Positions 1 through 64,000 of a stretch of DNA of 64,000 nt are shown piece after piece. The notes beneath the pieces are model-generated. The model searched no databases and had not been told where the DNA came from. It was given only the letters and a program-made list of their open reading frames with translations. The DNA is taken from assembly GCA_018398585.1 (NCBI GenBank), contig JAGTTD010000022.1:8905501-8969500 (forward strand). The letters run 5' to 3'. Position 1 is the first letter of the stretch, and the number at the start of each line of letters is the position of its first letter. The stretch is from Simmondsia chinensis. Taxonomy: Eukaryota > Streptophyta > Magnoliopsida > Caryophyllales > Simmondsiaceae. A program made the translations under genes and the position numbers.

Positions 1-8
1 TCAATCAT

Positions 9-760
9 GTGTTAGGTTTTCAACCAGCAAAAGATATTTCGAACAAGCTCGAGGCCATCTATGAATGTATGAATCAAGTAAAGTCATCAAAAATAAATAT
101 GTGTGTAAGATCCTATGAGCTTTTTAGAATGAAATTGGAGGAATCAATAAAAGAAATGTGCAATAGATTTTTCGATATTACTAACAAACTCCAAGCTCTT
201 GAGAAAATATATTTAGCAAGTTTGTAAAATGCTTAGATGTCCTCCTATTTCATGGCAAGGTGAGGTTACTACTATTCGAGAATCACGTAACCTCTCCACC
301 TATAAACTTGATCAACTAATTGGAAATCTCATGACCCATGAGACTGACATGGAGGAATTTAAGGAAGAAGAAAAACACAAGAAACGTAATGACATAGCAT
401 TTAAATCATCTCTAAGTGGCGAATGCGATAATAAATTTGTTATGTTGGTGAAAACGTTTTACAAACATCTTGAAAACAAAAGGTTTAAGAAAAATTTTAA
501 AAAAGGTTCTTCTTCCTCCAAAGATGAGCCAACTTGCTATGAGTGTGGAGAAATCGAACATCTTAAGAGGGATTGTCCGAAGCCAAAAAAATAAGAAGCC
601 CTTCGACAAATTCAAAAAGAAGGACAAAAAGGAAGAATGGAAGAAAGCATTTGTGGCTTGGGAAGATAGTGATGATGATTCAGATGAAGAAAGTGAAGAC
701 GAAGAAGCCAACTTTTTCTCATGGCCATTGAAGATGAGAACATTAAAGAAGTTGAGGTAA
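9..760 (+). pseudogene. gag: copia gag (UBN2-type) remnant with zinc knuckle
   Basis: The translated pieces at 9-227 and 229-594 match the plant copia nucleocapsid/capsid layout: a stretch with SYELFRMK and FDITNKLQALEK, then STYKLDQLIGNLMTHE, then a lysine- and glutamate-rich linker. A CCHC knuckle CYECGEIEHLKRDC lies at about 535-576 with the correct C-x2-C-x4-H-x4-C spacing, so the RNA-binding motif itself has survived. An acidic tail follows in a shifted frame (to 760). Two frame changes and at least one stop separate the blocks. The gene starts before the window, and its product would have packaged the element's RNA. Confidence 0.8.
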
Positions 761-1440
761 CTGATCTATCCTATAATGAACTTGTTGTTGGTTTTCATGA
801 TTGTATGACAAATATAAAAATTTGAAAAAATGACACAACGCTTTCATAAAGGCTCTTGAAAAACGGGTTTAGAAAAAGAGTCAAAACAACTTTTATGGCT
901 TGAACTTGAAAATGAATTGCTAAAGAAAAAGAATGAGTCTTTAAATGATAAAATCATAAAACTAACCAATGAAAAACAATCATTGAAAGAAACACTTGAT
1001 ATTTTAAATGAAAATGAAAGAGGAAAATCCAAGGAATATGAATTACTCTTGAAAGAGAATGATCTTTAAACGATAGACTAGAAGAACTTTCCAAAATCTT
1101 AAACAAATTTTTCAAAGGGTAAGAAACACTTGGCAAAATTTTCTCATCTCAAAAACTGGTCCATAACAAGGAAGGAATTGGTTATAATTGAAATGTCCAA
1201 AAGAAAACTTTCAATGTTCTTTTTGTTAAAGCCTCTTCACCTCCAACAAACTCTATACGATGCCACTATTATGGTGATGGCATATCATGTACCAATGTCC
1301 TTTTAAAAGGAATTTGAGAATGACAAAGATGGTTTGGGTCCCAAAAGAATCTCGACCACCCAATGTCAAGGCTAACAATAAAGGACCCAAGGAAATTTGG
1401 GTACACAAAAGCATTTAAATTATGGTAGGTATGTATGAAA

Positions 1441-1905
1441 ATTGGAAGCAAAAATCAAAAGTGGTATTTGGATAGTGGTTGCTCAAGACACATGACAGGA
1501 GATAAATCCAAGTTCACTTCTATAATGCCATGAAACAAAAATCTCACTTTTAACGACAACAAGAAAGGAAAAATTATCAGTATTGGTAATGTTGCTTGTA
1601 ACTCTTCTCCTTGCATTGAATATGTCCTACTTGTCGAAGGTCTTAAGCATCAATTATGTGATAAATGCTGTTGTGCGAACTTTGAGTCATCTAGATGCAC
1701 AGTTAAACATGCTACAAATGAGATTTTGCTTATTGGTCTACGATGTGAAAACATCTATATGATTGATCTTGATTGTGTAGATTCATTAAAGTGCTTTAGT
1801 ATCTTGGTTGAAAATGATCCTCGGATTTGGTATAGAGGATTTGGACATGCTAGTATGGGCATGATTCCAAAACTTCTAAAAAATGATCTTGTAGAAGATT
1901 AACAA
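1441..1905 (+). pseudogene. copia protease and GAG-pre-integrase remnant
   Basis: KWYLDSGCSRHMTGD at about 1461-1505 is the Ty1/copia aspartic protease motif (D-S-G preceded by W-x-L), which cuts the Gag-Pol polyprotein. Downstream, WYRGFGHASMGMIPKL at about 1830-1880 matches the GAG-pre-integrase segment (W-H-x-R-x-G-H), with the first histidine replaced by tyrosine. An in-frame TGA follows soon after the protease motif and another stop lies near 1900. Between the gag knuckle and this block (about 780-1440) the sequence is coiled-coil-like and A-rich but broken in all frames. Confidence 0.7.
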
Positions 1906-2580
1906 AGCTAAAATTTGAAAAAGATCAGATTTGTGATGCATGTCAATATGGCGAACAAACTAGATCTTCATTCAAACCCAAAAATGTAGTTTCAACATCA
2001 AGGCATCTTGAATTCTTACATATAGATTTGTTTGGTCCTACTCATCATTTAACCCTTGGAGGAAAGCAAAATGGACTTGTAATTGTTGATGACTACTCTT
2101 GTTTTACTTGTTTCCTATTCCTTTCTCATAAGCATGAGGTATTTAATAAATTTAAAATGTTTTGCAAAAAGGTGCAAAATGAAAACGATTTGAAACTCGT
2201 TTCGGTAAGAAGTGGTCATGGAAAAGAATTTGAAAATGACGATTTTGAGAATTATTGTGATTACTTTGGAATCGTTTGTTATTTTTCGGCACCTAGAACT
2301 CCTCAACAAAATGGAGTAGTTGAAAGGAAAAATAGATATCTTGAAGAGACGGCGAGAACCATGCTTCATGAAAATAATTTGCCAAAATCTTTTTGGACCG
2401 AAGCCGTTAACACCGCTTGCTACATCTTAAATCAAGCTTTAATACAATCTATTTTGAAGAAAACACTTTGCGAACTCTGTAAAGGTAGAAGACCAAATAT
2501 TTCATATTTTAAACCTTTTGGGTACAGATGCTTTATTGACAACAATGGCAAAACAAATCTTGGCAAATTTGATCCATGAG
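1906..2580 (+). pseudogene. copia integrase core remnant
   Basis: The longest open stretch is 2028-2579 (about 183 residues). It carries the rve integrase core: IVDDYSCFTCFLFL (first catalytic Asp region), VRSGHGKEFEN (copia consensus has SDHG here, so the second catalytic Asp reads Gly), and SAPRTPQQNGVVERKNR with the third acidic residue retained. FWTEAVNTACYILN and the FGYRCF block follow. Integrase would insert the cDNA copy into the host genome. With the second acidic residue gone and a stop at 2578 this copy cannot act. Confidence 0.85.
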
Positions 2581-3018
2581 TAGATGAAAGTATTTTATTT
2601 GGATATTTCCTGACTAGCAAAGAATATAGAGTCTATAATAAAAAAGACAAGGGTTGTAGATGAGTTTATACAAGTGGTTTTTGATGAAACTAATGTCTTA
2701 TCCTCTAGATTTCCTTACGATGATGATGATGTAGTAATCAAACCAATAAATATCACACCCTCATCCGAGGAGCAAGAAAATGATAAATTCGAAGCTTCAA
2801 TGGATGAACCGAAAGGAAATGACAAAAATGTAAAATCCAAAGGGGAAGACTTGCCACGAGATTGGAAATTCTTTAATGATCACCCAACAATTCAAATCAT
2901 TGGTGATCCCCTCCCAAGGTTTAAGAACAAGGCATGCATTGACTGAATATTGCCATCTAGCCGCATTCATCATTTTTTGAAGAACCCAAGAACATATTAG
3001 AAGCTCTAACGAATGCAA

Positions 3019-3927
3019 ATTGGATCATGGTAATAGAGGAAGAGGTAAATCTATTCAAGAGAAACGATGTGCGGGAACTTGTGATTAGACCCCAAGATCA
3101 TCAAGTCATTGGCACCAAGTGTTTCTACTGCAACCAGAAAGATTAGGAGGGTAACATGGTAAGAAACAAGGCAAGGTTAGTAGCTAAAAGCTATAACCAA
3201 GAGGAAGGCATGGACTATGAAGAAACCTTTGCTCGTATAGCAAGATTAGAAGCTATTAGACTCCTATGTGGTTTTGTTTCATTTAAAAACTTCAAACTTT
3301 TTCAAATGGATATAAAAAGTACATTTTTAAATGGTTTTATTGAAGAAGAGGTTTATATTGAATAACCACCCGGATTTGAGGATGAAAAATTTTTCAACCT
3401 TGTTTTTAAACTCAAATTATGGAGTAAAACAAGCTCCTAGAGCTTGGTATGAGAGATTGAGTTCTTCTCAAATGCAAAATGGATTTTCAAGATGAAAGAT
3501 TGATGCCACACTTTTTATCGAATACTCAAAAAGTGATATTCTCATTGTCCAAATTCATGTTCATAATGTATTGTTTGGTGCTACTAATCCATCTCTTTGT
3601 GAAGAATTTGCAAATCTTATGAGTAGGGAATTTGAAATGAGTATGATGGGAGAACTAAACTACTTCGTGGATTGCAAATCAAGCAGTGCCAAGGAAAGAA
3701 TTTTTATCAACCAATCCAAGTACATCAAGAAAATGCTTAAGAAATTTGGAATGAAAAATTTCAAGACAATCACAACACCAATGAGCTTAAAACTCAAGCT
3801 GTACATTGATGAAAAATATAAAAACGTTGATCAAAACCTATATAGAGGTATGATCAAATCCCTTCTTTACCTTACTACTAGTAGGCCTGATATTCTATTT
3901 AGTGTCTGCTTATGTGCAAGATTTTAA
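3019..3927 (+). pseudogene. copia reverse transcriptase remnant, catalytic DD lost
   Basis: Recognisable RT_copia blocks are NKARLVAKSYNQEEGMDYEE (about 3162-3221), FQMDIKSTFLNGFIEEEVYI (3301-3360, first catalytic Asp retained), PPGFEDE, then after several stops and frame changes IHVHNVLFGATNPSLC and GELNYFV, followed by SRPDILFSVCLCARF. The YVDD-type active-site loop reads V-H-N-V at about 3553-3575, so both catalytic aspartates have been replaced. The segment 2582-3018 between integrase and RT holds a poorly conserved linker (open at 2674-2945). Confidence 0.85.
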
Positions 3928-4499
3928 GCATGTCCTATGGAATCTCATTTGTGTGCCGTAAAAAGAATCTTTCGATACCTAGTTGGTACTCTGACCCAGG
4001 ATTATTCTCCCTTAAGTGTATTTTTTGATTTAGTTGGATATAGTGATGCGAATTTTGTTAACTATAAAGTGGACCAAAAATAGACTAGTGGTACTTATCA
4101 ATTTCTTGGTCACACTTTGGTGTCATGGTTTAGCATAAAACAAAATTCCGTTGCTTTGTCCACCATCGAGGTCGAATATGTTACATGTGGAAGTCGTTGT
4201 GCTCAAACATTGTGTTTAATACATCAATTAAATGACTATAGCATTCATATTGACCATGCTCCCATAATGTGGGATAACACTAGTGCTATATGATTAATAA
4301 AATCCCAGGCCAACATTCTAGAACAATGCATATCGAGGTTAGACATCATTTTATTCATGATCATGTGCTTAAGGGCCATGTTATTGTGAAATTTGTCTGC
4401 ACAAATGATCAATTAGCATATATTTTTACTAAAACTGTAGGTGAAAAAATCTTTTGTAATACTAGAACGACAATTGGCATGTGCATTTTGTCTGCTTGA
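3928..4499 (+). pseudogene. copia RNase H remnant and end of pol
   Basis: VGYSDANFVNYKVDQK, TSGTYQFLGHTLVSWFSIKQ, SVALSTIEVEYVTCGSRCAQ and the DHAPIMWDNTSAI block follow the copia RNase H order; first and second acidic positions are visible. In-frame stops occur at about 4081 and 4291. The C-terminal stretch ending at 4499 (KTVGEKIFCNTRTTIGMC) corresponds to the usual end of the pol ORF in this lineage. RNase H would degrade the RNA strand during reverse transcription. Confidence 0.75.
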
Positions 4500-4662
4500 C
4501 CTTAATTGCTTGCATTCTTCATTTGCATTCAAACATTGAGTTTGAACACTCAACATGAAAAAGCTCCAAAGGACCCATTATTCTTACCCAACTCATGAAT
4601 ATAGAAACTAGGACTATTTTTCAAAAGAAAAGGGGGTATTTTCATTTAAAATTAATAATGAC

Positions 4663-4738
<76 letters not shown>

Positions 4739-5158
4739 AAAAAGGCACAAGCAAAAAACATAAGTGAGGCTTTGTTCTTTGTGTGTCAACACACAAACTA
4801 ACAGCAAGCAAACTATTTTGCTGTGCATTGACACAAAAGAAAGCCACGGGTCTGCAAAAATGTTGATACCCAACTTCCTTTTTTCCCTCGTTCTTCACAT
4901 ATTCACCACTTCACTTCATCTTTAATCATTCAACTTTCTCTCCCTGAAACCCTAACCTCTCTTTTACAAACAACCCTCAAATCTCTTTATTTTCTCTCAA
5001 ATTTCTTTCAAAGTTTTACTAGAAATCAAATTTCTATCAACATTTAATATCAAAGATTTTTGTCAAAAGTTCTTCATCTTCACAAAGCCAAAAACTGAAC
5101 CAAACGAGATTTTCTCAAATTTGTTTGTTTCTCTTCACTTTTCTTGCTTTTCTAAGTC
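4500..5158 (+). other. Non-coding spacer between pol and env-like ORF
   Basis: No protein-coding signal. It contains a polypurine run at about 4625-4637 (aaaagaaaaggggg), the AAT microsatellite, and two copies of a TGTG-x(3-4)-CACA type short inverted repeat near 4780-4830. A pyrimidine-rich leader runs into the ATG at 5159. Position and content fit the untranslated region before the third ORF of SIRE-like elements. Confidence 0.5.
4653..4738. repeat. (AAT)n microsatellite
   Basis: About 28 near-perfect AAT units, switching to the complementary ATT phase at about 4722, so the 3' part can pair with the 5' part. Open frames crossing it in either direction are artefacts of the repeat. Confidence 0.95.
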
Positions 5159-6062
5159 ATGGGTCGCCCAAAGAGGTCAGAAACTACTTCCAAGAAAAGA
5201 TCTGGAGATGAAGAGGATGTTCTTCTTCCTAGCGTCCTAGTTCAATAAATTCCTCTAACCCCTTCCTTAAAAACGAAGTGTTATTTGGTAGTTATGTAAA
5301 TTGGATAAAAACAAATTGGGGGAATTATTTGTGTTATTTGAAGAAGTAGATTGGATTGAAATTTACTATATAAGTGAATCGGTAAACCCCGATTTAGTAC
5401 GTGAATCTTTACTTCAATCTTAAAATTTCTAGAACTGCTCCTCTAGAATTATCCTCAAATGTTTTAGGCTAAGTAATTAAAATTAATGCATCTTATATAA
5501 TTGAATTGCTTGGTTTTGTTTTTCATGAAGAGGATGATTTTGTTTTTCCCCAATAATTCCACCAATTCCCACTTGCTGAATCTCACCGCAACTCTTTACT
5601 TGAACAAGTTTGGGGTAAAATACAACTTTCTAAACCAAAGAAGCCAAACTCAAATGATTTAGGAGTTGTTCTTAAATTAGTGCATAAATTGATTTCCACG
5701 AACACCACTCCAAGATCGGGTGGCTTCGACTCATTCTCAAACTTGCATTTATTCTTTTTGTCTCCGCTTTTAAATGGCCCAAAATTAATCTTGAGATTTA
5801 GTATTAAAATTCATGTTTCATATCCATCCTTAAAAGACTAATCCTCCTTATGGCATGCTGCTTACCCATGTTTTCTAACACACTTTAAACAAATCATCTT
5901 TTTCAAACGACATTCCTTGTCAAGATGACTCTATTAAGAAGTCTTTGAAAAAGATTGGTTTCAAAGTTAAACACAATGAATGAGTAAAGAAACAAAGAGG
6001 AGTTAGGAGAATAGAAGAAATAGATGAAGATAGAAACAAGGAAATGGAAAATTTTGATGGAT
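5159..6062 (+). pseudogene. env-like third ORF remnant (putative plant transposon protein domain)
   Basis: The ATG at 5159 opens MGRPKRSETTSKKR, a short basic start that stops after 29 codons. Downstream, in shifting frames, I read VNPDLVRE, INASYIIELLGFVFHEEDDF, then LGVVLKLVHKLISTN, TPRSGGFDSFSNLHLF and SLKKIGFKVKHNE with an acidic tail. This series (NPxLVREFY / LGF / HKLI-x-N-x-PRSGGF / LKKxGF) is familiar from the conserved domain in the env-like ORF of SIRE-like and some gypsy elements. Its molecular role is unknown, and calling it envelope is conventional only. At least four lesions; not functional. Confidence 0.6.
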
Positions 6063-6070
6063 AGATGGGG

Positions 6071-6890
6071 TTCGTAGGGTAGAAGAAGGAGGAGAAAGGA
6101 AGAAGTTTGGTTTGTGATTTCTTATTTTCAAGTTCTTTTCTATCCTTTTTTTTCTTTAAGTTCATGGATTTTGTCTTAGTTTTATATTATATCATGTTTA
6201 CCATAAGCTAATTTTTTCTTCTCTAAGGCTGCGATGTAGCTTAAGTTAATGTTACGGTCTTTTCTATTTTGACGTATTCAATATTTTGTTTATTGCATTG
6301 TTGAAGTGTTTACCATTGTTCTTCATGAGTTTTGAATGCTGGAGCACCAGTCAAAGCCTATAATGATTCATAATGAGTTCAAGAGGAGATTTATGATGAA
6401 TGCTAAAGTGATAAACACCATAAATTGAGCCAATGCTCGAGATATATTTATTTGTGTGGTCTTAATTGAAAACTATGGATTTTCAAAACTCTTTTCTTAT
6501 TTAAATTCATGCACAGGATCGATGAGTTAATATTTAAAAGAGCATGCTAAATGTTGGTCCGGAGAAAATATTTAGTAAATTAGGATTTTTGATCATCAAC
6601 ATAAAGTAACAACTTAAATACAGAGAATAGAAATGCGTATTAATATAACTAGTTGAAATTAGTTGCCTTGGACCTAATTAAATTAGAAAACCTTAAAAAA
6701 AGAAATATTAGTAACCTCTTTGGTTCTGTATTTTGTTTGTTACATAACAAAAAACTTCAAATTTTTTTTTAAATAGTGCTAAAACTACTAATTTCGGTAC
6801 TCATTCAATAACAATCCTCATGGGAATGATACTCAATCTATTTTACTGGATATGACTTAGTGCACTTCCTAAGCTAAACACTAAGCATCA
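6071..6890 (+). repeat. Truncated 5' LTR of the Athila/Tat-like element
   Basis: About 820 bp aligning by eye with 13674-14500; shared blocks include aagaagtttggtttgtgatt, attgcattgttgaagtgttt and gacttagtgcacttgctaag-like text. It ends ...ctaagcatca at 6890 just before the primer-binding site. The 5' two-thirds of the LTR are missing: the homology begins abruptly where the env-like remnant of the preceding copia element ends. Confidence 0.85.
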
Positions 6891-6896
6891 ATTTTT

Positions 6897-6914
6897 TGGA
6901 CACCGTTGCCGGGG
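6897..6914 (+). other. Primer-binding site (tRNA-Asp type)
   Basis: tggacaccgttgccgggg lies 6 bp after the LTR end. It differs by two bases from tggcgccgttgccgggg, the 3'-end complement of tRNA-Asp used by Athila-type elements. This is where minus-strand DNA synthesis would be primed. Confidence 0.8.
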
Positions 6915-7488
6915 ATTGTTCTTATTTGAGTGATACTAATACCTACTAGCTTTTGTACTAATTCGAAGTTGTTTGTTGAAACTTGTAAATTTTGTTTAAG
7001 TCTGAAGAAGAATTTTATTTACTTTCATTTATTTCATCAACTTGATTTTATTTGTAAAGTTATTTTTATTTTCACATATCACCACCTCCCTAAAATTTTG
7101 TTTTTATTAAGTTTTTGTTATAAGTTCATTTTATTTTGCTGTTTTTGTTGTGCTTTATCTTTAATTTCATCTTTCTTTTACATATAAGTTAACTTTGATA
7201 AATTTTTGAAAGTTAATTTTTTTTTTTTAAGTTTTTCCAAACATTAGTGCTATCTTTCTTTCGTTTTTGTTAAAATTTTGTTTTTGTTATTTTTTGTATT
7301 AGATTGTTGTAGTTTAAGTTATCTAATTAGTTTTATCTTTCTTTTAACTTTTTAACACTTTTATAATTTGGTTTAATTAAACTTTTTATTATATTATAGT
7401 ATTTTGGTTTTTTTTCTCATCATTGTTACCTTTCTTTTAACTTTAAGTTTTTTTTTCTTTTCTAAAAACTTAACACAGTTTGGCATGA
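6915..7488 (+). other. T-rich untranslated leader
   Basis: Very T-rich sequence between the primer-binding site and the gag remnant, with repeated cttttaac / gtttttgtt words. No coding signal is supported; the 85-codon open frame at 6930-7187 is low-complexity. Long leaders of this kind are common in Athila/Tat elements. Confidence 0.5.
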
Positions 7489-8193
7489 GATGATGGCTTG
7501 CAACAAGTACATGAGACCTCAATACCAAACTGTACCAAGACGGCCACTAAAAATTCATGAAATTAAGGCATTATTTGCTCAACTCTCACTAATTCAAAAA
7601 CGATAATATAAAATTTGTTCGTACTCCTAGGTGTGAATCTTGTGCAGGTAACCATGCTAGTATGGACTGCCAAGTGGATAATAGGTTTTCATCATTGGGT
7701 TTTGAACTGTATAACTACATGTCAAATTATCAAAAAGCCTATCACAACTCTTAACACCTGCGGTCTAGGATGGATGAACCCCTCTAACTTTTCTTGGAAC
7801 CATCACGAAGCACCTTGGTCACCCACTTATCCATCTCAAGAAAAGAAATGTGACTTAGAAGAAACATTTAGGGAGTTCATGCAGGTAATTCAAGAAACCA
7901 AGGCTAAAATTAGAAACCAAAAAGCCTTTATCCAAAATTTAGAAACTCAAGTAGGAACTACATTAGAGGAACTTTTTAAGAGGTCCAAATATTCCCTATC
8001 TAGCAATACTGTCACCGACCTAGGGCAACAAACTAATGCCATAACATTGAGGGATGAGAAAACATTAGAAGAACCACCTCAATGTGGCATTACCCCCATG
8101 ATTGACCTATCGCCACCAATGACCAAACCTATCTTGACCAACCCACCACCACCAATGATCGAAATAGAGTGCCAAGCTTGTCTAATGAAGTAA
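7489..8193 (+). pseudogene. gag: Athila/Tat-type gag remnant
   Basis: An ATG near 7490 opens a reading that gives NFVRTPRCESCAGNHASMDC at about 7612-7671, a C-x2-C-x3-H-x4-C knuckle of the kind found in Athila/Tat Gag. After a frame change, the frame to 8193 gives GLGWMNPSNFSWNHHEAPW (the R/W-N-H-P-N-F-S-W motif), then a coiled-coil-like ETKAKIRNQKAFIQNLETQVG, SLSSNTVTDLGQQTNAITLR and a proline-rich tail. This order is diagnostic for the C-terminal half of these Gag proteins. It is broken by at least one frameshift and stops. Confidence 0.75.
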
Positions 8194-9202
8194 GAGGCTT
8201 TCGAAGCCAAGGATGACACAGTGAAAGACTGTAGAAAATATCGAAAAAGGAAATTTAAGTTGCGGCAGATCAGGCTCAAGGGTCCCATTGTTATAGAAGG
8301 TGGGGGTGGTCACATAAAGAAGAGTACAAGGAAGATCCACGGAAGAAAATGGTCATTGATGGTGGATAGAGGAAACTCCATTCTCCTTCAAGACACAGGA
8401 TAGATCATCGTCAAAAAGCCAAGTTAACGACTATAACTTAAGCGCTTCTTGGGAGGCAACCCACGTGCTTCTTCGTTACTTCTTTTATCTTATTTTCCTT
8501 TCATTTTTATTATTCTCTCATGTTTCTACATATTTTGTTCAAACAGGTTTTTGAACCAAGTTTGGGGCTAACCTGATTACAATGTTCACCATCAGAAAGC
8601 AATCCTCAAACTTGGGAAGTATCTCTCACCTATTACTTCTTTCTTTGTATTTCGTTTAACATTGAGGACACTATTAACTTTAAGTTTGGGGGTGGGAGAG
8701 ACATTTTGTCACATTTTCTAAATTTCGAACAAAGTTTTTCGAAAAGTTTTTTATCTAGTCCTATTTTATATTTTAGAGTCGGCTTTAGTGCCTCTCAGAG
8801 TTCAGGGCCTTTGCATGGGGATGTAGATAGTATCGGCCAATACAAAGATTTTCCATTTTTTGTAGTTCAAATCAATAGTCTTTTAAATTTTCTTGCATAT
8901 TTTGAATCAATTTAAAACAACAGAAATTTTTTTGGAGATCTTATAATTATGCTTTTAAGACAATTTTTCTACTATTCTTAGATTGTTTGCTTTGATTAGA
9001 CTTGAATAACCTAAGAATCAATTATTTTTTGTGCTCTAATGGCAAAACATGATCTATTCTAAGGCACTGTCCTAATAAAACTATGGTATTTGAATTCACT
9101 AGTTACATGGCTATTTTACCTTTCTTTTTGATTAAACGGTGCTCAAATTTGAATGGATTACATCAAAATTATCATTTACACAATACACTTTGGAGAGTTA
9201 TG
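8194..9202 (+). other. Non-coding internal region with conserved motifs
   Basis: No gene is supported. Two motifs stand out: gcgcttcttgggaggcaacc at 8442-8461, a non-coding word I recognise from untranslated regions of many plant gypsy elements, and aagtttgggggt at 8682-8693, identical to the 3' polypurine tract at 11121-11132. The second may be an internal (central) polypurine tract. The rest is T-rich. Confidence 0.55.
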
Positions 9203-9222
9203 CCTAAGTCTAAAGATAAATA

Positions 9223-10365
9223 CAACAACAACAACAGTTCCAGTGCCTTGCGGCTCCCGCATAACATGGGGTCTTGGGGGGGGGGGGGGGGCTGGTGTAC
9301 GCAGCCTTACCCCTTCCGGTAGGAAAGGAGACTTATTTCGGGGACCCCCGACCTGGAGTGGTTGAGTTCCTGTAGATAAACCATCAATTCATCAATCGTG
9401 CATAAGGGGGGCAAAAAAAAAAATTAGGAAGGGAAGGAGAAGAAGAGGAAGAAGAAGAAGGAGGAGAAGAAGAAGAGGAAGAGGATCGATGTCCAAACTA
9501 GCCTAAGATTGTTACACTTCAGGTTATGCTCGCCTACGGAACTTAGACCACCTGCCACTCCCCGCCCTACTCTACTCTGCTATCTCCGCTACTCTAATAC
9601 TAGCCCTCCAACGTGTCCTATCTAAGGCCATCTCCTCTCTTAGGTTTAGGTGCGTTAGGTCTTGACGAATCGTCTCCAGCCAGCTCTTCTTTGGTCTGCC
9701 CCTCCCTCTTCTGCTTATCGTTGTGTTGAGCTGTTCACACCGCTTGACTGGGGTTGAAGTCGGTCTTCTGCTGACATGTCCAAACCATCTTAGGCGTTGC
9801 TCCCTCAATTTGTCCTCTATCGAGGCTACACCCAGCTTGCCTTGAATCACATCATTCCTAATCCTATCCTTTCTTGTGTGGCCACACATCCAGCGTAACA
9901 TCCTCATCTCTACTACCTTGATCCGCTGTGTTTGATTTTGTTTCATTGGTCGGCACTCTACCCCATATAGCATAGCCGATCTTACTACCGTCTTATAGTA
10001 CTTTCCCTTTAATTTTAGAGGGAACTTTCTATCACACAGCACCCCGGATGCCATCCTCCACTTCTGCCAGCCTACTTTAATCCTGATGCTGACATCCTCA
10101 TCGACTCACCATTCTGGTGTATCATGGATCCTAGATATTTGAAGTTCTCCTTGCTTGATATGGCTTGTGCTCCAATCTTAACCTCCTTGGTGCTGTCCGT
10201 GGTGGAGCGATCAAATTTGAATTCCACATACTCGGTCTTAGATCTGCTAATCCTTAGACCCCTCGATTCTAATGCACCTCTTCACAGCTCCAGCTTCTCG
10301 TTTATGTCCGCACGGGACTCTCCTACCAGAACTATGTCGTCTGCAAAGAGCATGCACCAAGGTAC
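9223..10365 (-). mobile_element. 5'-truncated RTE-like LINE, copy B
   Basis: Flanked by a perfect 20-bp target-site duplication, cctaagtctaaagataaata, at 9203-9222 and 10366-10385. On the minus strand it starts inside the RT gene just before the FADD active site, continues through the RTE C-terminal region, and ends in a (TTG)n-type tail (9223-9236 on the plus strand reads caacaacaacaaca). The 3' UTR (9237-9571) contains a 16-G run, a long GAA/GGA purine tract and the block shared with the 5S-headed SINEs. It inserted into the Athila/Tat-like element. Confidence 0.9.
9572..10365 (-). pseudogene. RTE-like LINE reverse transcriptase, C-terminal part (copy B)
   Basis: At the LINE's 5' end (about 10320-10365) I read VPWCMLFADDIVLVGESRAD, the RT active-site loop, followed by degraded sequence. 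The frame at 9572-10054 (160 codons) then gives KGKYYKTVVRSAMLYGVECR, EMRMLRWMCGHTRKDRIRND, KLGVASIEDKLRE and LRWFGHVSRRP, the typical C-terminal region of plant RTE LINE ORFs. Everything N-terminal of the FADD loop (endonuclease and most of RT) is missing because of 5' truncation, so this copy could not move by itself. Confidence 0.85.
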
Positions 10366-10469
10366 CCTAAGTCTAAAGATAAATAAGGGAAAATTTTTTT
10401 TTGAGGGAAGTATATCTAAGCCCGCTTTTCCATGTTAACATTTTAAGACATGTGCTGCCCATCATGACA

Positions 10470-10790
10470 GCGTCTTAGTAGTGGCTTCTCTTACCCATGC
10501 GGTCGTCGCCCAGAGTCAGGAGTTTGATTCTCACTGAAGATATACTCGTGAAGTCATAATGAGGGCGTCTTAGTGGTGGCTTCTCCTACCCATACAGTCA
10601 TCGCCCAGGGGTAGGACTTTGATCCTCACTGAAAATATACTCACGTGGTCATAATGAGGGCATTCCAGTGGAGGCTTCTCTTGCCCATGCGGTCATCACA
10701 AAGGGGTCAGAAGTTTGATTCTTACTAGAGATATACTCATAGGTTGGGTTGACTGGGGCAGATTAATCCCTAATAAAAAAAAATTAAAAA
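10470..10790 (+). repeat. SINE-like trimeric repeat with A-rich tail
   Basis: Three ~95-bp units start at 10470, 10565 and 10660. Each contains gtggcttctc-tacccat, then a B-box-like agtttgattct/c about 45 bp on. Only the last unit is followed by a distinct tail (gttgggttgactggggcag) and an A-rich end. This fits a tRNA-derived SINE whose head was multiplied before or after insertion, but I see no clear TSD. Confidence 0.5.
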
Positions 10791-11136
10791 AGAAAATTTT
10801 GCGAATAACTTTTAGTCTTAGGCATACTTGAGGAGTCTTGTTATGAATGGCATGATTTTTGTCATCTATTCAGTTTGAATATTTTGTGATTAAAAAGAAC
10901 GGATAAACTTAATTTTCTTAGGCAACTTTTGAATTCGGCTACCTAGGTGATTTATGGGTTTTTCTTTGGAAAGATTTTTTAGCCTTTAGAACCTTAAAAC
11001 TTTGAGTCTCAATCCATTCTTTTCAAATAGAAGCAGTCTTGCTTTAAATTGTGATACACTCTTAAAAGCATATGACCCTGCGCTTTAATGTTTAGCCTTG
11101 CTCGAGGATGAGCAAGATTTAAGTTTGGGGGTATTT
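10791..11136 (+). other. 3' untranslated region and polypurine tract
   Basis: Non-coding. It ends with gaggatgagcaagatttaag and the polypurine tract aagtttgggggt (11121-11132), four bases before the 3' LTR starts. The polypurine tract would prime plus-strand DNA synthesis. Confidence 0.7.
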
Positions 11137-11626
11137 TGATAAGTCTAATTTAGTATATAATTATTCATATCATTTTGATTCATTTTCAAGCCATTTTCAA
11201 TCAAATTTTTATCGCTATTGCTCTTTTTCGCTCCTATTGCTATTTTCTTGCAAAAACAATCATTTTATGCTAAATCTTACTAGGTTTTATTATTAACATC
11301 TACAAGTGAATGCAAGATATATCAAACAAAAGCAAAAAGTTGGATAAAACACATCAAAACACACGGCTACAACAAGAACAACAAGAACATGAACAATTTA
11401 CTTAAAATTGTAAAAAGGGGTGGCAAAATGCACAAATTAAGAGCAAGGATGGATTAAATAATACTTTAACATGTTCAAGTTGATGTAATCTCTGCATTTG
11501 AGTGGTGCAAAGCTGAAAAAACTGAAGAAAATTAGCAAGAACAGCAAGTTACATAGGATGAACAACAAGCTTGAACAGTTCACTTCAACTTGCAAAAATG
11601 GGTGGCAAAATAAACAAATCAAATGC

Positions 11627-12361
11627 TGATGCAATCGCCATATATCTTGTGGTGGTTTTAGCGAGTCAATGGCGGGACAAGGATTTGCGGGAACATCAAG
11701 AGGCTTGGTGTTAGCGAGACACCCAGATGGCTTGGCAAGAACAAGGCTTAACGCAGGGCTAGAATCTCGGTAACGGCTGGCTTGATGCTTGGCGAATATC
11801 AAGCAACGGCAAGGCTCAAGGTCAAAGATCAGGATTTTGAATTTGAAATTTGAATTTGATTTTACTTTCCTTTTTGAAGTATTTTTCTTCCTTAATTTTA
11901 GCTCTTACTTCCTTTATGTAAAAAAAGAGAGACTAGCATTTTGAGGTAGAGATTATTTTCCATAAAAATCCAATTGCTTTTGCTCTCTTTTTCTCGGGAT
12001 GTGAGAAATCAAGCCCTTGTTTCTCCTTTTCTCGGGATGTGAGAAATCGAGCCCTTGTTTCTCCTTTTGTCAAGTGAGAAATCGAGCCTATCCTTTCACC
12101 TCTTTAGGTTATTGCTTGGGTATTCGCATAATCAACGAATTTTAACTAATCCCTTTTAATTTGCCATCGTTTGGTACAATCAACGAGTTAAAGGCTTTTG
12201 ATAATTTAGAATCGTTATTGTGGTGATTTCTTGACTCCTCGGGTTGTGAGTAAACGAGTTTTTCTGCCCCCTTTGTAATTTTGTTATTTTCTTAATAAAA
12301 TGCAATGGGAAGGCCATTGAACCTTCCTGTAGCTCTTATGTTCCTATCACACAATGCATCA
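11627..12361 (+). repeat. 5' LTR of the TRIM-like element
   Basis: Begins tgatgcaatcgccatatatc and ends cacacaatgcatca. It contains a TATA-like ttccttTATGTAaaaa region near 11910, repeated gtgagaaatcgagccc words and a putative poly(A) context aataaaatgcaatggg near 12290. Confidence 0.8.
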
Positions 12362-12458
12362 GTTGGTATCAGAGCTCAGAACGCTTTCTGAAATGGCCTG
12401 TTGCTGACTGAGATCCCTTGGAGAATTCGAGGGCGAATTCTCTCTAATTAGAAGAGAA

Positions 12459-13197
12459 TGATGCAGCCGCCATATATCTTGTGGCGGTTTAAGCGAGTCA
12501 ATGGTGGGGCAAGGAGTTGCGGTAACATCAAGAGGCTTGGCATTAGCGGGACACCCAAATGACTTTGTGAGACCCAGGCTTAACGTAGGGCTAGAATCTC
12601 GGTAATAGCTAGCTTGATGCTTGGCAGAGATCAAGCAACGGCAAGGCTCAAGGTCAAAGATCATGATTTTGAATTTAAAATTTAAATTTTATTTTGCTTT
12701 CCTTTTTCAATTATTTTCCTTCCTTAATTTTTGCTCTTACTTCCCTTATATAGAGGAAGAGAGATTAGCATTTTGAGGTAGAGATTATTTTCCAGAAAAT
12801 TCCAATTGTTTTTGTTTCTCGTTCTCTCAGGATGTGAGAAATCGAGCCCTTGTTTCTCATTTTCTCAGGATGTGAGAAGTCGAGCCCTTGGTTCTCCTTT
12901 TTTTGAGTTGAAAAATCTAGCCTATCCTTTTACCTCTTTAGGGTATTGCTTGGGTATTTACAGAATCAAAGAGTTTTAAGCGATCCATTTTAATCCGGAA
13001 TTGTTTGGTACAATCAATGGGTCAAAAGGCTTCTAATAATTTAGAATCATTACTGTGGAGATTTCTTGACTCCTCGGGTTATGGTTGAGCGAGTTTTTCT
13101 ACCCTCTTTGTAAGTCTATTATTTTGTTAATAAAATTATAAAGGGAACGCCGCTGAACCTTCTCGTAGCCCTTATTTTCCTATCACGCACTGCATCA
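12459..13197 (+). repeat. 3' LTR of the TRIM-like element
   Basis: Begins tgatgcagccgccatatatc and ends cgcactgcatca. It aligns along its length with 11627-12361 with scattered substitutions, so the insertion is not very recent. Confidence 0.8.
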
Positions 13198-14585
13198 CGT
13201 GCAAGGATGCTTTGTAAACTTGAAGAACATGTTCATAATGTGTCAATAATGATTTTGGGCAGTGCAAAATAGAAAAAAATGAAAAAAAAAAATTGGCAAG
13301 AACAACATAATGCAGAAAATTGAACAACAAGCTTGCACAATTCATTTCAACATCCAAATTTGGGTGGCAAAATGGACAAATCAAGTGAAAGAACTTCTTG
13401 TACACTTCAAGAGCATGTTCAAATTTACATAAATACTGGTTTTGGATGGCCAAAGCTGAAGAAAAGTGGAGAATCAACAGCAACTTAGCAACTTGCAGAA
13501 ACTAGACAACAATAGCAGTGTGTTGGTGCAATGAGCTTTAAACTTGCGCCTTTTTTTTTTTTTTAATTTTAAGTAATCCCAACCTTATGTACTTTAAGTA
13601 GAGAGGTTTGGGAAGTGTTTTGGATCATTCATTCAGGGAAGAAAATCCTAATACAAAGTAGACAATTCGGTAGAAATTCGCAGGGAAGAAGGAGGAGAAA
13701 AGAAGAAGTTTGGTTTGTGATTTCTTATTTTCAAGTTATTTTCTATCCTTTTCTTCTTTAATTTCATGGGTTATGTCTTATTTTTGTGTTATATTATGTT
13801 TACCGTGAACTAATTTTGCGTTTCTAAGGCTACAATGTAGCCTAAGTTGTAAATTACTCTTTCCTAATTCGCGTATTCAATATTTTGTTTATTGCATTGT
13901 TGAAGTGTTTATCATTGTTTTTCATGAGTTTTGAATGCTTGATCAGCATTCAAAGCCTATAATGATTCATAATGAGTCCGAGAAGAGAATTAGGATGAAT
14001 TCTAAACTGATAAACACCACAAATTGAGCGAATGCTAGAGATAGATTAACGCGATTTGTGTGGTCTTAAGTACAAACCATGGATCTTCAAAACTCTTTTC
14101 TTATTTAAATTCATGCAAGAGATTAATGAGTTAATATGTACAAGAGCATGCTAAATGTTGCTCAAGAAAGAATAGTTGCTAAATTAGAGTTTTCAACCAT
14201 GAACATGTAATAACAATCTGAAGACCGGGAATAGAAAAGGGTATTAAAGCAACTAGGTGAAATCAGATGCCTTGGACCTAATTAAATCAGAAATCCTTAA
14301 AAAAAACCATTAACCCCTTTAGTTATTTTTCTTTTGTTTATTACATGACAAAAAAACTACAAATTTTGGTTTTCAAAATAGTGCTGGAGCTACTAATTTT
14401 GATACTCATTCAATGACAATCCTCATGGGAACAATACTCTAGTCACTTTGTATTGCTTGACGCGACTTAGTGCACTTGCTAAGCTAAATACTAAGCACCA
14501 GATTTCTTATGAGTCATTTTCAAACAAGATTAAAATAATTAAATACAATGACTCATTAAATGTTATTATCATCAAAATTACACTG

Positions 14586-15772
14586 CCCAAGGAGAGGTGC
14601 CTTGGTGTATGCTTTTTGCAGATGACATAGTTTTGGTGGGGGATTCTCGAGCGGACATAAATGAGAAACTAGAATTGTGGAGATGCGCTTTGGAATCGAA
14701 GAGATAACGGATTAGCAGACCTAAGAATGAGTACATGGAATTCTAATTCGGCCAATCCACCACGACTAGTACATAGGATGTCAAGATGGAATCGAAGACC
14801 ATACCGAGTAAGGAGAGTTTCAGATACTTGGGTTCCATGATACAACAGAACGGTGAGGTTGACGAGGATGTCAACTACAGGATTAACGTTGGCGGGCATA
14901 AGTGAAGGATGGCCTCCGTGGTGCTTTGCGATAGAAAGTTCCCGCTAAAGCTAAAGGGAAAATACTACAGGACGGTAGTGAGACCGGCTATGTTGTATGG
15001 GGCAAAGTGTCACCCAATTAAACAACATCAAACACAGAGGATGAAGGTGGCAGAGATGAGGATGCTGCACCGGGTGTATGGCTACACAAGGAAGGATAGA
15101 ATTAAGAATGATGTAATAAGAGGTAAATTGGGTGTAGCCTCGATCGAAGATAAATTGAGGGAGCACCACTTGAGATGGTTTGGACATGTTAGCAGGAGAC
15201 CGACCATGGCTCCAGTCAGGAGATGTGAACAGCTATATACTACGCTAGGCAGAAGAGGGAGGGGCAGGCCAAAGTGGAGTTGGATGGAGACGATCTGACA
15301 CGACCTAACCCACCTAAACCTAAGGGAGGAGATGGCCTTAGATAGAGCTCAATGGAGGGCTAGCATAGGGGTAGCGGATGTAGCGGCGTAGAGTAGCGCG
15401 GCGAATGGCTAGTAGTTCAGGACTACTAAGCAGTCATAAACCCAGGTAGTGCACTTATCTTCTGTTTTGTTACTTTTCGTTTATTCCTCTAGTATTGAAC
15501 ATGTACTATTTGCTTTACTATGTGCCTTGATTGTCTTCTGTGGGATATATTTTATAGTGCTAGTTTTTGCTGTGTTCTGTGTTGATGCTTTGTTGCTTCC
15601 ATGGTTTTCAGGATACCATATTCTCTTGACAACTCGATCTTCAGGATGGGGGTCATCGGAAACAGTCTCTCTTCCAACCGGAAGGGGAAAGGTTGAGTAC
15701 ATCCACCCCCCCAAACCCTGCTTAGTGCGGGAGCAATTGTGGCATTGGGACTATTATTGTTGTTGTTGTTGT
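14586..15772 (+). mobile_element. 5'-truncated RTE-like LINE, copy A
   Basis: Bounded by a perfect 18-bp target-site duplication, atcatcaaaattacactg, at 14568-14585 and 15773-15790. It begins just upstream of the FADD active site of RT, includes the RTE C-terminal region, a 3' UTR of about 380 bp and a (TTG)n tail at 15754-15772. The distal 3' UTR (about 15645-15752) is the block shared with the 5S-headed SINEs. Perfect TSDs suggest a fairly young insertion although the ORF has stops. Confidence 0.9.
14597..15390 (+). pseudogene. RTE-like LINE reverse transcriptase, C-terminal part (copy A)
   Basis: VPWCMLFADDIVLVGDSRAD is read from 14597, with FADD at 14615-14626. Then, after stops, KESFRYLGSMIQQNGEVDED and, in the frame 14909-15298, KGKYYRTVVRPAMLYGAKC, HTRKDRIKNDVIRGKLGVAS and LRWFGHVSRRP. 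The remaining end HLNLREEMALDRAQWRASI continues in frame after a stop at 15296. It parallels copy B residue by residue, confirming a common family. Endonuclease and N-terminal RT are absent. Confidence 0.85.
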
Positions 15773-16381
15773 ATCATCAAAATTACACTGTCAATTGCCT
15801 TTAAAGCCAACAATTTCCCCCTTTTGATGATGACAAATGTTTGGTATTTTCTCTTAAAATATGAAAGTTGAAGTATTCAATTCAGTATAAAAGCATTAAC
15901 TAATCATGACATATAAATACCCATTTTATATCAAGTCATGGAGCAATGTATAGCATGTTAAAGTTCAATTTCAATTGTCTCCCCCTATGTTAAAGCATTG
16001 TAGGAATCAAACATTTTAGCAGCTCAATATCAATATCAATATTACCGTAACTCAATATCAAGATCATTTTTACCACAACTAAAGCAAACACCAACTTCCC
16101 TCCCCCTTTGTCGTCAATAAAAAGAAAATAAATCAATTCAATACAATGTGTTTGATATTTCTCTCCCGTTCATGCTATGGCAAGTACTTTGACAAGGAGC
16201 AATTGCTCAATGTGTTTAATACTTCTCTCTCCTTCATGATTTATAACAAGTATTTTGACAATGAATGATTTATGCAATGTTCAACGAATCCAATCTCTTT
16301 CCCTATTTGCCATCCATAAAAAGCAATAAGTGAGGGGATTTACACACTAAAGATCGAAATGTAAAAGTAGTGTTTATACAA

Positions 16382-16399
16382 CACTACAACAAAATTGAC
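16382..16399 (+). repeat. Left terminal inverted repeat, outer CACTA
   Basis: cactacaacaaaattgac, preceded by the trinucleotide caa. Downstream (16401-16650) at least five subterminal gtaacactt or gttac words occur in both orientations, the probable binding sites for the element's second transposase-complex protein. Confidence 0.85.
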
Positions 16400-18323
16400 T
16401 TTAGGTAACACTTAACTTGCAACATTTTTTCAAAATTTTACCAGAGCTAGTGTTTATGTAACACTTTTTTTATCGTTACATTTGCATGGTACCTAATGTA
16501 ATGCTTCTAAAAAATTGTTGCATTTGTTTGAAATCTAGTGTAACACTTAAAAAAAATTGTTACAAAAGCCATATTATAGGTAACACTTTTTGTAAAGTCT
16601 TACATTTGTTTGTAATTTGTAACACTTTTAAATCCGTTACCTAAACCCATCTAACTTTTTAATGTTTAATATTTTATGCTTTGACACATGAAAATCAAAT
16701 TAGCTTTAAGATCAAATTTTGATGGCCAATTACATATTATTACTATGAGATTTTGGGTATTAAATATTAAACACAAACTTTGTGAAATAGTATTTTTTTC
16801 CAAAAGTTACATATATTTAATAAAATAGTTAAAATTATGATATTTACGCGTATAAAAGTTGTCATTATTTGTTAGTACACTCACAATCCTCTTGATATTG
16901 CCCTCATTACGCACCAATTGTAATATTTTAACATTATTAATAAAATTATTCTATCTTTTTATATACCATTATTTAGATTGTTTTATTAAATATGCTCTAT
17001 TTTAAACCAAAATAACATTTAATAAAATTTCTCAAATTAAAAAATTTATATAGTAAATTTTAGAATACTAATTTATAATTTATAAAATCTTATTAAAAAA
17101 TTTATTACCTAAAAATATACTTTCCCTCTAAAAAAATTTTATTTTCCCGCCATCTTTTTTTAAAAATAAAAAGGAAAACTAAACCCCCCTCCCCAACCCG
17201 TCTCTCCCCTCCCTCTCTCTCTCAAAGTCACCCCTCTCTCAAGCTCTCCCCTCACTTTCACAAACTCAACTCTCTCTCTCTCTCTCTTCGACTCTTGCTC
17301 GTCCTCCATTGCCAGTGCTTGCTCGTCCTCCGTTGCCGCCATCCATAGTCGTCTCTCTCTCCACACGTCTCCCTCTCATTTTTTGCGAGTTTTTTTTTTT
17401 GGTTGATTTTTCATATTGTTGTCTGTTATGTCTCAAAATTGAACCCTAAATCTTGTTTCGATGTCAAATAATCCGAACTCTAGACACTGATTTTTCATTC
17501 ATTTTCTTGTTAGTTTTTCCTTGGAGTTTTGTTGATTTTTCATGTTATTGTTGGTTATGTCTCAAACTTGAACCCTAGATATTGTTTTAAGGTCAAAAAA
17601 TATGAAATCTAGATTTTCTTGTCATTTTTTCTTTGATTTTGTTGATTTTTCATGTTATCGTTTATTATTTCTCAAAAGTGAACCCTAGATATTGTTTTGG
17701 GGCCAAAAAATCCGAACCCTATATATTAGTTTATCTTCTATTTTGTGCCTTTCTCGCTCACATTTAGCCTTCATCTTTGATAGTTGTCTCTCTGATTTTT
17801 GTTGATTTTGCATATCCTTAAGGTTTATGTGTTAAAATTGAACCCTGCACATGATTTTCAACTCTTATAGTCCACTAATTTCTCTTTTTGTCAAAATTAC
17901 TAAATTATATTTTGTTAAAATAAACATTACTGTACAAAGATTAACTTGGACAAAATTAAAAGGTAACTACATTAATATGATAGAAAAAATATATCAACTA
18001 TTGAAATAAGTAACCCTAAACTGTATATCTTAATTACTAAGTTAGCATATGTATCTATATACATTATAATACTAAAAATACAAATTAGGGAGTGGGCTTT
18101 CTCTGCAAAGGTGAGAACTACTGAGGGTTAAATGCCAAGGAAGTATAGCATAAATAATGATAGAGGCATTATAAGGAATTGATCTCGTGAAGTAAATATA
18201 AGGATAATAGCGCTCGACCAATAGACCAAGGGTACCATACTACTGCTGGTTCACCCCCTACAATATATCAAATGATTGAATCTTATATTAGTATATACAT
18301 GTTTTACAGGTTGTGTAGTAAAG
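16400..18323 (+). other. Subterminal repeats, promoter-like and 5' non-coding region of outer CACTA
   Basis: Subterminal repeats extend to about 16650, followed by AT-rich sequence, then a CT-rich tract at 17180-17300 that resembles a 5' UTR with (CT)n. Downstream, three imperfect repeats of gttgatttttcat...tctcaaa-ttgaaccctaga with a ~115-bp period (about 17403, 17525 and 17640) look intronic. No coding sequence is supported. Confidence 0.5.
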
Positions 18324-18844
18324 TGTCATGATTCTTGAGATGGGAGGGTTAATTAGTAATAAATCCTAAATAATAATAGGCTTGTAATGTCATTAGAATA
18401 AGTCATTTTAGAGTGTTATATTGTAAGTTGGTCATTAGAGTAAGTAAGTTGATTAATGCTAGTTAGAGGGAGTTATGTAGTGGCAATTAGTAAGTCAAAA
18501 TGTTAGTTGCTCTTAGCCAAACTTGGCGGCTAGCTGTTTAGGTCGGTTGGAGCTAGTGTCTAGGTGCATTGTATGGTGATCTTGCCACCTCTTGTCTTGC
18601 TTAATATAAGTGGCTTAGCTACTATTGTAATCTTCATTAGTTGAATGATATTGATCACTTCTTCCTAAATTCTCTCTATCTCTTAAGTCCTCTCAATATG
18701 TGTTGATTTCTCATCTCTAATTCTCTTCTAATCTCATCTAATTCTATCTACTTCTCACTTAATTCTCATCTCAATTCATCTCATATCTCAATTTAAACTA
18801 TTGACACTCTAGTTTATAATTCAAGATTAGCTTGAATCATAACA
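18324..18844 (+). mobile_element. Solo LTR (Reina-like TGTTATGA family), TSD taaag
   Basis: 521 bp running from TGTCATGATTCTTGAG to CTTGAATCATAACA, flanked by a perfect 5-bp duplication taaag (18319-18323 and 18845-18849). Internal features are a TATA-like cttaatataagtgg at about 18600 and a CT-rich R/U5 segment. No internal domain remains, so it is a product of LTR-LTR recombination. It sits in the 5' region of the outer CACTA. Confidence 0.9.
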
Positions 18845-20347
18845 TAAAGCTGCGGGGTCAATGCACCTCGGTACTCTGAACATAGTTCTGCCACTGCCTA
18901 TGTAGTAGCATGTTAAGTTCATGGATAGTCCTGCAAACTATTATCTATTTGCTTCTATTTTCTTCTTTATCAGTGAAGAGATATTTTGTTATTCCTTTAA
19001 TTCTTTTCCTCTCTTCTAACAACAACCTATTAATAATAATCAACAAAAATGTAGATTACATTTGAACATAGTTTGCCAGAGTATGACATAAGCGAGTTGT
19101 TTTCCAAAGTTTGATAGTTGTACTGCACCCATTGCTAAAGGTGTGTACTAACATCTAAATATTGTTGGCTTGTATATCAATTTTCAAATTTTCTAATATA
19201 AGTGGCTTAGCTACTCTTGTAATCTTCATTAATTGAATGATATTGATCTGTTCTTCCTAAATTCTCTCTATCTTTTAAGTCCTCTCAATATGTGTTGATT
19301 TCTCATCTAATTCTATCTACTTCTCACTTAATTCTCATCTCAACTCATCTCATATCTCAATTTAAACTCTTGAAAATCTAGTTTACGATTCAAGATTAGC
19401 TTGAATCATAACATAAAGCTGTGGGGTCAATGCACCTTGGTACCCTGAACATTGTTCCGCCACTGTCTATGTAGTAGTATGTTAAGTTCATGGATAGTCT
19501 TACAAACTATTATCTATTTGCTTCTATTTTCTTCTTTATTAGTGAAGACATATTTTGTTATTCATTGAATTCTTTTCCTCTTTTCTAACAGCAACCTATT
19601 AATAATAATCAACAAAAATGAAGATTACATTTGAACATAGTTTGCCCGAGTATGACATAAGCAAGTTGTTTTCCAAAGTTTGATAGTTGTACTGCACCCA
19701 TGGCTAGAGGTGTGTAGTAACATCTAAATATAGTTGACTTGTATATCAATTTTCAAATTTCCTAATATAAGTGGCTTAGCTACTCTTGTAATCTTCATCA
19801 GTTGAATGATATTGATCTCTTCTTCCTAAATTCTCTCTATCTCTTAAGTCCACTCAATATGTGTTGATTTCTCATCTCTAATTCTCTTCTAATCTATTCT
19901 AATTCTATCTACTTCTCACTTAATTCTCATCTCAATTCATCTCATATCTCAATTTAAACTCTTGAAACTCTAGTTTATGATTCAAGATTAGCTTGAATCC
20001 TAACATAAAGCTGCGGGGTCAATGAACCTCGGTGCCCTGAACATAGTTCCACCACTGCCTATGTAGTAGCATGTTAAGTTCATGGATAGTCTTACAAACT
20101 ATTATCTATTAGCTTCTATTTTCTTCTTTATTAGTGAAGAGATATTTTGTTATTCATTGAATTCTTTTCCTCTCTTCTAGCAACAACCTATTAATAATAA
20201 TCAACAAAAATGAAGATTACATTTGAACATAGTTTGCCTAAGTATGAAATAAGCGAGTTGTTTTCCAAAGTTTGATAGTTGTATATGGCTAGAGGTGTGT
20301 AGTAACATCTAAATATAGTTGGCTTGTATATCAATTTTCAAATTTCC
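18602..20347 (+). repeat. Tandem triplication of half LTR plus flanking DNA (units ~592, ~569, ~585 bp)
   Basis: Unit starts taatataagtggcttagcta occur at 18602, 19194 and 19763. Each unit contains the last ~243 bp of the solo LTR, then ~340 bp of CACTA sequence (ctgcggggtcaatgcacctc ... ttgtatatcaattttcaaat). Copies 2 and 3 lack the first half of the LTR. Therefore the LTR inserted first and the segment was duplicated twice afterwards. Confidence 0.9.
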
Positions 20348-20717
20348 TCTCCACTTTCAATTCTATTGCTTCACAACATGTCTTTTAATGTTTACATTGA
20401 AATTATGATTAGAGAAGTTTAGGGTTTCATACGCTCGATAGAGAAAGGGGAAGGAAGAGTCTTATTTGGCTTCTAGTTTTCTTTGTCCATATAGAGTTTC
20501 TAGGAAATACAGAAACCAATATTATGTAACTTTATTTTCTCTTTTTTTTTTTTGTCTACTTTGAGTAATGTTCTTTAAGTTTTGGCAAGACATACTCAAG
20601 ATAACATCTAATCCATGACTAATATGCATTATGCCTTTTATGATTGTTTTGAATTGTTTCATTAAAAACATTAAAATTTGATGACTTTTATTTTCTGCAA
20701 ATCTTAAATTTGAGAAG

Positions 20718-20932
20718 ATGGATAAACTTGCCAAGAGTAGGCCTGAATATGTTGAAGGAGTGGAGGAATTTGTTAAGGATGCAACAACCAACAACGATAA
20801 AATGCGTTGTCCGTGTAAGAAGAGTAAAAGACGCTTCCTTGTTCTTAAAAATGACATGGAAGATCATTTAGTTGTTGATGGTTTTGTTGACGGGTTTGAA
20901 GATTGGCTTTCAAGTATGGAGAACTTACCATA
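20718..20932 (+). pseudogene. TNP2 gene 5' exon with Transpos_assoc domain
   Basis: An ATG at 20718 opens a 71-codon frame with MDKLAKSRPEYVEGVEEFVK, then MRCPCKKSKRR and a HLVVDGFVDGFEDW ending. This follows the plant Transpos_assoc (PF13963-type) domain at the N-terminus of TNP2 transposases, including the R-C-P-C pair and the G-F-x-x-G-x-x-x-W end. The frame stops at 20930-20932 and the reading resumes in another frame (21,050 on), so a frameshift or stop already separates it from the rest of the gene. The preceding 20348-20717 is non-coding. Confidence 0.7.
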
Positions 20933-21049
20933 AATGCAAAGAAAGGGTTGCACAAGTAGTGGCAAGGATATACGAGATGCTTGTGATGAGGTTGAGGGGT
21001 TGTTACATGATAGATTTAGGGGGTAGCAGAAAGACAAGCGGGGGAACGA

Positions 21050-22154
21050 GTGAATAAGATGAGTGAAGATGCAAAGAAATTCTTTAAGTTGGTTGAGGAA
21101 GGAAAGCAACAATTACATCCTGGCTGTAAAAATCATTCAAAACTTTCTTTCACCATCCGACTTCACCTCTTTAAGTGCCACCATGGGCTAAGTAATGCAG
21201 CATTTGCTAATCTTTCAAACGTGATCATTGAAGTGATTCCTGATATAAACATACCTAAATCTTTCAACGAAGCCAAAAAAATGGTGAATGATTTAGGGCT
21301 TGATTACAGGAAGATCCATGTGTGTCCCAATGATTGCATGCTATTCTGGAAGGAACATGAACATGACACTTCTTGTCATGTTTGTGGTGCTTCGAGGTGG
21401 AAAGTGGATAATGGCCATCAGGTTGATAGTAAAATTCCAACCAAGGTTTTGAGGCACTTTCCTTTAAAGCCTAGGCTGCAGAGATTGTTCATGTACTTTG
21501 AGACAGCAAAGTCAATGGTTTGGCATGACAAGGAGCGTCCTAAAGATGGAATTGTAAGGCATCAAGTGGATGGTGTAGCATGGAAAGGATTTGAGTCCTT
21601 ACATAAAGACTTTTCGCAGGATCCGCGAAATATAAGGTTAGGACTTGCTAGTGATGGATTCATTCCGTTTAGAACAATGAGCATTTCCCATAGTACATGG
21701 CCAGTTATCCTAATCAACTATAACTTGCCGCTGTGGTTGTGCATGAAGCCAGAGTATTTCATGTTATCTTTATTGATTCAGGGCCCTAATTCCCCCGAAA
21801 ATGATATTGACGTTCACATGCAGCCATTGATTGAAGAACTAAAAGGTTTGTGGGAGTGTGGATTGGAGACTTATGATGCATTTAACAAGCAGATGTTCAC
21901 CATGCCTGCAGCTTTATTATGGACTGTAAGTGATTTTCCAGCGTACGCAATTTTTTCTGGTTGGTCCACAAAAGGGGATGGGCTTGCCCTTGCTGCAATC
22001 ACGAAACTTCATCTTAATATTTGAAACAAACACTGTTATCTTCATCATCGTAGATTTTTAGACATAAGTCACCCATGGCATCGAGATGAGTGATCATTCA
22101 TCGGTGGAAAAGAGGAGTTACTTGCACCTTGCCCCTTGTCCGGAACTGAAGCCT
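21050..22154 (+). pseudogene. TNP2-type CACTA transposase (Transposase_21), N-terminal half
   Basis: The 324-codon frame (21050-22024) contains the family's signature blocks in order: YRKIHVCPNDCMLFWKEH with a following CxxC (CHVCGASRW), KVLRHFPLKPRLQRLF, DGVAWKGFESLHKDF, RNIRLGLASDGFIPF, HSTWPVILINYNLPLWLCMK, SLLIQGPNSPENDIDV and PAALLWTVSDFPAYA-FSGWST. TNP2 is the catalytic transposase that cuts the element ends. The frame is broken at about 22000; remnants of ISHPWHRDE and GGKEELLAPCPLSGTE continue in other frames to 22154, where the inner CACTA interrupts the gene. Confidence 0.9.
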
Positions 22155-22157
22155 TAA

Positions 22158-22350
22158 CACTACAAGAAAACTAGTTTTTAACGACCAAAAATAATGACTG
22201 GAATTTTTTTTTGTCGTTAATGGTCTGTTTGTAGTGCCTAGTTGCGACGGGATTAAAACAACATCGTTAAAGGGTGGCACATGTTGGGCTTATAACGACG
22301 GGCACTAAATAACGTCGTTAATTCTACTCACAAACTGTCGTTAATAGGCT
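22158..22350 (+). repeat. Left TIR and subterminal repeats of inner CACTA
   Basis: A 13-bp TIR cactacaagaaaa, then repeated words ttaacgac, gtcgttaa, catcgttaa and aacgtcgttaat in both orientations. These differ completely from the gtaacactt words of the outer element, so the two belong to different CACTA families. AT-rich DNA to about 22680 and a 5'-UTR-like stretch with a splice-donor-like end near 22850 follow. Confidence 0.8.
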
Positions 22351-23092
22351 TAAGTAAGTGGTAAAATTTTGGTCAAAGGAGTTAAAATTCATTAATTTTT
22401 AAAAATTGGGCCCTTTTTTAAATTTGTCATTGTCTATTTTTTTTATTCTCTTAAATTTTTTAATTGATATTTCACCCATCCATACCATAATTCAAATTCG
22501 AGAATTAAATAATATCCCAACCAATACTTAATTCAATATTTTACTCTTTCGGTATATTTCTATTATACTTGATAATTTTTTATTTTAGATACTAAAATAT
22601 AATTTTTAATTAATTAAAAAATATAATAAATGTAATAATTTAACAAAAAAGAGATTATATTAATTTTTGGCAAAAAATTTTCCCACCCTTTCTTCCCTCC
22701 ACAACCCACGCGTGATTTCTTCCCCAATAAACCCTAGCTCTTCACAAATCCCCCCATTCAAACTCCACGAAAGGGAAGCAGCGAAGTAGGAAACGATTCT
22801 TCTTTAGTCCTTCGTGAACCAGTCGCACAACAGCGAAATCCAACCTTAGGTAATTAATTTTCTTTGATTGATTGCGTTTTCTGTTATTTCTTTGCGTTGT
22901 TTTTGTTCGGTAACCCTAGAATTGGTTATTACTACATTAAGGTGTTAATCTATAGATTTTATGCAATAATTTCTTAATTAGACTGTGTGAATTTCTTTTC
23001 TTCAAAGATTTGGGAATGGCGGCAACAGACGAAGGCTTCGATCGTAAACCTATATTCCATTTTTTATAGTATTTACCTATTGTACCAAGATT

Positions 23093-23601
23093 TCAAATGA
23101 TTTTATACTAGAATGACAAAGCTTTAAAGCGAATTTGTCTTGTTCTTTGGTAGTTCGTGTTGTATTCACTGAATTAACAAATTAGTTGATAGTTCATTTT
23201 TGTTATAAGCCGATGTCTATTGTTTGTTGGTAGTTAACAGCCTTAATTCTATTCTTCACTGTATTGACCCACTATACCCATAATTTGTATGATTTTTGCT
23301 AGATTGACAAAGTTCCAAAACGAATTTGCCCCTTTTATGTCTGTAATTCATGTTATCTTTGCTGAATTAACAAATTAGTTGGTAGTTCGTGCTTGTTATA
23401 AGCCCATGTTTGTTGTTCGTTGGTAATTAACAGCCCTAATTTAGTTCTTTGCTATATTGACACATTGTATCCAGATTTTGAATGTTTTTTTGCTAGATTG
23501 TCAAAGCTTCAAAGAGAATAAGTCCCTTTTATGTTGGTAGTTCATATTATATTTGCTAAATTAAGAAATTAGTTAGTAGTTCGTGTCTGTTATAAGCCAA
23601 T
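23093..23601 (+). repeat. 194-bp tandem repeat, about three copies, in inner CACTA 5' region
   Basis: The marker attagttgatagttc recurs at 23181, 23374 and 23568 (periods 193 and 194). The last unit is cut by the solo LTR at 23601 and resumes at 26083 (ccaatgtctgttgttcgttg), which is how the TSD could be recognised. Probably an expanded intron. Confidence 0.8.
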
Positions 23602-23712
23602 TGTTATGAATCAAGAATAATCTTGATTCATAACCTAGGGTTTGATAGAAATAAGAGAGTGTGAGATGAGAAAGAAGGGGAAAGAGATGAGAAAGTAGAG
23701 AGAAATATAGAG

Positions 23713-24246
23713 ATGAGAAGCGAATTCAGTCCAATTATCATTCAGCAAAAGGATCAATGTTTTATAGAGGTGCAAAAGCAACAAAGTGAACAAGTTCCTG
23801 AGGTGCCTACACTTGTTGCAGTAGAAGTTGATGAAGAGCAAAGCAAACAGGTTCCTGAGATTGATGTTGAAACTTCAGCAGTAGATCATGAAGAGCAGAA
23901 CATTCAAGTGCCACATTGCAGTGAACAATATCAACTATTGAATCAGATTGTTGTTGAGCAAAATCTGGAACAGCAATTTGGGCAAAACTTCATTGAAAGG
24001 GCTGGATTCAGTTGGATTTTGGATGCTACAGCAGGGAATCGAGACCATAACATCACAAAGAACATTGGGACTCTCGGTAAGCTAGTTTGGAACGAGTTTC
24101 TGGTGCCTATTACTACATTTCTAGCAGCTGAACAGATCAAACAACCACCTAGGCCAGCTAAGGAACTACCAGATGTTGCAATAGGATCATTTCAGCTTCG
24201 TAAGGGTGGAGGACCTAAGCAAACTACAGCGTGCTATGTGGGCTGA
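23713..24246 (+). CDS. Unrecognised glutamine-rich ORF in the nested Reina-like piece
   Basis: 177 codons from the first ATG, although that ATG lies in the disrupted LTR, so the true start (if any) is downstream. It shows three copies of a short motif: QQSEQVPE, EQSKQVPE and EQNIQVPH, then NQIVVEQNLEQQFGQNF, a moderately hydrophobic middle (GFSWILDATAGNRD, KLVWNEFLVPITTF) and a basic C-terminus RKGGGPKQTT. A second short frame (24206-24418) overlaps its end. It is not RT, RNase H or integrase. Its place just before the polypurine tract and LTR suggests an extra or captured ORF in a non-autonomous element. Function unknown. Confidence 0.3.
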   Translation: MRSEFSPIIIQQKDQCFIEVQKQQSEQVPEVPTLVAVEVDEEQSKQVPEIDVETSAVDHEEQNIQVPHCSEQYQLLNQIVVEQNLEQQFGQNFIERAGFSWILDATAGNRDHNITKNIGTLGKLVWNEFLVPITTFLAAEQIKQPPRPAKELPDVAIGSFQLRKGGGPKQTTACYVG

Positions 24247-25836
24247 TACAACAAGTTCAAGTGCTAGATGCAAGCTAAGCTCATACAAGTGGATTAAGAT
24301 AAAGAAATTGCATGCTATGTGGGCTGAACTAGGTCTTCCATCAGCTGTACAACCCACTGTGAGGCCTCTAGAAGTTCCATCCTACATCACACAACCTGAA
24401 TTTGTGCTGAACCACTAATTTTCAGTTGCAAAATTCACATTCCAGCATACATAATAAGAGGTCTTGCTGCAGAATCAGATCATCCTCATTTCTGCTGCTA
24501 TTTTAGTCAGATCATCCTCAATTCTGTTGCAATTTCAGTGTTTTTTAGCTTTAATAAGAGTGTTCTAGTCTCCTTTTCCTTGATAAGATTCTTGAGGACA
24601 AGAATCTCTAAAGGGGGAAGTATTATTATGATTTTAATGAGAAGTGTTTAGTAGTATTAGTCTTAGGCATTATGCTAGTTGTATATCTTGAATAAGTCAT
24701 GTGTTAGTCGCTGGTGTGCTGCTGCTAGTGTGTGGTTTGGTTTGGTTATTAGCTTGGTTAGGTGCATTGTATTAGTCTTCCTTTAGTTAGTATAAATAGG
24801 GGAGCTTCTCTTGTAATGTTCATAACTTGATGATAATGAATTGATTCTTCTCTCCCTTTGAGCTCAATGCTCCCTATCTCTTTCTAGATATTTTCTCTAG
24901 ATATTTCTATCTCAATCTTGATTCTTTTCTTATGAATTCTCTTTGAATCTCTATCAATCTCATCTCAATTCTTCTTAATCTCATCTAATTCTAAATTCTC
25001 TTAGTTTTCATCTTGATTTCACTTTCTAAGTGTAAATCCCTATCCAAACCCTAGGTTTATCACATGATTCATCCAAGAATCATAACAGTGGTATCAGAAC
25101 CAGATTTTTGCTTCCATTGGCGATTAAATACTTGTATTCGTTGGTTGATTCAAGATTAAGCTGAAAATTGATCAAAACAATTGGCAAAGGACTGCAGGTG
25201 CTGCTGTCAGGTTGTTTTTGTACCAGAATTCAATTCGGTTGCAATTGATCCTGTTCATTGAGTGAATCCTTGATTTACCTAGTGTGAATTGATCAATTGT
25301 GCTGCATTGTCAAGCAAGATTTCAGTTAGGTTCTGTTGCTATTGCCAAGATTTCAGTTCGAATTTTGCGATTCTTAAACTTGATCTTGCAATATCAGAAT
25401 TTGTTGATCAAATGTGGTGATTGAGCTGCTGCCAATTCGATTCCAAGTAGAGCAAACAGATTAAGTGAAGTACATTGAAGTCATCAAGTGTTGATCATGT
25501 TGAATGCTTTAGATTGAGAATTTAGGCTATGGATCCTGATTCTTGACAGCACAGTCTGTTATTTTTTGCTTAGCATTGGAGATACTTCAATCATCTACAC
25601 AAGTTTTAGCTTGATCCTAGCTTAGTGGCAGTTACTTTGATCAACTACACCAAAATTCAGTGTTGATCGGTTACCTCGATCGAGTTAAAGGTGATCAAGC
25701 TGTTGCACTAGCTATTACACCAAAATTCAGTGTTGGTCGATAACTTCGATCGTAGGCTTAAATTTCATTGCCACAACCTTTGGTGACAAAACACCGTTTT
25801 GCTTAACCTCTTGCTGCAACATACTCTTCTGTCGAA
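23745..25836 (+). mobile_element. Reina-like retroelement fragment arranged internal-LTR-internal
   Basis: In plus orientation the order is the unrecognised ORF, the 3' end of an internal region (attcttgaggacaagaatct then aaagggggaag at 24590-24620, matching the chromodomain end and polypurine tract of the element at 38784-44251), an LTR (about 24621-25087), a primer-binding-site-like tggtatcagaacc (25089-25101) and then 5' internal DNA without ORFs to 25836. One LTR flanked by internal DNA on both sides implies recombination between tandem copies or a partial insertion. Confidence 0.55.
24621..25087 (+). repeat. LTR of the nested Reina-like piece
   Basis: It follows aaagggggaag and begins tattattatgattttaatga (a mutated TGTTATGA start is likely). 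A promoter-like agtataaataggggagc lies at about 24789, a CT-rich R/U5 region follows, and it ends ccaagaatcataaca at 25087, directly before the primer-binding site. Confidence 0.7.
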
Positions 25837-26368
25837 CCAATTATCATTCAACATACCTTCTTACAATGCAAGGCCTCCTATTTATACTAACTGATTGAGC
25901 CTAAAAATATCTAAGTAAACAATGAATCTAGACCAACCTTAACTACTACTAACTAACTAAACTGACTTAACCGACATATATGAATTTTCCCTAATTTTCC
26001 CACCAAAACCATTAACCGACATTAACCACCGATTAGCTAACTAATTTCCAAATTGACCCTCCAACATACTAAGATCATGACACCAATGTCTGTTGTTCGT
26101 TGATGATTAACTGCCCTAATTTGGTTGCTTTTTAACGTAAATGACTAATTTGAACGCATATGTGTGACATTTCTTATTTTCTCAATTTTGTTATTATTGT
26201 CTTGAGTTTCTATCACATCGGCTGACTTGTTTTCTTAAATTCTTTTTACTAGTGAAGCAGTTTGATAATAGTGTAAAATAAAAGGCGATGAAATCAGACG
26301 TATGCCAACTTGCTGGGTTGTTGTTATTGTTGTTGTTGTACTGACTTGTCTTTTTATGTGACAGGACG

Positions 26369-28231
26369 ATGTTTCAAAGTAAAGTTATTAATAAGCCTTC
26401 TTCTTCAAAAGCTAATAAACAATTCCTATCGCCGGGAGTGCTATCCAAAGGTATTCAGGGGTCAAAGGCTTATATTAACACGAGAAATCTACCTATTACA
26501 CTCAATTCAGTTGGAGTTGTTCATATGCCTTCCCCTTCTACAATTAACAACCATGATACACAGGTTAGAGAAGCAAATATGATGTCTTCACCAATTAGAT
26601 CACGTGAAGCTTCATTTGAAGCTCCTGATCTAACATCTGACCATATGAACTCCACAAATGCTTTGCAAATTGAAATGGAGTTGGAGAATCATGAAATTGA
26701 AAATGAAATTGATGTTGATAAACAAGGTAATTGTTTTTCTTACTCTTTTTTAAAAATGGTAAGGCTTTGATTTCTTGTTAGCATGTAATCACTTTTTTGT
26801 AATTGGTAGATTCTACGGAAAATAATGATGGAAAGAAGAGAGCAAGACGTGGAAAGAGCAAATGCAAAAAGGTGGCAACTCTAAAACCTGGAAATAAGTT
26901 GCCTATTGAAATTTTCCAAAATCGCTGTGTTGGACAAAATGCAAATGAATTTTCTCGACACTTGGGCAAAATCGTACGTGATAGAAATGTTGTTTCAAGA
27001 AGGAAGCACTCATGGGATGAAATTGATGCGAGAGAGAATGAACACATGTTTGCTGTAGTCCTGGTAACTTAACTGTATAATGTAGTTTATATTTTCATTT
27101 GTAAACAATTATACGATGATTGTTAGATATTTAATTTACGATGACAAAATTTCATTAGCATGACAAGAAATTGAGTTTACTTATTTGAATTAGGACAAAT
27201 TTCATGACGAGAATGTTGACTTGAAGGAGTATCGTAAAGAGATCTTAGATCATATGCGGTACTTGTGGAAAAATTGGAGAGGGGACTTGTATCGGTTTGA
27301 GATTTTGAAAAGGCCGAAAACAAAAAATCGGCCTTCACCGCCTCACAACTTTACTATGGAACAAGCTTTGAAAAAAGCCGTAATAGATCCGCCTCCAGAA
27401 GGGTGGGATAAGGAGGATTGGGTATGGATTGTAAAAAATTATTATGCATCTGAGGAGTTCCAGGTATAAATTCTCCCTCCTTTTTTTCCATTTTATTATT
27501 TGTACTTTTATTCATGGACATATTAACTTTTTAATATTTGAAACATAGGCAAGGAGCGCTAGAAACTCTAAAAATAGGGCTGGCCTTTCGAAAGAACTAC
27601 TTCATCACACTGGTAGCAAAGCTCATAGGCAGATTTTCAAAGATATGGTGTGTGACTAAATATTTCAATATTTTATTTTTTTAATTTTTTTCCTCTATTG
27701 CAGAATCTAACTATTATTTGATTGTAAAGACTCAGCAGAATGGGGAATTTCCTAATCTTGGGGAGATGTTTCTGGCTACACGTTCAAAGGGTGATAAGCT
27801 GGCGACACATGAGCTTTGTCAATAATATGTATGTAGAATTTAAAGAATTAATTACTTGTTGTCATGTATACTTTACTTCATTCTTAGTTCACACTACTTT
27901 GTTGGAAAAAATTGTTGATGTCATTGAAGAGAATCCGACCTTATCTAACATTGAAGTTGCTGAGAAAGCCTTCAACAAATGTCAAGCTCATGGTCATGAG
28001 TTTGGTTATGGGGGAGGAGTAAGGCCTAGTGATTTGAGAGGACCATCTTCTACCAAGGCCGAGCTTCTTGAAAAACTTCGTCAATCTGAGAAGGAAAAGC
28101 GAGCACTGCTTAAAGAGAATAAGGAATTTGCTGATTTGGTAGCTAGAGTAAAGGCACTAGAGGATGGAGGTCGTAACAACGGGTCAAGTACTCCCTCCCG
28201 ATCTATTGAGATGGACGACTACATTAATTAA
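26369..28231 (+). pseudogene. Transposase_24 (TNPA-like) gene of inner CACTA, six exons
   Basis: Exons by GT-AG junctions: 26369-26726, 26810-27063, 27194-27463, 27549-27647, 27730-~27828 and 27898-28231. The first four join in frame (phases 1,0,0,0). Signature blocks are FQNRCVGQNANEFSRHLGK, YLWKNWRGDLYRFEI, EDWVWIVKNYYASEEFQ, ARSARNSKNRAGLS plus HHTGSKAHRQIF, NGEFPNLGEMFLATRSKGD, ENPTLSNIEVAEKAF and a C-terminal coiled coil (LLEKLRQSEKEKRALLKENK). Such proteins bind subterminal repeats and assist TNP2. In exon 5 an in-frame TAA follows HELCQ and no donor gives the phase exon 6 needs, so the gene is probably broken there. A 3'-splice-like tgtgacag precedes exon 1. Confidence 0.8.
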
Positions 28232-30290
28232 ATATTAATAGGTATGTGGTAATCTTTTTCTTTCCCTTCTCTCTCTTATTTTTCCCTTAGTTTTCGCTTA
28301 TGTAAGTTGATATATTCATAAGAATATATTATTGAGTTATTTGGAATTGTTCTGGATTTGGACTTTGTGATTGAGTTCTATGTGGAGTTTGAGAATGTTG
28401 TTGATTTATGTGTTAGATTGTGTACTATGGAGTTTGAGATATGGGAATATTTTTGTATTCATTAATCTACAGATATGATGTGAGTTTCTACTATTTCAAG
28501 CTCTAGGCTTAAGGCCCTGTGATGGGTGTTTTTATGCTGCTAAACTCTGGTGTGTTAGGCTTTAGGGGCCGTCAGTGATGTATAGAGCGAGTTTTTGATT
28601 TGGCATTTTGAAGTAAGTGTGGGTAGTAGTTTCACATTGTGAAGTTGTTGTTATTGTGTGGCTGATTATGCTGTTTAGAAATTGGATTATGTGCCTTTCT
28701 AATTTTCTATGTGATTGTTGTGGTTAACATGTGCTTAATGCTTGAGTGTGATTGTGAACTTGTTGAAATGGAGCTTTGAACCTAGAATTGGCAACTCTTA
28801 GGTTAGGCATGTCTAATTGCACAATCTTGGACCCGATGTGTGGATAGGGCATTGCATGTTTTGAGTTTAACGATGGATTGGATGTTGTTTGTGAGAATTG
28901 GTGTTTCTTGCATATGTTTGAGTGACCTAAGTGAAATAGGTGATTATTGTAAAGGGAGGCTTAGAGAACTTGTGAGTTCTTATTTAAAATCTGTGTGATT
29001 TAGTGTCTTAGTCTCCATGTCGGTGTCTCATGTATTTCCCAAGGCTATGTTGGAAGCAAGTTGAGCATATATTGGTACTTGTTGCTTGAAGTGATGATAA
29101 ACATGTTGTTTATAGACTGTTTCAAGTTGAATTTGTTGCTTTATGTTGGTTTTGAGCTGTATTTTGTTGCTCATACTGATTTTACTGCAGTTGGGACTGT
29201 ATGCTGCTGAATTTTGGGCAATTTTGCTGTCATTTTATTATGTTTTGCTGAATTTTAGCTATGAGTTGGGAAAACATGATATGTTTGAGTCATATGTGGA
29301 CTTGTGTTGTCTTAGGAGACTTGTATATCCTTAGGATTATTGTTTCATGCCTTTTTTTTTTAGTTTTGGGAAAAGGGTAAGGCATAGGTCTTGTGTGAAC
29401 CTTTATTGACCATAGGTTTGGTTTATTATGTTGTATGCTCATATTGGGTTGTTTTGGATATTGTTCATGATGGAGTTTTGTGATGCAATGTATGAATTGA
29501 TTTGGCTAACTTGAACTCTGGGTGAATTGCATGTTTAGCTTGGATTTTATATTGATTGCCATGAATTATTTGGAATTGTTGATGAGTTTGGACTATGTGA
29601 TTGAATCCTAGCGGGAGTTTTAGAATGTTTTGAATTTGTGACACTTTAATTGAGTTCTATAATGTGGAGATTGGATTTGCGATTGCATATTAAAAAGCAT
29701 ACGAATTTCCTTTTTGGTCAATTTTATGCTGATTAGTTTAATATAGTTTTTATCTGTTTTATTTTTTTATTGCTTGGTCTGTTATGTGTCTGTAAAATTG
29801 CTCATATGACAAGAATTTTCTAACATGAGTGTTGTATTTATTTTTTTCAGGTGTTGGAAGACTGCACTGGAAATTCTTGTTTTTGTTGGAACTTTTATTT
29901 ACGAACTTTTGTCAGATTTATAGTTTTTGCTAAGTTGTTAAGTGACAAATTTAACAATGTACGCTTTTAGTGTTTTTTGTATGTGAATTGGCTTTTATAA
30001 GTATTTGAATATTTAAGTTTCAATGACATCTTGACTTTTTATTAGAATTCGTTGTTACATTGAATAATATGTAAGAGTTATTTCTGTATGATTATACTGT
30101 ACTATTTTATAGGTGTTATACTGAAATTAAATATTGTCATATTACATTTATGTAAAGGTGCTATGAACAACCTGATAATTGTCCTTATATGAATTTGCAG
30201 GTGTTGCAAACAATCAAAAAATTATTTTTATATTACATAAATGTATAGGTATTTATGAATGTATATATTGCACTATATGAATGTATAAGA
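28232..30290 (+). other. 3' non-coding region of inner CACTA
   Basis: No coding signal. The sequence is G/T-rich and looks intronic or 3' UTR, with a probable 3'-UTR intron from gtatgtgg (28241) to tttttcag (about 29851). The frame at 29143-29334 is low-complexity. The subterminal repeats of the right end start near 30290. Confidence 0.5.
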
Positions 30291-30840
30291 TTTTTAACGT
30301 CGATAAATTTTTCTGTTAGAATTTTCTTTTGATGGGGGAAGCATTTTTAATGATGTATTTTGATGTCATTAATAGATGGAAAGACGTTTTAATGAAGATT
30401 TATTATTGTTATTTTTTAACGACGGTCTATATTGTCGTTGCTATTTCCAATTAGTAGCGCAAAAAATTTTAACAATGGTTTTTGTCATCGTTAAAACTTT
30501 TTCCTAAATGACGGTCAGTATTTGTAACAACAACAATTATTGTTGTTATTAATCAACTCTTTAACGACGGTGCCACCTGACATTAAAGACTTTACTTTTA
30601 ACGACAACATGTGCTGTAGTTATTGATTTCACTTTTAACGACGGACATAATATACCGTCGTAGATACTTTTTAACAACGGCTCATTTTAGCGGTCGTTGA
30701 TCCCACATGGTATTAACATCGGAAGCAATAAAGACGACAAACGACGCAAAGTTTCCGCCGTCGTTAATAGTATTAACGACGGTAAAGTAGACTTTTAACG
30801 ACGATAATCACTGTTATTAATGACCCTTTTTCTTGTAGTG
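30291..30840 (+). repeat. Right subterminal repeats and TIR of inner CACTA
   Basis: About fifteen copies of taacgacgg, cgtcgtta or close variants in both orientations between 30297 and 30825, ending with ttttcttgtagtg. Much richer in motifs than the left end. Confidence 0.85.
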
Positions 30841-30898
30841 TAATGGAACTGTCTGATTTTAAAAATAAGTTGGGAAAAACCGACAAAGCAGAGAAGAT

Positions 30899-31919
30899 GT
30901 GATATTCCATGGAGGAAAAGGTCCATATTCTTTGAGCTTCCCTACTGGGAGCACAATCTATGTCGCCACAATCTTGTTGTGATGCACATAGAAAAGAATA
31001 TATGTGACAATGTGATTGGGACATTGTTGGACATTCCTGGTAAGACAAAGGATCTTCCAAAAGCTCGCCTTGACTTGTTGGATTTGGGAATAAAAAAGCA
31101 TCTCCAACCTATTTTTTCTGAGGATGATCATAATGTTACACTATTACCTGCAAACTATTCAATGGGAAATGAAGCTAAAGAAATTATTTGCAAAGTCCTA
31201 AAAGAAGCAAAGTTGCCCTATAGTTGTGCCTCAAATATCGGACAATGTGTGCAAATGAAGGAGAGGAAGGTAATTAGATATAAAAGTCATGATGCTCATG
31301 TTATACTGCATTATTTGTTGCAAGTTGCTTTTAGGAAAGCTATGCCTAAACCCGTTGCGATGACTTTGATTCGATTGGGTGCCTTTATGAGATGTATATG
31401 TAGCAAAGTTATCAAGTTGGAGGAGCTAGACATTCTAGATCGAGAAATATAAGAAATACTTTGTCAATCAGAGACGCATTTCTTGCCTACTTTCTTTGAC
31501 ATAATGGTTCACTTTCCAATCCACTTGATAGATGAAATTAGACTTGGTGGACCGGTACAATACATATGGATGTTCTTTGTTGAAAGGTATATAGGAAAAC
31601 TGAAGTCATATGTTCGTAACTGGGCTCATCCAGAGGGGTCTACAGCCAAGGGTTATTGAGCGGAAGAGTGCTTAATATTTTGCTCTAGATACTTGCATCA
31701 TGGGGTGAAAACTAGATTAAATAGGTGTTCATGGAACTTTGGAGGCAATGATGATCTTATTCAAGGAGAAACCCCACTTTTTCCTAAAGTGGGTCATCCT
31801 ATAGGAAGCAAGAGAAAGCAAAGAGGAAAAGGAATCAAGTTGAGTTGTAAGACCATGGAGCTTGCTCACCGATATGCTGTATTCAACTCAGATTGTGCAA
31901 TAGTTCAAAAATATATTGA
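30899..31919 (+). pseudogene. TNP2-type transposase, middle part and DUF4218 region
   Basis: Resumes the gene interrupted at 22154. From about 30932: FFELPYWEHNLCRHNLVVMH, IEKNICDNVIGTLLDIPGKT (the H-x-x-K-N-x-x-D-N signature), then VILHYLLQVAFRKAMP, FPIHLIDEIRLGGPV, MFFVERYIGKLKSYVRN and AEECLIFCSRYLHHGVKTRL, which is the DUF4218 domain. One continuous frame (30979 frame) carries stops at 31450 and about 31658. A phase-compatible intron (31920-32017) joins it to the next exon. Confidence 0.9.
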
Positions 31920-32017
31920 GTAAAACACTTTGATACCTCTCTCTCTCTCACTACATAGATATATTTATCCTTTTTTGTTAGTTTGTTTAATTCTTTTGTT
32001 CACTTTATTTTGTGCAG

Positions 32018-32765
32018 TGCCCATGAACATTTGATTAATAGCCAACGCGGGAAAACGGCATGGATGAAAGCACAAGAAAATAGTGATGGCTTTGTTAGGT
32101 GGTTTCAGAATGAGATTATCAATAAAGAAGTACCTGATTATATCTTTTGGTTAGCCAAGAGCCCTAATCGGAAGGCTAAAAGATATAGCGGCTACGTTGT
32201 AAATGGATATAGGTTTAATATAAGACAACGTGACGCCAGGTGCAAGACTCAAAATAGTGGAGTCACTTTAATAGCAACCACACCTAGTTTTGCAAGCTCT
32301 AGGGATAAAAATCCTATTATTGGGGAAGTCGCTTACTATGGATACATAACAAACATCATTGAACTGGATTTTTGGTCAAAATTTAGTGTGGTCTTGTTTA
32401 GATGTGAATGGTACCAAGGGGAGAATGACGATTATGGTCTTACTCGTGTCAATTTCAACAAAAAGGTTTCTCAAGATGATCCCTTTGTTTTAGCATTCCA
32501 AGCTCATCAAGTCCTTTATGTGCAAGATCCTGTGGAAGATCAATGTTATTATGTCATGAAAAGAGTCCCTAGAGATTTTTTCAACCTTGAAGAAGATGTC
32601 AGTATGAACGTAGAAGATTCATACTGGAGGGAGCCTATTGATTTTGGATTGGATTTCTCCTCAACCAATGATGATGAGAACTTCACCGAATTAAATGAAC
32701 ATGTCAATGCCACAACTTTGGACTTCGACAACATCTTAAATGCCAATGCAGATATATATATATGA
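32018..32765 (+). pseudogene. TNP2-type transposase, 3' exon with DUF4216
   Basis: Begins after ttgtgcag at 32017. Reads AHEHLINSQRGKTAWMKAQE, FVRWFQNEIINKEVPDY, YSGYVVNGYRFNIRQRDARC, GEVAYYGYITNIIELDFWSK and FRCEWYQGENDDYGLTRVNF, then ALAFQAHQ-type text VLAFQAHQVLYVQDP, the DUF4216 domain found at the TNP2 C-terminus. The exon is open to its natural stop at 32763. The last ~75 residues are acidic. Confidence 0.88.
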
Positions 32766-32994
32766 GCCAGATTATGAGTTTGATTATGATGATACATTAT
32801 GGGATTGGATACATCCAACCGAATGAGTTGTAATTGTTTACTAGTTTATGTTCTTAATGACTTATACTGATTAGACATTGTGTTTCACTTTTTCTTGTAA
32901 TGACTCGCATTTGATATTTTGGTAGAATTTGTAATGGGAGGTGCTTTTGCATTTGTTGTTTGTTTCTATTGTTTGATTTTTTTACAGCATTTTA

Positions 32995-35900
32995 ATGATG
33001 AATACGAGAAAAGGTAACTCCCAAGAAAGCCACATGAATGAGTATGAGAGAAAAAAATATGAAAGGATTAAACTAAACAACCGGACTTTTGAAACAATAG
33101 GGCTTCCAAAGTTGGTTACTTCTGTATTCAACAATGGCAAACAAAAAAAGGTGCAAATAAACCTCAAAAATGATCATGCGGCCGATGAAGAGTATATTCC
33201 CAATGAAGAAGATGATGAGGAGAATAATGAACTTGAGGGAACTTCTGTGAAGATAATCACATCTATCTTTACAATTTTAATTTATAGTACAAAAAATTTT
33301 ATTTAGCTAATTTAAATTTGTATTTGAGGCATCTATAAAGAGCAAGAAATCAGTTGCCCTATCAAGAAGAAAAACACAAGCCTCGATTCTGTCAATGTTA
33401 ATGAAGGAATATTTAGCTATGCAAGAGCAATTGAATGACCAGCATTCATTGAGCAATCGAGTGATAGATGCCAGAATTCCCACTGGACTTGGCCCACCAC
33501 AGCAACAGGTCGTTTTTTCTCTTTTGTACTTCCAAGAATAATATAATTTTTTGTTTTTATTTACATTATTTTTGCTATAAATTTTCATTTAATATTGTCT
33601 ATTATTTATTTTTGGTATGTCAGGTTACCCCCATGACCAGAAAAAGGCTATCATTTAGTCCATCAATTTCATTTAACACCAATCAATCTGACAGCATGTT
33701 AGTGAATATTGGAACTGGTGTAGAGCATTGTCCACAAAATGAGCAGATTCCTATTGGCCAAATTTCATCTAGTAGCGAGCATGTAAATGTCGCAGAACAA
33801 TCATCCAACCAAGTAACTACATCCCAGCATGCTAACGAAAGAAGAGTACAAAGCATAGAGGCCCTATTATGTTATTTCATGTGTATGCTCGCAAGCTCAG
33901 TGAATGTCCTGTTATAATTCTCAATGAAAACAACCAACCAGTTGGACCTACTGATGACATAGTGAATGAATCTGCAAGATTCTTGGGAACTATTGCTCGT
34001 GATCATAGTTGGTGCCCCCTTAATTGTCTTGATTGGCATCAAGTTAAAAACAAAGACAAGATGTTGGAAGTTGTTTGTGTATGGAAACTTATATACCCTA
34101 TAAACATTTTAACTTATCATTTTAATATACGATGCTAATCCTAAGCTTGTTTGTCTTGTAGAGCAAGTATATAATCCCTGAGGTAGCTGATGGGTATATA
34201 TTACGTTCAATTAATGATCTATGGAGGGTTCATAAGTCACGAAAGAAATTAGGACATTATGTCGCTTATACAGATTGGGAAGATAGGTGGGAAAATCGTC
34301 CTACAGACCTAGTCCCTGATGAAGACATGGAGGAGGTTTTCAAATATTGAGATTCTCAACCTATGATGGTGTAACTTTTCTTTAGATATTATTTTATAAC
34401 ATTATCTTTGCTTTCAAATTAAAGCTTAAACCATTATTTTTCTCATTAATTCTGTTTCAGCTTTCAGGATCTCAGTGAGAAAAATAGAGAAAGCAGTAAA
34501 GTACAAAAAAACAGTCACACTGCAGGGCCCAAAAGCTTTGCAAGAATTGAAGAGAACTTAGTAAGGATGTATAATACATATGTGTTCTGATATTTTTAGA
34601 TTTTATACGACTTATGTTAATGGTAACTATTTGTAAACTGCTGTAGAGATAAGAAGATGATAACGAGATGCCACCGTCTCAAAGAAAGCTGTTTGAGGTG
34701 ACGCATAAAAGGACCGAAGGAAGGTTTTATAATACCAGTTATGAAGATACTCAAAACAAAATTGTAAGAAGCATATTTTGCTATATATCTTGCACTAATA
34801 TATACGATGTGCTAGGAACAAGATTGTTTGGGAAATATGGTATGCTAGGAACAAGAATGTTTTTAAAGGTAGCTGTTAAAATGAAAAGGATGTCTTTTGG
34901 TTGATTAACTTTGTTTCGGTTGGTTTAAAGCTTGTTGCAATTTCTTTCCATTTTCCCCTGTTGAGTCAGATCGAGCGCTTTAGGTCATGGAGTAGGACTA
35001 AGTAGGTTCTCATTGCTAGTGTCCCAGTCTCTGTTATGCCTTAGGTCTTGGTTGTTGGCCATGTCTTGGCCCCTTTAATTTTTGTCTATTTAATGTGCTA
35101 AGTATTGGTGTGCTTCTATGTGGTGCCTCTACTACTTCCAATGTCTTGTTTTTGGGATCGGGCTTGCTGTATGATGTATGGGTTTGCTTAGGTTTTTATT
35201 GTAGGGGGTTTTTTAGGTTGCTTTTGTCTTTCGTTCCTTTTCTTTTGGTTTCTCCCGCTCTTGGCATGGTGTTATGATGTAAGCTAATCTTTTTCATAAC
35301 CTAAGAATAAAGGAGGGATAATAGAGTTAAGATGAGAAATAGAGAGAGAGATTAAGATGAGAGAGAAAACAAGGATTATCATTCATTAATATGGATTACA
35401 AGAGGAAAACTACTTATACTAGCATGAGACTAAGTAAGCTAATACTAATACAATGAACCAAGACTACCTTCCTAACCGACCTAACTAGCCATCCTAGCCG
35501 TCATTTTTGACATTTGAGCAACTAACATGAACTTACTAAACCGCCCCACACCAACTACTACAACTACGATCCTCCAATACAAGCGAACACGGGTAATGCA
35601 ACAAAAGAAGTACTAAATTGCCTAATCCTAATGACTTAGATATTTTATTACAACCAATGAACTATTATTACTTAATTCCATATATCCCATTTCTTAGAAT
35701 CATGACACATGGTTCTCGTCTTGCTTTGGTGAGTCGTCAGTTTTTATATCATGAGTTTTTTCAGTAATTATCGAAAAAAAACCTGATTAGATTTTTTTCT
35801 TATTATGTACTGTTTATTTTTGGCTTGTAAATAGGAAAGGATGAAGGTAGTCGAATTGGAATTCGAATCTCAACCAGATCACGATGTTCAAATAGAAAGT

Positions 35901-36191
35901 TCTTTTGGTAAAGTCATGTCCAAAGAAGACAATGGACGCAAGCGATTGCGCTTGTACGGGAGGGGTGTGACTCAAAGGCAGCTTAAATCAAAGAATATCG
36001 AGGCATCTAGTATTCCTATGCCCGAAGAGCTTGTTCAGTCCATACGAGACACCGTGGTAGGGGAATTACAGAGAGACTCCGTTCAGTCCATATTAGGTTT
36101 TATCAAAAATACAAGATGTTGTCCCCAGTTTGGACGTCACTCAAATGGTACAACAAACGGTTACATCATCTCCTGGTCCTACAAAATCTAA
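32995..36191 (+). pseudogene. Transposase_24 (TNPA-like) gene of outer CACTA, seven exons
   Basis: Exons by splice sites: 32995-33246, 33329-33508, 33624-~34075, 34162-34368, 34468-34560, 34647-34763 and 35835-36191; the introns that can be checked are phase 0. Blocks: KKYERIKLNNRTFETIGLPK with an acidic stretch, RGPIMLFHVYARKLSE, NQPVGPTDDIVNESARFLG, LWRVHKSRKKLGHYVAY, NSHTAGPKSFARIEENL, SQRKLFEVTHKRTEGRFYN and GRKRLRLYGRGVTQ. Lesions: a frameshift near 33860, a TGA at 34348 where the family has Trp (Y-W-D-S), and a TAA at about 34650. The last intron contains a solo LTR. The predicted role is binding subterminal repeats of CACTA ends. Confidence 0.8.
35270..35707 (-). mobile_element. Solo LTR (TGTTATGA family), TSD catgg
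   Basis: 438 bp from tgttatgatg to agaatcatgaca, flanked by a perfect 5-bp duplication catgg (35265-35269, 35708-35712). On the minus strand it has a promoter-like actagtataagtagtt near 35410. It lies in the last intron of the outer Transposase_24-like gene. Confidence 0.9.
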
Positions 36192-37193
36192 ACAGGTATG
36201 ACTTTATTTGCTCTTAATTTATGTTATTGTTGTAAAGAAAATGCATATTATTGGACCGGGGCCAAGTGGATTATGTTGGAATCATGCATCCTTTGGGAGT
36301 GCAAAGATTGAAAAATTGTTTTGAAATTTTGAGTTAGAATTAAAAGTGGGTGACGAATGGGGCATGTTGGGTGTTATATTTTAGTTTACAAATTTGGTTT
36401 GTTTTTAATATTTTTAAGTTTGTTTAAAATCTCATGTGGGCTTAGGGAGAAATGCAGCTGTAATAATAGATGTTTGGTGCAAGTAAATTGGGTATAAAAG
36501 TTTTGATGGTTTTTTAAATTTTTTAACAATTCACAGCAAGTCAAGGCAAGTAACTGTAAAAATTCTAAACTTTGAGTTATATGGCTGGTGTTAGAAATCT
36601 CTTCTATTTGATTTTTAGCTTTTGTGGGTTCTTGTTAAGTTATTGGCTTTGTTGATTTAATTTGTGTTTCCTTTTGGATTGTAACTCAATTTCAGATTCT
36701 TGCTATTACTTTTTTGGTGCTTAATTTGCTTGTGAATTTTTTGTTTTGAGCTCCTAAGAATAAGCTCGATGTGTTGTTTGATTTAGATGTTGGGGTTCCC
36801 CAATTTTCAATCAGTGTAATTTGGGGTTCTTGTGAATTTGCTGAAATAAAACTGGTTTTTGATCTACAAGTGCCTCTCTCTCTATCGTTAGGGCTTTCCT
36901 GTTGTACATTATTTTTTGGGGTTTCACTAAATTATCTAGTCAAAATATATCTTTATGTTATAGAAGATGAAGCATCATGCGTAGTGAAAGAAGTATCACG
37001 TGATGGCGACCTTTGAAATGGCGGTGCTTGGAGCCCTAAGCATGAAGGAAGTAATGGTCGACGGTGAAAATGACAATGGCAGCTTGGGATGGTGGTTATT
37101 GTGTGATACGTGAACCATAGGGGATAACGCCAAGTTTTAGGGATGATGCCTGGTTATGGATAACATTAGGTCGTGGAATTCACTAGGTTATGG
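36192..37193 (+). other. 3' non-coding region of outer CACTA
   Basis: No gene is supported. The 81-codon frame at 36771-37016 has no recognisable features. The sequence is T-rich and intron-like, leading into the tandem repeat. Confidence 0.5.
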
Positions 37194-38260
37194 ATTTTTA
37201 AATGTATATAACTTCTCATTCGTAAGGAGATATGAGCCAAATCACATATAAAAATGAAGATTTTGAAGAGTTCCGTATAGCTATGATGATATTTAGAGTT
37301 TTTGATGAAAGAAAACATAAAAAGGAGGAGAGAAGTTGAAGTGCGCGTTTTACCCATGTGGTGGGTATACAACTTGAACCTTTAACTTAAAGCGAGCATA
37401 ACTTTCAATCTGTGAAGGGTCATTGATAGAATCACCTATCAAAATGAAGCTATTGAAGAGTGCTAGGCACTTATGATGATTTTCTAAGTTTTTGAATAAA
37501 GAAAATATGAGAAAGAGGCGAAAAGATGAAGTGGGTGAATTCTGCGTGTAGTAGTTAAATAACTTACCTTGTAACTTAAAACAAGGATGACTTTTAATCC
37601 GTGAAAAGTTATAGATTGAATTATATATCAAAACGAAATCTTGAAGAGTCCTATGTAACTGTAATGATTTTTAAGGCTTTAGTTCAAAAAGAATATGAAA
37701 AAGAATGTGAAAAGATGAACCAGGCAAATTCCGATTGTAAAAGCAACATACCCAGTGCCCTAAGGGCTCCCGCCTAAGCAAGGTTTGGGGGGAGGGGCCA
37801 GATGTACGCAGCCTTCCCTCTTTACGGTATTACCCCTGAAGAGGGGCTATTTTCGAGTGCCCTCAAGCTGAGGGTGAGTACTTCCCAGGAGGTCACCCAT
37901 CCTAGCAGTGCTCTCATCCAAGCGTGCTTAACTTCGGAGTTCTAATGGGATCCAGTGATGGCGTGTTGGTACCCTCTTTGGTAGTGGTTACATAATTTAC
38001 CTTGTAACTTAAAACAAGGATAACTTTTAATCCGTGAAGAGCTACGGATCGAATACATATCAAAATGAAGCTTTAAAAGAGTTCTATATAAATATAATGA
38101 TTTTAAAGCTTTTGATTAGGGAAAATATGAAACGGAGGTGAAAAGATAAACTATGCGAATTCCAATTATAGTAGTTACATAATTTACGTTGTAACTTAAA
38201 ATACGAATAACTTTTAATCTGTGAAGAGTTATAAATTTTTATATCAAGGAACCTCATTGT
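37194..38260 (+). repeat. ~190-bp tandem repeat, about five copies, interrupted by a 5S-headed SINE
   Basis: Each unit has gtaacttaaaac-aggataacttttaat, ccgtgaagag and atcaaaatgaag. The last word occurs at about 37243, 37437, 37627 and 38058, giving a period near 190 bp once the ~240-bp SINE insertion is removed. Units differ by 15-25% by eye. Confidence 0.85.
37751..37977 (-). repeat. 5S rRNA-headed SINE, copy 1
   Basis: Plus-strand 37877-37975 is the reverse complement of plant 5S rRNA from about position 10 to 105. The box C region ggatgggtgacctcctggga is perfectly preserved. Toward 37751 it continues into the LINE-like 3' block (agggaaggctgcgtacatct, then a C-rich site and gcgggagccctta-gggcactggg). 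It inserted into the 190-bp tandem repeat; flanks gtaaaagcaacata / gtagtggttacata may be a decayed TSD. Confidence 0.85.
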
Positions 38261-38572
38261 ATATATTAAAATGAAAGGGTATTTAGATATACTCAAATTT
38301 TTAAAGCTTTCCTAATTTACATAGGTTTTGTAGTTAAATTTTTATTTTGTTTTTGTTACTTCATATATGTTATATTGTTACTTATGTTGTCCTACAACAA
38401 GATATAAAATAACTAGTGAAAAATATTTCTTTTAAAACATATAAGAAGACTTCACAATGAGAAATTAAGTTTTCTTTTGAAACAAATAACAGAAAACCCC
38501 ACTTGGAATTTATATTTTCTTGAAAAACCTTTTTTGAAGAAAAATTAATTCCTAAATTCACATTTTTGTAAT

Positions 38573-38590
38573 GTCAATTTTGTTGTAGTT
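38573..38590 (+). repeat. Right terminal inverted repeat, outer CACTA
   Basis: gtcaattttgttgtagtt is the inverse of the left TIR with one change (terminal G to T). Scattered gttac words lie at 38355-38390. The change would be expected to block excision. The adjacent trinucleotide tct does not match caa at the left. Confidence 0.6.
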
Positions 38591-38783
38591 TCTCGTGATG
38601 GAAAAGAGAGCTCGAAGCACTAACTACCAAATGGCATTTTACTTGCTTAAAGATACAAAATAGATTTTGCCAAAAGAAAACGACTGCCAATATCCTTCAA
38701 TTAGTAGCCAATGCTAAATTTAAATGGGTCTTGAAAGCAAAGCAATGCTCACCCCTGCTTTGTATGCTTTTCATCTAGCTATA

Positions 38784-39073
38784 TGTTGTGTTTCAACGTA
38801 GATCTTGAATCACAACCTAAGGGAAAGAGAGTAAGGGGTGAGAAAGAAGTGAGAAGAGATGAGAATTAGGGAATGAGGAATAAAAGTTATTAATCAATAT
38901 TCATCAATGAATCAATACAAGCTAGAATCCACTACTTATAGCAACTAGATACAATGAATGAAGACTTTATTAACTACTAACCGATTCTAACTAGCCGCCA
39001 AGTAAGACCAAGGGCTAACTAACATTTGACCAACTCCAACTAACATCTAAACCACAACCTAATGATCATAACA
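38784..39073 (-). repeat. 3' LTR of Reina-like element
   Basis: 290 bp, plus-strand start tgttgtgtttcaacgtagat, end tgatcataaca. Next to it on the internal side, minus strand aaggggacggaaa (39074-39086) is the polypurine tract. It differs from the other LTR by several substitutions and a ~17-bp indel near 38870, so the insertion is not recent. Confidence 0.92.
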
Positions 39074-39077
39074 TTTC

Positions 39078-39982
39078 CGTCCCCTTGAGAACAATCTTGG
39101 CCTCAAGAATGGAAGTGGGAAATTTGTTGTGAATCAGGCTCAGATCCTCCCGAGTAGCTTGTTGATCATCCAAGTTAACCCACTGGATGAGTGTTTTAGT
39201 CTGGCTTGGAGAACCAAGCAATCAGGAGGCAATTCAAGCTTGTAAGCAACATCGCCCACCAATTGTATGATCTTGAAAGGTCTAAAGGACTGAGCAGAAA
39301 GCTTCACATTCATTCGAACTGCAACTGATGACTGCTTGTATGGCTGCAATCTCAAGTAAACATAGCCACCAACATTAAAAGATTTATCAATTCCATGCCT
39401 ATCAGCAAAGTATTTCATTCGAGATTGAGCAAGATGCAAATGATCTTTGAGTTGCAGCATCAATTGCTTGCATTGCTCAAGTAAATCTGTAACCACCAGC
39501 ACAGCTGGTATGACTCCTTTCGAGCCAATTGGTGATGATGGTTCATAGCCATATAATGCTTTAAAGGGAGTAGTCTTGAGGGCTATGTGAGCATGAGTAT
39601 TATACCAATACGAAGCCAACGAAAGCCAGCTATGCCAATGCTTAGGATTAGTGAAAGTCGTGCTCCTCAAGTATTGTTCTACACTCTGGTTAACCCGTTC
39701 TATTTGGCCATCCATATGGTACGAAGAACTCAAGGAAAGAGTTGTACTCAGCAACCCAAACAAGTCTATCCAAAAATGGCTGATAAAAAGCTTATCCTGT
39801 TCAGAAACAATAGACTGAGGCAGACCATGGAGTCTATAGATGTGATCTAGGAACAACCTTGCCAACCTTGCTATTGTAATGGGATGAGAAAGCCCAACAA
39901 AATGCCCAAATTTAGTGAACCGATCAACTAACAAAATGACTTCCTTCCCTTCAGACTTAAGAAGGCCCTCTATAAAATCCAT
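39078..39982 (-). pseudogene. Reina-like integrase with out-of-frame chromodomain end
   Basis: A 280-codon frame (39982-39140): MDFIEGLLKSEGKEVILLVD (first catalytic Asp), VSEQDKLFISHFW (family consensus has SDRD, so the second catalytic Asp reads Glu), SSYHMDGQIERVNQSVEQYL (third Glu retained but P-Q-T deleted before DGQ), then the GKY-like SFRPFKIIQLVGDVAYKLEL. In the next frame, TKTLIQWVNLDDQQATRED and LSLIHNKFPTSILEAKIVLK (about 39165-39078) give the C-terminal part of a chromodomain. Integrase inserts cDNA, and chromodomains steer integration to chromatin marks. Inactive copy. Confidence 0.88.
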
Positions 39983-40366
39983 ACTAATATGTTGCCAAGG
40001 TCTTTGTGGTATAGCTAAAGTTCGGAGAAGCCCTTGATATGATGTTCACCCTTCGTTTGCTGACAAATTTCATAGCTCTAAACACAATGCACCACCTCAT
40101 TCTTCATTCCAACCCAGTAAAAATCTTGCTTTAATTGTTGATAAGTCCCCTCTATACCCAAGCGACCACCTCAAGCAGAAGAATGAAAAGCTGAGGTTAC
40201 CTACTTTATGAGTTCAGAGCTATATCCCACACAAAGTTGCCTTTTATTCTTATCAATCCAATACACGCTATCACTCTAGAGGCTGTATTGGCTGTTGGAT
40301 GAATACTTACTGCAGCAAGACAGTCTTAAGCAAAGACCTCATTCTCATAGGTTTACAAAACCTCCT

Positions 40367-41803
40367 TCATCTAGTGAGGCAGTGTGACTGATAAGGCATT
40401 ACAAGCAGCTTGATCTTCAACTCCCATGCTCCTAGAAAGTGATCTGCAACAATATTTTTCTTACCACTTCTATCAACAATAGAGTAATCAATTCCCAACA
40501 TCTTTAAGAGTCTCTTCCGTTGAACTCTAGTGGTTACCTTGTGTTCCAACAAATACTTAAGACTTTGGTGATCAGTCTTCATAACGAAATGATGTCCTTC
40601 CAAATGATGCCTCCACTTTTGGACTACAAGAAGAATGGCAAGATACTCCTTCTCATAGATTGACAAACACAAATTCCGTGAATTCAAGGCCTGACTTAAC
40701 TATGCAATAGGCCTTCCTGCCTGAGAGAGCACTGCCCCTGCTCCAATGCTGCTTGGATCAGTCTCCAACTCAAAAGGAAGCTTGAAATCTGGCATTGCTA
40801 ACACCAGAGCACCACACAAAGCAGATTTAGGTTGATGGAAAGATTCTTGAGCTGTCTCATTCCAATTAAAAGCATCTTTCTTGAGAAGATCAGTGAGAGG
40901 TTTAGCCATCAAGAGATAGCCTGATATGACCTTACGATCATAACTAGTTAAACCAAGGAAACTCCTCAATCTCTTGATGTATTGGGTACAGGCCAGTCTT
41001 TCATTGCCTAGATTTTGTTAGGATTAGTGGCTACCCCATCCCTTGAGATAATGTGGCCTAAATAATCCACACTTGGAGCGGCAAAAGTGCATTTGGACAG
41101 TTTAGAAAAAAGCTGGTGTTTCCTCATCAACTCAAGCACCAACTGAAAGTGCTTCAAATGCTTGTCAATTGATGCACTATAAATCAATATATCATCAAAG
41201 AAAACCGGTATGAACTTCCTTACATAAGCCTTGAAAATGTCATTCATTAATGCTTGAAAAGTTGACGGAGCATTGGACAATCCAAAAGGTATCACCACAA
41301 ACTCATAGTGTCCATGATGAGTGCGAAAAGCAATCTTATGGATTTCTTCTTCCCTGACTCGAACTTGGTAATACCCTTGCCTCAAATCCAGCATGGAGAA
41401 GTAGATCATCAATGATTGGAATTGGAAATTTGTCTCTGATTGTAAGGGAATTAAGGTGTCTATAGTCAATACATATTCGAGAGCTTCCATCCTTCCTCTT
41501 CACCAAGATCACTGGTGATGCGAAAGGGCTATGACTTTGTCTAATGAAATGTGTCTTCAAAAGGTCCTCCACCTGTTTCTCAATTTCATCCTTTTGAGCA
41601 TGCGCATATCTATAAGGTCTGAGGTTCACAGGTTGACCCTCCACCTTCAAGGGTAACGGCATGATCCAAAATCCTCTTAGGAGGTCAAGCAATAGGAACG
41701 GCGAACACATCATTGTACTCGTGGAGCAATTTATGCAGGTATGGATTAGCATGCTTGCAATCCTCCTCAGTTGCAATAGCCTTGATTGAACACAAATGTT
41801 CAA
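40367..41803 (-). pseudogene. Reina-like reverse transcriptase and RNase H
   Basis: Minus-strand pieces 41803-41336, 41490-41008, 40969-40700 and 40687-40367. RT blocks: [74 protein letters not shown] and the active site FFDDILIYS (about 41179-41205). RNase H: FELETDPSSIGAGAVLSQ (catalytic Asp in context ETDPSS), YEKEYLAILLVVQKWRHHLE and KTDHQSLKYLLE. Frame changes near 41400 and 41000 and an in-frame stop near 40695 break the polyprotein. 40000-40366 holds the degenerate integrase zinc-binding region. Confidence 0.9.
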
Positions 41804-42149
41804 TCCATTGGTAGTTCCCTTTTTGAATAACCCCTTCCAACCTTTTTTTTGTCATTAAGTGCAGCTGTCCTTGCTCTCTTATACCTTGAAGCATGATCCT
41901 TTGTCAATTCCTATCAAAGGATACTGTGAGCTCCGAGAAATGAAACACAATCGAACTTATGGTCTTCATCCAATCCACTCCTAAGACCGTATCACACCCT
42001 CCCAATCTTAGAACTTGAAAATCATAAGTAAAGCTATGCTTCTGCATCAATCAAGAGAACTGCCTGCACTTTCTTTGAGTTAAAATGGAGTTTGCATCGG
42101 ATACTGTCATTGTCAAATTTGTGTCTTAATCTTTTCATGTCCCACAGAT

Positions 42150-43303
42150 CGAACAATCTTTGGATCCCAAAATTGTGTGTACTACCGCTATCCACCAAGA
42201 TCAAAATAGACCTATGTCCTGCTCCTCCCTAGATTTTGATGGTGTTCTGATGTCCACCCCCAGTTAAAGCTTGCACTAATATTTCCAAGTCATCTCCCAC
42301 AAGCTCAATCAAGTCTTCTAATTCATCCTCTCCAATTTCCATTGGAACTTCAAAGTCCTCATAATCATCCTCCTCATCTACCCCTCTAACAGTCGTGAGA
42401 AGTTTTGGATTGCGTTTATGGCTGAAGAAGTAATTTTGGTTACATTTAAAGCACAATTACTGTGCCTTTTTCTCTTCTAAGCTGATGTTCTTGTAATATG
42501 AAGTCCCAAAAGATGTTCCCTATCCAGCTTTAGTTCTGGCATTCTCGGAAGCAGCCAAGATGGTGTTCTCAAACAACCTAGCCTTGGAATAAGCTTTGGA
42601 CAATGCAGCTGGCTCCAGTGCTTTAACTTGATTCTTGATCTGGAGTTTCAATTCACTAATGAAATAAGACTCTTTAGTTTTAGGATAAGCAATCAACATT
42701 CTAGCTCTGAAGTTTTCAAATCTGGTCATATATTTCTTTATTGAGGAGGTTTGTGTTACTTTGTTGAAATGATCCACGATGCCTCCAATATTCTTATCTC
42801 CATAATGGCCATAAAGCTCCTTAACAAATATATTTCTTTATTGAGGAGGTTTGTGTTACTTTGTTGAAATGGTCCACGATGTCTCCAATATTCTTATCTC
42901 TATAATGGCCATAAAGCTCCTTAACAAAATCCAGCCAAGAGGTTGAAGTTTTACCACACATTAGACCAAAGTTTCAAGATTCTTGATCTCCTTGGAGATA
43001 TATTGCAGCAATATCAACCTTCTCCTCATCTAATATGTGATAGAATTGGAAATACCTCTCGCACCTCCTTATCCACGACTGAGGATGAGTACAATCAAAA
43101 GTCTCCATATCAATTCGAGGGTGTCTGAAAGTTGTACCTAGGCTCTTACTTGCTCGTTCATGACTATTGGCAGATGCCTGAGGGTTTGCTGCTGAATTAA
43201 GCTGACTAGCAGACAAACAGAATCGAAGCATTAGCTGGTCTCTCCATTGATTGTACTCTATTGGACACTTGCGTACATAAATTATGCGTTTGCTCAATAA
43301 CAA
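42150..43303 (-). pseudogene. gag: Reina-like gag and protease
   Basis: From 43303 down: HPRIDMETFDCTHPQSWIRR, CERYFQFYHILDEEKVDIAA (gag core start), then after a 100-bp tandem duplication, QTSSIKKYMTRFENFRARML and LKLQIKNQVKALEPAAL (42777-42520). A degenerate knuckle CFKCNQNYFFSHKRN (42455 down) lacks the last Cys, and an acidic linker follows. Protease: ILILVDSGSTHNFGIQ with D-S-G at about 42187. Gag packages RNA; protease matures Gag-Pol. Confidence 0.85.
42731..42930. repeat. 100-bp tandem duplication inside gag
   Basis: tatttctttattgaggaggt starts copies at 42731 and 42831. The copies differ at about four positions. Because 100 is not a multiple of three, the duplication shifts the gag frame. 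Confidence 0.95.
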
Positions 43304-43937
43304 CTCCCTGTCTTGCTAAAAAATTGTTGCATTTCACTGAATTGTCCACTCAAATTTTGTGATTCTTGTTTAGTGTACTGCAGTGCCACAAACATGCTAC
43401 TCATCTAGTAGGACATGTTAGCAATCAACTCAGCTTGATCATTTGTAGGCGCAGTTCCAGCATTGCCTTCTCATTGACAGTTCCACCAGCAGCAACTACG
43501 GCTACATATGTAGCTGCTCCTGCTCGAGTTGTTACACCACCTGTCATATCTAGAAGCAACACATAGGTGAATTGAAGTATATGCAAGACAATTTGCAATT
43601 TTTAATGCTAAGTAATGCACTCAGCTGAATCAAGATCCTCGAGCAAAGATCAGATCAAACTTGTGTTGTGTAAGCCAATTTAATCAATCGTGCCGCTCAG
43701 CTTCAATTTAGTACACAATTGAGCTTGATTAATTATTTAAGCTCATTCCTTCAACAACAGCTCATTCCTTCAACAATCCTTCTTGTTACAAAACTGATCA
43801 ACCGTTCACACTTAACTCAATCAAGTTCAACCGATTAGCTCAATCGATGAACAACTCACTCGAACTTGCTTCAGATTACTTGTGCATCAACAATCAACCA
43901 CTATTCCCTATCAAACCGCAAGAACTAAGCCTTAGAG

Positions 43938-43950
43938 GCTCTGATACCAA
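43938..43950 (-). other. Primer-binding site (initiator Met-tRNA type)
   Basis: Plus strand gctctgatacca; on the minus strand tggtatcagagc two or three bases after the 5' LTR end. Same site type as in the elements at 12364 and 61810. Confidence 0.9.
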
Positions 43951-43951
43951 A

Positions 43952-44251
43952 TGTTGTGATTCCAGGTAGATCTTGAATCACAACCTAATGGAAAGAGATA
44001 AGAGGTGAGAAAGAAGTGGGAAGAGATGAGAATTAGAGAGAATTATGGGAATGAGGGATAGAAGTTATTAATCAATATTCATCAATGGATCAATACAAAC
44101 TAGAATCCACTACTTATAGCAACTAGATACAGTGAATGAAGATTTTATTAACTACTAACTGACTCTAACTAGCCGCCAAACAAGACCAAGGGCCAACTAA
44201 CATTTGACCAACTCCAACTAACATCTGAACCACAACCTAATGATCATAACA
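43952..44251 (-). repeat. 5' LTR of Reina-like element
   Basis: 300 bp, plus-strand start tgttgtgattccaggtagat and end tgatcataaca. Contains a promoter-like ctacttatagcaactagata on the minus strand side. Between gag and this LTR (43304-43937) there is untranslated leader without ORFs. Confidence 0.92.
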
Positions 44252-44343
44252 CTATACATGGCAATATAATGGACCAAAAAAATTTTTTCCTACTAAAAAG
44301 CATATCCAAAGTATCTATAGAAAGAATGGGACAACATGGGCAT

Positions 44344-45234
44344 AAAATGGACTAGTTGGTCCCCTAAGTAATAATTTGGAAAATTTTACCGCCCAAATTT
44401 AAATAGCAACTTATTTCCATCCCTAAAGTGGTTCATAAATGATAAAAAATTTATCATCTAAATAGAAAATAACAAATTTAATTGTGTTTTTCACTTACTT
44501 ATTTCATTGATCATCAAATTTGTTTTTCCAAAGTCTTATGCTTTATTTGTTACAAATTAGTGCATATTTGGTTATTAACATTAGGTAAAAAAATGATATA
44601 TTATAAACTAATTTTGACATTATATAAAACTTGATAAAATATTTTAAAAAGATAAGAACTCAAAGAATATTGAGGGAAAAGCAAGAATTAATAAATGACA
44701 GGTGTACTAAAAGTGATGACGATCAATTTGGTTATAAAATAAAATATTTTATTGGTTCTTATTTTATTAAATTACTTTTCAATGGCTAAAGCACTTGGTA
44801 TTTCTTGATTCTTATTTTTTTTAATATTTTCTCATGTTTTTGGCAATTTTTTTCTTAATTGATCTTCATCATTTTTAATACACTTGCAATCTATTTATTC
44901 TTTTTTTTTCAAATATTCTTTAAATTATATTTTTTAAAAATATTTTATCAAGTTTTAATTAATGTAAAAATTGGTTTATAATCTTTTAACTTTTACCTTA
45001 TGGCAATAACCAGAGGCGCACTAATTTGTTACAAATAAAACGTATACTTTGAAAAAAAAATGAGGACCAATTAAAGAAATAAGTTAAAAACACAATTAAA
45101 TTGGTTATATCTTATTTAGATGATAATTTTTTTTATCATTTCTAAGTCACTTTAGTGACAAAAATAGATTGTTATTTAAAGTTGGGAGATAGAAGTTTTC
45201 AAATTATTGCTTGGTTTACCAACTTGTCCATTTT
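44344..45234. mobile_element. Foldback element with ~380-bp arms
   Basis: The left arm 44344-44730 and right arm 44861-45234 are inverted copies: outer ends aaaatggactagttggt / accaacttgtccatttta, and inner ends agtgatgacgatcaatt / aattgatcttcatcattttt. A ~130-bp AT-rich loop lies between. Arms differ at roughly 15-20% of positions by eye. No ORF or clear TSD. The right flank (45235-45415) repeats gactaag...ccattttaaac words and ends gggaaattaagtcccc, so the real element may extend to about 45415. Superfamily uncertain (Mutator-like foldback or large MITE). Confidence 0.7.
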
Positions 45235-45899
45235 AAACTACTTCGGTGATTAAGTGAAACTCTTATTACAATGGGAGACTAAGTATTATAAACTTTGACT
45301 TGGATGACTAATTTATCCATTTTAAACCAAGTGACTAAGAAGGACTTTTATTAAAAGTTAAATGACTAAGTCTTCCAAAATTTGACTTGGGTGATCAAAA
45401 GGGAAATTAAGTCCCCCTTCCTTCTCTTGTTAACCGGCCAAATGGCCTAATGGCATCCATAAATGGTGCTTTTATTTTGTCCTTCAATGCTAGAATCCTA
45501 GGCTAGTTATTTTTGCACATGATAGGTAGTAGTAGTTTCTTCCTCTTCCCTCTTGCATTACAAATACCCATAGATGTAATAGAAGATATTATCGAATCCT
45601 CAGATAGTTTTGGTGTCCTTGTGTTATTTATTGTGCTTTCAATTTTTACAATAATGATAACATTAACAATAGTAGCAAGAATAACAACAACAATAACAAT
45701 GACAAAAAGAGAGAATTTTGAAGATTTGACTTATAAATATAATAGAAAAATTAAGAAATTAGGGTGAAAAAAATAAAAATAAATAAGGCATGACCATATT
45801 TATAGACAAGGGAAGATGGGATGAAAAAAGATATAATAGAAGTCATAAGGCCAATTGCAAGCATGAATGAAAGATGGATTGTGGGATTCAAGATCAAAG
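45235..45899 (+). other. No gene seen
   Basis: AT-rich. It contains the short repeats described for the foldback's right flank and a low-complexity frame at 45513-45767 (isoleucine/threonine-rich, from (AAC/AAT)n-like DNA) that I do not consider a gene. Confidence 0.4.
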
Positions 45900-47100
45900 T
45901 TTAATGGGCTAAATAGTGCATAAAGTTTAACTCTACATCTCATTGAGATTGATTGGACACATGGACTCACCAAATTAATAAGGATGGAGCACGCTGTGCT
46001 ACAGTTGCCAATCATGTGAGGAAGGATACATATGTATGGTTTCAGAATGGGAATGTCAATATTTAGAGTAGTTCCAATATCATGGTGGCTAATATCAACA
46101 AGCGTGCGGTGGCCTAGCTGAGCAGGTCATTAATTGCCTACTCTTATGAGGATGATACTCTGGATAATATCCTCACATTTATTATGGATAATTACTTTCA
46201 AGGACTAGTCCCACGAGGGTTAAGCTTAAACACTGTCATTCTGACAAACGACTCTATTGATACAATGAATTTCTACCTCGGGCTCTGAAGAGAATTGTTG
46301 CTTCTTAAATTCAAGAAGTTGGATAGATATTCAGGTCAAACACTTGGGTCCTTTAATAGATTGAGATCCATGAATTGCCACTCCGGTGCTAGTTGAAGGA
46401 GTTCTTTAATGATTTTGCTAATATATGGAGTAAGTTTGTTCAAATGGATGCTAGCATATCTTCAATGAGATGTGTGGACCTAACAAGGGTGCTCATCTAG
46501 ACATGCTTCTTTTAAATTATTCAGCAAGTGGTCCAAGTGGAATTTAACAGGGAATCCCACATGGTTTTTTGTTAAAGAAGGCGGTTCTAAGTTGATTCCA
46601 GATTATTCTCCCAAAGTGATTGCCCTCACAGCATCTTTCAAATTAGCCGGAGAACATGATACCTTTTCTTGGTACGCGTTTGTGGTAGAACTTGCGTCAC
46701 TCCGGGACCACTTCCTTCAATTGTTCTTCCCTTCCATGAGGAATTTTATTGCCATTTTTTAAGGCTGGATAATGTTGATGTGAGGTCTAGTGATTGAAGT
46801 GTTGGTTAGAATGTGCTTCATGTTGATAGTCACTTTATGAGTATTTAGGAATGGGGTATCCAAAGCCCAGGCCCGACCATCATCTTCCTCTCCCCTTGTC
46901 TTGTATCATAGGACTAGACGTATCATTAGTAAAATCAAGCTCAGGACACCTAATTTACAACTACTTAGTATTCTCAAAGCCAATGTACCCATCGAGTTTC
47001 GAGTCCCCACTTAGTATGAACCCCACATAATGACGATAGTATTCCTAGAATTAGCATGGTGCCTTCTATGGAGGCATCTAGTACGGCGAGGGAGAAAATG
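45900..47100 (+). pseudogene. Very degenerate LINE ORF1-like (DUF4283-type) remnant
   Basis: No long frame survives, but patches in changing frames suggest a plant L1-type ORF1: NYFQGLVPRGLSLNTVIL (about 46190-46245), WSKFVQMDASISSMRCVDLT followed by RVLI (about 46425-46500; this resembles the W-G-x-F-V-x-x-D ... D-V-A-R-I-L-V block) and IIQQVVQVEF. The similarity is weak and based only on spacing and a few residues. GC content is higher than in the surrounding DNA, which supports former coding sequence. Confidence 0.3.
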
Positions 47101-48110
47101 TGGTTGCCGATTCACTTTGTTTCGTAAAAGAAGGGCCAAAGAGTGGTGAAGCACAAGAAAACAGAACAAGCTGAGCAGGACCTAAAGGATTCTTGATGGA
47201 TATATTACCAAGCAGTAGTGCAAAGAGGTTAGTCGAGCACTCTGGTAACTAAAAGAGGGGGAATTTGGTGAAGGGAGGAAAAATACTAAAGATGTTAATA
47301 AACTTCTTATTTCAAAGTGAGCATGGGAGTTTAGAAAGAAGATTGCGCTGAAATTCAATAGAGATGGATCATTTTTGGTTGTGCGTATTGTAATAATAGA
47401 CTAGGGTCATGCTTGGCATGAATTCCTATCATCCTCAACCCCAGCTTTGGCATAGTTGTTTCATTCCATCTTTTGATCTTGGTCCATTCTGATTTCTCTC
47501 CATGAGTGACTTAGTCACTTTAGCACTAGTTTTGCTCACTCGTAACTCTCTTGTAATCCTTTTTTTTTTTTTCAATGCAGAATATTGTCCTTATTTTGTA
47601 TCTCTTTGATTCCCATTTTAATATGGGCTCGCTCAGGCCGCATTGTTCAACTAGCATGTCTTGTACTGCAACTTTATCACCAATTACTCAAAGGGGGAGG
47701 GGGAGGAAATAGTGGGGTTGGGAAAAAATTCATTAATGTTCTGGAAAAATATGTATGACTTGTCTAGATGAGATGATCTCTGCCACTCCCACAGATCGGG
47801 TCGAATTTGATTCTGGCAAAAAAATCGACTTGTGACCCATCCAGCTACATAGACCGGGATTGATCTGCTACCCTGGCAAGACGGGTTAGGTTCCATCGAC
47901 CCAATTGACCACCTGTAGCCCCATGCAATGCACGAGAACTAACTACATTATAATATATTAGATTTGACCCATTTGAAGTCAGAATTGAGTTGTCCTTAAG
48001 GTCTCTCTGCAAGCCTCTAGAAGTACAGTGGTAGTAAATATTTATGATGAATTAATGCGATGGATTTTGTTCGTTAGATGAATAAATTAATTTTACTCAA
48101 CATAATGCAT
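47101..48110 (+). other. No gene seen
   Basis: Mixed composition. Contains an aaagggggagggggaggaaa purine tract at about 47690 and a poly-T run at 47570. The minus-strand frame 47684-47896 has no recognisable features. This may be further decayed LINE or LTR sequence. Confidence 0.4.
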
Positions 48111-48357
48111 GAGGGGTCATTTACCAGGGACTAATGCAACCGGATCCTATTAGAGCTGCGAAGTTAAGTGTGCTAGGGTGAGTGTAGTACCATGATTGGT
48201 GGCATCTTGGGAAGTCCTTGTATTGCCAACCCTATAAGGTTGGGGGTCCTCAGAAACAGCCTCTCGGCAGGGTTACACCTTGAAGGGGTAAGGCAGCGTA
48301 CATCCCCCCCCTCTTAGACCTCGCTTATGCGGGAGCCCTTAAGGAATTGGGTCATAA
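48111..48357 (+). repeat. 5S rRNA-headed SINE, copy 2
   Basis: 48112-48230 follows plant 5S rRNA: accagggactaatgcaaccg, gatcctattagagctgcgaa and gttaagtgtgcta (box A), then a more diverged box C (attggtggcatcttggga). The LINE-like block follows: ggttgggggtcctcagaaac, ggtaaggcagcgtacatc, a 9-C run and gcgggagcccttaaggaatt. A 13-bp direct repeat agatgaataaatt (48076-48088 and 48357-48369) brackets it; similarity between the flanks continues for ~20 more bases, consistent with a decayed TSD. Confidence 0.88.
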
Positions 48358-48488
48358 GATGAATAAATTTATTTACTAAATAATAATTATAAGATGAATT
48401 TATACACGTGGGAATTAAAAAAAAAAAAAAAAAGTAATTGCGTGTGAAACAGGGCCATAATCCACACCAGGCTCTATCAGCCAATCAC

Positions 48489-49464
48489 GCTTTTGACTAT
48501 GTTAATATCCGCTCTTTCCATAGCCGTTATTACCTTAATTGATGCTGGATCCTTAGCACCTAATATTTGTCAGTTTCCTTGTTGAGGCCGAATGTTTAGG
48601 GCATGATATTTTTTGTTACAAAAATTTAATTTTTGAAAGTAAAGTTTTCTTGAATAAATTAATCACGCTCAATCTGCGTAGTGCCAGGATGGCTAACTAG
48701 CATGCGGCATATGTCGCAAGTTGGGGTCTTGATTCAGCGATCGATATGCGTGTCTCTGGATGAATTATTACGCTCCATGTGGCATTTTTTACTGGATATC
48801 TAAAATGCAATTTTTGCCCCCTCCGATGGCGTCGTTCTATTTTTTTGTTCTCAATGTGTTGTATATTGTTTATGGAATACCTCATCAACGAATTAAATAG
48901 CATTCTACCCAATACCCTATTCTAAATAGGGGTCTTTGGTTTCAGTTTAGCATTCCAACAATTTTCCAAAAATTTTGATTTTTTGGAAAATTAAAAAGGA
49001 GCAATTTCTCTTTGAAAATTTTCCTAGTAAATATGTTTAGAGCCCACACTCAGGTGTCAGGGTGTCATTGTGGAGAAGATCTCGTGTTTTCCATGATTTC
49101 TCCGGGCAACATTTGCGGTTTACAAACCAAGTATTCCTGATTGATTTTCTTTTAAACTTTCCTTAACTTTTCACATTTCTATTTGTGTTTTTAATGTCTT
49201 GTTTATTATGTTTAGATGTGAACATATTAGATTCGTGATTCTTTAGATTTAAAATTAAGATATTTTAAAATTGTTTCCACTGCGCCTGATCTAACTTATT
49301 TAGGAAAACTTTACTTTCAAAAATTAAATTTTTGTAACAAAAAATATCATGCCCTAAACATTCGGCGTCAACAAGGAAACTGACAAATATTAGGTGCTAA
49401 GGATCCAGCATCAATTAAGGTAATAACGGCTATGGAAAGAGCGGATATTAACATAGTCAAAAGC
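48489..49464. mobile_element. 976-bp element with 161-bp near-identical terminal inverted repeats
   Basis: 48489-48649 and 49304-49464 are inverted copies with one mismatch that I can see (ttgaggccg / ttgacgccg). Outer ends are gcttttgactatgttaatat. The inner ~650 bp have no ORF. Long TIRs fit a Mutator-like non-autonomous element, but no 9-bp TSD is visible (gccaatcac / atgtactca). The superfamily is therefore unproven. Confidence 0.75.
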
Positions 49465-51520
49465 ATGTACTCAAGCTCGCGTGAACTTGTGCCCTCAAGC
49501 TCGAACCCAAAGAGTATGATGGTACCTCTAGCTGGTACCTCCAGCTAACAGTCTTGAGATCCAGTAGGGATGACATCTAGAGCTCGAGTAGATGCCCTCG
49601 AGCAGTACCAAAATATATGAATCAGTCTTGATTTCATTTATGATAACTTAAATAAATATAATGGTTGTAAAAATAAAAGATCAGGTTGGAAAAAAGCCCA
49701 TATCTCGTTAAACTATGAAGCGCTACAAACACTATGGGTATTTAAACTAGACTTCCTCTCTAAAATTGAGGTATTTTCACAAGTTGAACACAATTGAAAT
49801 ACAATAACCAAATTCAAACCGTTCTACAAATTTTCCTTTAAGCCAGAAGCATACGTGTTAAACAATATTTATGCATATTTATGAAAAAGAATTAATTTAA
49901 CCTTATTTTGTATAATCTAAAATTATTTTACTATATTATCTTAAGATTAATTAATTACATGTTTGATACATCAATTTTCTTCTTGCTTTTTTGGGATTGT
50001 AAAAGTTCTATGGGCTTGTGTGCGCATGGTTGGCTTTTGGGGACATCCTCGGGAAAGTGGCATGTTCTTGTCCTTCCGAAATAATTTTGTTAATATGTAA
50101 TATTATTATAGGAAAAGTAATGATAAAACATTAGCTATATTAAAATTTTTAGCATATATTAAAAATAAATATATTATACTAGCCAAAATTAATTTCTTTG
50201 ACATTAAATTAGGTATGAAGTAATTGTTTTACCACTATAAAGTGTAATTTCAGCCTCACTTATTGCTATGCAAATGAAGCAAAATTAAGCAACTTTAATA
50301 AAAATTAACTAATAAAATATCAAACTGTCAATATGCCCTTTTTTTTTTAACATTATGCTTACAAAAGTTAAAAAAAATTATTACACTAGTCAAAATAAAT
50401 ATTTTTAATATTAAACTAGACTTGGACTAATTTTTTAAACATTATAAGATGTCTAGCACTCGTCCATATGCTTGTAAACCTCATATGACTATGACTTCCA
50501 CGCAATTGATATGTATTCACTTTGGGCATCCAAGCTAGTCATCAATTGTTATGGCAACATGATGTTTTAAGTTTCCATCCCATTTCCCACTAAGAAATTT
50601 GATCCCTTGACAAATAAATCAATCACATGTTTCTTGATCAATGTTGGCATTGTAATCCATGATGGCAAAGGCTATCTATGCGGACACTGCCCCCTTTTTA
50701 CGTTTACAATTCAAGCTGGATTGGATATGCTAGATACCACCTTAATTGTACCGCAATTAGGGTTTCAACAAATATTAGTCAGGACCGGACTAGACAGCCT
50801 ATTACAGTCAAGGATCGAACTAGACCATCCATATATCTATCCGGTCTTCGATCCTAAGCCTAATTGGTCTTTGGTCTGGTTGGGTTCAGGAAAAGAAAAC
50901 TAGAAAACCAGACCGAAGACTGATCTACACTAATTTCCTAATAAATATTTTGGGTAAATTATTTTATTATTCAATTACGTATATATTATATGTATCAAAA
51001 AATATTATAATTTAATGTTTATACATATTTATTGTATAACTATCCTCAAATTGTATCAATTGTGCATATTATTCTATTATCATTATTCATAATCTTCTGA
51101 TGCAAATAAGGACAAAATTTACCCGATCGGGACGGGAAAGGGAGATAAAGGCGCTCGAGAATGGTTGAAATTTTGACCGGGTAAGGGAGTAGCAAAAGTA
51201 CATTTTTAGTTTAATTAGAATGTAATTAGGTTTATATTTTGCTTAATTAATGTTTTGCTTATTGGGATTATTTTACTAAATCATGTAATTTGGATAATGG
51301 GTTTTAAATTATCTTAGGATTATTAGTAGAGTGAGAATGTGATTGTTTTGTTAAGGAAGCTTTTGATGATTCCATAATTTTCAATATAGAAAATATTATT
51401 AATAAAACGTCAAACTATCTCCATATGAATATTTTAAGCACTTTACTTAAAAAATTAAAAAAAAAAGTGTTGTACTATTCAAAATAAATTTTTTCAGCGT
51501 TGAACTAGATATAAACTTGT
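49465..51520 (+). other. No gene seen; AT-rich repeats
   Basis: 49470-49620 has short ctcgag/ctcaagctcg and ggtacctc words in near-palindromic arrangement. 50290-50480 and 51390-51570 are diverged copies of the same AT-rich repeat (taataaaa-tcaaact, agtcaaaataaat, tagcactcgtccatatgc). The 98-codon frame at 50607-50903 is not recognised and lies in repeats (gactagac-agcctatta). Confidence 0.45.
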
Positions 51521-52113
51521 TTAAGCACTGTATAGTACTTAACACTTGCTCATATACCTGTGTCTTTTGTCATAATTCAACGTATTTTCAATTAGAAATA
51601 CTAATGTGAAACATATTTTTGATAATATATAAGTATATTTTATTGATGTATTTTCAAATTAAAGTGTTTCGGTTGTGTATTTAATGTGTTTGCCTTAAAC
51701 TTGGTGTGTATCAACACACATGTCACAAAAGCACTCTTCGGATGTTATGTGTCGACAAACCGAAGTTGTGTCTTGACACACAATATTACAAAAACTCTAG
51801 TGCAAACCCTGTGTGTCGACACATAACCCATTTTTGGGGATTGAATTTCAGAAATATTGTACACAGTAACCAAAGAGCGTTTTTGTGATACTTGTGCCGA
51901 CACACACCAAGTATGTGTTTGATACATACCATGTTTAAGCCAAAACATATCAAATACATTACTGAGATATTTCAATTTGAAAATACATCAACAAAATATA
52001 CTTATATATTATTAACATCATATTCCACATCAGTATTTCTGAGCAAAATACATTGAATTACAACAAATGATACAAGTATATAAGCAAGTATTAAATACTA
52101 TTTAGTGCTTAAG
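51521..52113. mobile_element. Foldback/hairpin element with ~225-bp arms
   Basis: Left arm 51521-51745 (starts ttaagcactgtatagtactt) and right arm 51885-52113 (ends aaatactatttagtgcttaa) are inverted copies with ~20% differences; a shared core is atatataagtatattttgttgatgt-like text. The loop and inner arm ends (51703-51910) hold five short palindromes with a TGTGTCGACACA-like core. No ORF. Probably a MITE-like or foldback element. Confidence 0.7.
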
Positions 52114-53851
52114 AAGATTAGTTTATGTCTGAGAGTGATTGCTATTCTTGAGCATACCTGGCTTGAAACATGCATAGTGTACATGTCAATAAGGCTTTAA
52201 TATCATGTCAAGGTACCAACTATCCCAAAAGTTTAACAATGGGGATTGTGAATGCTCTTTGCACTCGAAATGTAGATTTTTTGAAATTAGTTTACGTCTA
52301 TTTACCAAAAAAAAGATTACTTTACGTCTAGTTCAACGGTCAAAATGTTCGTTTTGGCTAGTGGAATACTTATTTCTTTTATTTTTGTAAGTATAGTGCT
52401 AAAAGAATTCATATAGAGATATTTTAGTATATTATTAATTATATTTTCTATATTGAAAATTCTTTCCACCTGCAAGGTGGCAAGTAGGGTTCACATTTAC
52501 ACTGCGGTGGTAAAATAATTAGCTTTTTTATAATTCTGTGCCAAAAGAATTCATTAATATTAATATAATAGCTTTTTTTTTTTTTTACTTAACAAGTAGA
52601 GTGTAAAACAAATTTATCTGTTCCAAGTTCGGCTTTTTTATAATTCTTCTAATGATTAAATAATATTAAATTAAATAAATGGTAATTATCATGTGTAGAT
52701 ATAAATTGATTAAGTTCGTTCTATTTCGTATAGCATTGTTCTCAATTAATTAACTGATAAAGTTAACTGTTCATTAATATGCTAAAATAAGAGATCATGG
52801 GGGTAGGGTTTTCATGCAGTGTATAGCGGGAACACTGGAAAAAGCATGTTCTTGTTGTTTAGTGATTGACTTATATTACTTTCATTGTATTTAATGAATT
52901 TCTATTAATCCAAAGATAAACAAAGTTAGAACAACTGCCCTCAAAAGTAGGAATGTTGTGAATATGGCATGCAAATTTGTGAAACTTCTCCCTCTTTGTA
53001 TCCAAGATTTGCATCACCAAAACAGTTTCTACTTTGTATGTTTTTCTTTTCTTGGTAACTAGTAAAAGGATAGAATTCTCAAAGAGTATATACATTCTTC
53101 CAATAAAAGGGGACCAAACAAAATCTCAAATCCAAAGCCTGAATCTAAAATGCGCTCCATACTCAAAGCCGGGCGTATAATTTTTGAAGATGGTCTGCAG
53201 ATGTTGTAGCCTCAATTGTAAGTCATAGATGATCAAGTCAATCATAAGTAAACAATGAATGGAGTTCGTCTAAGGAGGTGGGGGTATTCACATAGCGCTC
53301 ATTCTAGCCCTGGTTTCGGTGACTCTTTCATGAGCATTTTCCAAAACCATTTGATTTAGTTGCTTTGGAAACAAAACAAAAGAGTAAACACCACAAAGTT
53401 TATGTAGTTCATGGAATGTTTTCTATTTATAGCAACAAAAAAAAAAAATTTCAAAAGATTCGTATAAATTCGCATCACTCCTCGCACAAACCTTAATAAT
53501 TGTACATGAATTCCATTATTTGTGATTAATTTTTTCGATAATTAACGAGAAAAGGCTTGCAATGCCAAAGCCGGCATCTTTCAAAGGAAATCCGAAGGCC
53601 ACACACAAAGTATGGAACATAAGAAAAATACCCACAGAATCTAGGCAGAGTATAGTGTCAATGAAGTTATACTCAACAGCCAGAATCACACATCTCCAAT
53701 TAAAACAGTTACAACACAAATCTGTGTCAAAACACCTAGCAAAATAGATAGGATCCTAACGATTACTAAGAGCATCCAAAAGTAGCACACTAAATATGCC
53801 TCATGAATCAAAAATAGCACCAGAGCACGAGAAGACATAGCGTCATGGTAC
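52114..53851 (+). other. No gene seen
   Basis: AT-rich with poly-T (52570-52585) and poly-A (53441-53450) runs. The short frames (52871-53095 minus, 53516-53719 minus, 53562-53747 plus) have no recognisable features. 53100-53760 is less AT-rich and may be decayed LINE sequence. Confidence 0.4.
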
Positions 53852-54107
53852 AAAAGCCAATACTAAAAAAATATTATGAATAGCCAACACCTAATCAAGT
53901 AACAAACCAGTGCAAACCGCTGCTAATGATGATAGAGAACCTGCATGATTCACCTATGAGAACACGAGTAATATTTTCTAAAAGCCAATACTGAAAAATA
54001 TTGTGAATGGCCCAACATCTGATCAAGTAACAACCCAGTGCATACTGCCGTTAATGGTGATAGAGAGCTTGCATGATTCACCTTTGAGAACATGGCCAAC
54101 TCTTTAT
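53852..54107. repeat. 128-bp tandem duplication
   Basis: aaaagccaatact starts copies at 53852 and 53980. Both contain tgatcaagtaacaa-ccagtgca and gcatgattcacct. About 12% difference. Confidence 0.85.
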
Positions 54108-54484
54108 GCAAACGATGATCCTACTGACCATGACTCGTACTTTGCAATCTCACTGAAAAAGAACCATAGTTGCCACTCAAACTTGAAGCGAGCAACAACG
54201 ACAAAAGACAAACATAAGCAAGCCCTTATTCGGAGCCATGAATTTTTATAACTTTTGAAGCACCAAAAAACCCAACAACCTTTAATGACTGCCTGGAAAA
54301 AAAAGGACCTTGCATTTGTGGACCTTCATCTTTTTCTTCTTAATACACCCACCAGCCGCCTTGTCTTCAATCGGCCAAAAATTCCGGATAATATCTTCTT
54401 CAGGGGCATCAAACTAAAGGCCATAATTTTTACCAGTTTTCCAAGTCTGTTTTACATGAAGGGTCATGTCAGGCAGTGAGATTA
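54108..54484. other. No gene recognised between tandem duplication and MITE
   Basis: Two short plus-strand frames (54003-54251 and 54255-54479) without family features. Composition resembles the minus-strand LINE-like region beyond the MITE, so it may be the continuation of that pseudogene. Confidence 0.35.
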
Positions 54485-55226
54485 AGGGCTTATTTGGGAT
54501 TGCTTATTTCAGGAAGAAAAATACTTTTTCCTGGACAAAAAACACTTTTATAAGATTTGAGAGTATTTAGCAACTGAGGAAAGTATTTTTTATTAAAAGC
54601 AGAAGCTCTTTTTTTGCTTATAAGTAGAAACAGAATTTGGTGCTTATTTTTTAAGCAGAAGCAAAAGCAAAAACTAAATAATTGAGAAAGTTTATTTCAG
54701 GTACCCTAAAATTTATTAATATATTTAAAAAATAATTTATATATTTTACAAATAGTTTGTATATTTTTAAGAATATATTAAACATGAAAAAATATTTTAA
54801 CAATTAATAATATATTTATGATATCTAAAAAATATTTTAAATATCTGAAAAAAAAATTTAATTTTCTTACAAAATTAAATATTTTTAAAATATTGAGAAA
54901 ATATTTTATAAATAGTAAAAATATTTTGAATATCTAAGAAATATTTATATATTTAGGAAATATTTTAAATAAAAAAATATTTTAAATATTTAAAAAATAT
55001 ATTAAATATTTAGAATTGTTATGGGTGATTTTTTTAACTATAAAAGACTTCTGTTAGTGTTCTTTCTAGTAATTTTATAGAAAAAAATACTTTTTTAACA
55101 TTAGCCAAACACTTACAATAATACCATAAGTACTTCTTTACTGGTTGGCCAGACACAAACTGCTTATTTTACAAAAAGTGCTTCTGAAATAAGCAGTTTT
55201 TTCATAACATTCCCAAACAGGCCCTA
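54485..55226. mobile_element. hAT-like MITE
   Basis: Ends aagggcttatttgggattg (left) and cattcccaaacaggcccta (right) form an imperfect inverted repeat of the agggcctgtttggga-tg type widespread among plant hAT-like MITEs. Subterminal parts repeat gcttatttcag and aataagcag in inverse orientation. The centre is extremely AT-rich with many aaatattt words. An 8-bp TSD is not visible. Confidence 0.7.
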
Positions 55227-55229
55227 AGG

Positions 55230-56530
55230 ATGCCGGGCAAATAGGGATAGGATCAGGGACCCACGAGAAAGGAAGGGAGAGAGGCTGGGGAAAAGAGCAT
55301 AGAGGAGAAGGCGAAGGATTATCATTCACCAATTCGAGGCCCCCAGCTACCCGAATATTATCATTAGTCTTGACATTCAATTCCACAAAATAGTAGATTT
55401 CCTCATTTTAAACAAGCAACTATGTCTTCATTTATTCCATTCTCATTGTCCATGGACATGAAAATACCATTGTCAGTGCTAACCTAATTATCCCTCCTCA
55501 AGGGGCACTTGAATCCCAGATCAGCCTTCTATAAAGTACAAGGTAAAGGCTGCTCAATAATATTACTACAATCCACATAAACAATTACTTCAGAGACCCT
55601 ATCCATACTAGAGGCCATAACTTCACCCCTCAAGGCAACCATAGTTTCCAAAGACCTAACATGGGGCTAAAGCAAAGGCAAATGAAGCCCACCACTAGGA
55701 GACTCATGAGCATCAATTGCAATAGGCCCACCTAAAACAAAACTAGGTTGGACCCTTATAATTGCGGGTGGAAGATGATTGTTTAGGTTGGATAGCCATG
55801 TTTGTTTCCCCTTCACTATCTCCAACGGGGCAGTTAGTGGAAGGAGATAGAGGATTACCAGCATCACCAACTAAATTGTTATGCCTTCTAGAGATGTGGA
55901 TGATGAAACCAAATCCACCGACCAAAAAATAGAAGTCCTCCTCGATAGTATGCATTTGAGTCGTATCTACTAAGTACATTTGCCATACCAAAAGAGCAAC
56001 CCTTCTCCCTTTCTTCATCGATGCACACCACATCACGCCAACATTCACCGAGGGCGATAAGTTTTCCTTGATCTAGCCCTGAATTGGGATTCCGAAGATA
56101 GAGATCCATATTCGTCTTGTTTTGCACTGTTCAAAATCGGACTAGAGTTTCACCTCATCACACCAAGAATAGAACCAATCCTTCTACTCCTCAAGCCTCG
56201 TTTCACGATCAGAGACACTGAAGAAGGTTAAAACAAATTTGAAGTTGCCTAGGTCTTTAACAATGGTATTGCACTTCTGCTCTAAGCAGATCAAGGATTA
56301 TAACTCTGAATATTGGCCCCGAAATACTGCATACTACACTACTCTCAACCACTCCACCTTGACTTCATCAACTCGGCCATGGATAATTTTCATCAACGTT
56401 AGGGAATTTGTTCCACACATCTACTACCATCACTTCCTGTTCCAAGCTAGCATTTGTAGGACGCAACCTTGTATCTTGGTTTCCGATGTTCAAATTAGGC
56501 TTACTTCTGGGGCTTTGGAGGCATGACTAA
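55230..56530 (-). pseudogene. LINE ORF1-like (DUF4283-type) remnant
   Basis: In minus-strand frames 56127-55888, 56048-55743 and 55870-55667 I read LYLRNPNSGLDQGKLIALGE followed by CWRDVVCIDEE, then GGLLFFGRWIWF and alternative-frame WQMYLVDTTQMHT. The C-W-x-x-V-V-x-I-D-E-E stretch resembles the domain in plant L1 ORF1 and related zinc-knuckle proteins. Three overlapping frames with no single long one show frameshifts. The ORF at 56239-56526 on the plus strand is its shadow. Assignment is tentative; a decayed host gene is possible. Confidence 0.35.
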
Positions 56531-56854
56531 ACAAATTTGACTAGCACAAATATCATATAATATTTGTACTCTTGGGTAATACAGTATTTTACAATCATAA
56601 TAATGCCGCGGTTTATAATCAAGCAAATATCATATAGTTTTGGCCAAAACCTGGGTTTGCAATATTACAGCAGATGTTTGCCCTATCGTATAGCTTTCAT
56701 TGGAAACTAAGGTAGAAAAGGTCAGCAAAATGAATGCTAACATGCTCAATTTATGTAGCTATCATCTTGTTTTGCGGTATTTTGAAAGGATTAGCACCTC
56801 CTAAATAGCATTATAACTAGGGAAAAATGAATACTATAGAGCACCTCTAAAATT

Positions 56855-57560
56855 GGGCATCATCCCCAAAGAAGAAAAATGGCGCCTTCTTTGCGGAAAG
56901 TCAATTGAGAGCGTGGGCCATCTTTTTCTAGGGTGTCCAGCTTCTAGGAATATGAGGGGTAAAGTCTTGAAGTGGTGGGGTATGTGTTGGGTTTGAATTT
57001 CTCTGAAGGATTTATTTGAATAATTTTCCAGCTCCTACGGGTTTCCTCAGGCTTCGTTTCATTGGGTGCATTGGCTTTGTACCGAGAGTTATCCCTCTAA
57101 TTATCAAAAAAAGATTTTCTTTGAATATGGTTCTCTTGCCTTGTTGAGGAAATTTTAGAAAAAGGCATGGATCACTATATTCTTCACTACAATTTGGGAG
57201 ATATAGAACTCAAGAGACATGAGTTTTTTTTAGAGTGGTCGGCGGACAAGGAAGACACATTTTAGAATATAAAGTTAAGAACTGGTTTTTTGGATTAAAG
57301 CTTGGTGTGATGAGCTGTCATATCCGCTCAAGGAAATTGCTAGGAATATCGAGTGCATCAAGATCATAACCACAATTTTAGTTTCTTTAGATTTGTTATA
57401 CTTGTATTCGTTTCTTGCATTTTGATTCCCTGTTGCTTTCCTTGCTATTTTGTTCTTGTTGGTCCTTGCGGTCTTGTAGTTGTTTTGTTTCTTTTTGGTC
57501 CCATTCTATTAGGTGTGCCCTTTTTTGTACTTGCAAGCTTCACTTACAATATTCCAAAAA
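56855..57560 (+). pseudogene. L1-like LINE 3' end with zf-RVT domain
   Basis: LLCGKSIESVGHLFLGCPAS (about 56890-56950) is the reverse-transcriptase zinc-binding motif (C-x2-CG, ESxxHLFxxC) near the C-terminus of plant L1 ORF2. MRGKVLKWWGMCW, then FWIKAWCDELSYPLKEIARN (about 57280-57340) give the typical ending. A T-rich 3' UTR with cttgcggtcttgtagttgtt follows to about 57560. 5'-truncated; stops are present and no poly(A) tail or TSD was found. Confidence 0.6.
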
Positions 57561-58172
57561 CAATATACAGCAGAATCTCATTATTGGATTATAAGGATCG
57601 ATCACAAAGAGAGAAAATGGTTTATAATAGAAGTCATCTCTCAAAAATTTGTGTTTAAATAGAATGTGAATGATTAAGTACGAATTAAATATGAGTAAAA
57701 GTAATGGTATTCTTCGAAGTATAATTAGCAAACATCCTTTAGTATGAGTGAACTGTTGGGGTTTGTTCACTATTATTTTCAGCATTAATTTTTTAGTTTT
57801 TTAAAAAAGTTGTGATTTTGAACTTGAGTGTTTTCAGTTTCTGTATAACTGTTTCAACATTGCAACAAACAATTAACAAGATTACATCTAAAGGTTGGTC
57901 TTCTCTTTCTTGAGAACAAAAACAAAAAATTAAATATTAACAAGTTCATATTGTCTTAATTTTCCTAAAAAAAAAAAAAAGTAGTCAAAGAAAATAAAAT
58001 GTGAATAATCGACGTAAAAATTCCAAGGTTCTTACTTTGTAACTCACTCAAAAATATTGCATATAATATAAAAAACCGTAAGCCATTAATAATTGAAGCA
58101 TCATATATTAGCATCATATCATATATTGTAAGAGCCCTAATTCTCACTTCAACATAAAGGCTCTCCACTATT
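57561..58172 (+). other. No gene seen
   Basis: AT-rich DNA between the L1 remnant and the RGF-like gene. The poly-A run at 57967-57980 and short minus-strand frames (57540-57785, 57965-58168) are not supported as genes. The part nearest 58172 is likely the gene's downstream region. Confidence 0.4.
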
Positions 58173-58197
58173 CCCCCCCCCCCCCCCCCCCCCCCCC
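58173..58197. repeat. 25-base poly-C tract downstream of the RGF-like gene
   Basis: An uninterrupted run of 25 C on the plus strand (G on the gene's sense strand), 108-132 bases after the stop codon. It may lie in the 3' UTR or just past the poly(A) site. Confidence 0.95.
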
Positions 58198-58304
58198 TCT
58201 CTAGAAATACTTGGTTTCCTCAAAAGAGAAACAAAATTAGAAAAGTAAAATTAGGGCCTACAAGTTAAATAAAAAAGGACCAAAAAAAAAAAAAAGAAGA
58301 CAAA

Positions 58305-58850
58305 TTAGTTGTGGGTAGGAGGATGTACTTTTGGAGGTGCATAGTCTAGATTGAAACCAGGATGTGGTAGTCCTCCTGCTCGCTTGTGAGGCACAGGCCA
58401 CTTTACCAACTTAGTTTCAGCAACATCACCAATAATAGCTTTTCCCTTCTTCAATTTAGATTTCTTCTTTCGAGCAAGTTCTTGGTGATCTGTATTCACT
58501 GCGAATTTTGTTTTTCTATTTTTTGTTATCGCATGCTCATTTGAAGACATAGCATGCACCTTTGTTGGAGACTTTGTCTCATGGAATTTCATTTTATCAC
58601 CAATCTGTAGAGAAAATAACAAATATAGTTAGTAAAAATCTGAAAAATTAAGTTTTTTGAAGAATGTCCCATCTTTAAAATATGCATTCAGTGCCAACCA
58701 TTTTATATCATAATAAAATGAACATCGACAAACCTTTAAGGGCAGAAACGTTTCATAGGGCTTCTTGTTACTGGCTTCAAGGCGACCAGCATTGCTAGCA
58801 TCCAGTGACAAGAATAGAATGGGAAGAACAAGATACAATACGATAGGCAT
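58305..58850 (-). CDS. RGF/GOLVEN (CLEL) secreted peptide precursor, two exons
   Basis: Exon 1 58850-58734 (39 codons) and exon 2 58604-58305 (99 codons plus stop) join in phase 0 across a 129-bp GT-AG intron, giving 138 residues. Residues 1-21 form a signal peptide (MPIVLYLVLPILFLSLDASNA). The middle is basic and poorly conserved (RKKKSKLKKGKA), and the C-terminus is LDYAPPKVHPPTHN. The D-Y-x6-P-P-x-H-N ending at the extreme C-terminus is the RGF/GLV peptide motif: Tyr is sulfated by TPST, prolines may be hydroxylated, and the 13-residue peptide is secreted and perceived by leucine-rich-repeat receptor kinases in roots. Intact, unlike every other gene in the window. An upstream in-frame TTG is not used as start; the first ATG precedes the signal peptide. 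Confidence 0.87.
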
Positions 58851-59005
58851 GCTAAGTACGGGGCCAGGATTCAAGCTTTGAACTAATTGGTTGTAGTAGT
58901 AGTAGTATTAACGAAAAACATATCAATCTATTGTGGTCCCGAGACAAGAGATAGAGATCCCTAAGCCAAGGGATGAGGGAAGACCCTTTTGTGAGTTATT
59001 GTGGG

Positions 59006-59017
59006 TTAATATATATG
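59006..59017 (-). promoter_or_regulatory. Possible TATA box of the RGF-like gene
   Basis: Minus strand catatatattaa about 160 bases upstream of the ATG. A TATA at this distance would give a 5' UTR of roughly 125 bases. There is no other strong TATA candidate between 58851 and 59050. The (TAG/TAC)n-like agtagtagtagtatt at 58892-58908 lies in the predicted 5' UTR. Confidence 0.4.
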
Positions 59018-59451
59018 CAACACAATCAACAACAAATAGAAATTTTAGTAAGAGGTAAAACACCCCCACTAAAATATAGGTTTCATAAAGTCAGATGTAC
59101 CCAATATGGGTCTTTAATTTGTATATATTAAATATTACAGTTTTTTTTTGGACGAAAATAATAAACTAATTGTTAGGTATATAAAAAATAGCAGCAATGG
59201 TATGTTACATGTACTTAATTTATGTATATGCAAATTATTACTTTTTTATATCCTAATAGAAAAGTATGCTACTATACAACATCAGTATAAAGTGGGCTCA
59301 ACAAGTCAGACAAATAGGGACTATCACTTGATCTCTTCCATAGTGCAATCTTCTTTTCAAACTTCTTAGATAAGTCTTCCCTAAGAAGGGCACCGTCTTT
59401 TCTTACCTATTTAAAGCATTGCTAGTAAAATACGCATATGTGGCAAATTCT
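59018..59451 (+). other. Upstream region of the RGF-like gene, no gene seen
   Basis: AT-rich intergenic sequence. The 73-codon frame at 59148-59369 has no recognisable features. Probably host promoter sequence, with no identifiable repeats. Confidence 0.4.
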
Positions 59452-59820
59452 TTTTTTTTTTTTTAATAAATAGAGAGAATACTCTCAATAGAAGCCGATA
59501 CACCCACTGAAGTGGGGCCCTAGAAAGACCGCAAGAGGGGAAAAAAAGCAAAATAAAAGGACTTGGAAATCAAAAGACTTATAAAAGCACACCTATACCA
59601 CCTCTTGGGGAAGGAAAACGCCTAGAGAACCACTCTATACTAAGCCAAACACCTAAACAAGAATGACGAGCGCCAAAGACGAAGAATGCCCTCTATCTTT
59701 CAAAGGACTGCACAGAAAAGAAGCTTACAATCTCAATCACCAATAACTCTTACGAATGACAAGGAACACTAGCCACAAGCACTCCAAACAAAACTGGTAC
59801 ATTAAACACACATTTGTATG
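59452..59820 (-). repeat. Probable poly(A) retroposon or L1 3' end
   Basis: The plus strand begins with a 15-T run (59449-59463), i.e. a poly(A) tail on the minus strand preceded by attctctctatttatt. The minus-strand body contains cttgcggtctttctagggcc, a phrase similar to the L1-like 3' UTR at about 57460. Likely a 5'-truncated L1. No TSD recognised. Confidence 0.4.
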
Positions 59821-60637
59821 TTTTCGTTTAAGAAGGGTGCTTACGTATCATTTCCAGTAACACGGTAAAGTATTCACATTTTATATTAGCTGTATGATAC
59901 ACGTTTCATAACATGTATCATATTTTTTCAGACTAAAAAGCAAATGATCCACTGAAAATAATAATACTTACATCCAAATTAAATATTTATATTCTATATA
60001 TATTTTGTTAATTTGTCACTTCAACTTTCAATTATTGACCTATCCCTCATTTTTTTTGCTATGTATTCTTCCTCTCACTAGCACTATTACCGTCAAGCTA
60101 AGTTAACTGAAAGTTATATGCCTCCCCACTTTGTTAGTGTTTTAATTAGAAAGAGTTGTGACAAACGTAAATATAATGATACATAATTTTTCTTATAAGG
60201 TAACAAACTTTTGACCAAATTTTTTATATATAGAGTCAAATATAACAGCTGAACACATTAATTTCGTTAATTCATATACCATATTTTGCAAACTATGTAA
60301 TTGAAAGAATTAATAATAATTAGAAGGGTAGGTGGGCAGGGCATGCCCAATGTTTGTTTAGAACCGAGGTGAGTCCACTAGTTATGGTGTTGGTATATAC
60401 GCGGAGATCTACAATTTGCATGGTTTGGATGTCCTTGTTCTTGCCATGGCACTGCTTTTCATCCTCCTACGACTTACCAATTTTTTTTTTTTGGGGGTCA
60501 AAACCTAAGATTTTCAATTGGACCTTTCATTTTATATAATATATTTTTGTGACTATTATTTTATGTGATATATATGGACTATGGTATCTCAAATATTCAA
60601 TTTAAGTAATTCCTTTGAGCACATAATATTCAATTTA
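59821..60637 (+). other. No gene seen
   Basis: AT-rich. Contains a 14-bp direct repeat atattcaatttaag at 60593-60606 and 60626-60639 just before the SINE. The frame 60354-60539 is not recognised. Confidence 0.4.
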
Positions 60638-60891
60638 AGGGTTCATTTATCAGGCACTAAGGCACCGGATCCCATTAGAACCCCGAAGTTAAGTGTGCTT
60701 GGGCGAGGGTAGTACCAAGATGGGTGACCTCATGGGAAGTCCTCGTGTTGCCAATCCTATAAGGTTGGGGGTCCTCGAAAACAGCTTATCGGCAGGGTTA
60801 CACCCTGAAGAGGTAAGGCTGCCTTCATCCACCCCTCCCAGACCCTGCTAATGCAAGAATCCTTGAGATATTGGATCTGTTGTTGTTGCTG
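60638..60891 (+). repeat. 5S rRNA-headed SINE, copy 3 (best preserved)
   Basis: 60638-60755 follows plant 5S rRNA closely: atcaggcactaaggcaccgg, atcccattagaa-cccgaag, box A aagttaagtgtgcttgggc (60686-60704) and box C agatgggtgacctcatggga (about 60718-60737), then gtcctcgtgttgcc. The LINE-like block follows (ggttgggggtcctcgaaaac, gggttacaccctgaagaggt, aggctgcc, catccacccctcccagaccc) and a tgttgttgttgctg tail. Internal promoter boxes look nearly intact. No TSD recognised. Confidence 0.9.
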
Positions 60892-61406
60892 AATAACATA
60901 AGGAAAAAAAGGGACCAACTAGTGGGAGATTGGGAAGAACAAAGTTTCAAGGCAAACGGGGACCGTGCCGCGTCCACCCACTTTACAAATGCTCATAATA
61001 ACCCATGATGTTTTTACTTACAGCTGAATTCTATTTTTCTAGGAAAGAAGGATATAATTTATTTTTAAAAAAAATTTTCAAATAGGGATACAAAATCTTA
61101 GATAAAAGAAAAATTGATCATTACAATAACTGATGCTATGCCATAAATAATAAGATAAAGATGTAAGGATTTCACTGTTTTTCTTTTAATTCTCTTATAA
61201 AAGCTAATAAAATAAAAGGGAAAAACTTTCAATCCTAGAACTCTCTCCGGAGAATGGAAATGAAAAATATTATATTTAATTTCAAATCAAGGGAAAAGCT
61301 AGAAAAAACAACTGGGCTAATTGTTGGGAAAATTAGAAATCAACCATAAACGGAAGCATAAACTCAACATGATAACGAAACAACACACTGATATTTATAT
61401 GGAAAC
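60892..61406 (+). other. No gene seen
   Basis: AT-rich intergenic sequence between the SINE tail and the Reina-like LTR, with no repeats or ORFs that I can support. Confidence 0.4.
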
Positions 61407-61807
61407 TGTTATGATTCCTTAGATTTTAGTTGTCATTTGGTTGTATTACGAGTATTGTCTAGATTGTTGTTCTTGTCTTGTATTCAAATATTAGTTGGTA
61501 GGCCCTTGGGGCCAAAAGAAGTCGGTTAGTTGGTCTTGGGGAGTCAAAGTTGGTGGCAATTAGTTTGGCGCCAGATTTAGGTGGTTGAGTCGGTTAAGTT
61601 GAGGTCTTGATTCAGTGTACTAGATCAAGTATAAATAGGCTCAAATCATGTAAATTCATCATTCAATCAATAACAATCAGATTTTCCTTTGAAAATTCTC
61701 TCTCTATTTCTCATCTCCTTTTCTATTTCTTATCCCCTTCACTTCTTCTCTCATCTCAATCCCTTCTTCTACAAGGTTAACTTTCAATCTTGAATTGGAA
61801 GCCAACA
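61407..61807 (+). repeat. 5' LTR of the Reina-like element
   Basis: 401 bp, TGTTATGATTCCTTAG to ggaagccaaca. A TATA-like aagtataaataggctc at 61628-61643, then ttcatcattcaatcaataac near the probable transcript start, and a CT-rich U5. Confidence 0.88.
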
Positions 61808-61881
61808 ATTGGTATCAGAGCTGGTTCAAACAATCAATTACTTGTTTGGAGCTGGCAAAACAAATGAAAAACAATCAGACT

Positions 61882-64000
61882 ATGGCTAAGGGTGTGAGGA
61901 CACGATCGGGAGCCGGTGGAGCCAATGTAGCTGCGGTTGTGAGTCCAGATTGCTCTTACGCTACTGTTGCTGGTGAAGAGGCTACAATCGGTCCTCAGTA
62001 CATTACTAATGCTCATCTTCGAGACATCAATGATCGCCTTAGCAATGTAGAAAAGCTTGATCAAAAGATTGATCAGAAGTTTGAACAGATGCTTTTATGC
62101 ATGAGACAGATGTTGTTTGAAAATGACTCCAAAAAAGAGGAACGTCTGCAGCAAATTGAGGCTAAGCTTGTGCATTTGCAGGATCAGGTTAATAAGCAAG
62201 GAGAATCCTCAGTTAACGCGATCCTTAAGCCAACTAGTCAGATTCTTCCACCTGTGAAGTGGTTCAGCAGCAAGTAAACATTGACAGAACTAAAAGCTTG
62301 GTTAGGAACCGAGGTAAATCTCCGATGATGCAACCTGAGGCAGGACCTTCAGTACAGGTTAGATCAGTTGAGGATCGACTTCCACAGGCTGAAATTGCTG
62401 TAGAAAATCAGGATAGAGCCACAGAACAAGCTCATTCCAGATTGAATGGCTTGAATTCATATCAGAATTCAAGGCTGCCAAATTCTGTTTTGCATCACAG
62501 GATTGCATATGATGATTTCGAGCATCATGACAGACCTTCTGGTCAGCAATTTCAGCGAAGATCAGTGAGCAATGACATGTCTTCTGGAGGCAGGAGTAGT
62601 TCTCACAGGCAGCCAAGAGTGGAAATTGAACCTTTTGATGGTAAACAACCGGAGTTTTGGTTGAGAAGGTGTGATCGGTATTTTCAATATTATAACATAA
62701 ATGAAGCTGAAAAGGTCAAGCTAGCTGCAATACATTTACATGGCGATCATGAGGCATGGTATTATAGTTTGTTGAAGAGCAAACCTAACCTTTCTTGGGG
62801 CCAATTCGTAGAAGAAATGTGTGAATGATATGGAGAGGAAGAGATAAGTGATGTAGTGGACAGTTTGAGTAAGGTGTGCCAAACCTCTACCATGAGGGAG
62901 TATATGATAAGATTTGAGAATCTACGAGCTAACTTGTTGTCAATAATATCCATTTCTCCGGAGGATTCAGAGGCATATTATGTCTCTTGTTTCGTTAGTG
63001 GATTGAAGCCTAGGATCAAGAATATGGTGAAAGCCATAGGTCCTAAGACATTGTCTAATGCTTGCAACAAGGCTAAGTTGATTGAAGCTACTTTAGCCAA
63101 TTCAAGTGACAAGAATAAGTTCAAAGACAGTAACTACAGACCGCAGCACAAGGATGTTTCTGGTTCCAGATTTAAGCTTGTTGTTGATAAAAGCTCAGTG
63201 AGGCTATGTTTTCATTGTAATCAGCCTTATTAGCCTGGTCATAGGTGTAAATCTTAGGCCTTAATGTCTGCAAGAGGGTCCCGTTCTAGTGTTGTTTCTG
63301 ACAGTGAAGATTCAAACGCTGAGGATGACAGTTATGATCCTTCTTCACAAGATGAATTGTTGGAGGATGAAGTTGAGATTTCCATGAAGGCTGGTAAAAC
63401 TTCTATCATTATTCTTATTGATAGTGGGAGCACGCATAGTTTGGTTGATCCCAAATTGATTAAGAGAGTGAGGCATGAAGTGACAAAAACTCATCCATTG
63501 GCGGTTATGGTGGTTGACGGCAACTCCATAACTACTCAAAATAAGTGCCTAGCATTTAAATGGTCTATGCAAGACCATCATTTCACCTTTGATTTTAGAG
63601 GCCTTCCCTTGGGAGGTTGTGATATGGTGCTAGGTGTAGATTGGATGAGAACTTTCAATCTGGTGGTGTTTGATTTTGATAAAATGATGGTAGCATTTGA
63701 GGTCCGTGGCACTGAATACTCATTGCAAGGCATTTCTGAGGAAGCACAACTTCGGTTGATTGATGGCAAACGATTACAAGGAGGAATCAAGAAGAAAACA
63801 ATTCAATGGCTTGGGCACTTGTTCGTTATTTCCTCTGTTGAACTACAGCAGGATATTAAGCCGGAGGTTCATGCCTTGGTTGAAGAGTTTGAAGATGTTT
63901 TTGAGCAACCAAAGAGCCTTCCTCCTCAAAGGAGTGTGGACCATGCCATTCCACTTCGAGCAAATGCCGATCCAGTTAAGATCAGGCTGTACCGATATGC
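61882..64000 (+). pseudogene. gag-pol: Reina-like gag-protease-RT polyprotein with few lesions
   Basis: The likely start is ATG 61882 (MAKGVRTRSGAGG), followed by a coiled coil (VEKLDQKIDQKFEQML). One frameshift near 62255 moves reading to the frame open from 62259. That frame runs to the window end with only three stops: TGA 62826 (in MCE-stop-YGEEE, where the family has Arg), TAG about 63231 and TAG about 63255 around the knuckle CFHCNQPY-x-PGHRC. Gag core PRVEIEPFDGKQPEFWLRRC and YMIRFENLRANLL; protease IILIDSGSTHSLVDPKL (about 63415-63465); RT start DHAIPLRANADPVKIRLYRY at the window edge. Confidence 0.88.

Follow-up and report, generated by a model that had tools for sequence, protein, structure and literature searches.

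The stretch of Simmondsia chinensis DNA analysed here, a window of 64,000 nucleotides (contig JAGTTD010000022.1, positions 8,905,501 to 8,969,500), contains three short elements, c1, c2 and c3, in which a head derived from 5S rRNA is joined to a body derived from the 3' end of an RTE-type LINE. Their positions are given in Table 1, together with two LINE remnants carrying matching tails and the tandem array into which c2 has been inserted. All three heads match the Rfam 5S model RF00001 above its gathering score of 38, and the elements can be aligned with one another across both head and body.

Table 1. Elements and associated features in the window (positions counted from its first base).
Feature	Position	Strand	Basis or remark
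RTE-type LINE, 5'-truncated, (TTG)n end	9223-10365	-	Related to the putative partner; tail similar to the SINE body
Perfect 20-bp TSD of this LINE	9203-9222; other copy 10366-10385	-	Identical 20-mers
Second RTE-type LINE remnant, (TTG)n end	14858-15771	+	Tail matches the SINE body
189-bp tandem repeat array, split by c2	37240-38241	+	Same repeat unit on both c2 flanks
c2 (subfamily B), whole copy	about 37741-37981	-	
c2 body, RTE-derived, ending in TATGTTGCTT	37741-37870	-	
c2 head, 5S-derived	37872-37981	-	Rfam 57.7 bits (full-model match 37863-37980, -); B consensus (20 genome copies)
c3 probable long decayed TSD, 5' copy	48074-48112	+	3' copy at about 48354-48392
c3 (subfamily A), whole copy	about 48113-48353	+	
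c3 head, 5S-derived	48113-48231	+	Rfam 41.7 bits (full-model match 48112-48231, +); junction as in c1
c3 body, RTE-derived, without TTG tail	48237-48353	+	91% identity to A consensus positions 119-239
c1 (subfamily A), whole copy	60639-60888	+	
c1 head, 5S rRNA-derived	60639-60757	+	Rfam RF00001 73.6 bits, model 1-120 (full-model match 60637-60756, +)
c1 body, RTE LINE 3'-end-derived, (TTG)3 tail	60762-60888	+	Alignment with the RTE 3' ends of the window

The head of c1 begins at the 5S +1 position and includes box A, IE and the box C region, and the LINE-derived part follows from about 60758-60762 onward. An initial annotation had taken the first ~115 bases for plant 5S rRNA, which the match of 73.6 bits over the full model length bears out. 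It had also assigned one fusion point and one tail to all three copies. The junction and body are indeed common to c1 and c3, but c2 represents a second subfamily with another junction and another end, and among the three copies (TTG)n has been kept by c1 only, being missing in c3. In c2, the first 25 nt of the head are diverged, the 5S 3' end is about 11 nt shorter and the terminal TATGTTGCTT carries no TTG repeats. The pattern of the 5S/body junction has one exact match in the window, c1, and none in 100 shuffles, on which ground chance was rejected as an explanation. When compared to the consensus of its subfamily, c1 has diverged by 6% in the head and 13% in the body, and no TSD is detectable around it, as 80% of random flank pairs score equally well; the proof of mobility therefore comes from its sister copies across the genome. 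The probable TSD of c3 is a gapped match containing an exact 13-mer, a result equalled by 1 in 3000 random flank pairs. For c2, the neighbouring 189-bp units constitute related empty sites, and the exact TSD is blurred.

Other repeats have also been observed in the window. About three 95-bp tandem units (GCGTCTTAGTGGTGGCTTCTC...) occupy 10470-10739, and the interval 20900-32800 (+) holds several open reading frames whose products we take to resemble CACTA-type transposon proteins. Fragments judged by eye to be similar to Ty3/gypsy and Ty1/copia proteins lie at 39140-41851 (-), about 200-4500 (+) and 61693-63233 (+), with a gag-like stretch at the right end of the window.

Searches of the genome to which the window belongs (831 Mb, 35 contigs) revealed a dispersed family. 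With c1 as query, 7,134 first-look candidates were obtained, of which the best 40, including c1 itself, were scored; all show at least 87% identity, they are distributed over 21 contigs, and 39 of them reach within a few bases of both query ends, the remaining one starting at position 16. The other 39 places were fetched as subfamily A copies. The c2 search gave 8,114 candidates, with the 40 scored ones comprising c2 and 39 others at 85-88% identity, likewise on 21 contigs, and 20 subfamily B copies were fetched for junction and TSD analysis. As best-scoring copies, those examined are biased to full length and youth, and it is in this sample that A copies differ from their consensus by 5-6% on average. 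Every fetched copy carries the junction of its own subfamily without an indel (39/39 A, 20/20 B). TSDs of 8-24 bp were detected in 33 of the 39 A copies, above the 95% level of mismatched flank pairs (n=185), and TSDs of 10-20 bp in 18 of the 20 B copies (mismatched-flank null, n=192), leaving six A and two B copies with no TSD above the null. Seven pairs of A flanks are partly similar (38-129 bp, 70-89%, five loci); similarity on both sides was seen for no two copies, which indicates separate insertions near other repeats. The consensus sequences measure 256 nt for A and 236 nt for B and describe a short, non-coding, multi-copy family. The proposal of the initial annotation, a mobile SINE family and not a chance 5S fragment, is thus upheld by dispersed copies, fixed junctions and TSDs in 33/39 A and 18/20 B copies; the duplications it had suggested looking for, of 8-20 bp, have been found at 8-24 bp in A and 10-20 bp in B, and the varying junctions that it had named as grounds for abandoning a SINE were not encountered, with L072 as the one intermediate.

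There are two subfamilies with one fixed junction each and no scatter, A comprising c1 and c3 and B comprising c2. When compared to A, the B elements have different first 25 nt, a 5S part ending about 11 nt earlier and a terminal TGTTGCTT followed by T-rich sequence, with exactly TGTTGCTT present in 13 of the 20 copies. The bodies of the two are 89% alike. The copy at L072 (C6:33354500-33355400) combines a B-type start with a full-length 5S 3' end (GTGTTGCATCCC), and in view of this intermediate, we favour a reading of B as a shortened relative. A more far-reaching reading may also be considered, in which RTE tails captured a 5S promoter on separate occasions, giving rise to A and to B, which differ in their tails and at both 5S ends, and to the first plant 5S-derived SINE lineage. 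The capture of the 5S promoter by non-LTR elements would then be recurrent in plants, as in animals, and plants would hold the kind of 5S SINE proposed as ancestor of the 5S domain of Cassandra. This extended reading is tentative, and we consider it rather doubtful.

The copy number has been estimated from 60 kb taken at random places, from some 67 kb surrounding RTE loci and from some 21 kb surrounding A copies. Beyond the window and the targeted copies, four further 5S-headed copies were found (L086, L052, L057 and L006). The density is roughly 1 per 37 kb, which would correspond to the order of 20,000 copies with several-fold uncertainty, to which the repeat-centred stretches may add bias; the genome carries many copies, probably thousands. 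The window is denser, with 3 copies in 64 kb. A strict junction pattern matches only 19 of our 124 loci, so that it would miss most copies; a scan of viral contigs and of genome contigs from bacteria and archaea did not find it, in keeping with a plant element.

The relationship of the heads to the 5S genes of the host is close, with 103 of 120 columns identical between the c1 head and the host gene and 107 of 120 between the A consensus head and the gene of the host arrays. Both the A head and the host gene have the variant ATTAGAACT; most plant 5S genes read ATCAGAACT. The initial annotation had described box A and box C as almost unchanged. At the positions that we take these boxes to occupy, box A and IE of the A consensus are unchanged relative to the host gene, and box C shows two changes. 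A 5S match above the gathering threshold was obtained in all 20 scanned sources, namely 19 of the 39 A loci (about 750 bp each, with a single match in each) and the B copy L052. The distance from the start of the element to the end of CACCGG is 30 nt in A and about 30-31 nt in B, compared to 31 nt in the host gene, and both subfamilies begin about where 5S transcription would start. In A, the likeness to 5S extends over the whole length, from +1 up to the 3' end (GTGTTGC followed by a diverged CCAACCC), with the first 16 nt diverged, and conservation of the SINE heads is highest in their middle. The promoter boxes themselves are not better conserved than their surroundings, having drifted by 5.2% in 38 copies as opposed to 5.0% for the remaining head. 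Given this equal rate of drift and the decay of the copies, many of them are probably inactive. When folded as RNA, the A consensus is not unusually stable (z -0.58; 58 of 200 shuffles equally stable).

The 5S genes of the host occur in arrays. An RF00001 search of the genome gave 51,838 first-look candidates, of which 47 were scored, 46 of these lying on contig C8 and one on C29. The two C8 arrays, at C8:4685657-4702430 (units of about 435 bp) and C8:6396691-6414603 (units of about 420-430 bp), are on opposite strands and 1.7 Mb apart, and the unit read in the first of them has a second stretch similar to 5S box C within its spacer (GACGGGTGACCTCGTGGGAAGGGCTC).

The body had been described in the initial annotation simply as non-5S, which is accurate as far as it goes; its identity with an RTE LINE 3' end was missed, as was the second subfamily. 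Both LINEs in the window are presumably of the RTE type, an assignment which we make, besides the reverse transcriptase match of the first, by their (TTG)n ends and their likeness to plant RTE protein. The LINE at 9223-10365 holds an open reading frame of 177 amino acids, and in one frame of three it gave an RVT_1 match (E 2.5e-06, 27.8 bits) just below the Pfam cut-off of 29.6. Including its duplications, the interval 9203-10385 (-) is a clean example of a 5'-truncated RTE LINE insertion. The remnant at 14858-15771 shares 78% identity with the first open reading frame over 170 amino acids and gave no Pfam match in three frames. All six alignments between the bodies of the three copies and the two LINE ends exceed the scores of shuffled sequences by 9.5 to 24 standard deviations. 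A genome search with the 177-aa frame yielded 17,278 first-look candidates, of which 150 were scored and the 20 best, the one in the window included, were cut out; a tail similar to the SINE body occurs in 20/20 of these best loci, 180-256 nt past the match to the reading frame and at 69-85% identity. Identity to the A body was determined for seven LINE tails and amounts to 85-89% in five of them and to 78% and 84% in the other two. The closest, at 89%, is L081, a truncated copy without a coding region, while the closest tail with remnants of the RTE reading frame is that of L070 (87% over 124 columns).

Such tails are not confined to the SINE. In 160 kb scanned, consisting of the window and of loci centred on SINE or RTE sequences, 51 body places were found, 14 of them with a 5S head. 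Headless tails are thus common in the scanned sequence, and the tail alone does not mark a SINE. Some are 5'-truncated LINE insertions with direct repeats of their own. Ten headless or LINE tails were checked for such repeats, with no null control, and seven look convincing (L081, L076, L082, L068, L069, L055 and L070), among them exact repeats of 21 bp at L082, 13 bp at L076 and L068 and 14 bp at L055, and a 20-bp repeat with two mismatches at L069. As for the remaining three, the repeat of L078 is a T run, that of L005 is weaker and that of L061 chance-like. The part resembling the LINE starts at the AGGTTGGGGG motif or up to 5 nt ahead of it (CTATCAGG in L005 and TATCAGG in L008, compared to CTATAAGG in A), which suggests that the short linker following the 5S part is LINE-derived too. 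In blastn comparisons, the 5S head was unmatched in front of the RTE tails themselves.

The insertion sites carry a recognisable signature. The first base of the TSD is T in 25 of 33 A copies and 12 of 18 B copies. Upstream of the A duplications (n=33), the frequency of T peaks at -9 to -11 (58-67%), the next highest value being 55% at -3, and a TTT run is present at -14 to -7 in 15/33 copies; the corresponding counts for the four windows lying farther upstream are 9, 8, 6 and 9 of 33. With a permutation mean of 8.1 and 11 of 5000 permutations as high, the A copies show a T-run signal of moderate strength. This pattern resembles the T-stretch/T insertion signature that has been reported for plant RTE LINEs (PMC13295347).

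Taken together, the element, which is repeated and dispersed through the genome and was inserted with TSDs, opens at 5S +1 with a 5S head, and its remainder corresponds to the final ~130 nt of an RTE-type LINE. Very probably, c1 to c3 belong to a plant SINE derived from 5S rRNA, with two subfamilies, for which the promoter content and the 3' end suggest transcription by Pol III and mobilisation by RTE. The 5S internal control region (box A, IE, box C) would drive Pol III transcription from the first base of the element. Neither consensus has an internal TTTT, so that termination of the transcript would be expected in the T-rich DNA of the flanks. The RNA of the SINE ends like RTE RNA, and the RTE protein, the putative helper, would therefore recognise the LINE-like 3' end and take it as template. 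Target-primed reverse transcription would then proceed from a nick located some 10 nt downstream from a T stretch, with priming on the (TTG)n end in A and on the TGTTGCTTTn end in B.

The presence of a nearly full 5S gene in the head, in a genome with real 5S arrays, raises the question of whether these are, instead of a mobile family, decayed units of 5S genes or scattered 5S pseudogenes with adjoining spacer. One observation concerns the body, which the initial annotation had said should be found mostly in ordinary 5S spacers if it were wrong: in the host array locus L095 (3,119 bp), the body has only chance 8-base matches, and the spacer unit was rejected for this reason. Considering also the distribution over 21 contigs with TSDs and a fixed junction, and the derivation of the body from the RTE LINE 3' end, an origin as 5S pseudogenes has next to no probability. 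The same may be said of a Cassandra-type TRIM, which bears 5S in its LTR, or of its solo LTR. The TSD of Cassandra is 5 bp long. Cassandra is the known plant retroelement with 5S sequence (PMC10853983; PMC10886601), and a TSD of 5 bp has also been described for the plant TRIM Helenus (PMC10886601). The present element, rather than enclosing its 5S part in an LTR, opens with it at +1; it terminates in a LINE tail with (TTG)n, is flanked by duplications of 8-24 bp and not 5 bp, and shows one 5S match per scanned A locus (19 of 39), which sets it apart from Cassandra as described. These differences led to the rejection of the identification.

Two other alternatives retain the SINE and change the origin of one of its parts. 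The head may have been acquired from a Cassandra LTR and not directly from a 5S gene, a view consistent with the strongly conserved 5S region of ~70 bp reported in Cassandra (PMC10853983) and with the conservation of the SINE heads in their middle. In A, however, the likeness to 5S runs from +1 to the 3' end, even though the first 16 nt have diverged, and the variant of the host 5S gene is shared, which makes this route unlikely. Mobilisation by another LINE, for instance L1, following template switching, would turn the RTE-like tail into an incidental feature. The L1 clade has been described as the commonest among LINEs of flowering plants (PMC3747384), but the SINE has no poly(A) tail, ending instead in (TTG)n or TGTTGCTT, its insertions follow the T-stretch/T pattern of plant RTE elements (PMC13295347) and it is the RTE 3' end that takes part in the conserved junction; we consider mobilisation by such a LINE very unlikely. 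The 5S-derived SINE mobilised by RTE remains the preferred reading.

To our knowledge, no 5S-headed SINE with an RTE tail is known in plants. In the open-licence literature, a body of work outside which the main plant SINE papers, Repbase and SINEBase fall, no 5S-derived plant SINE was found described. SINEs with 5S heads are known in fish and mammals (PMC3747384), insects (PMC10886601) and a fungus (PMC5063351), and annotation tools for SINEs allow 5S heads in principle (PMC8825457). In the classification of a 2022 review, plant SINEs appear under tRNA-derived elements only (PMC9033089), and where a 2024 study of Cassandra cites promoter capture by SINEs, animals serve as the example (PMC10853983). 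The novelty of a plant 5S SINE is accordingly probable, although not proven. Such a SINE widens the range of Pol III promoters used by plant SINEs, and its copies may be mis-annotated as 5S genes.

We take the angiosperm SINEs with the T-stretch/T signature to be the Au-like ones, grouped here with the Angio-domain superfamily and its 37-bp domain. For angiosperm SINEs related to RTE LINEs, this signature has been reported (PMC13295347), and Au-like plant SINEs end in T tracts (PMC3747384), as subfamily B does with its TGTTGCTTTn. The tobacco element TS, whose partner is RTE-1_STu, is similar to subfamily A in that its 3' end of ~100 nt matches an RTE LINE and terminates in (TTG)n (PMC3747384). 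A 3' end shared with RTE and carrying a TTG or T tail is thus common to these SINEs and to the present element. The difference lies in the head, with TS filed among the tRNA-derived plant SINEs and Au, with its tRNA-derived head, under tRNA (PMC9033089), whereas the head described here is accounted for by 5S matches. With respect to its head, the element resembles the SINE3 class (zebrafish SINE3, AmnSINE1 and lepidopteran HaSE3 among others), which has a Pol III promoter head derived from 5S rRNA. In a wide sense it belongs there, having a 5S head that covers the internal promoter, dispersed copies, TSDs and a 3' end shared with a LINE. The vertebrate members have CR1 tails and the hosts named are animals (PMC3747384; PMC10886601), in contrast to the RTE-type tail with (TTG)n found in this plant, which separates it from DeuSINEs and SINE3 proper.

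The closest parallel in composition is Ped-1, a SINE of the springhare with a 5S-derived head and the 3' end of the LINE BovB, a member of the RTE clade (PMC3747384), so that the same pairing of 5S and RTE occurs in a rodent and in a plant. Ped-1 has a mammalian host and BovB as partner, whereas the plant element has the 5S of its own host and a plant RTE tail with (TTG)n, for which reason an origin independent of Ped-1 is the simplest reading. The Cassandra TRIM is likewise a plant non-autonomous retroelement using a 5S promoter; it differs in being an LTR retrotransposon, when compared to an element with 5S at its very start, longer TSDs and a LINE tail. It has been speculated that the 5S domain of Cassandra originated from a SINE3 insertion (PMC10886601), and the plant 5S SINE constitutes a concrete candidate for comparison with that domain.
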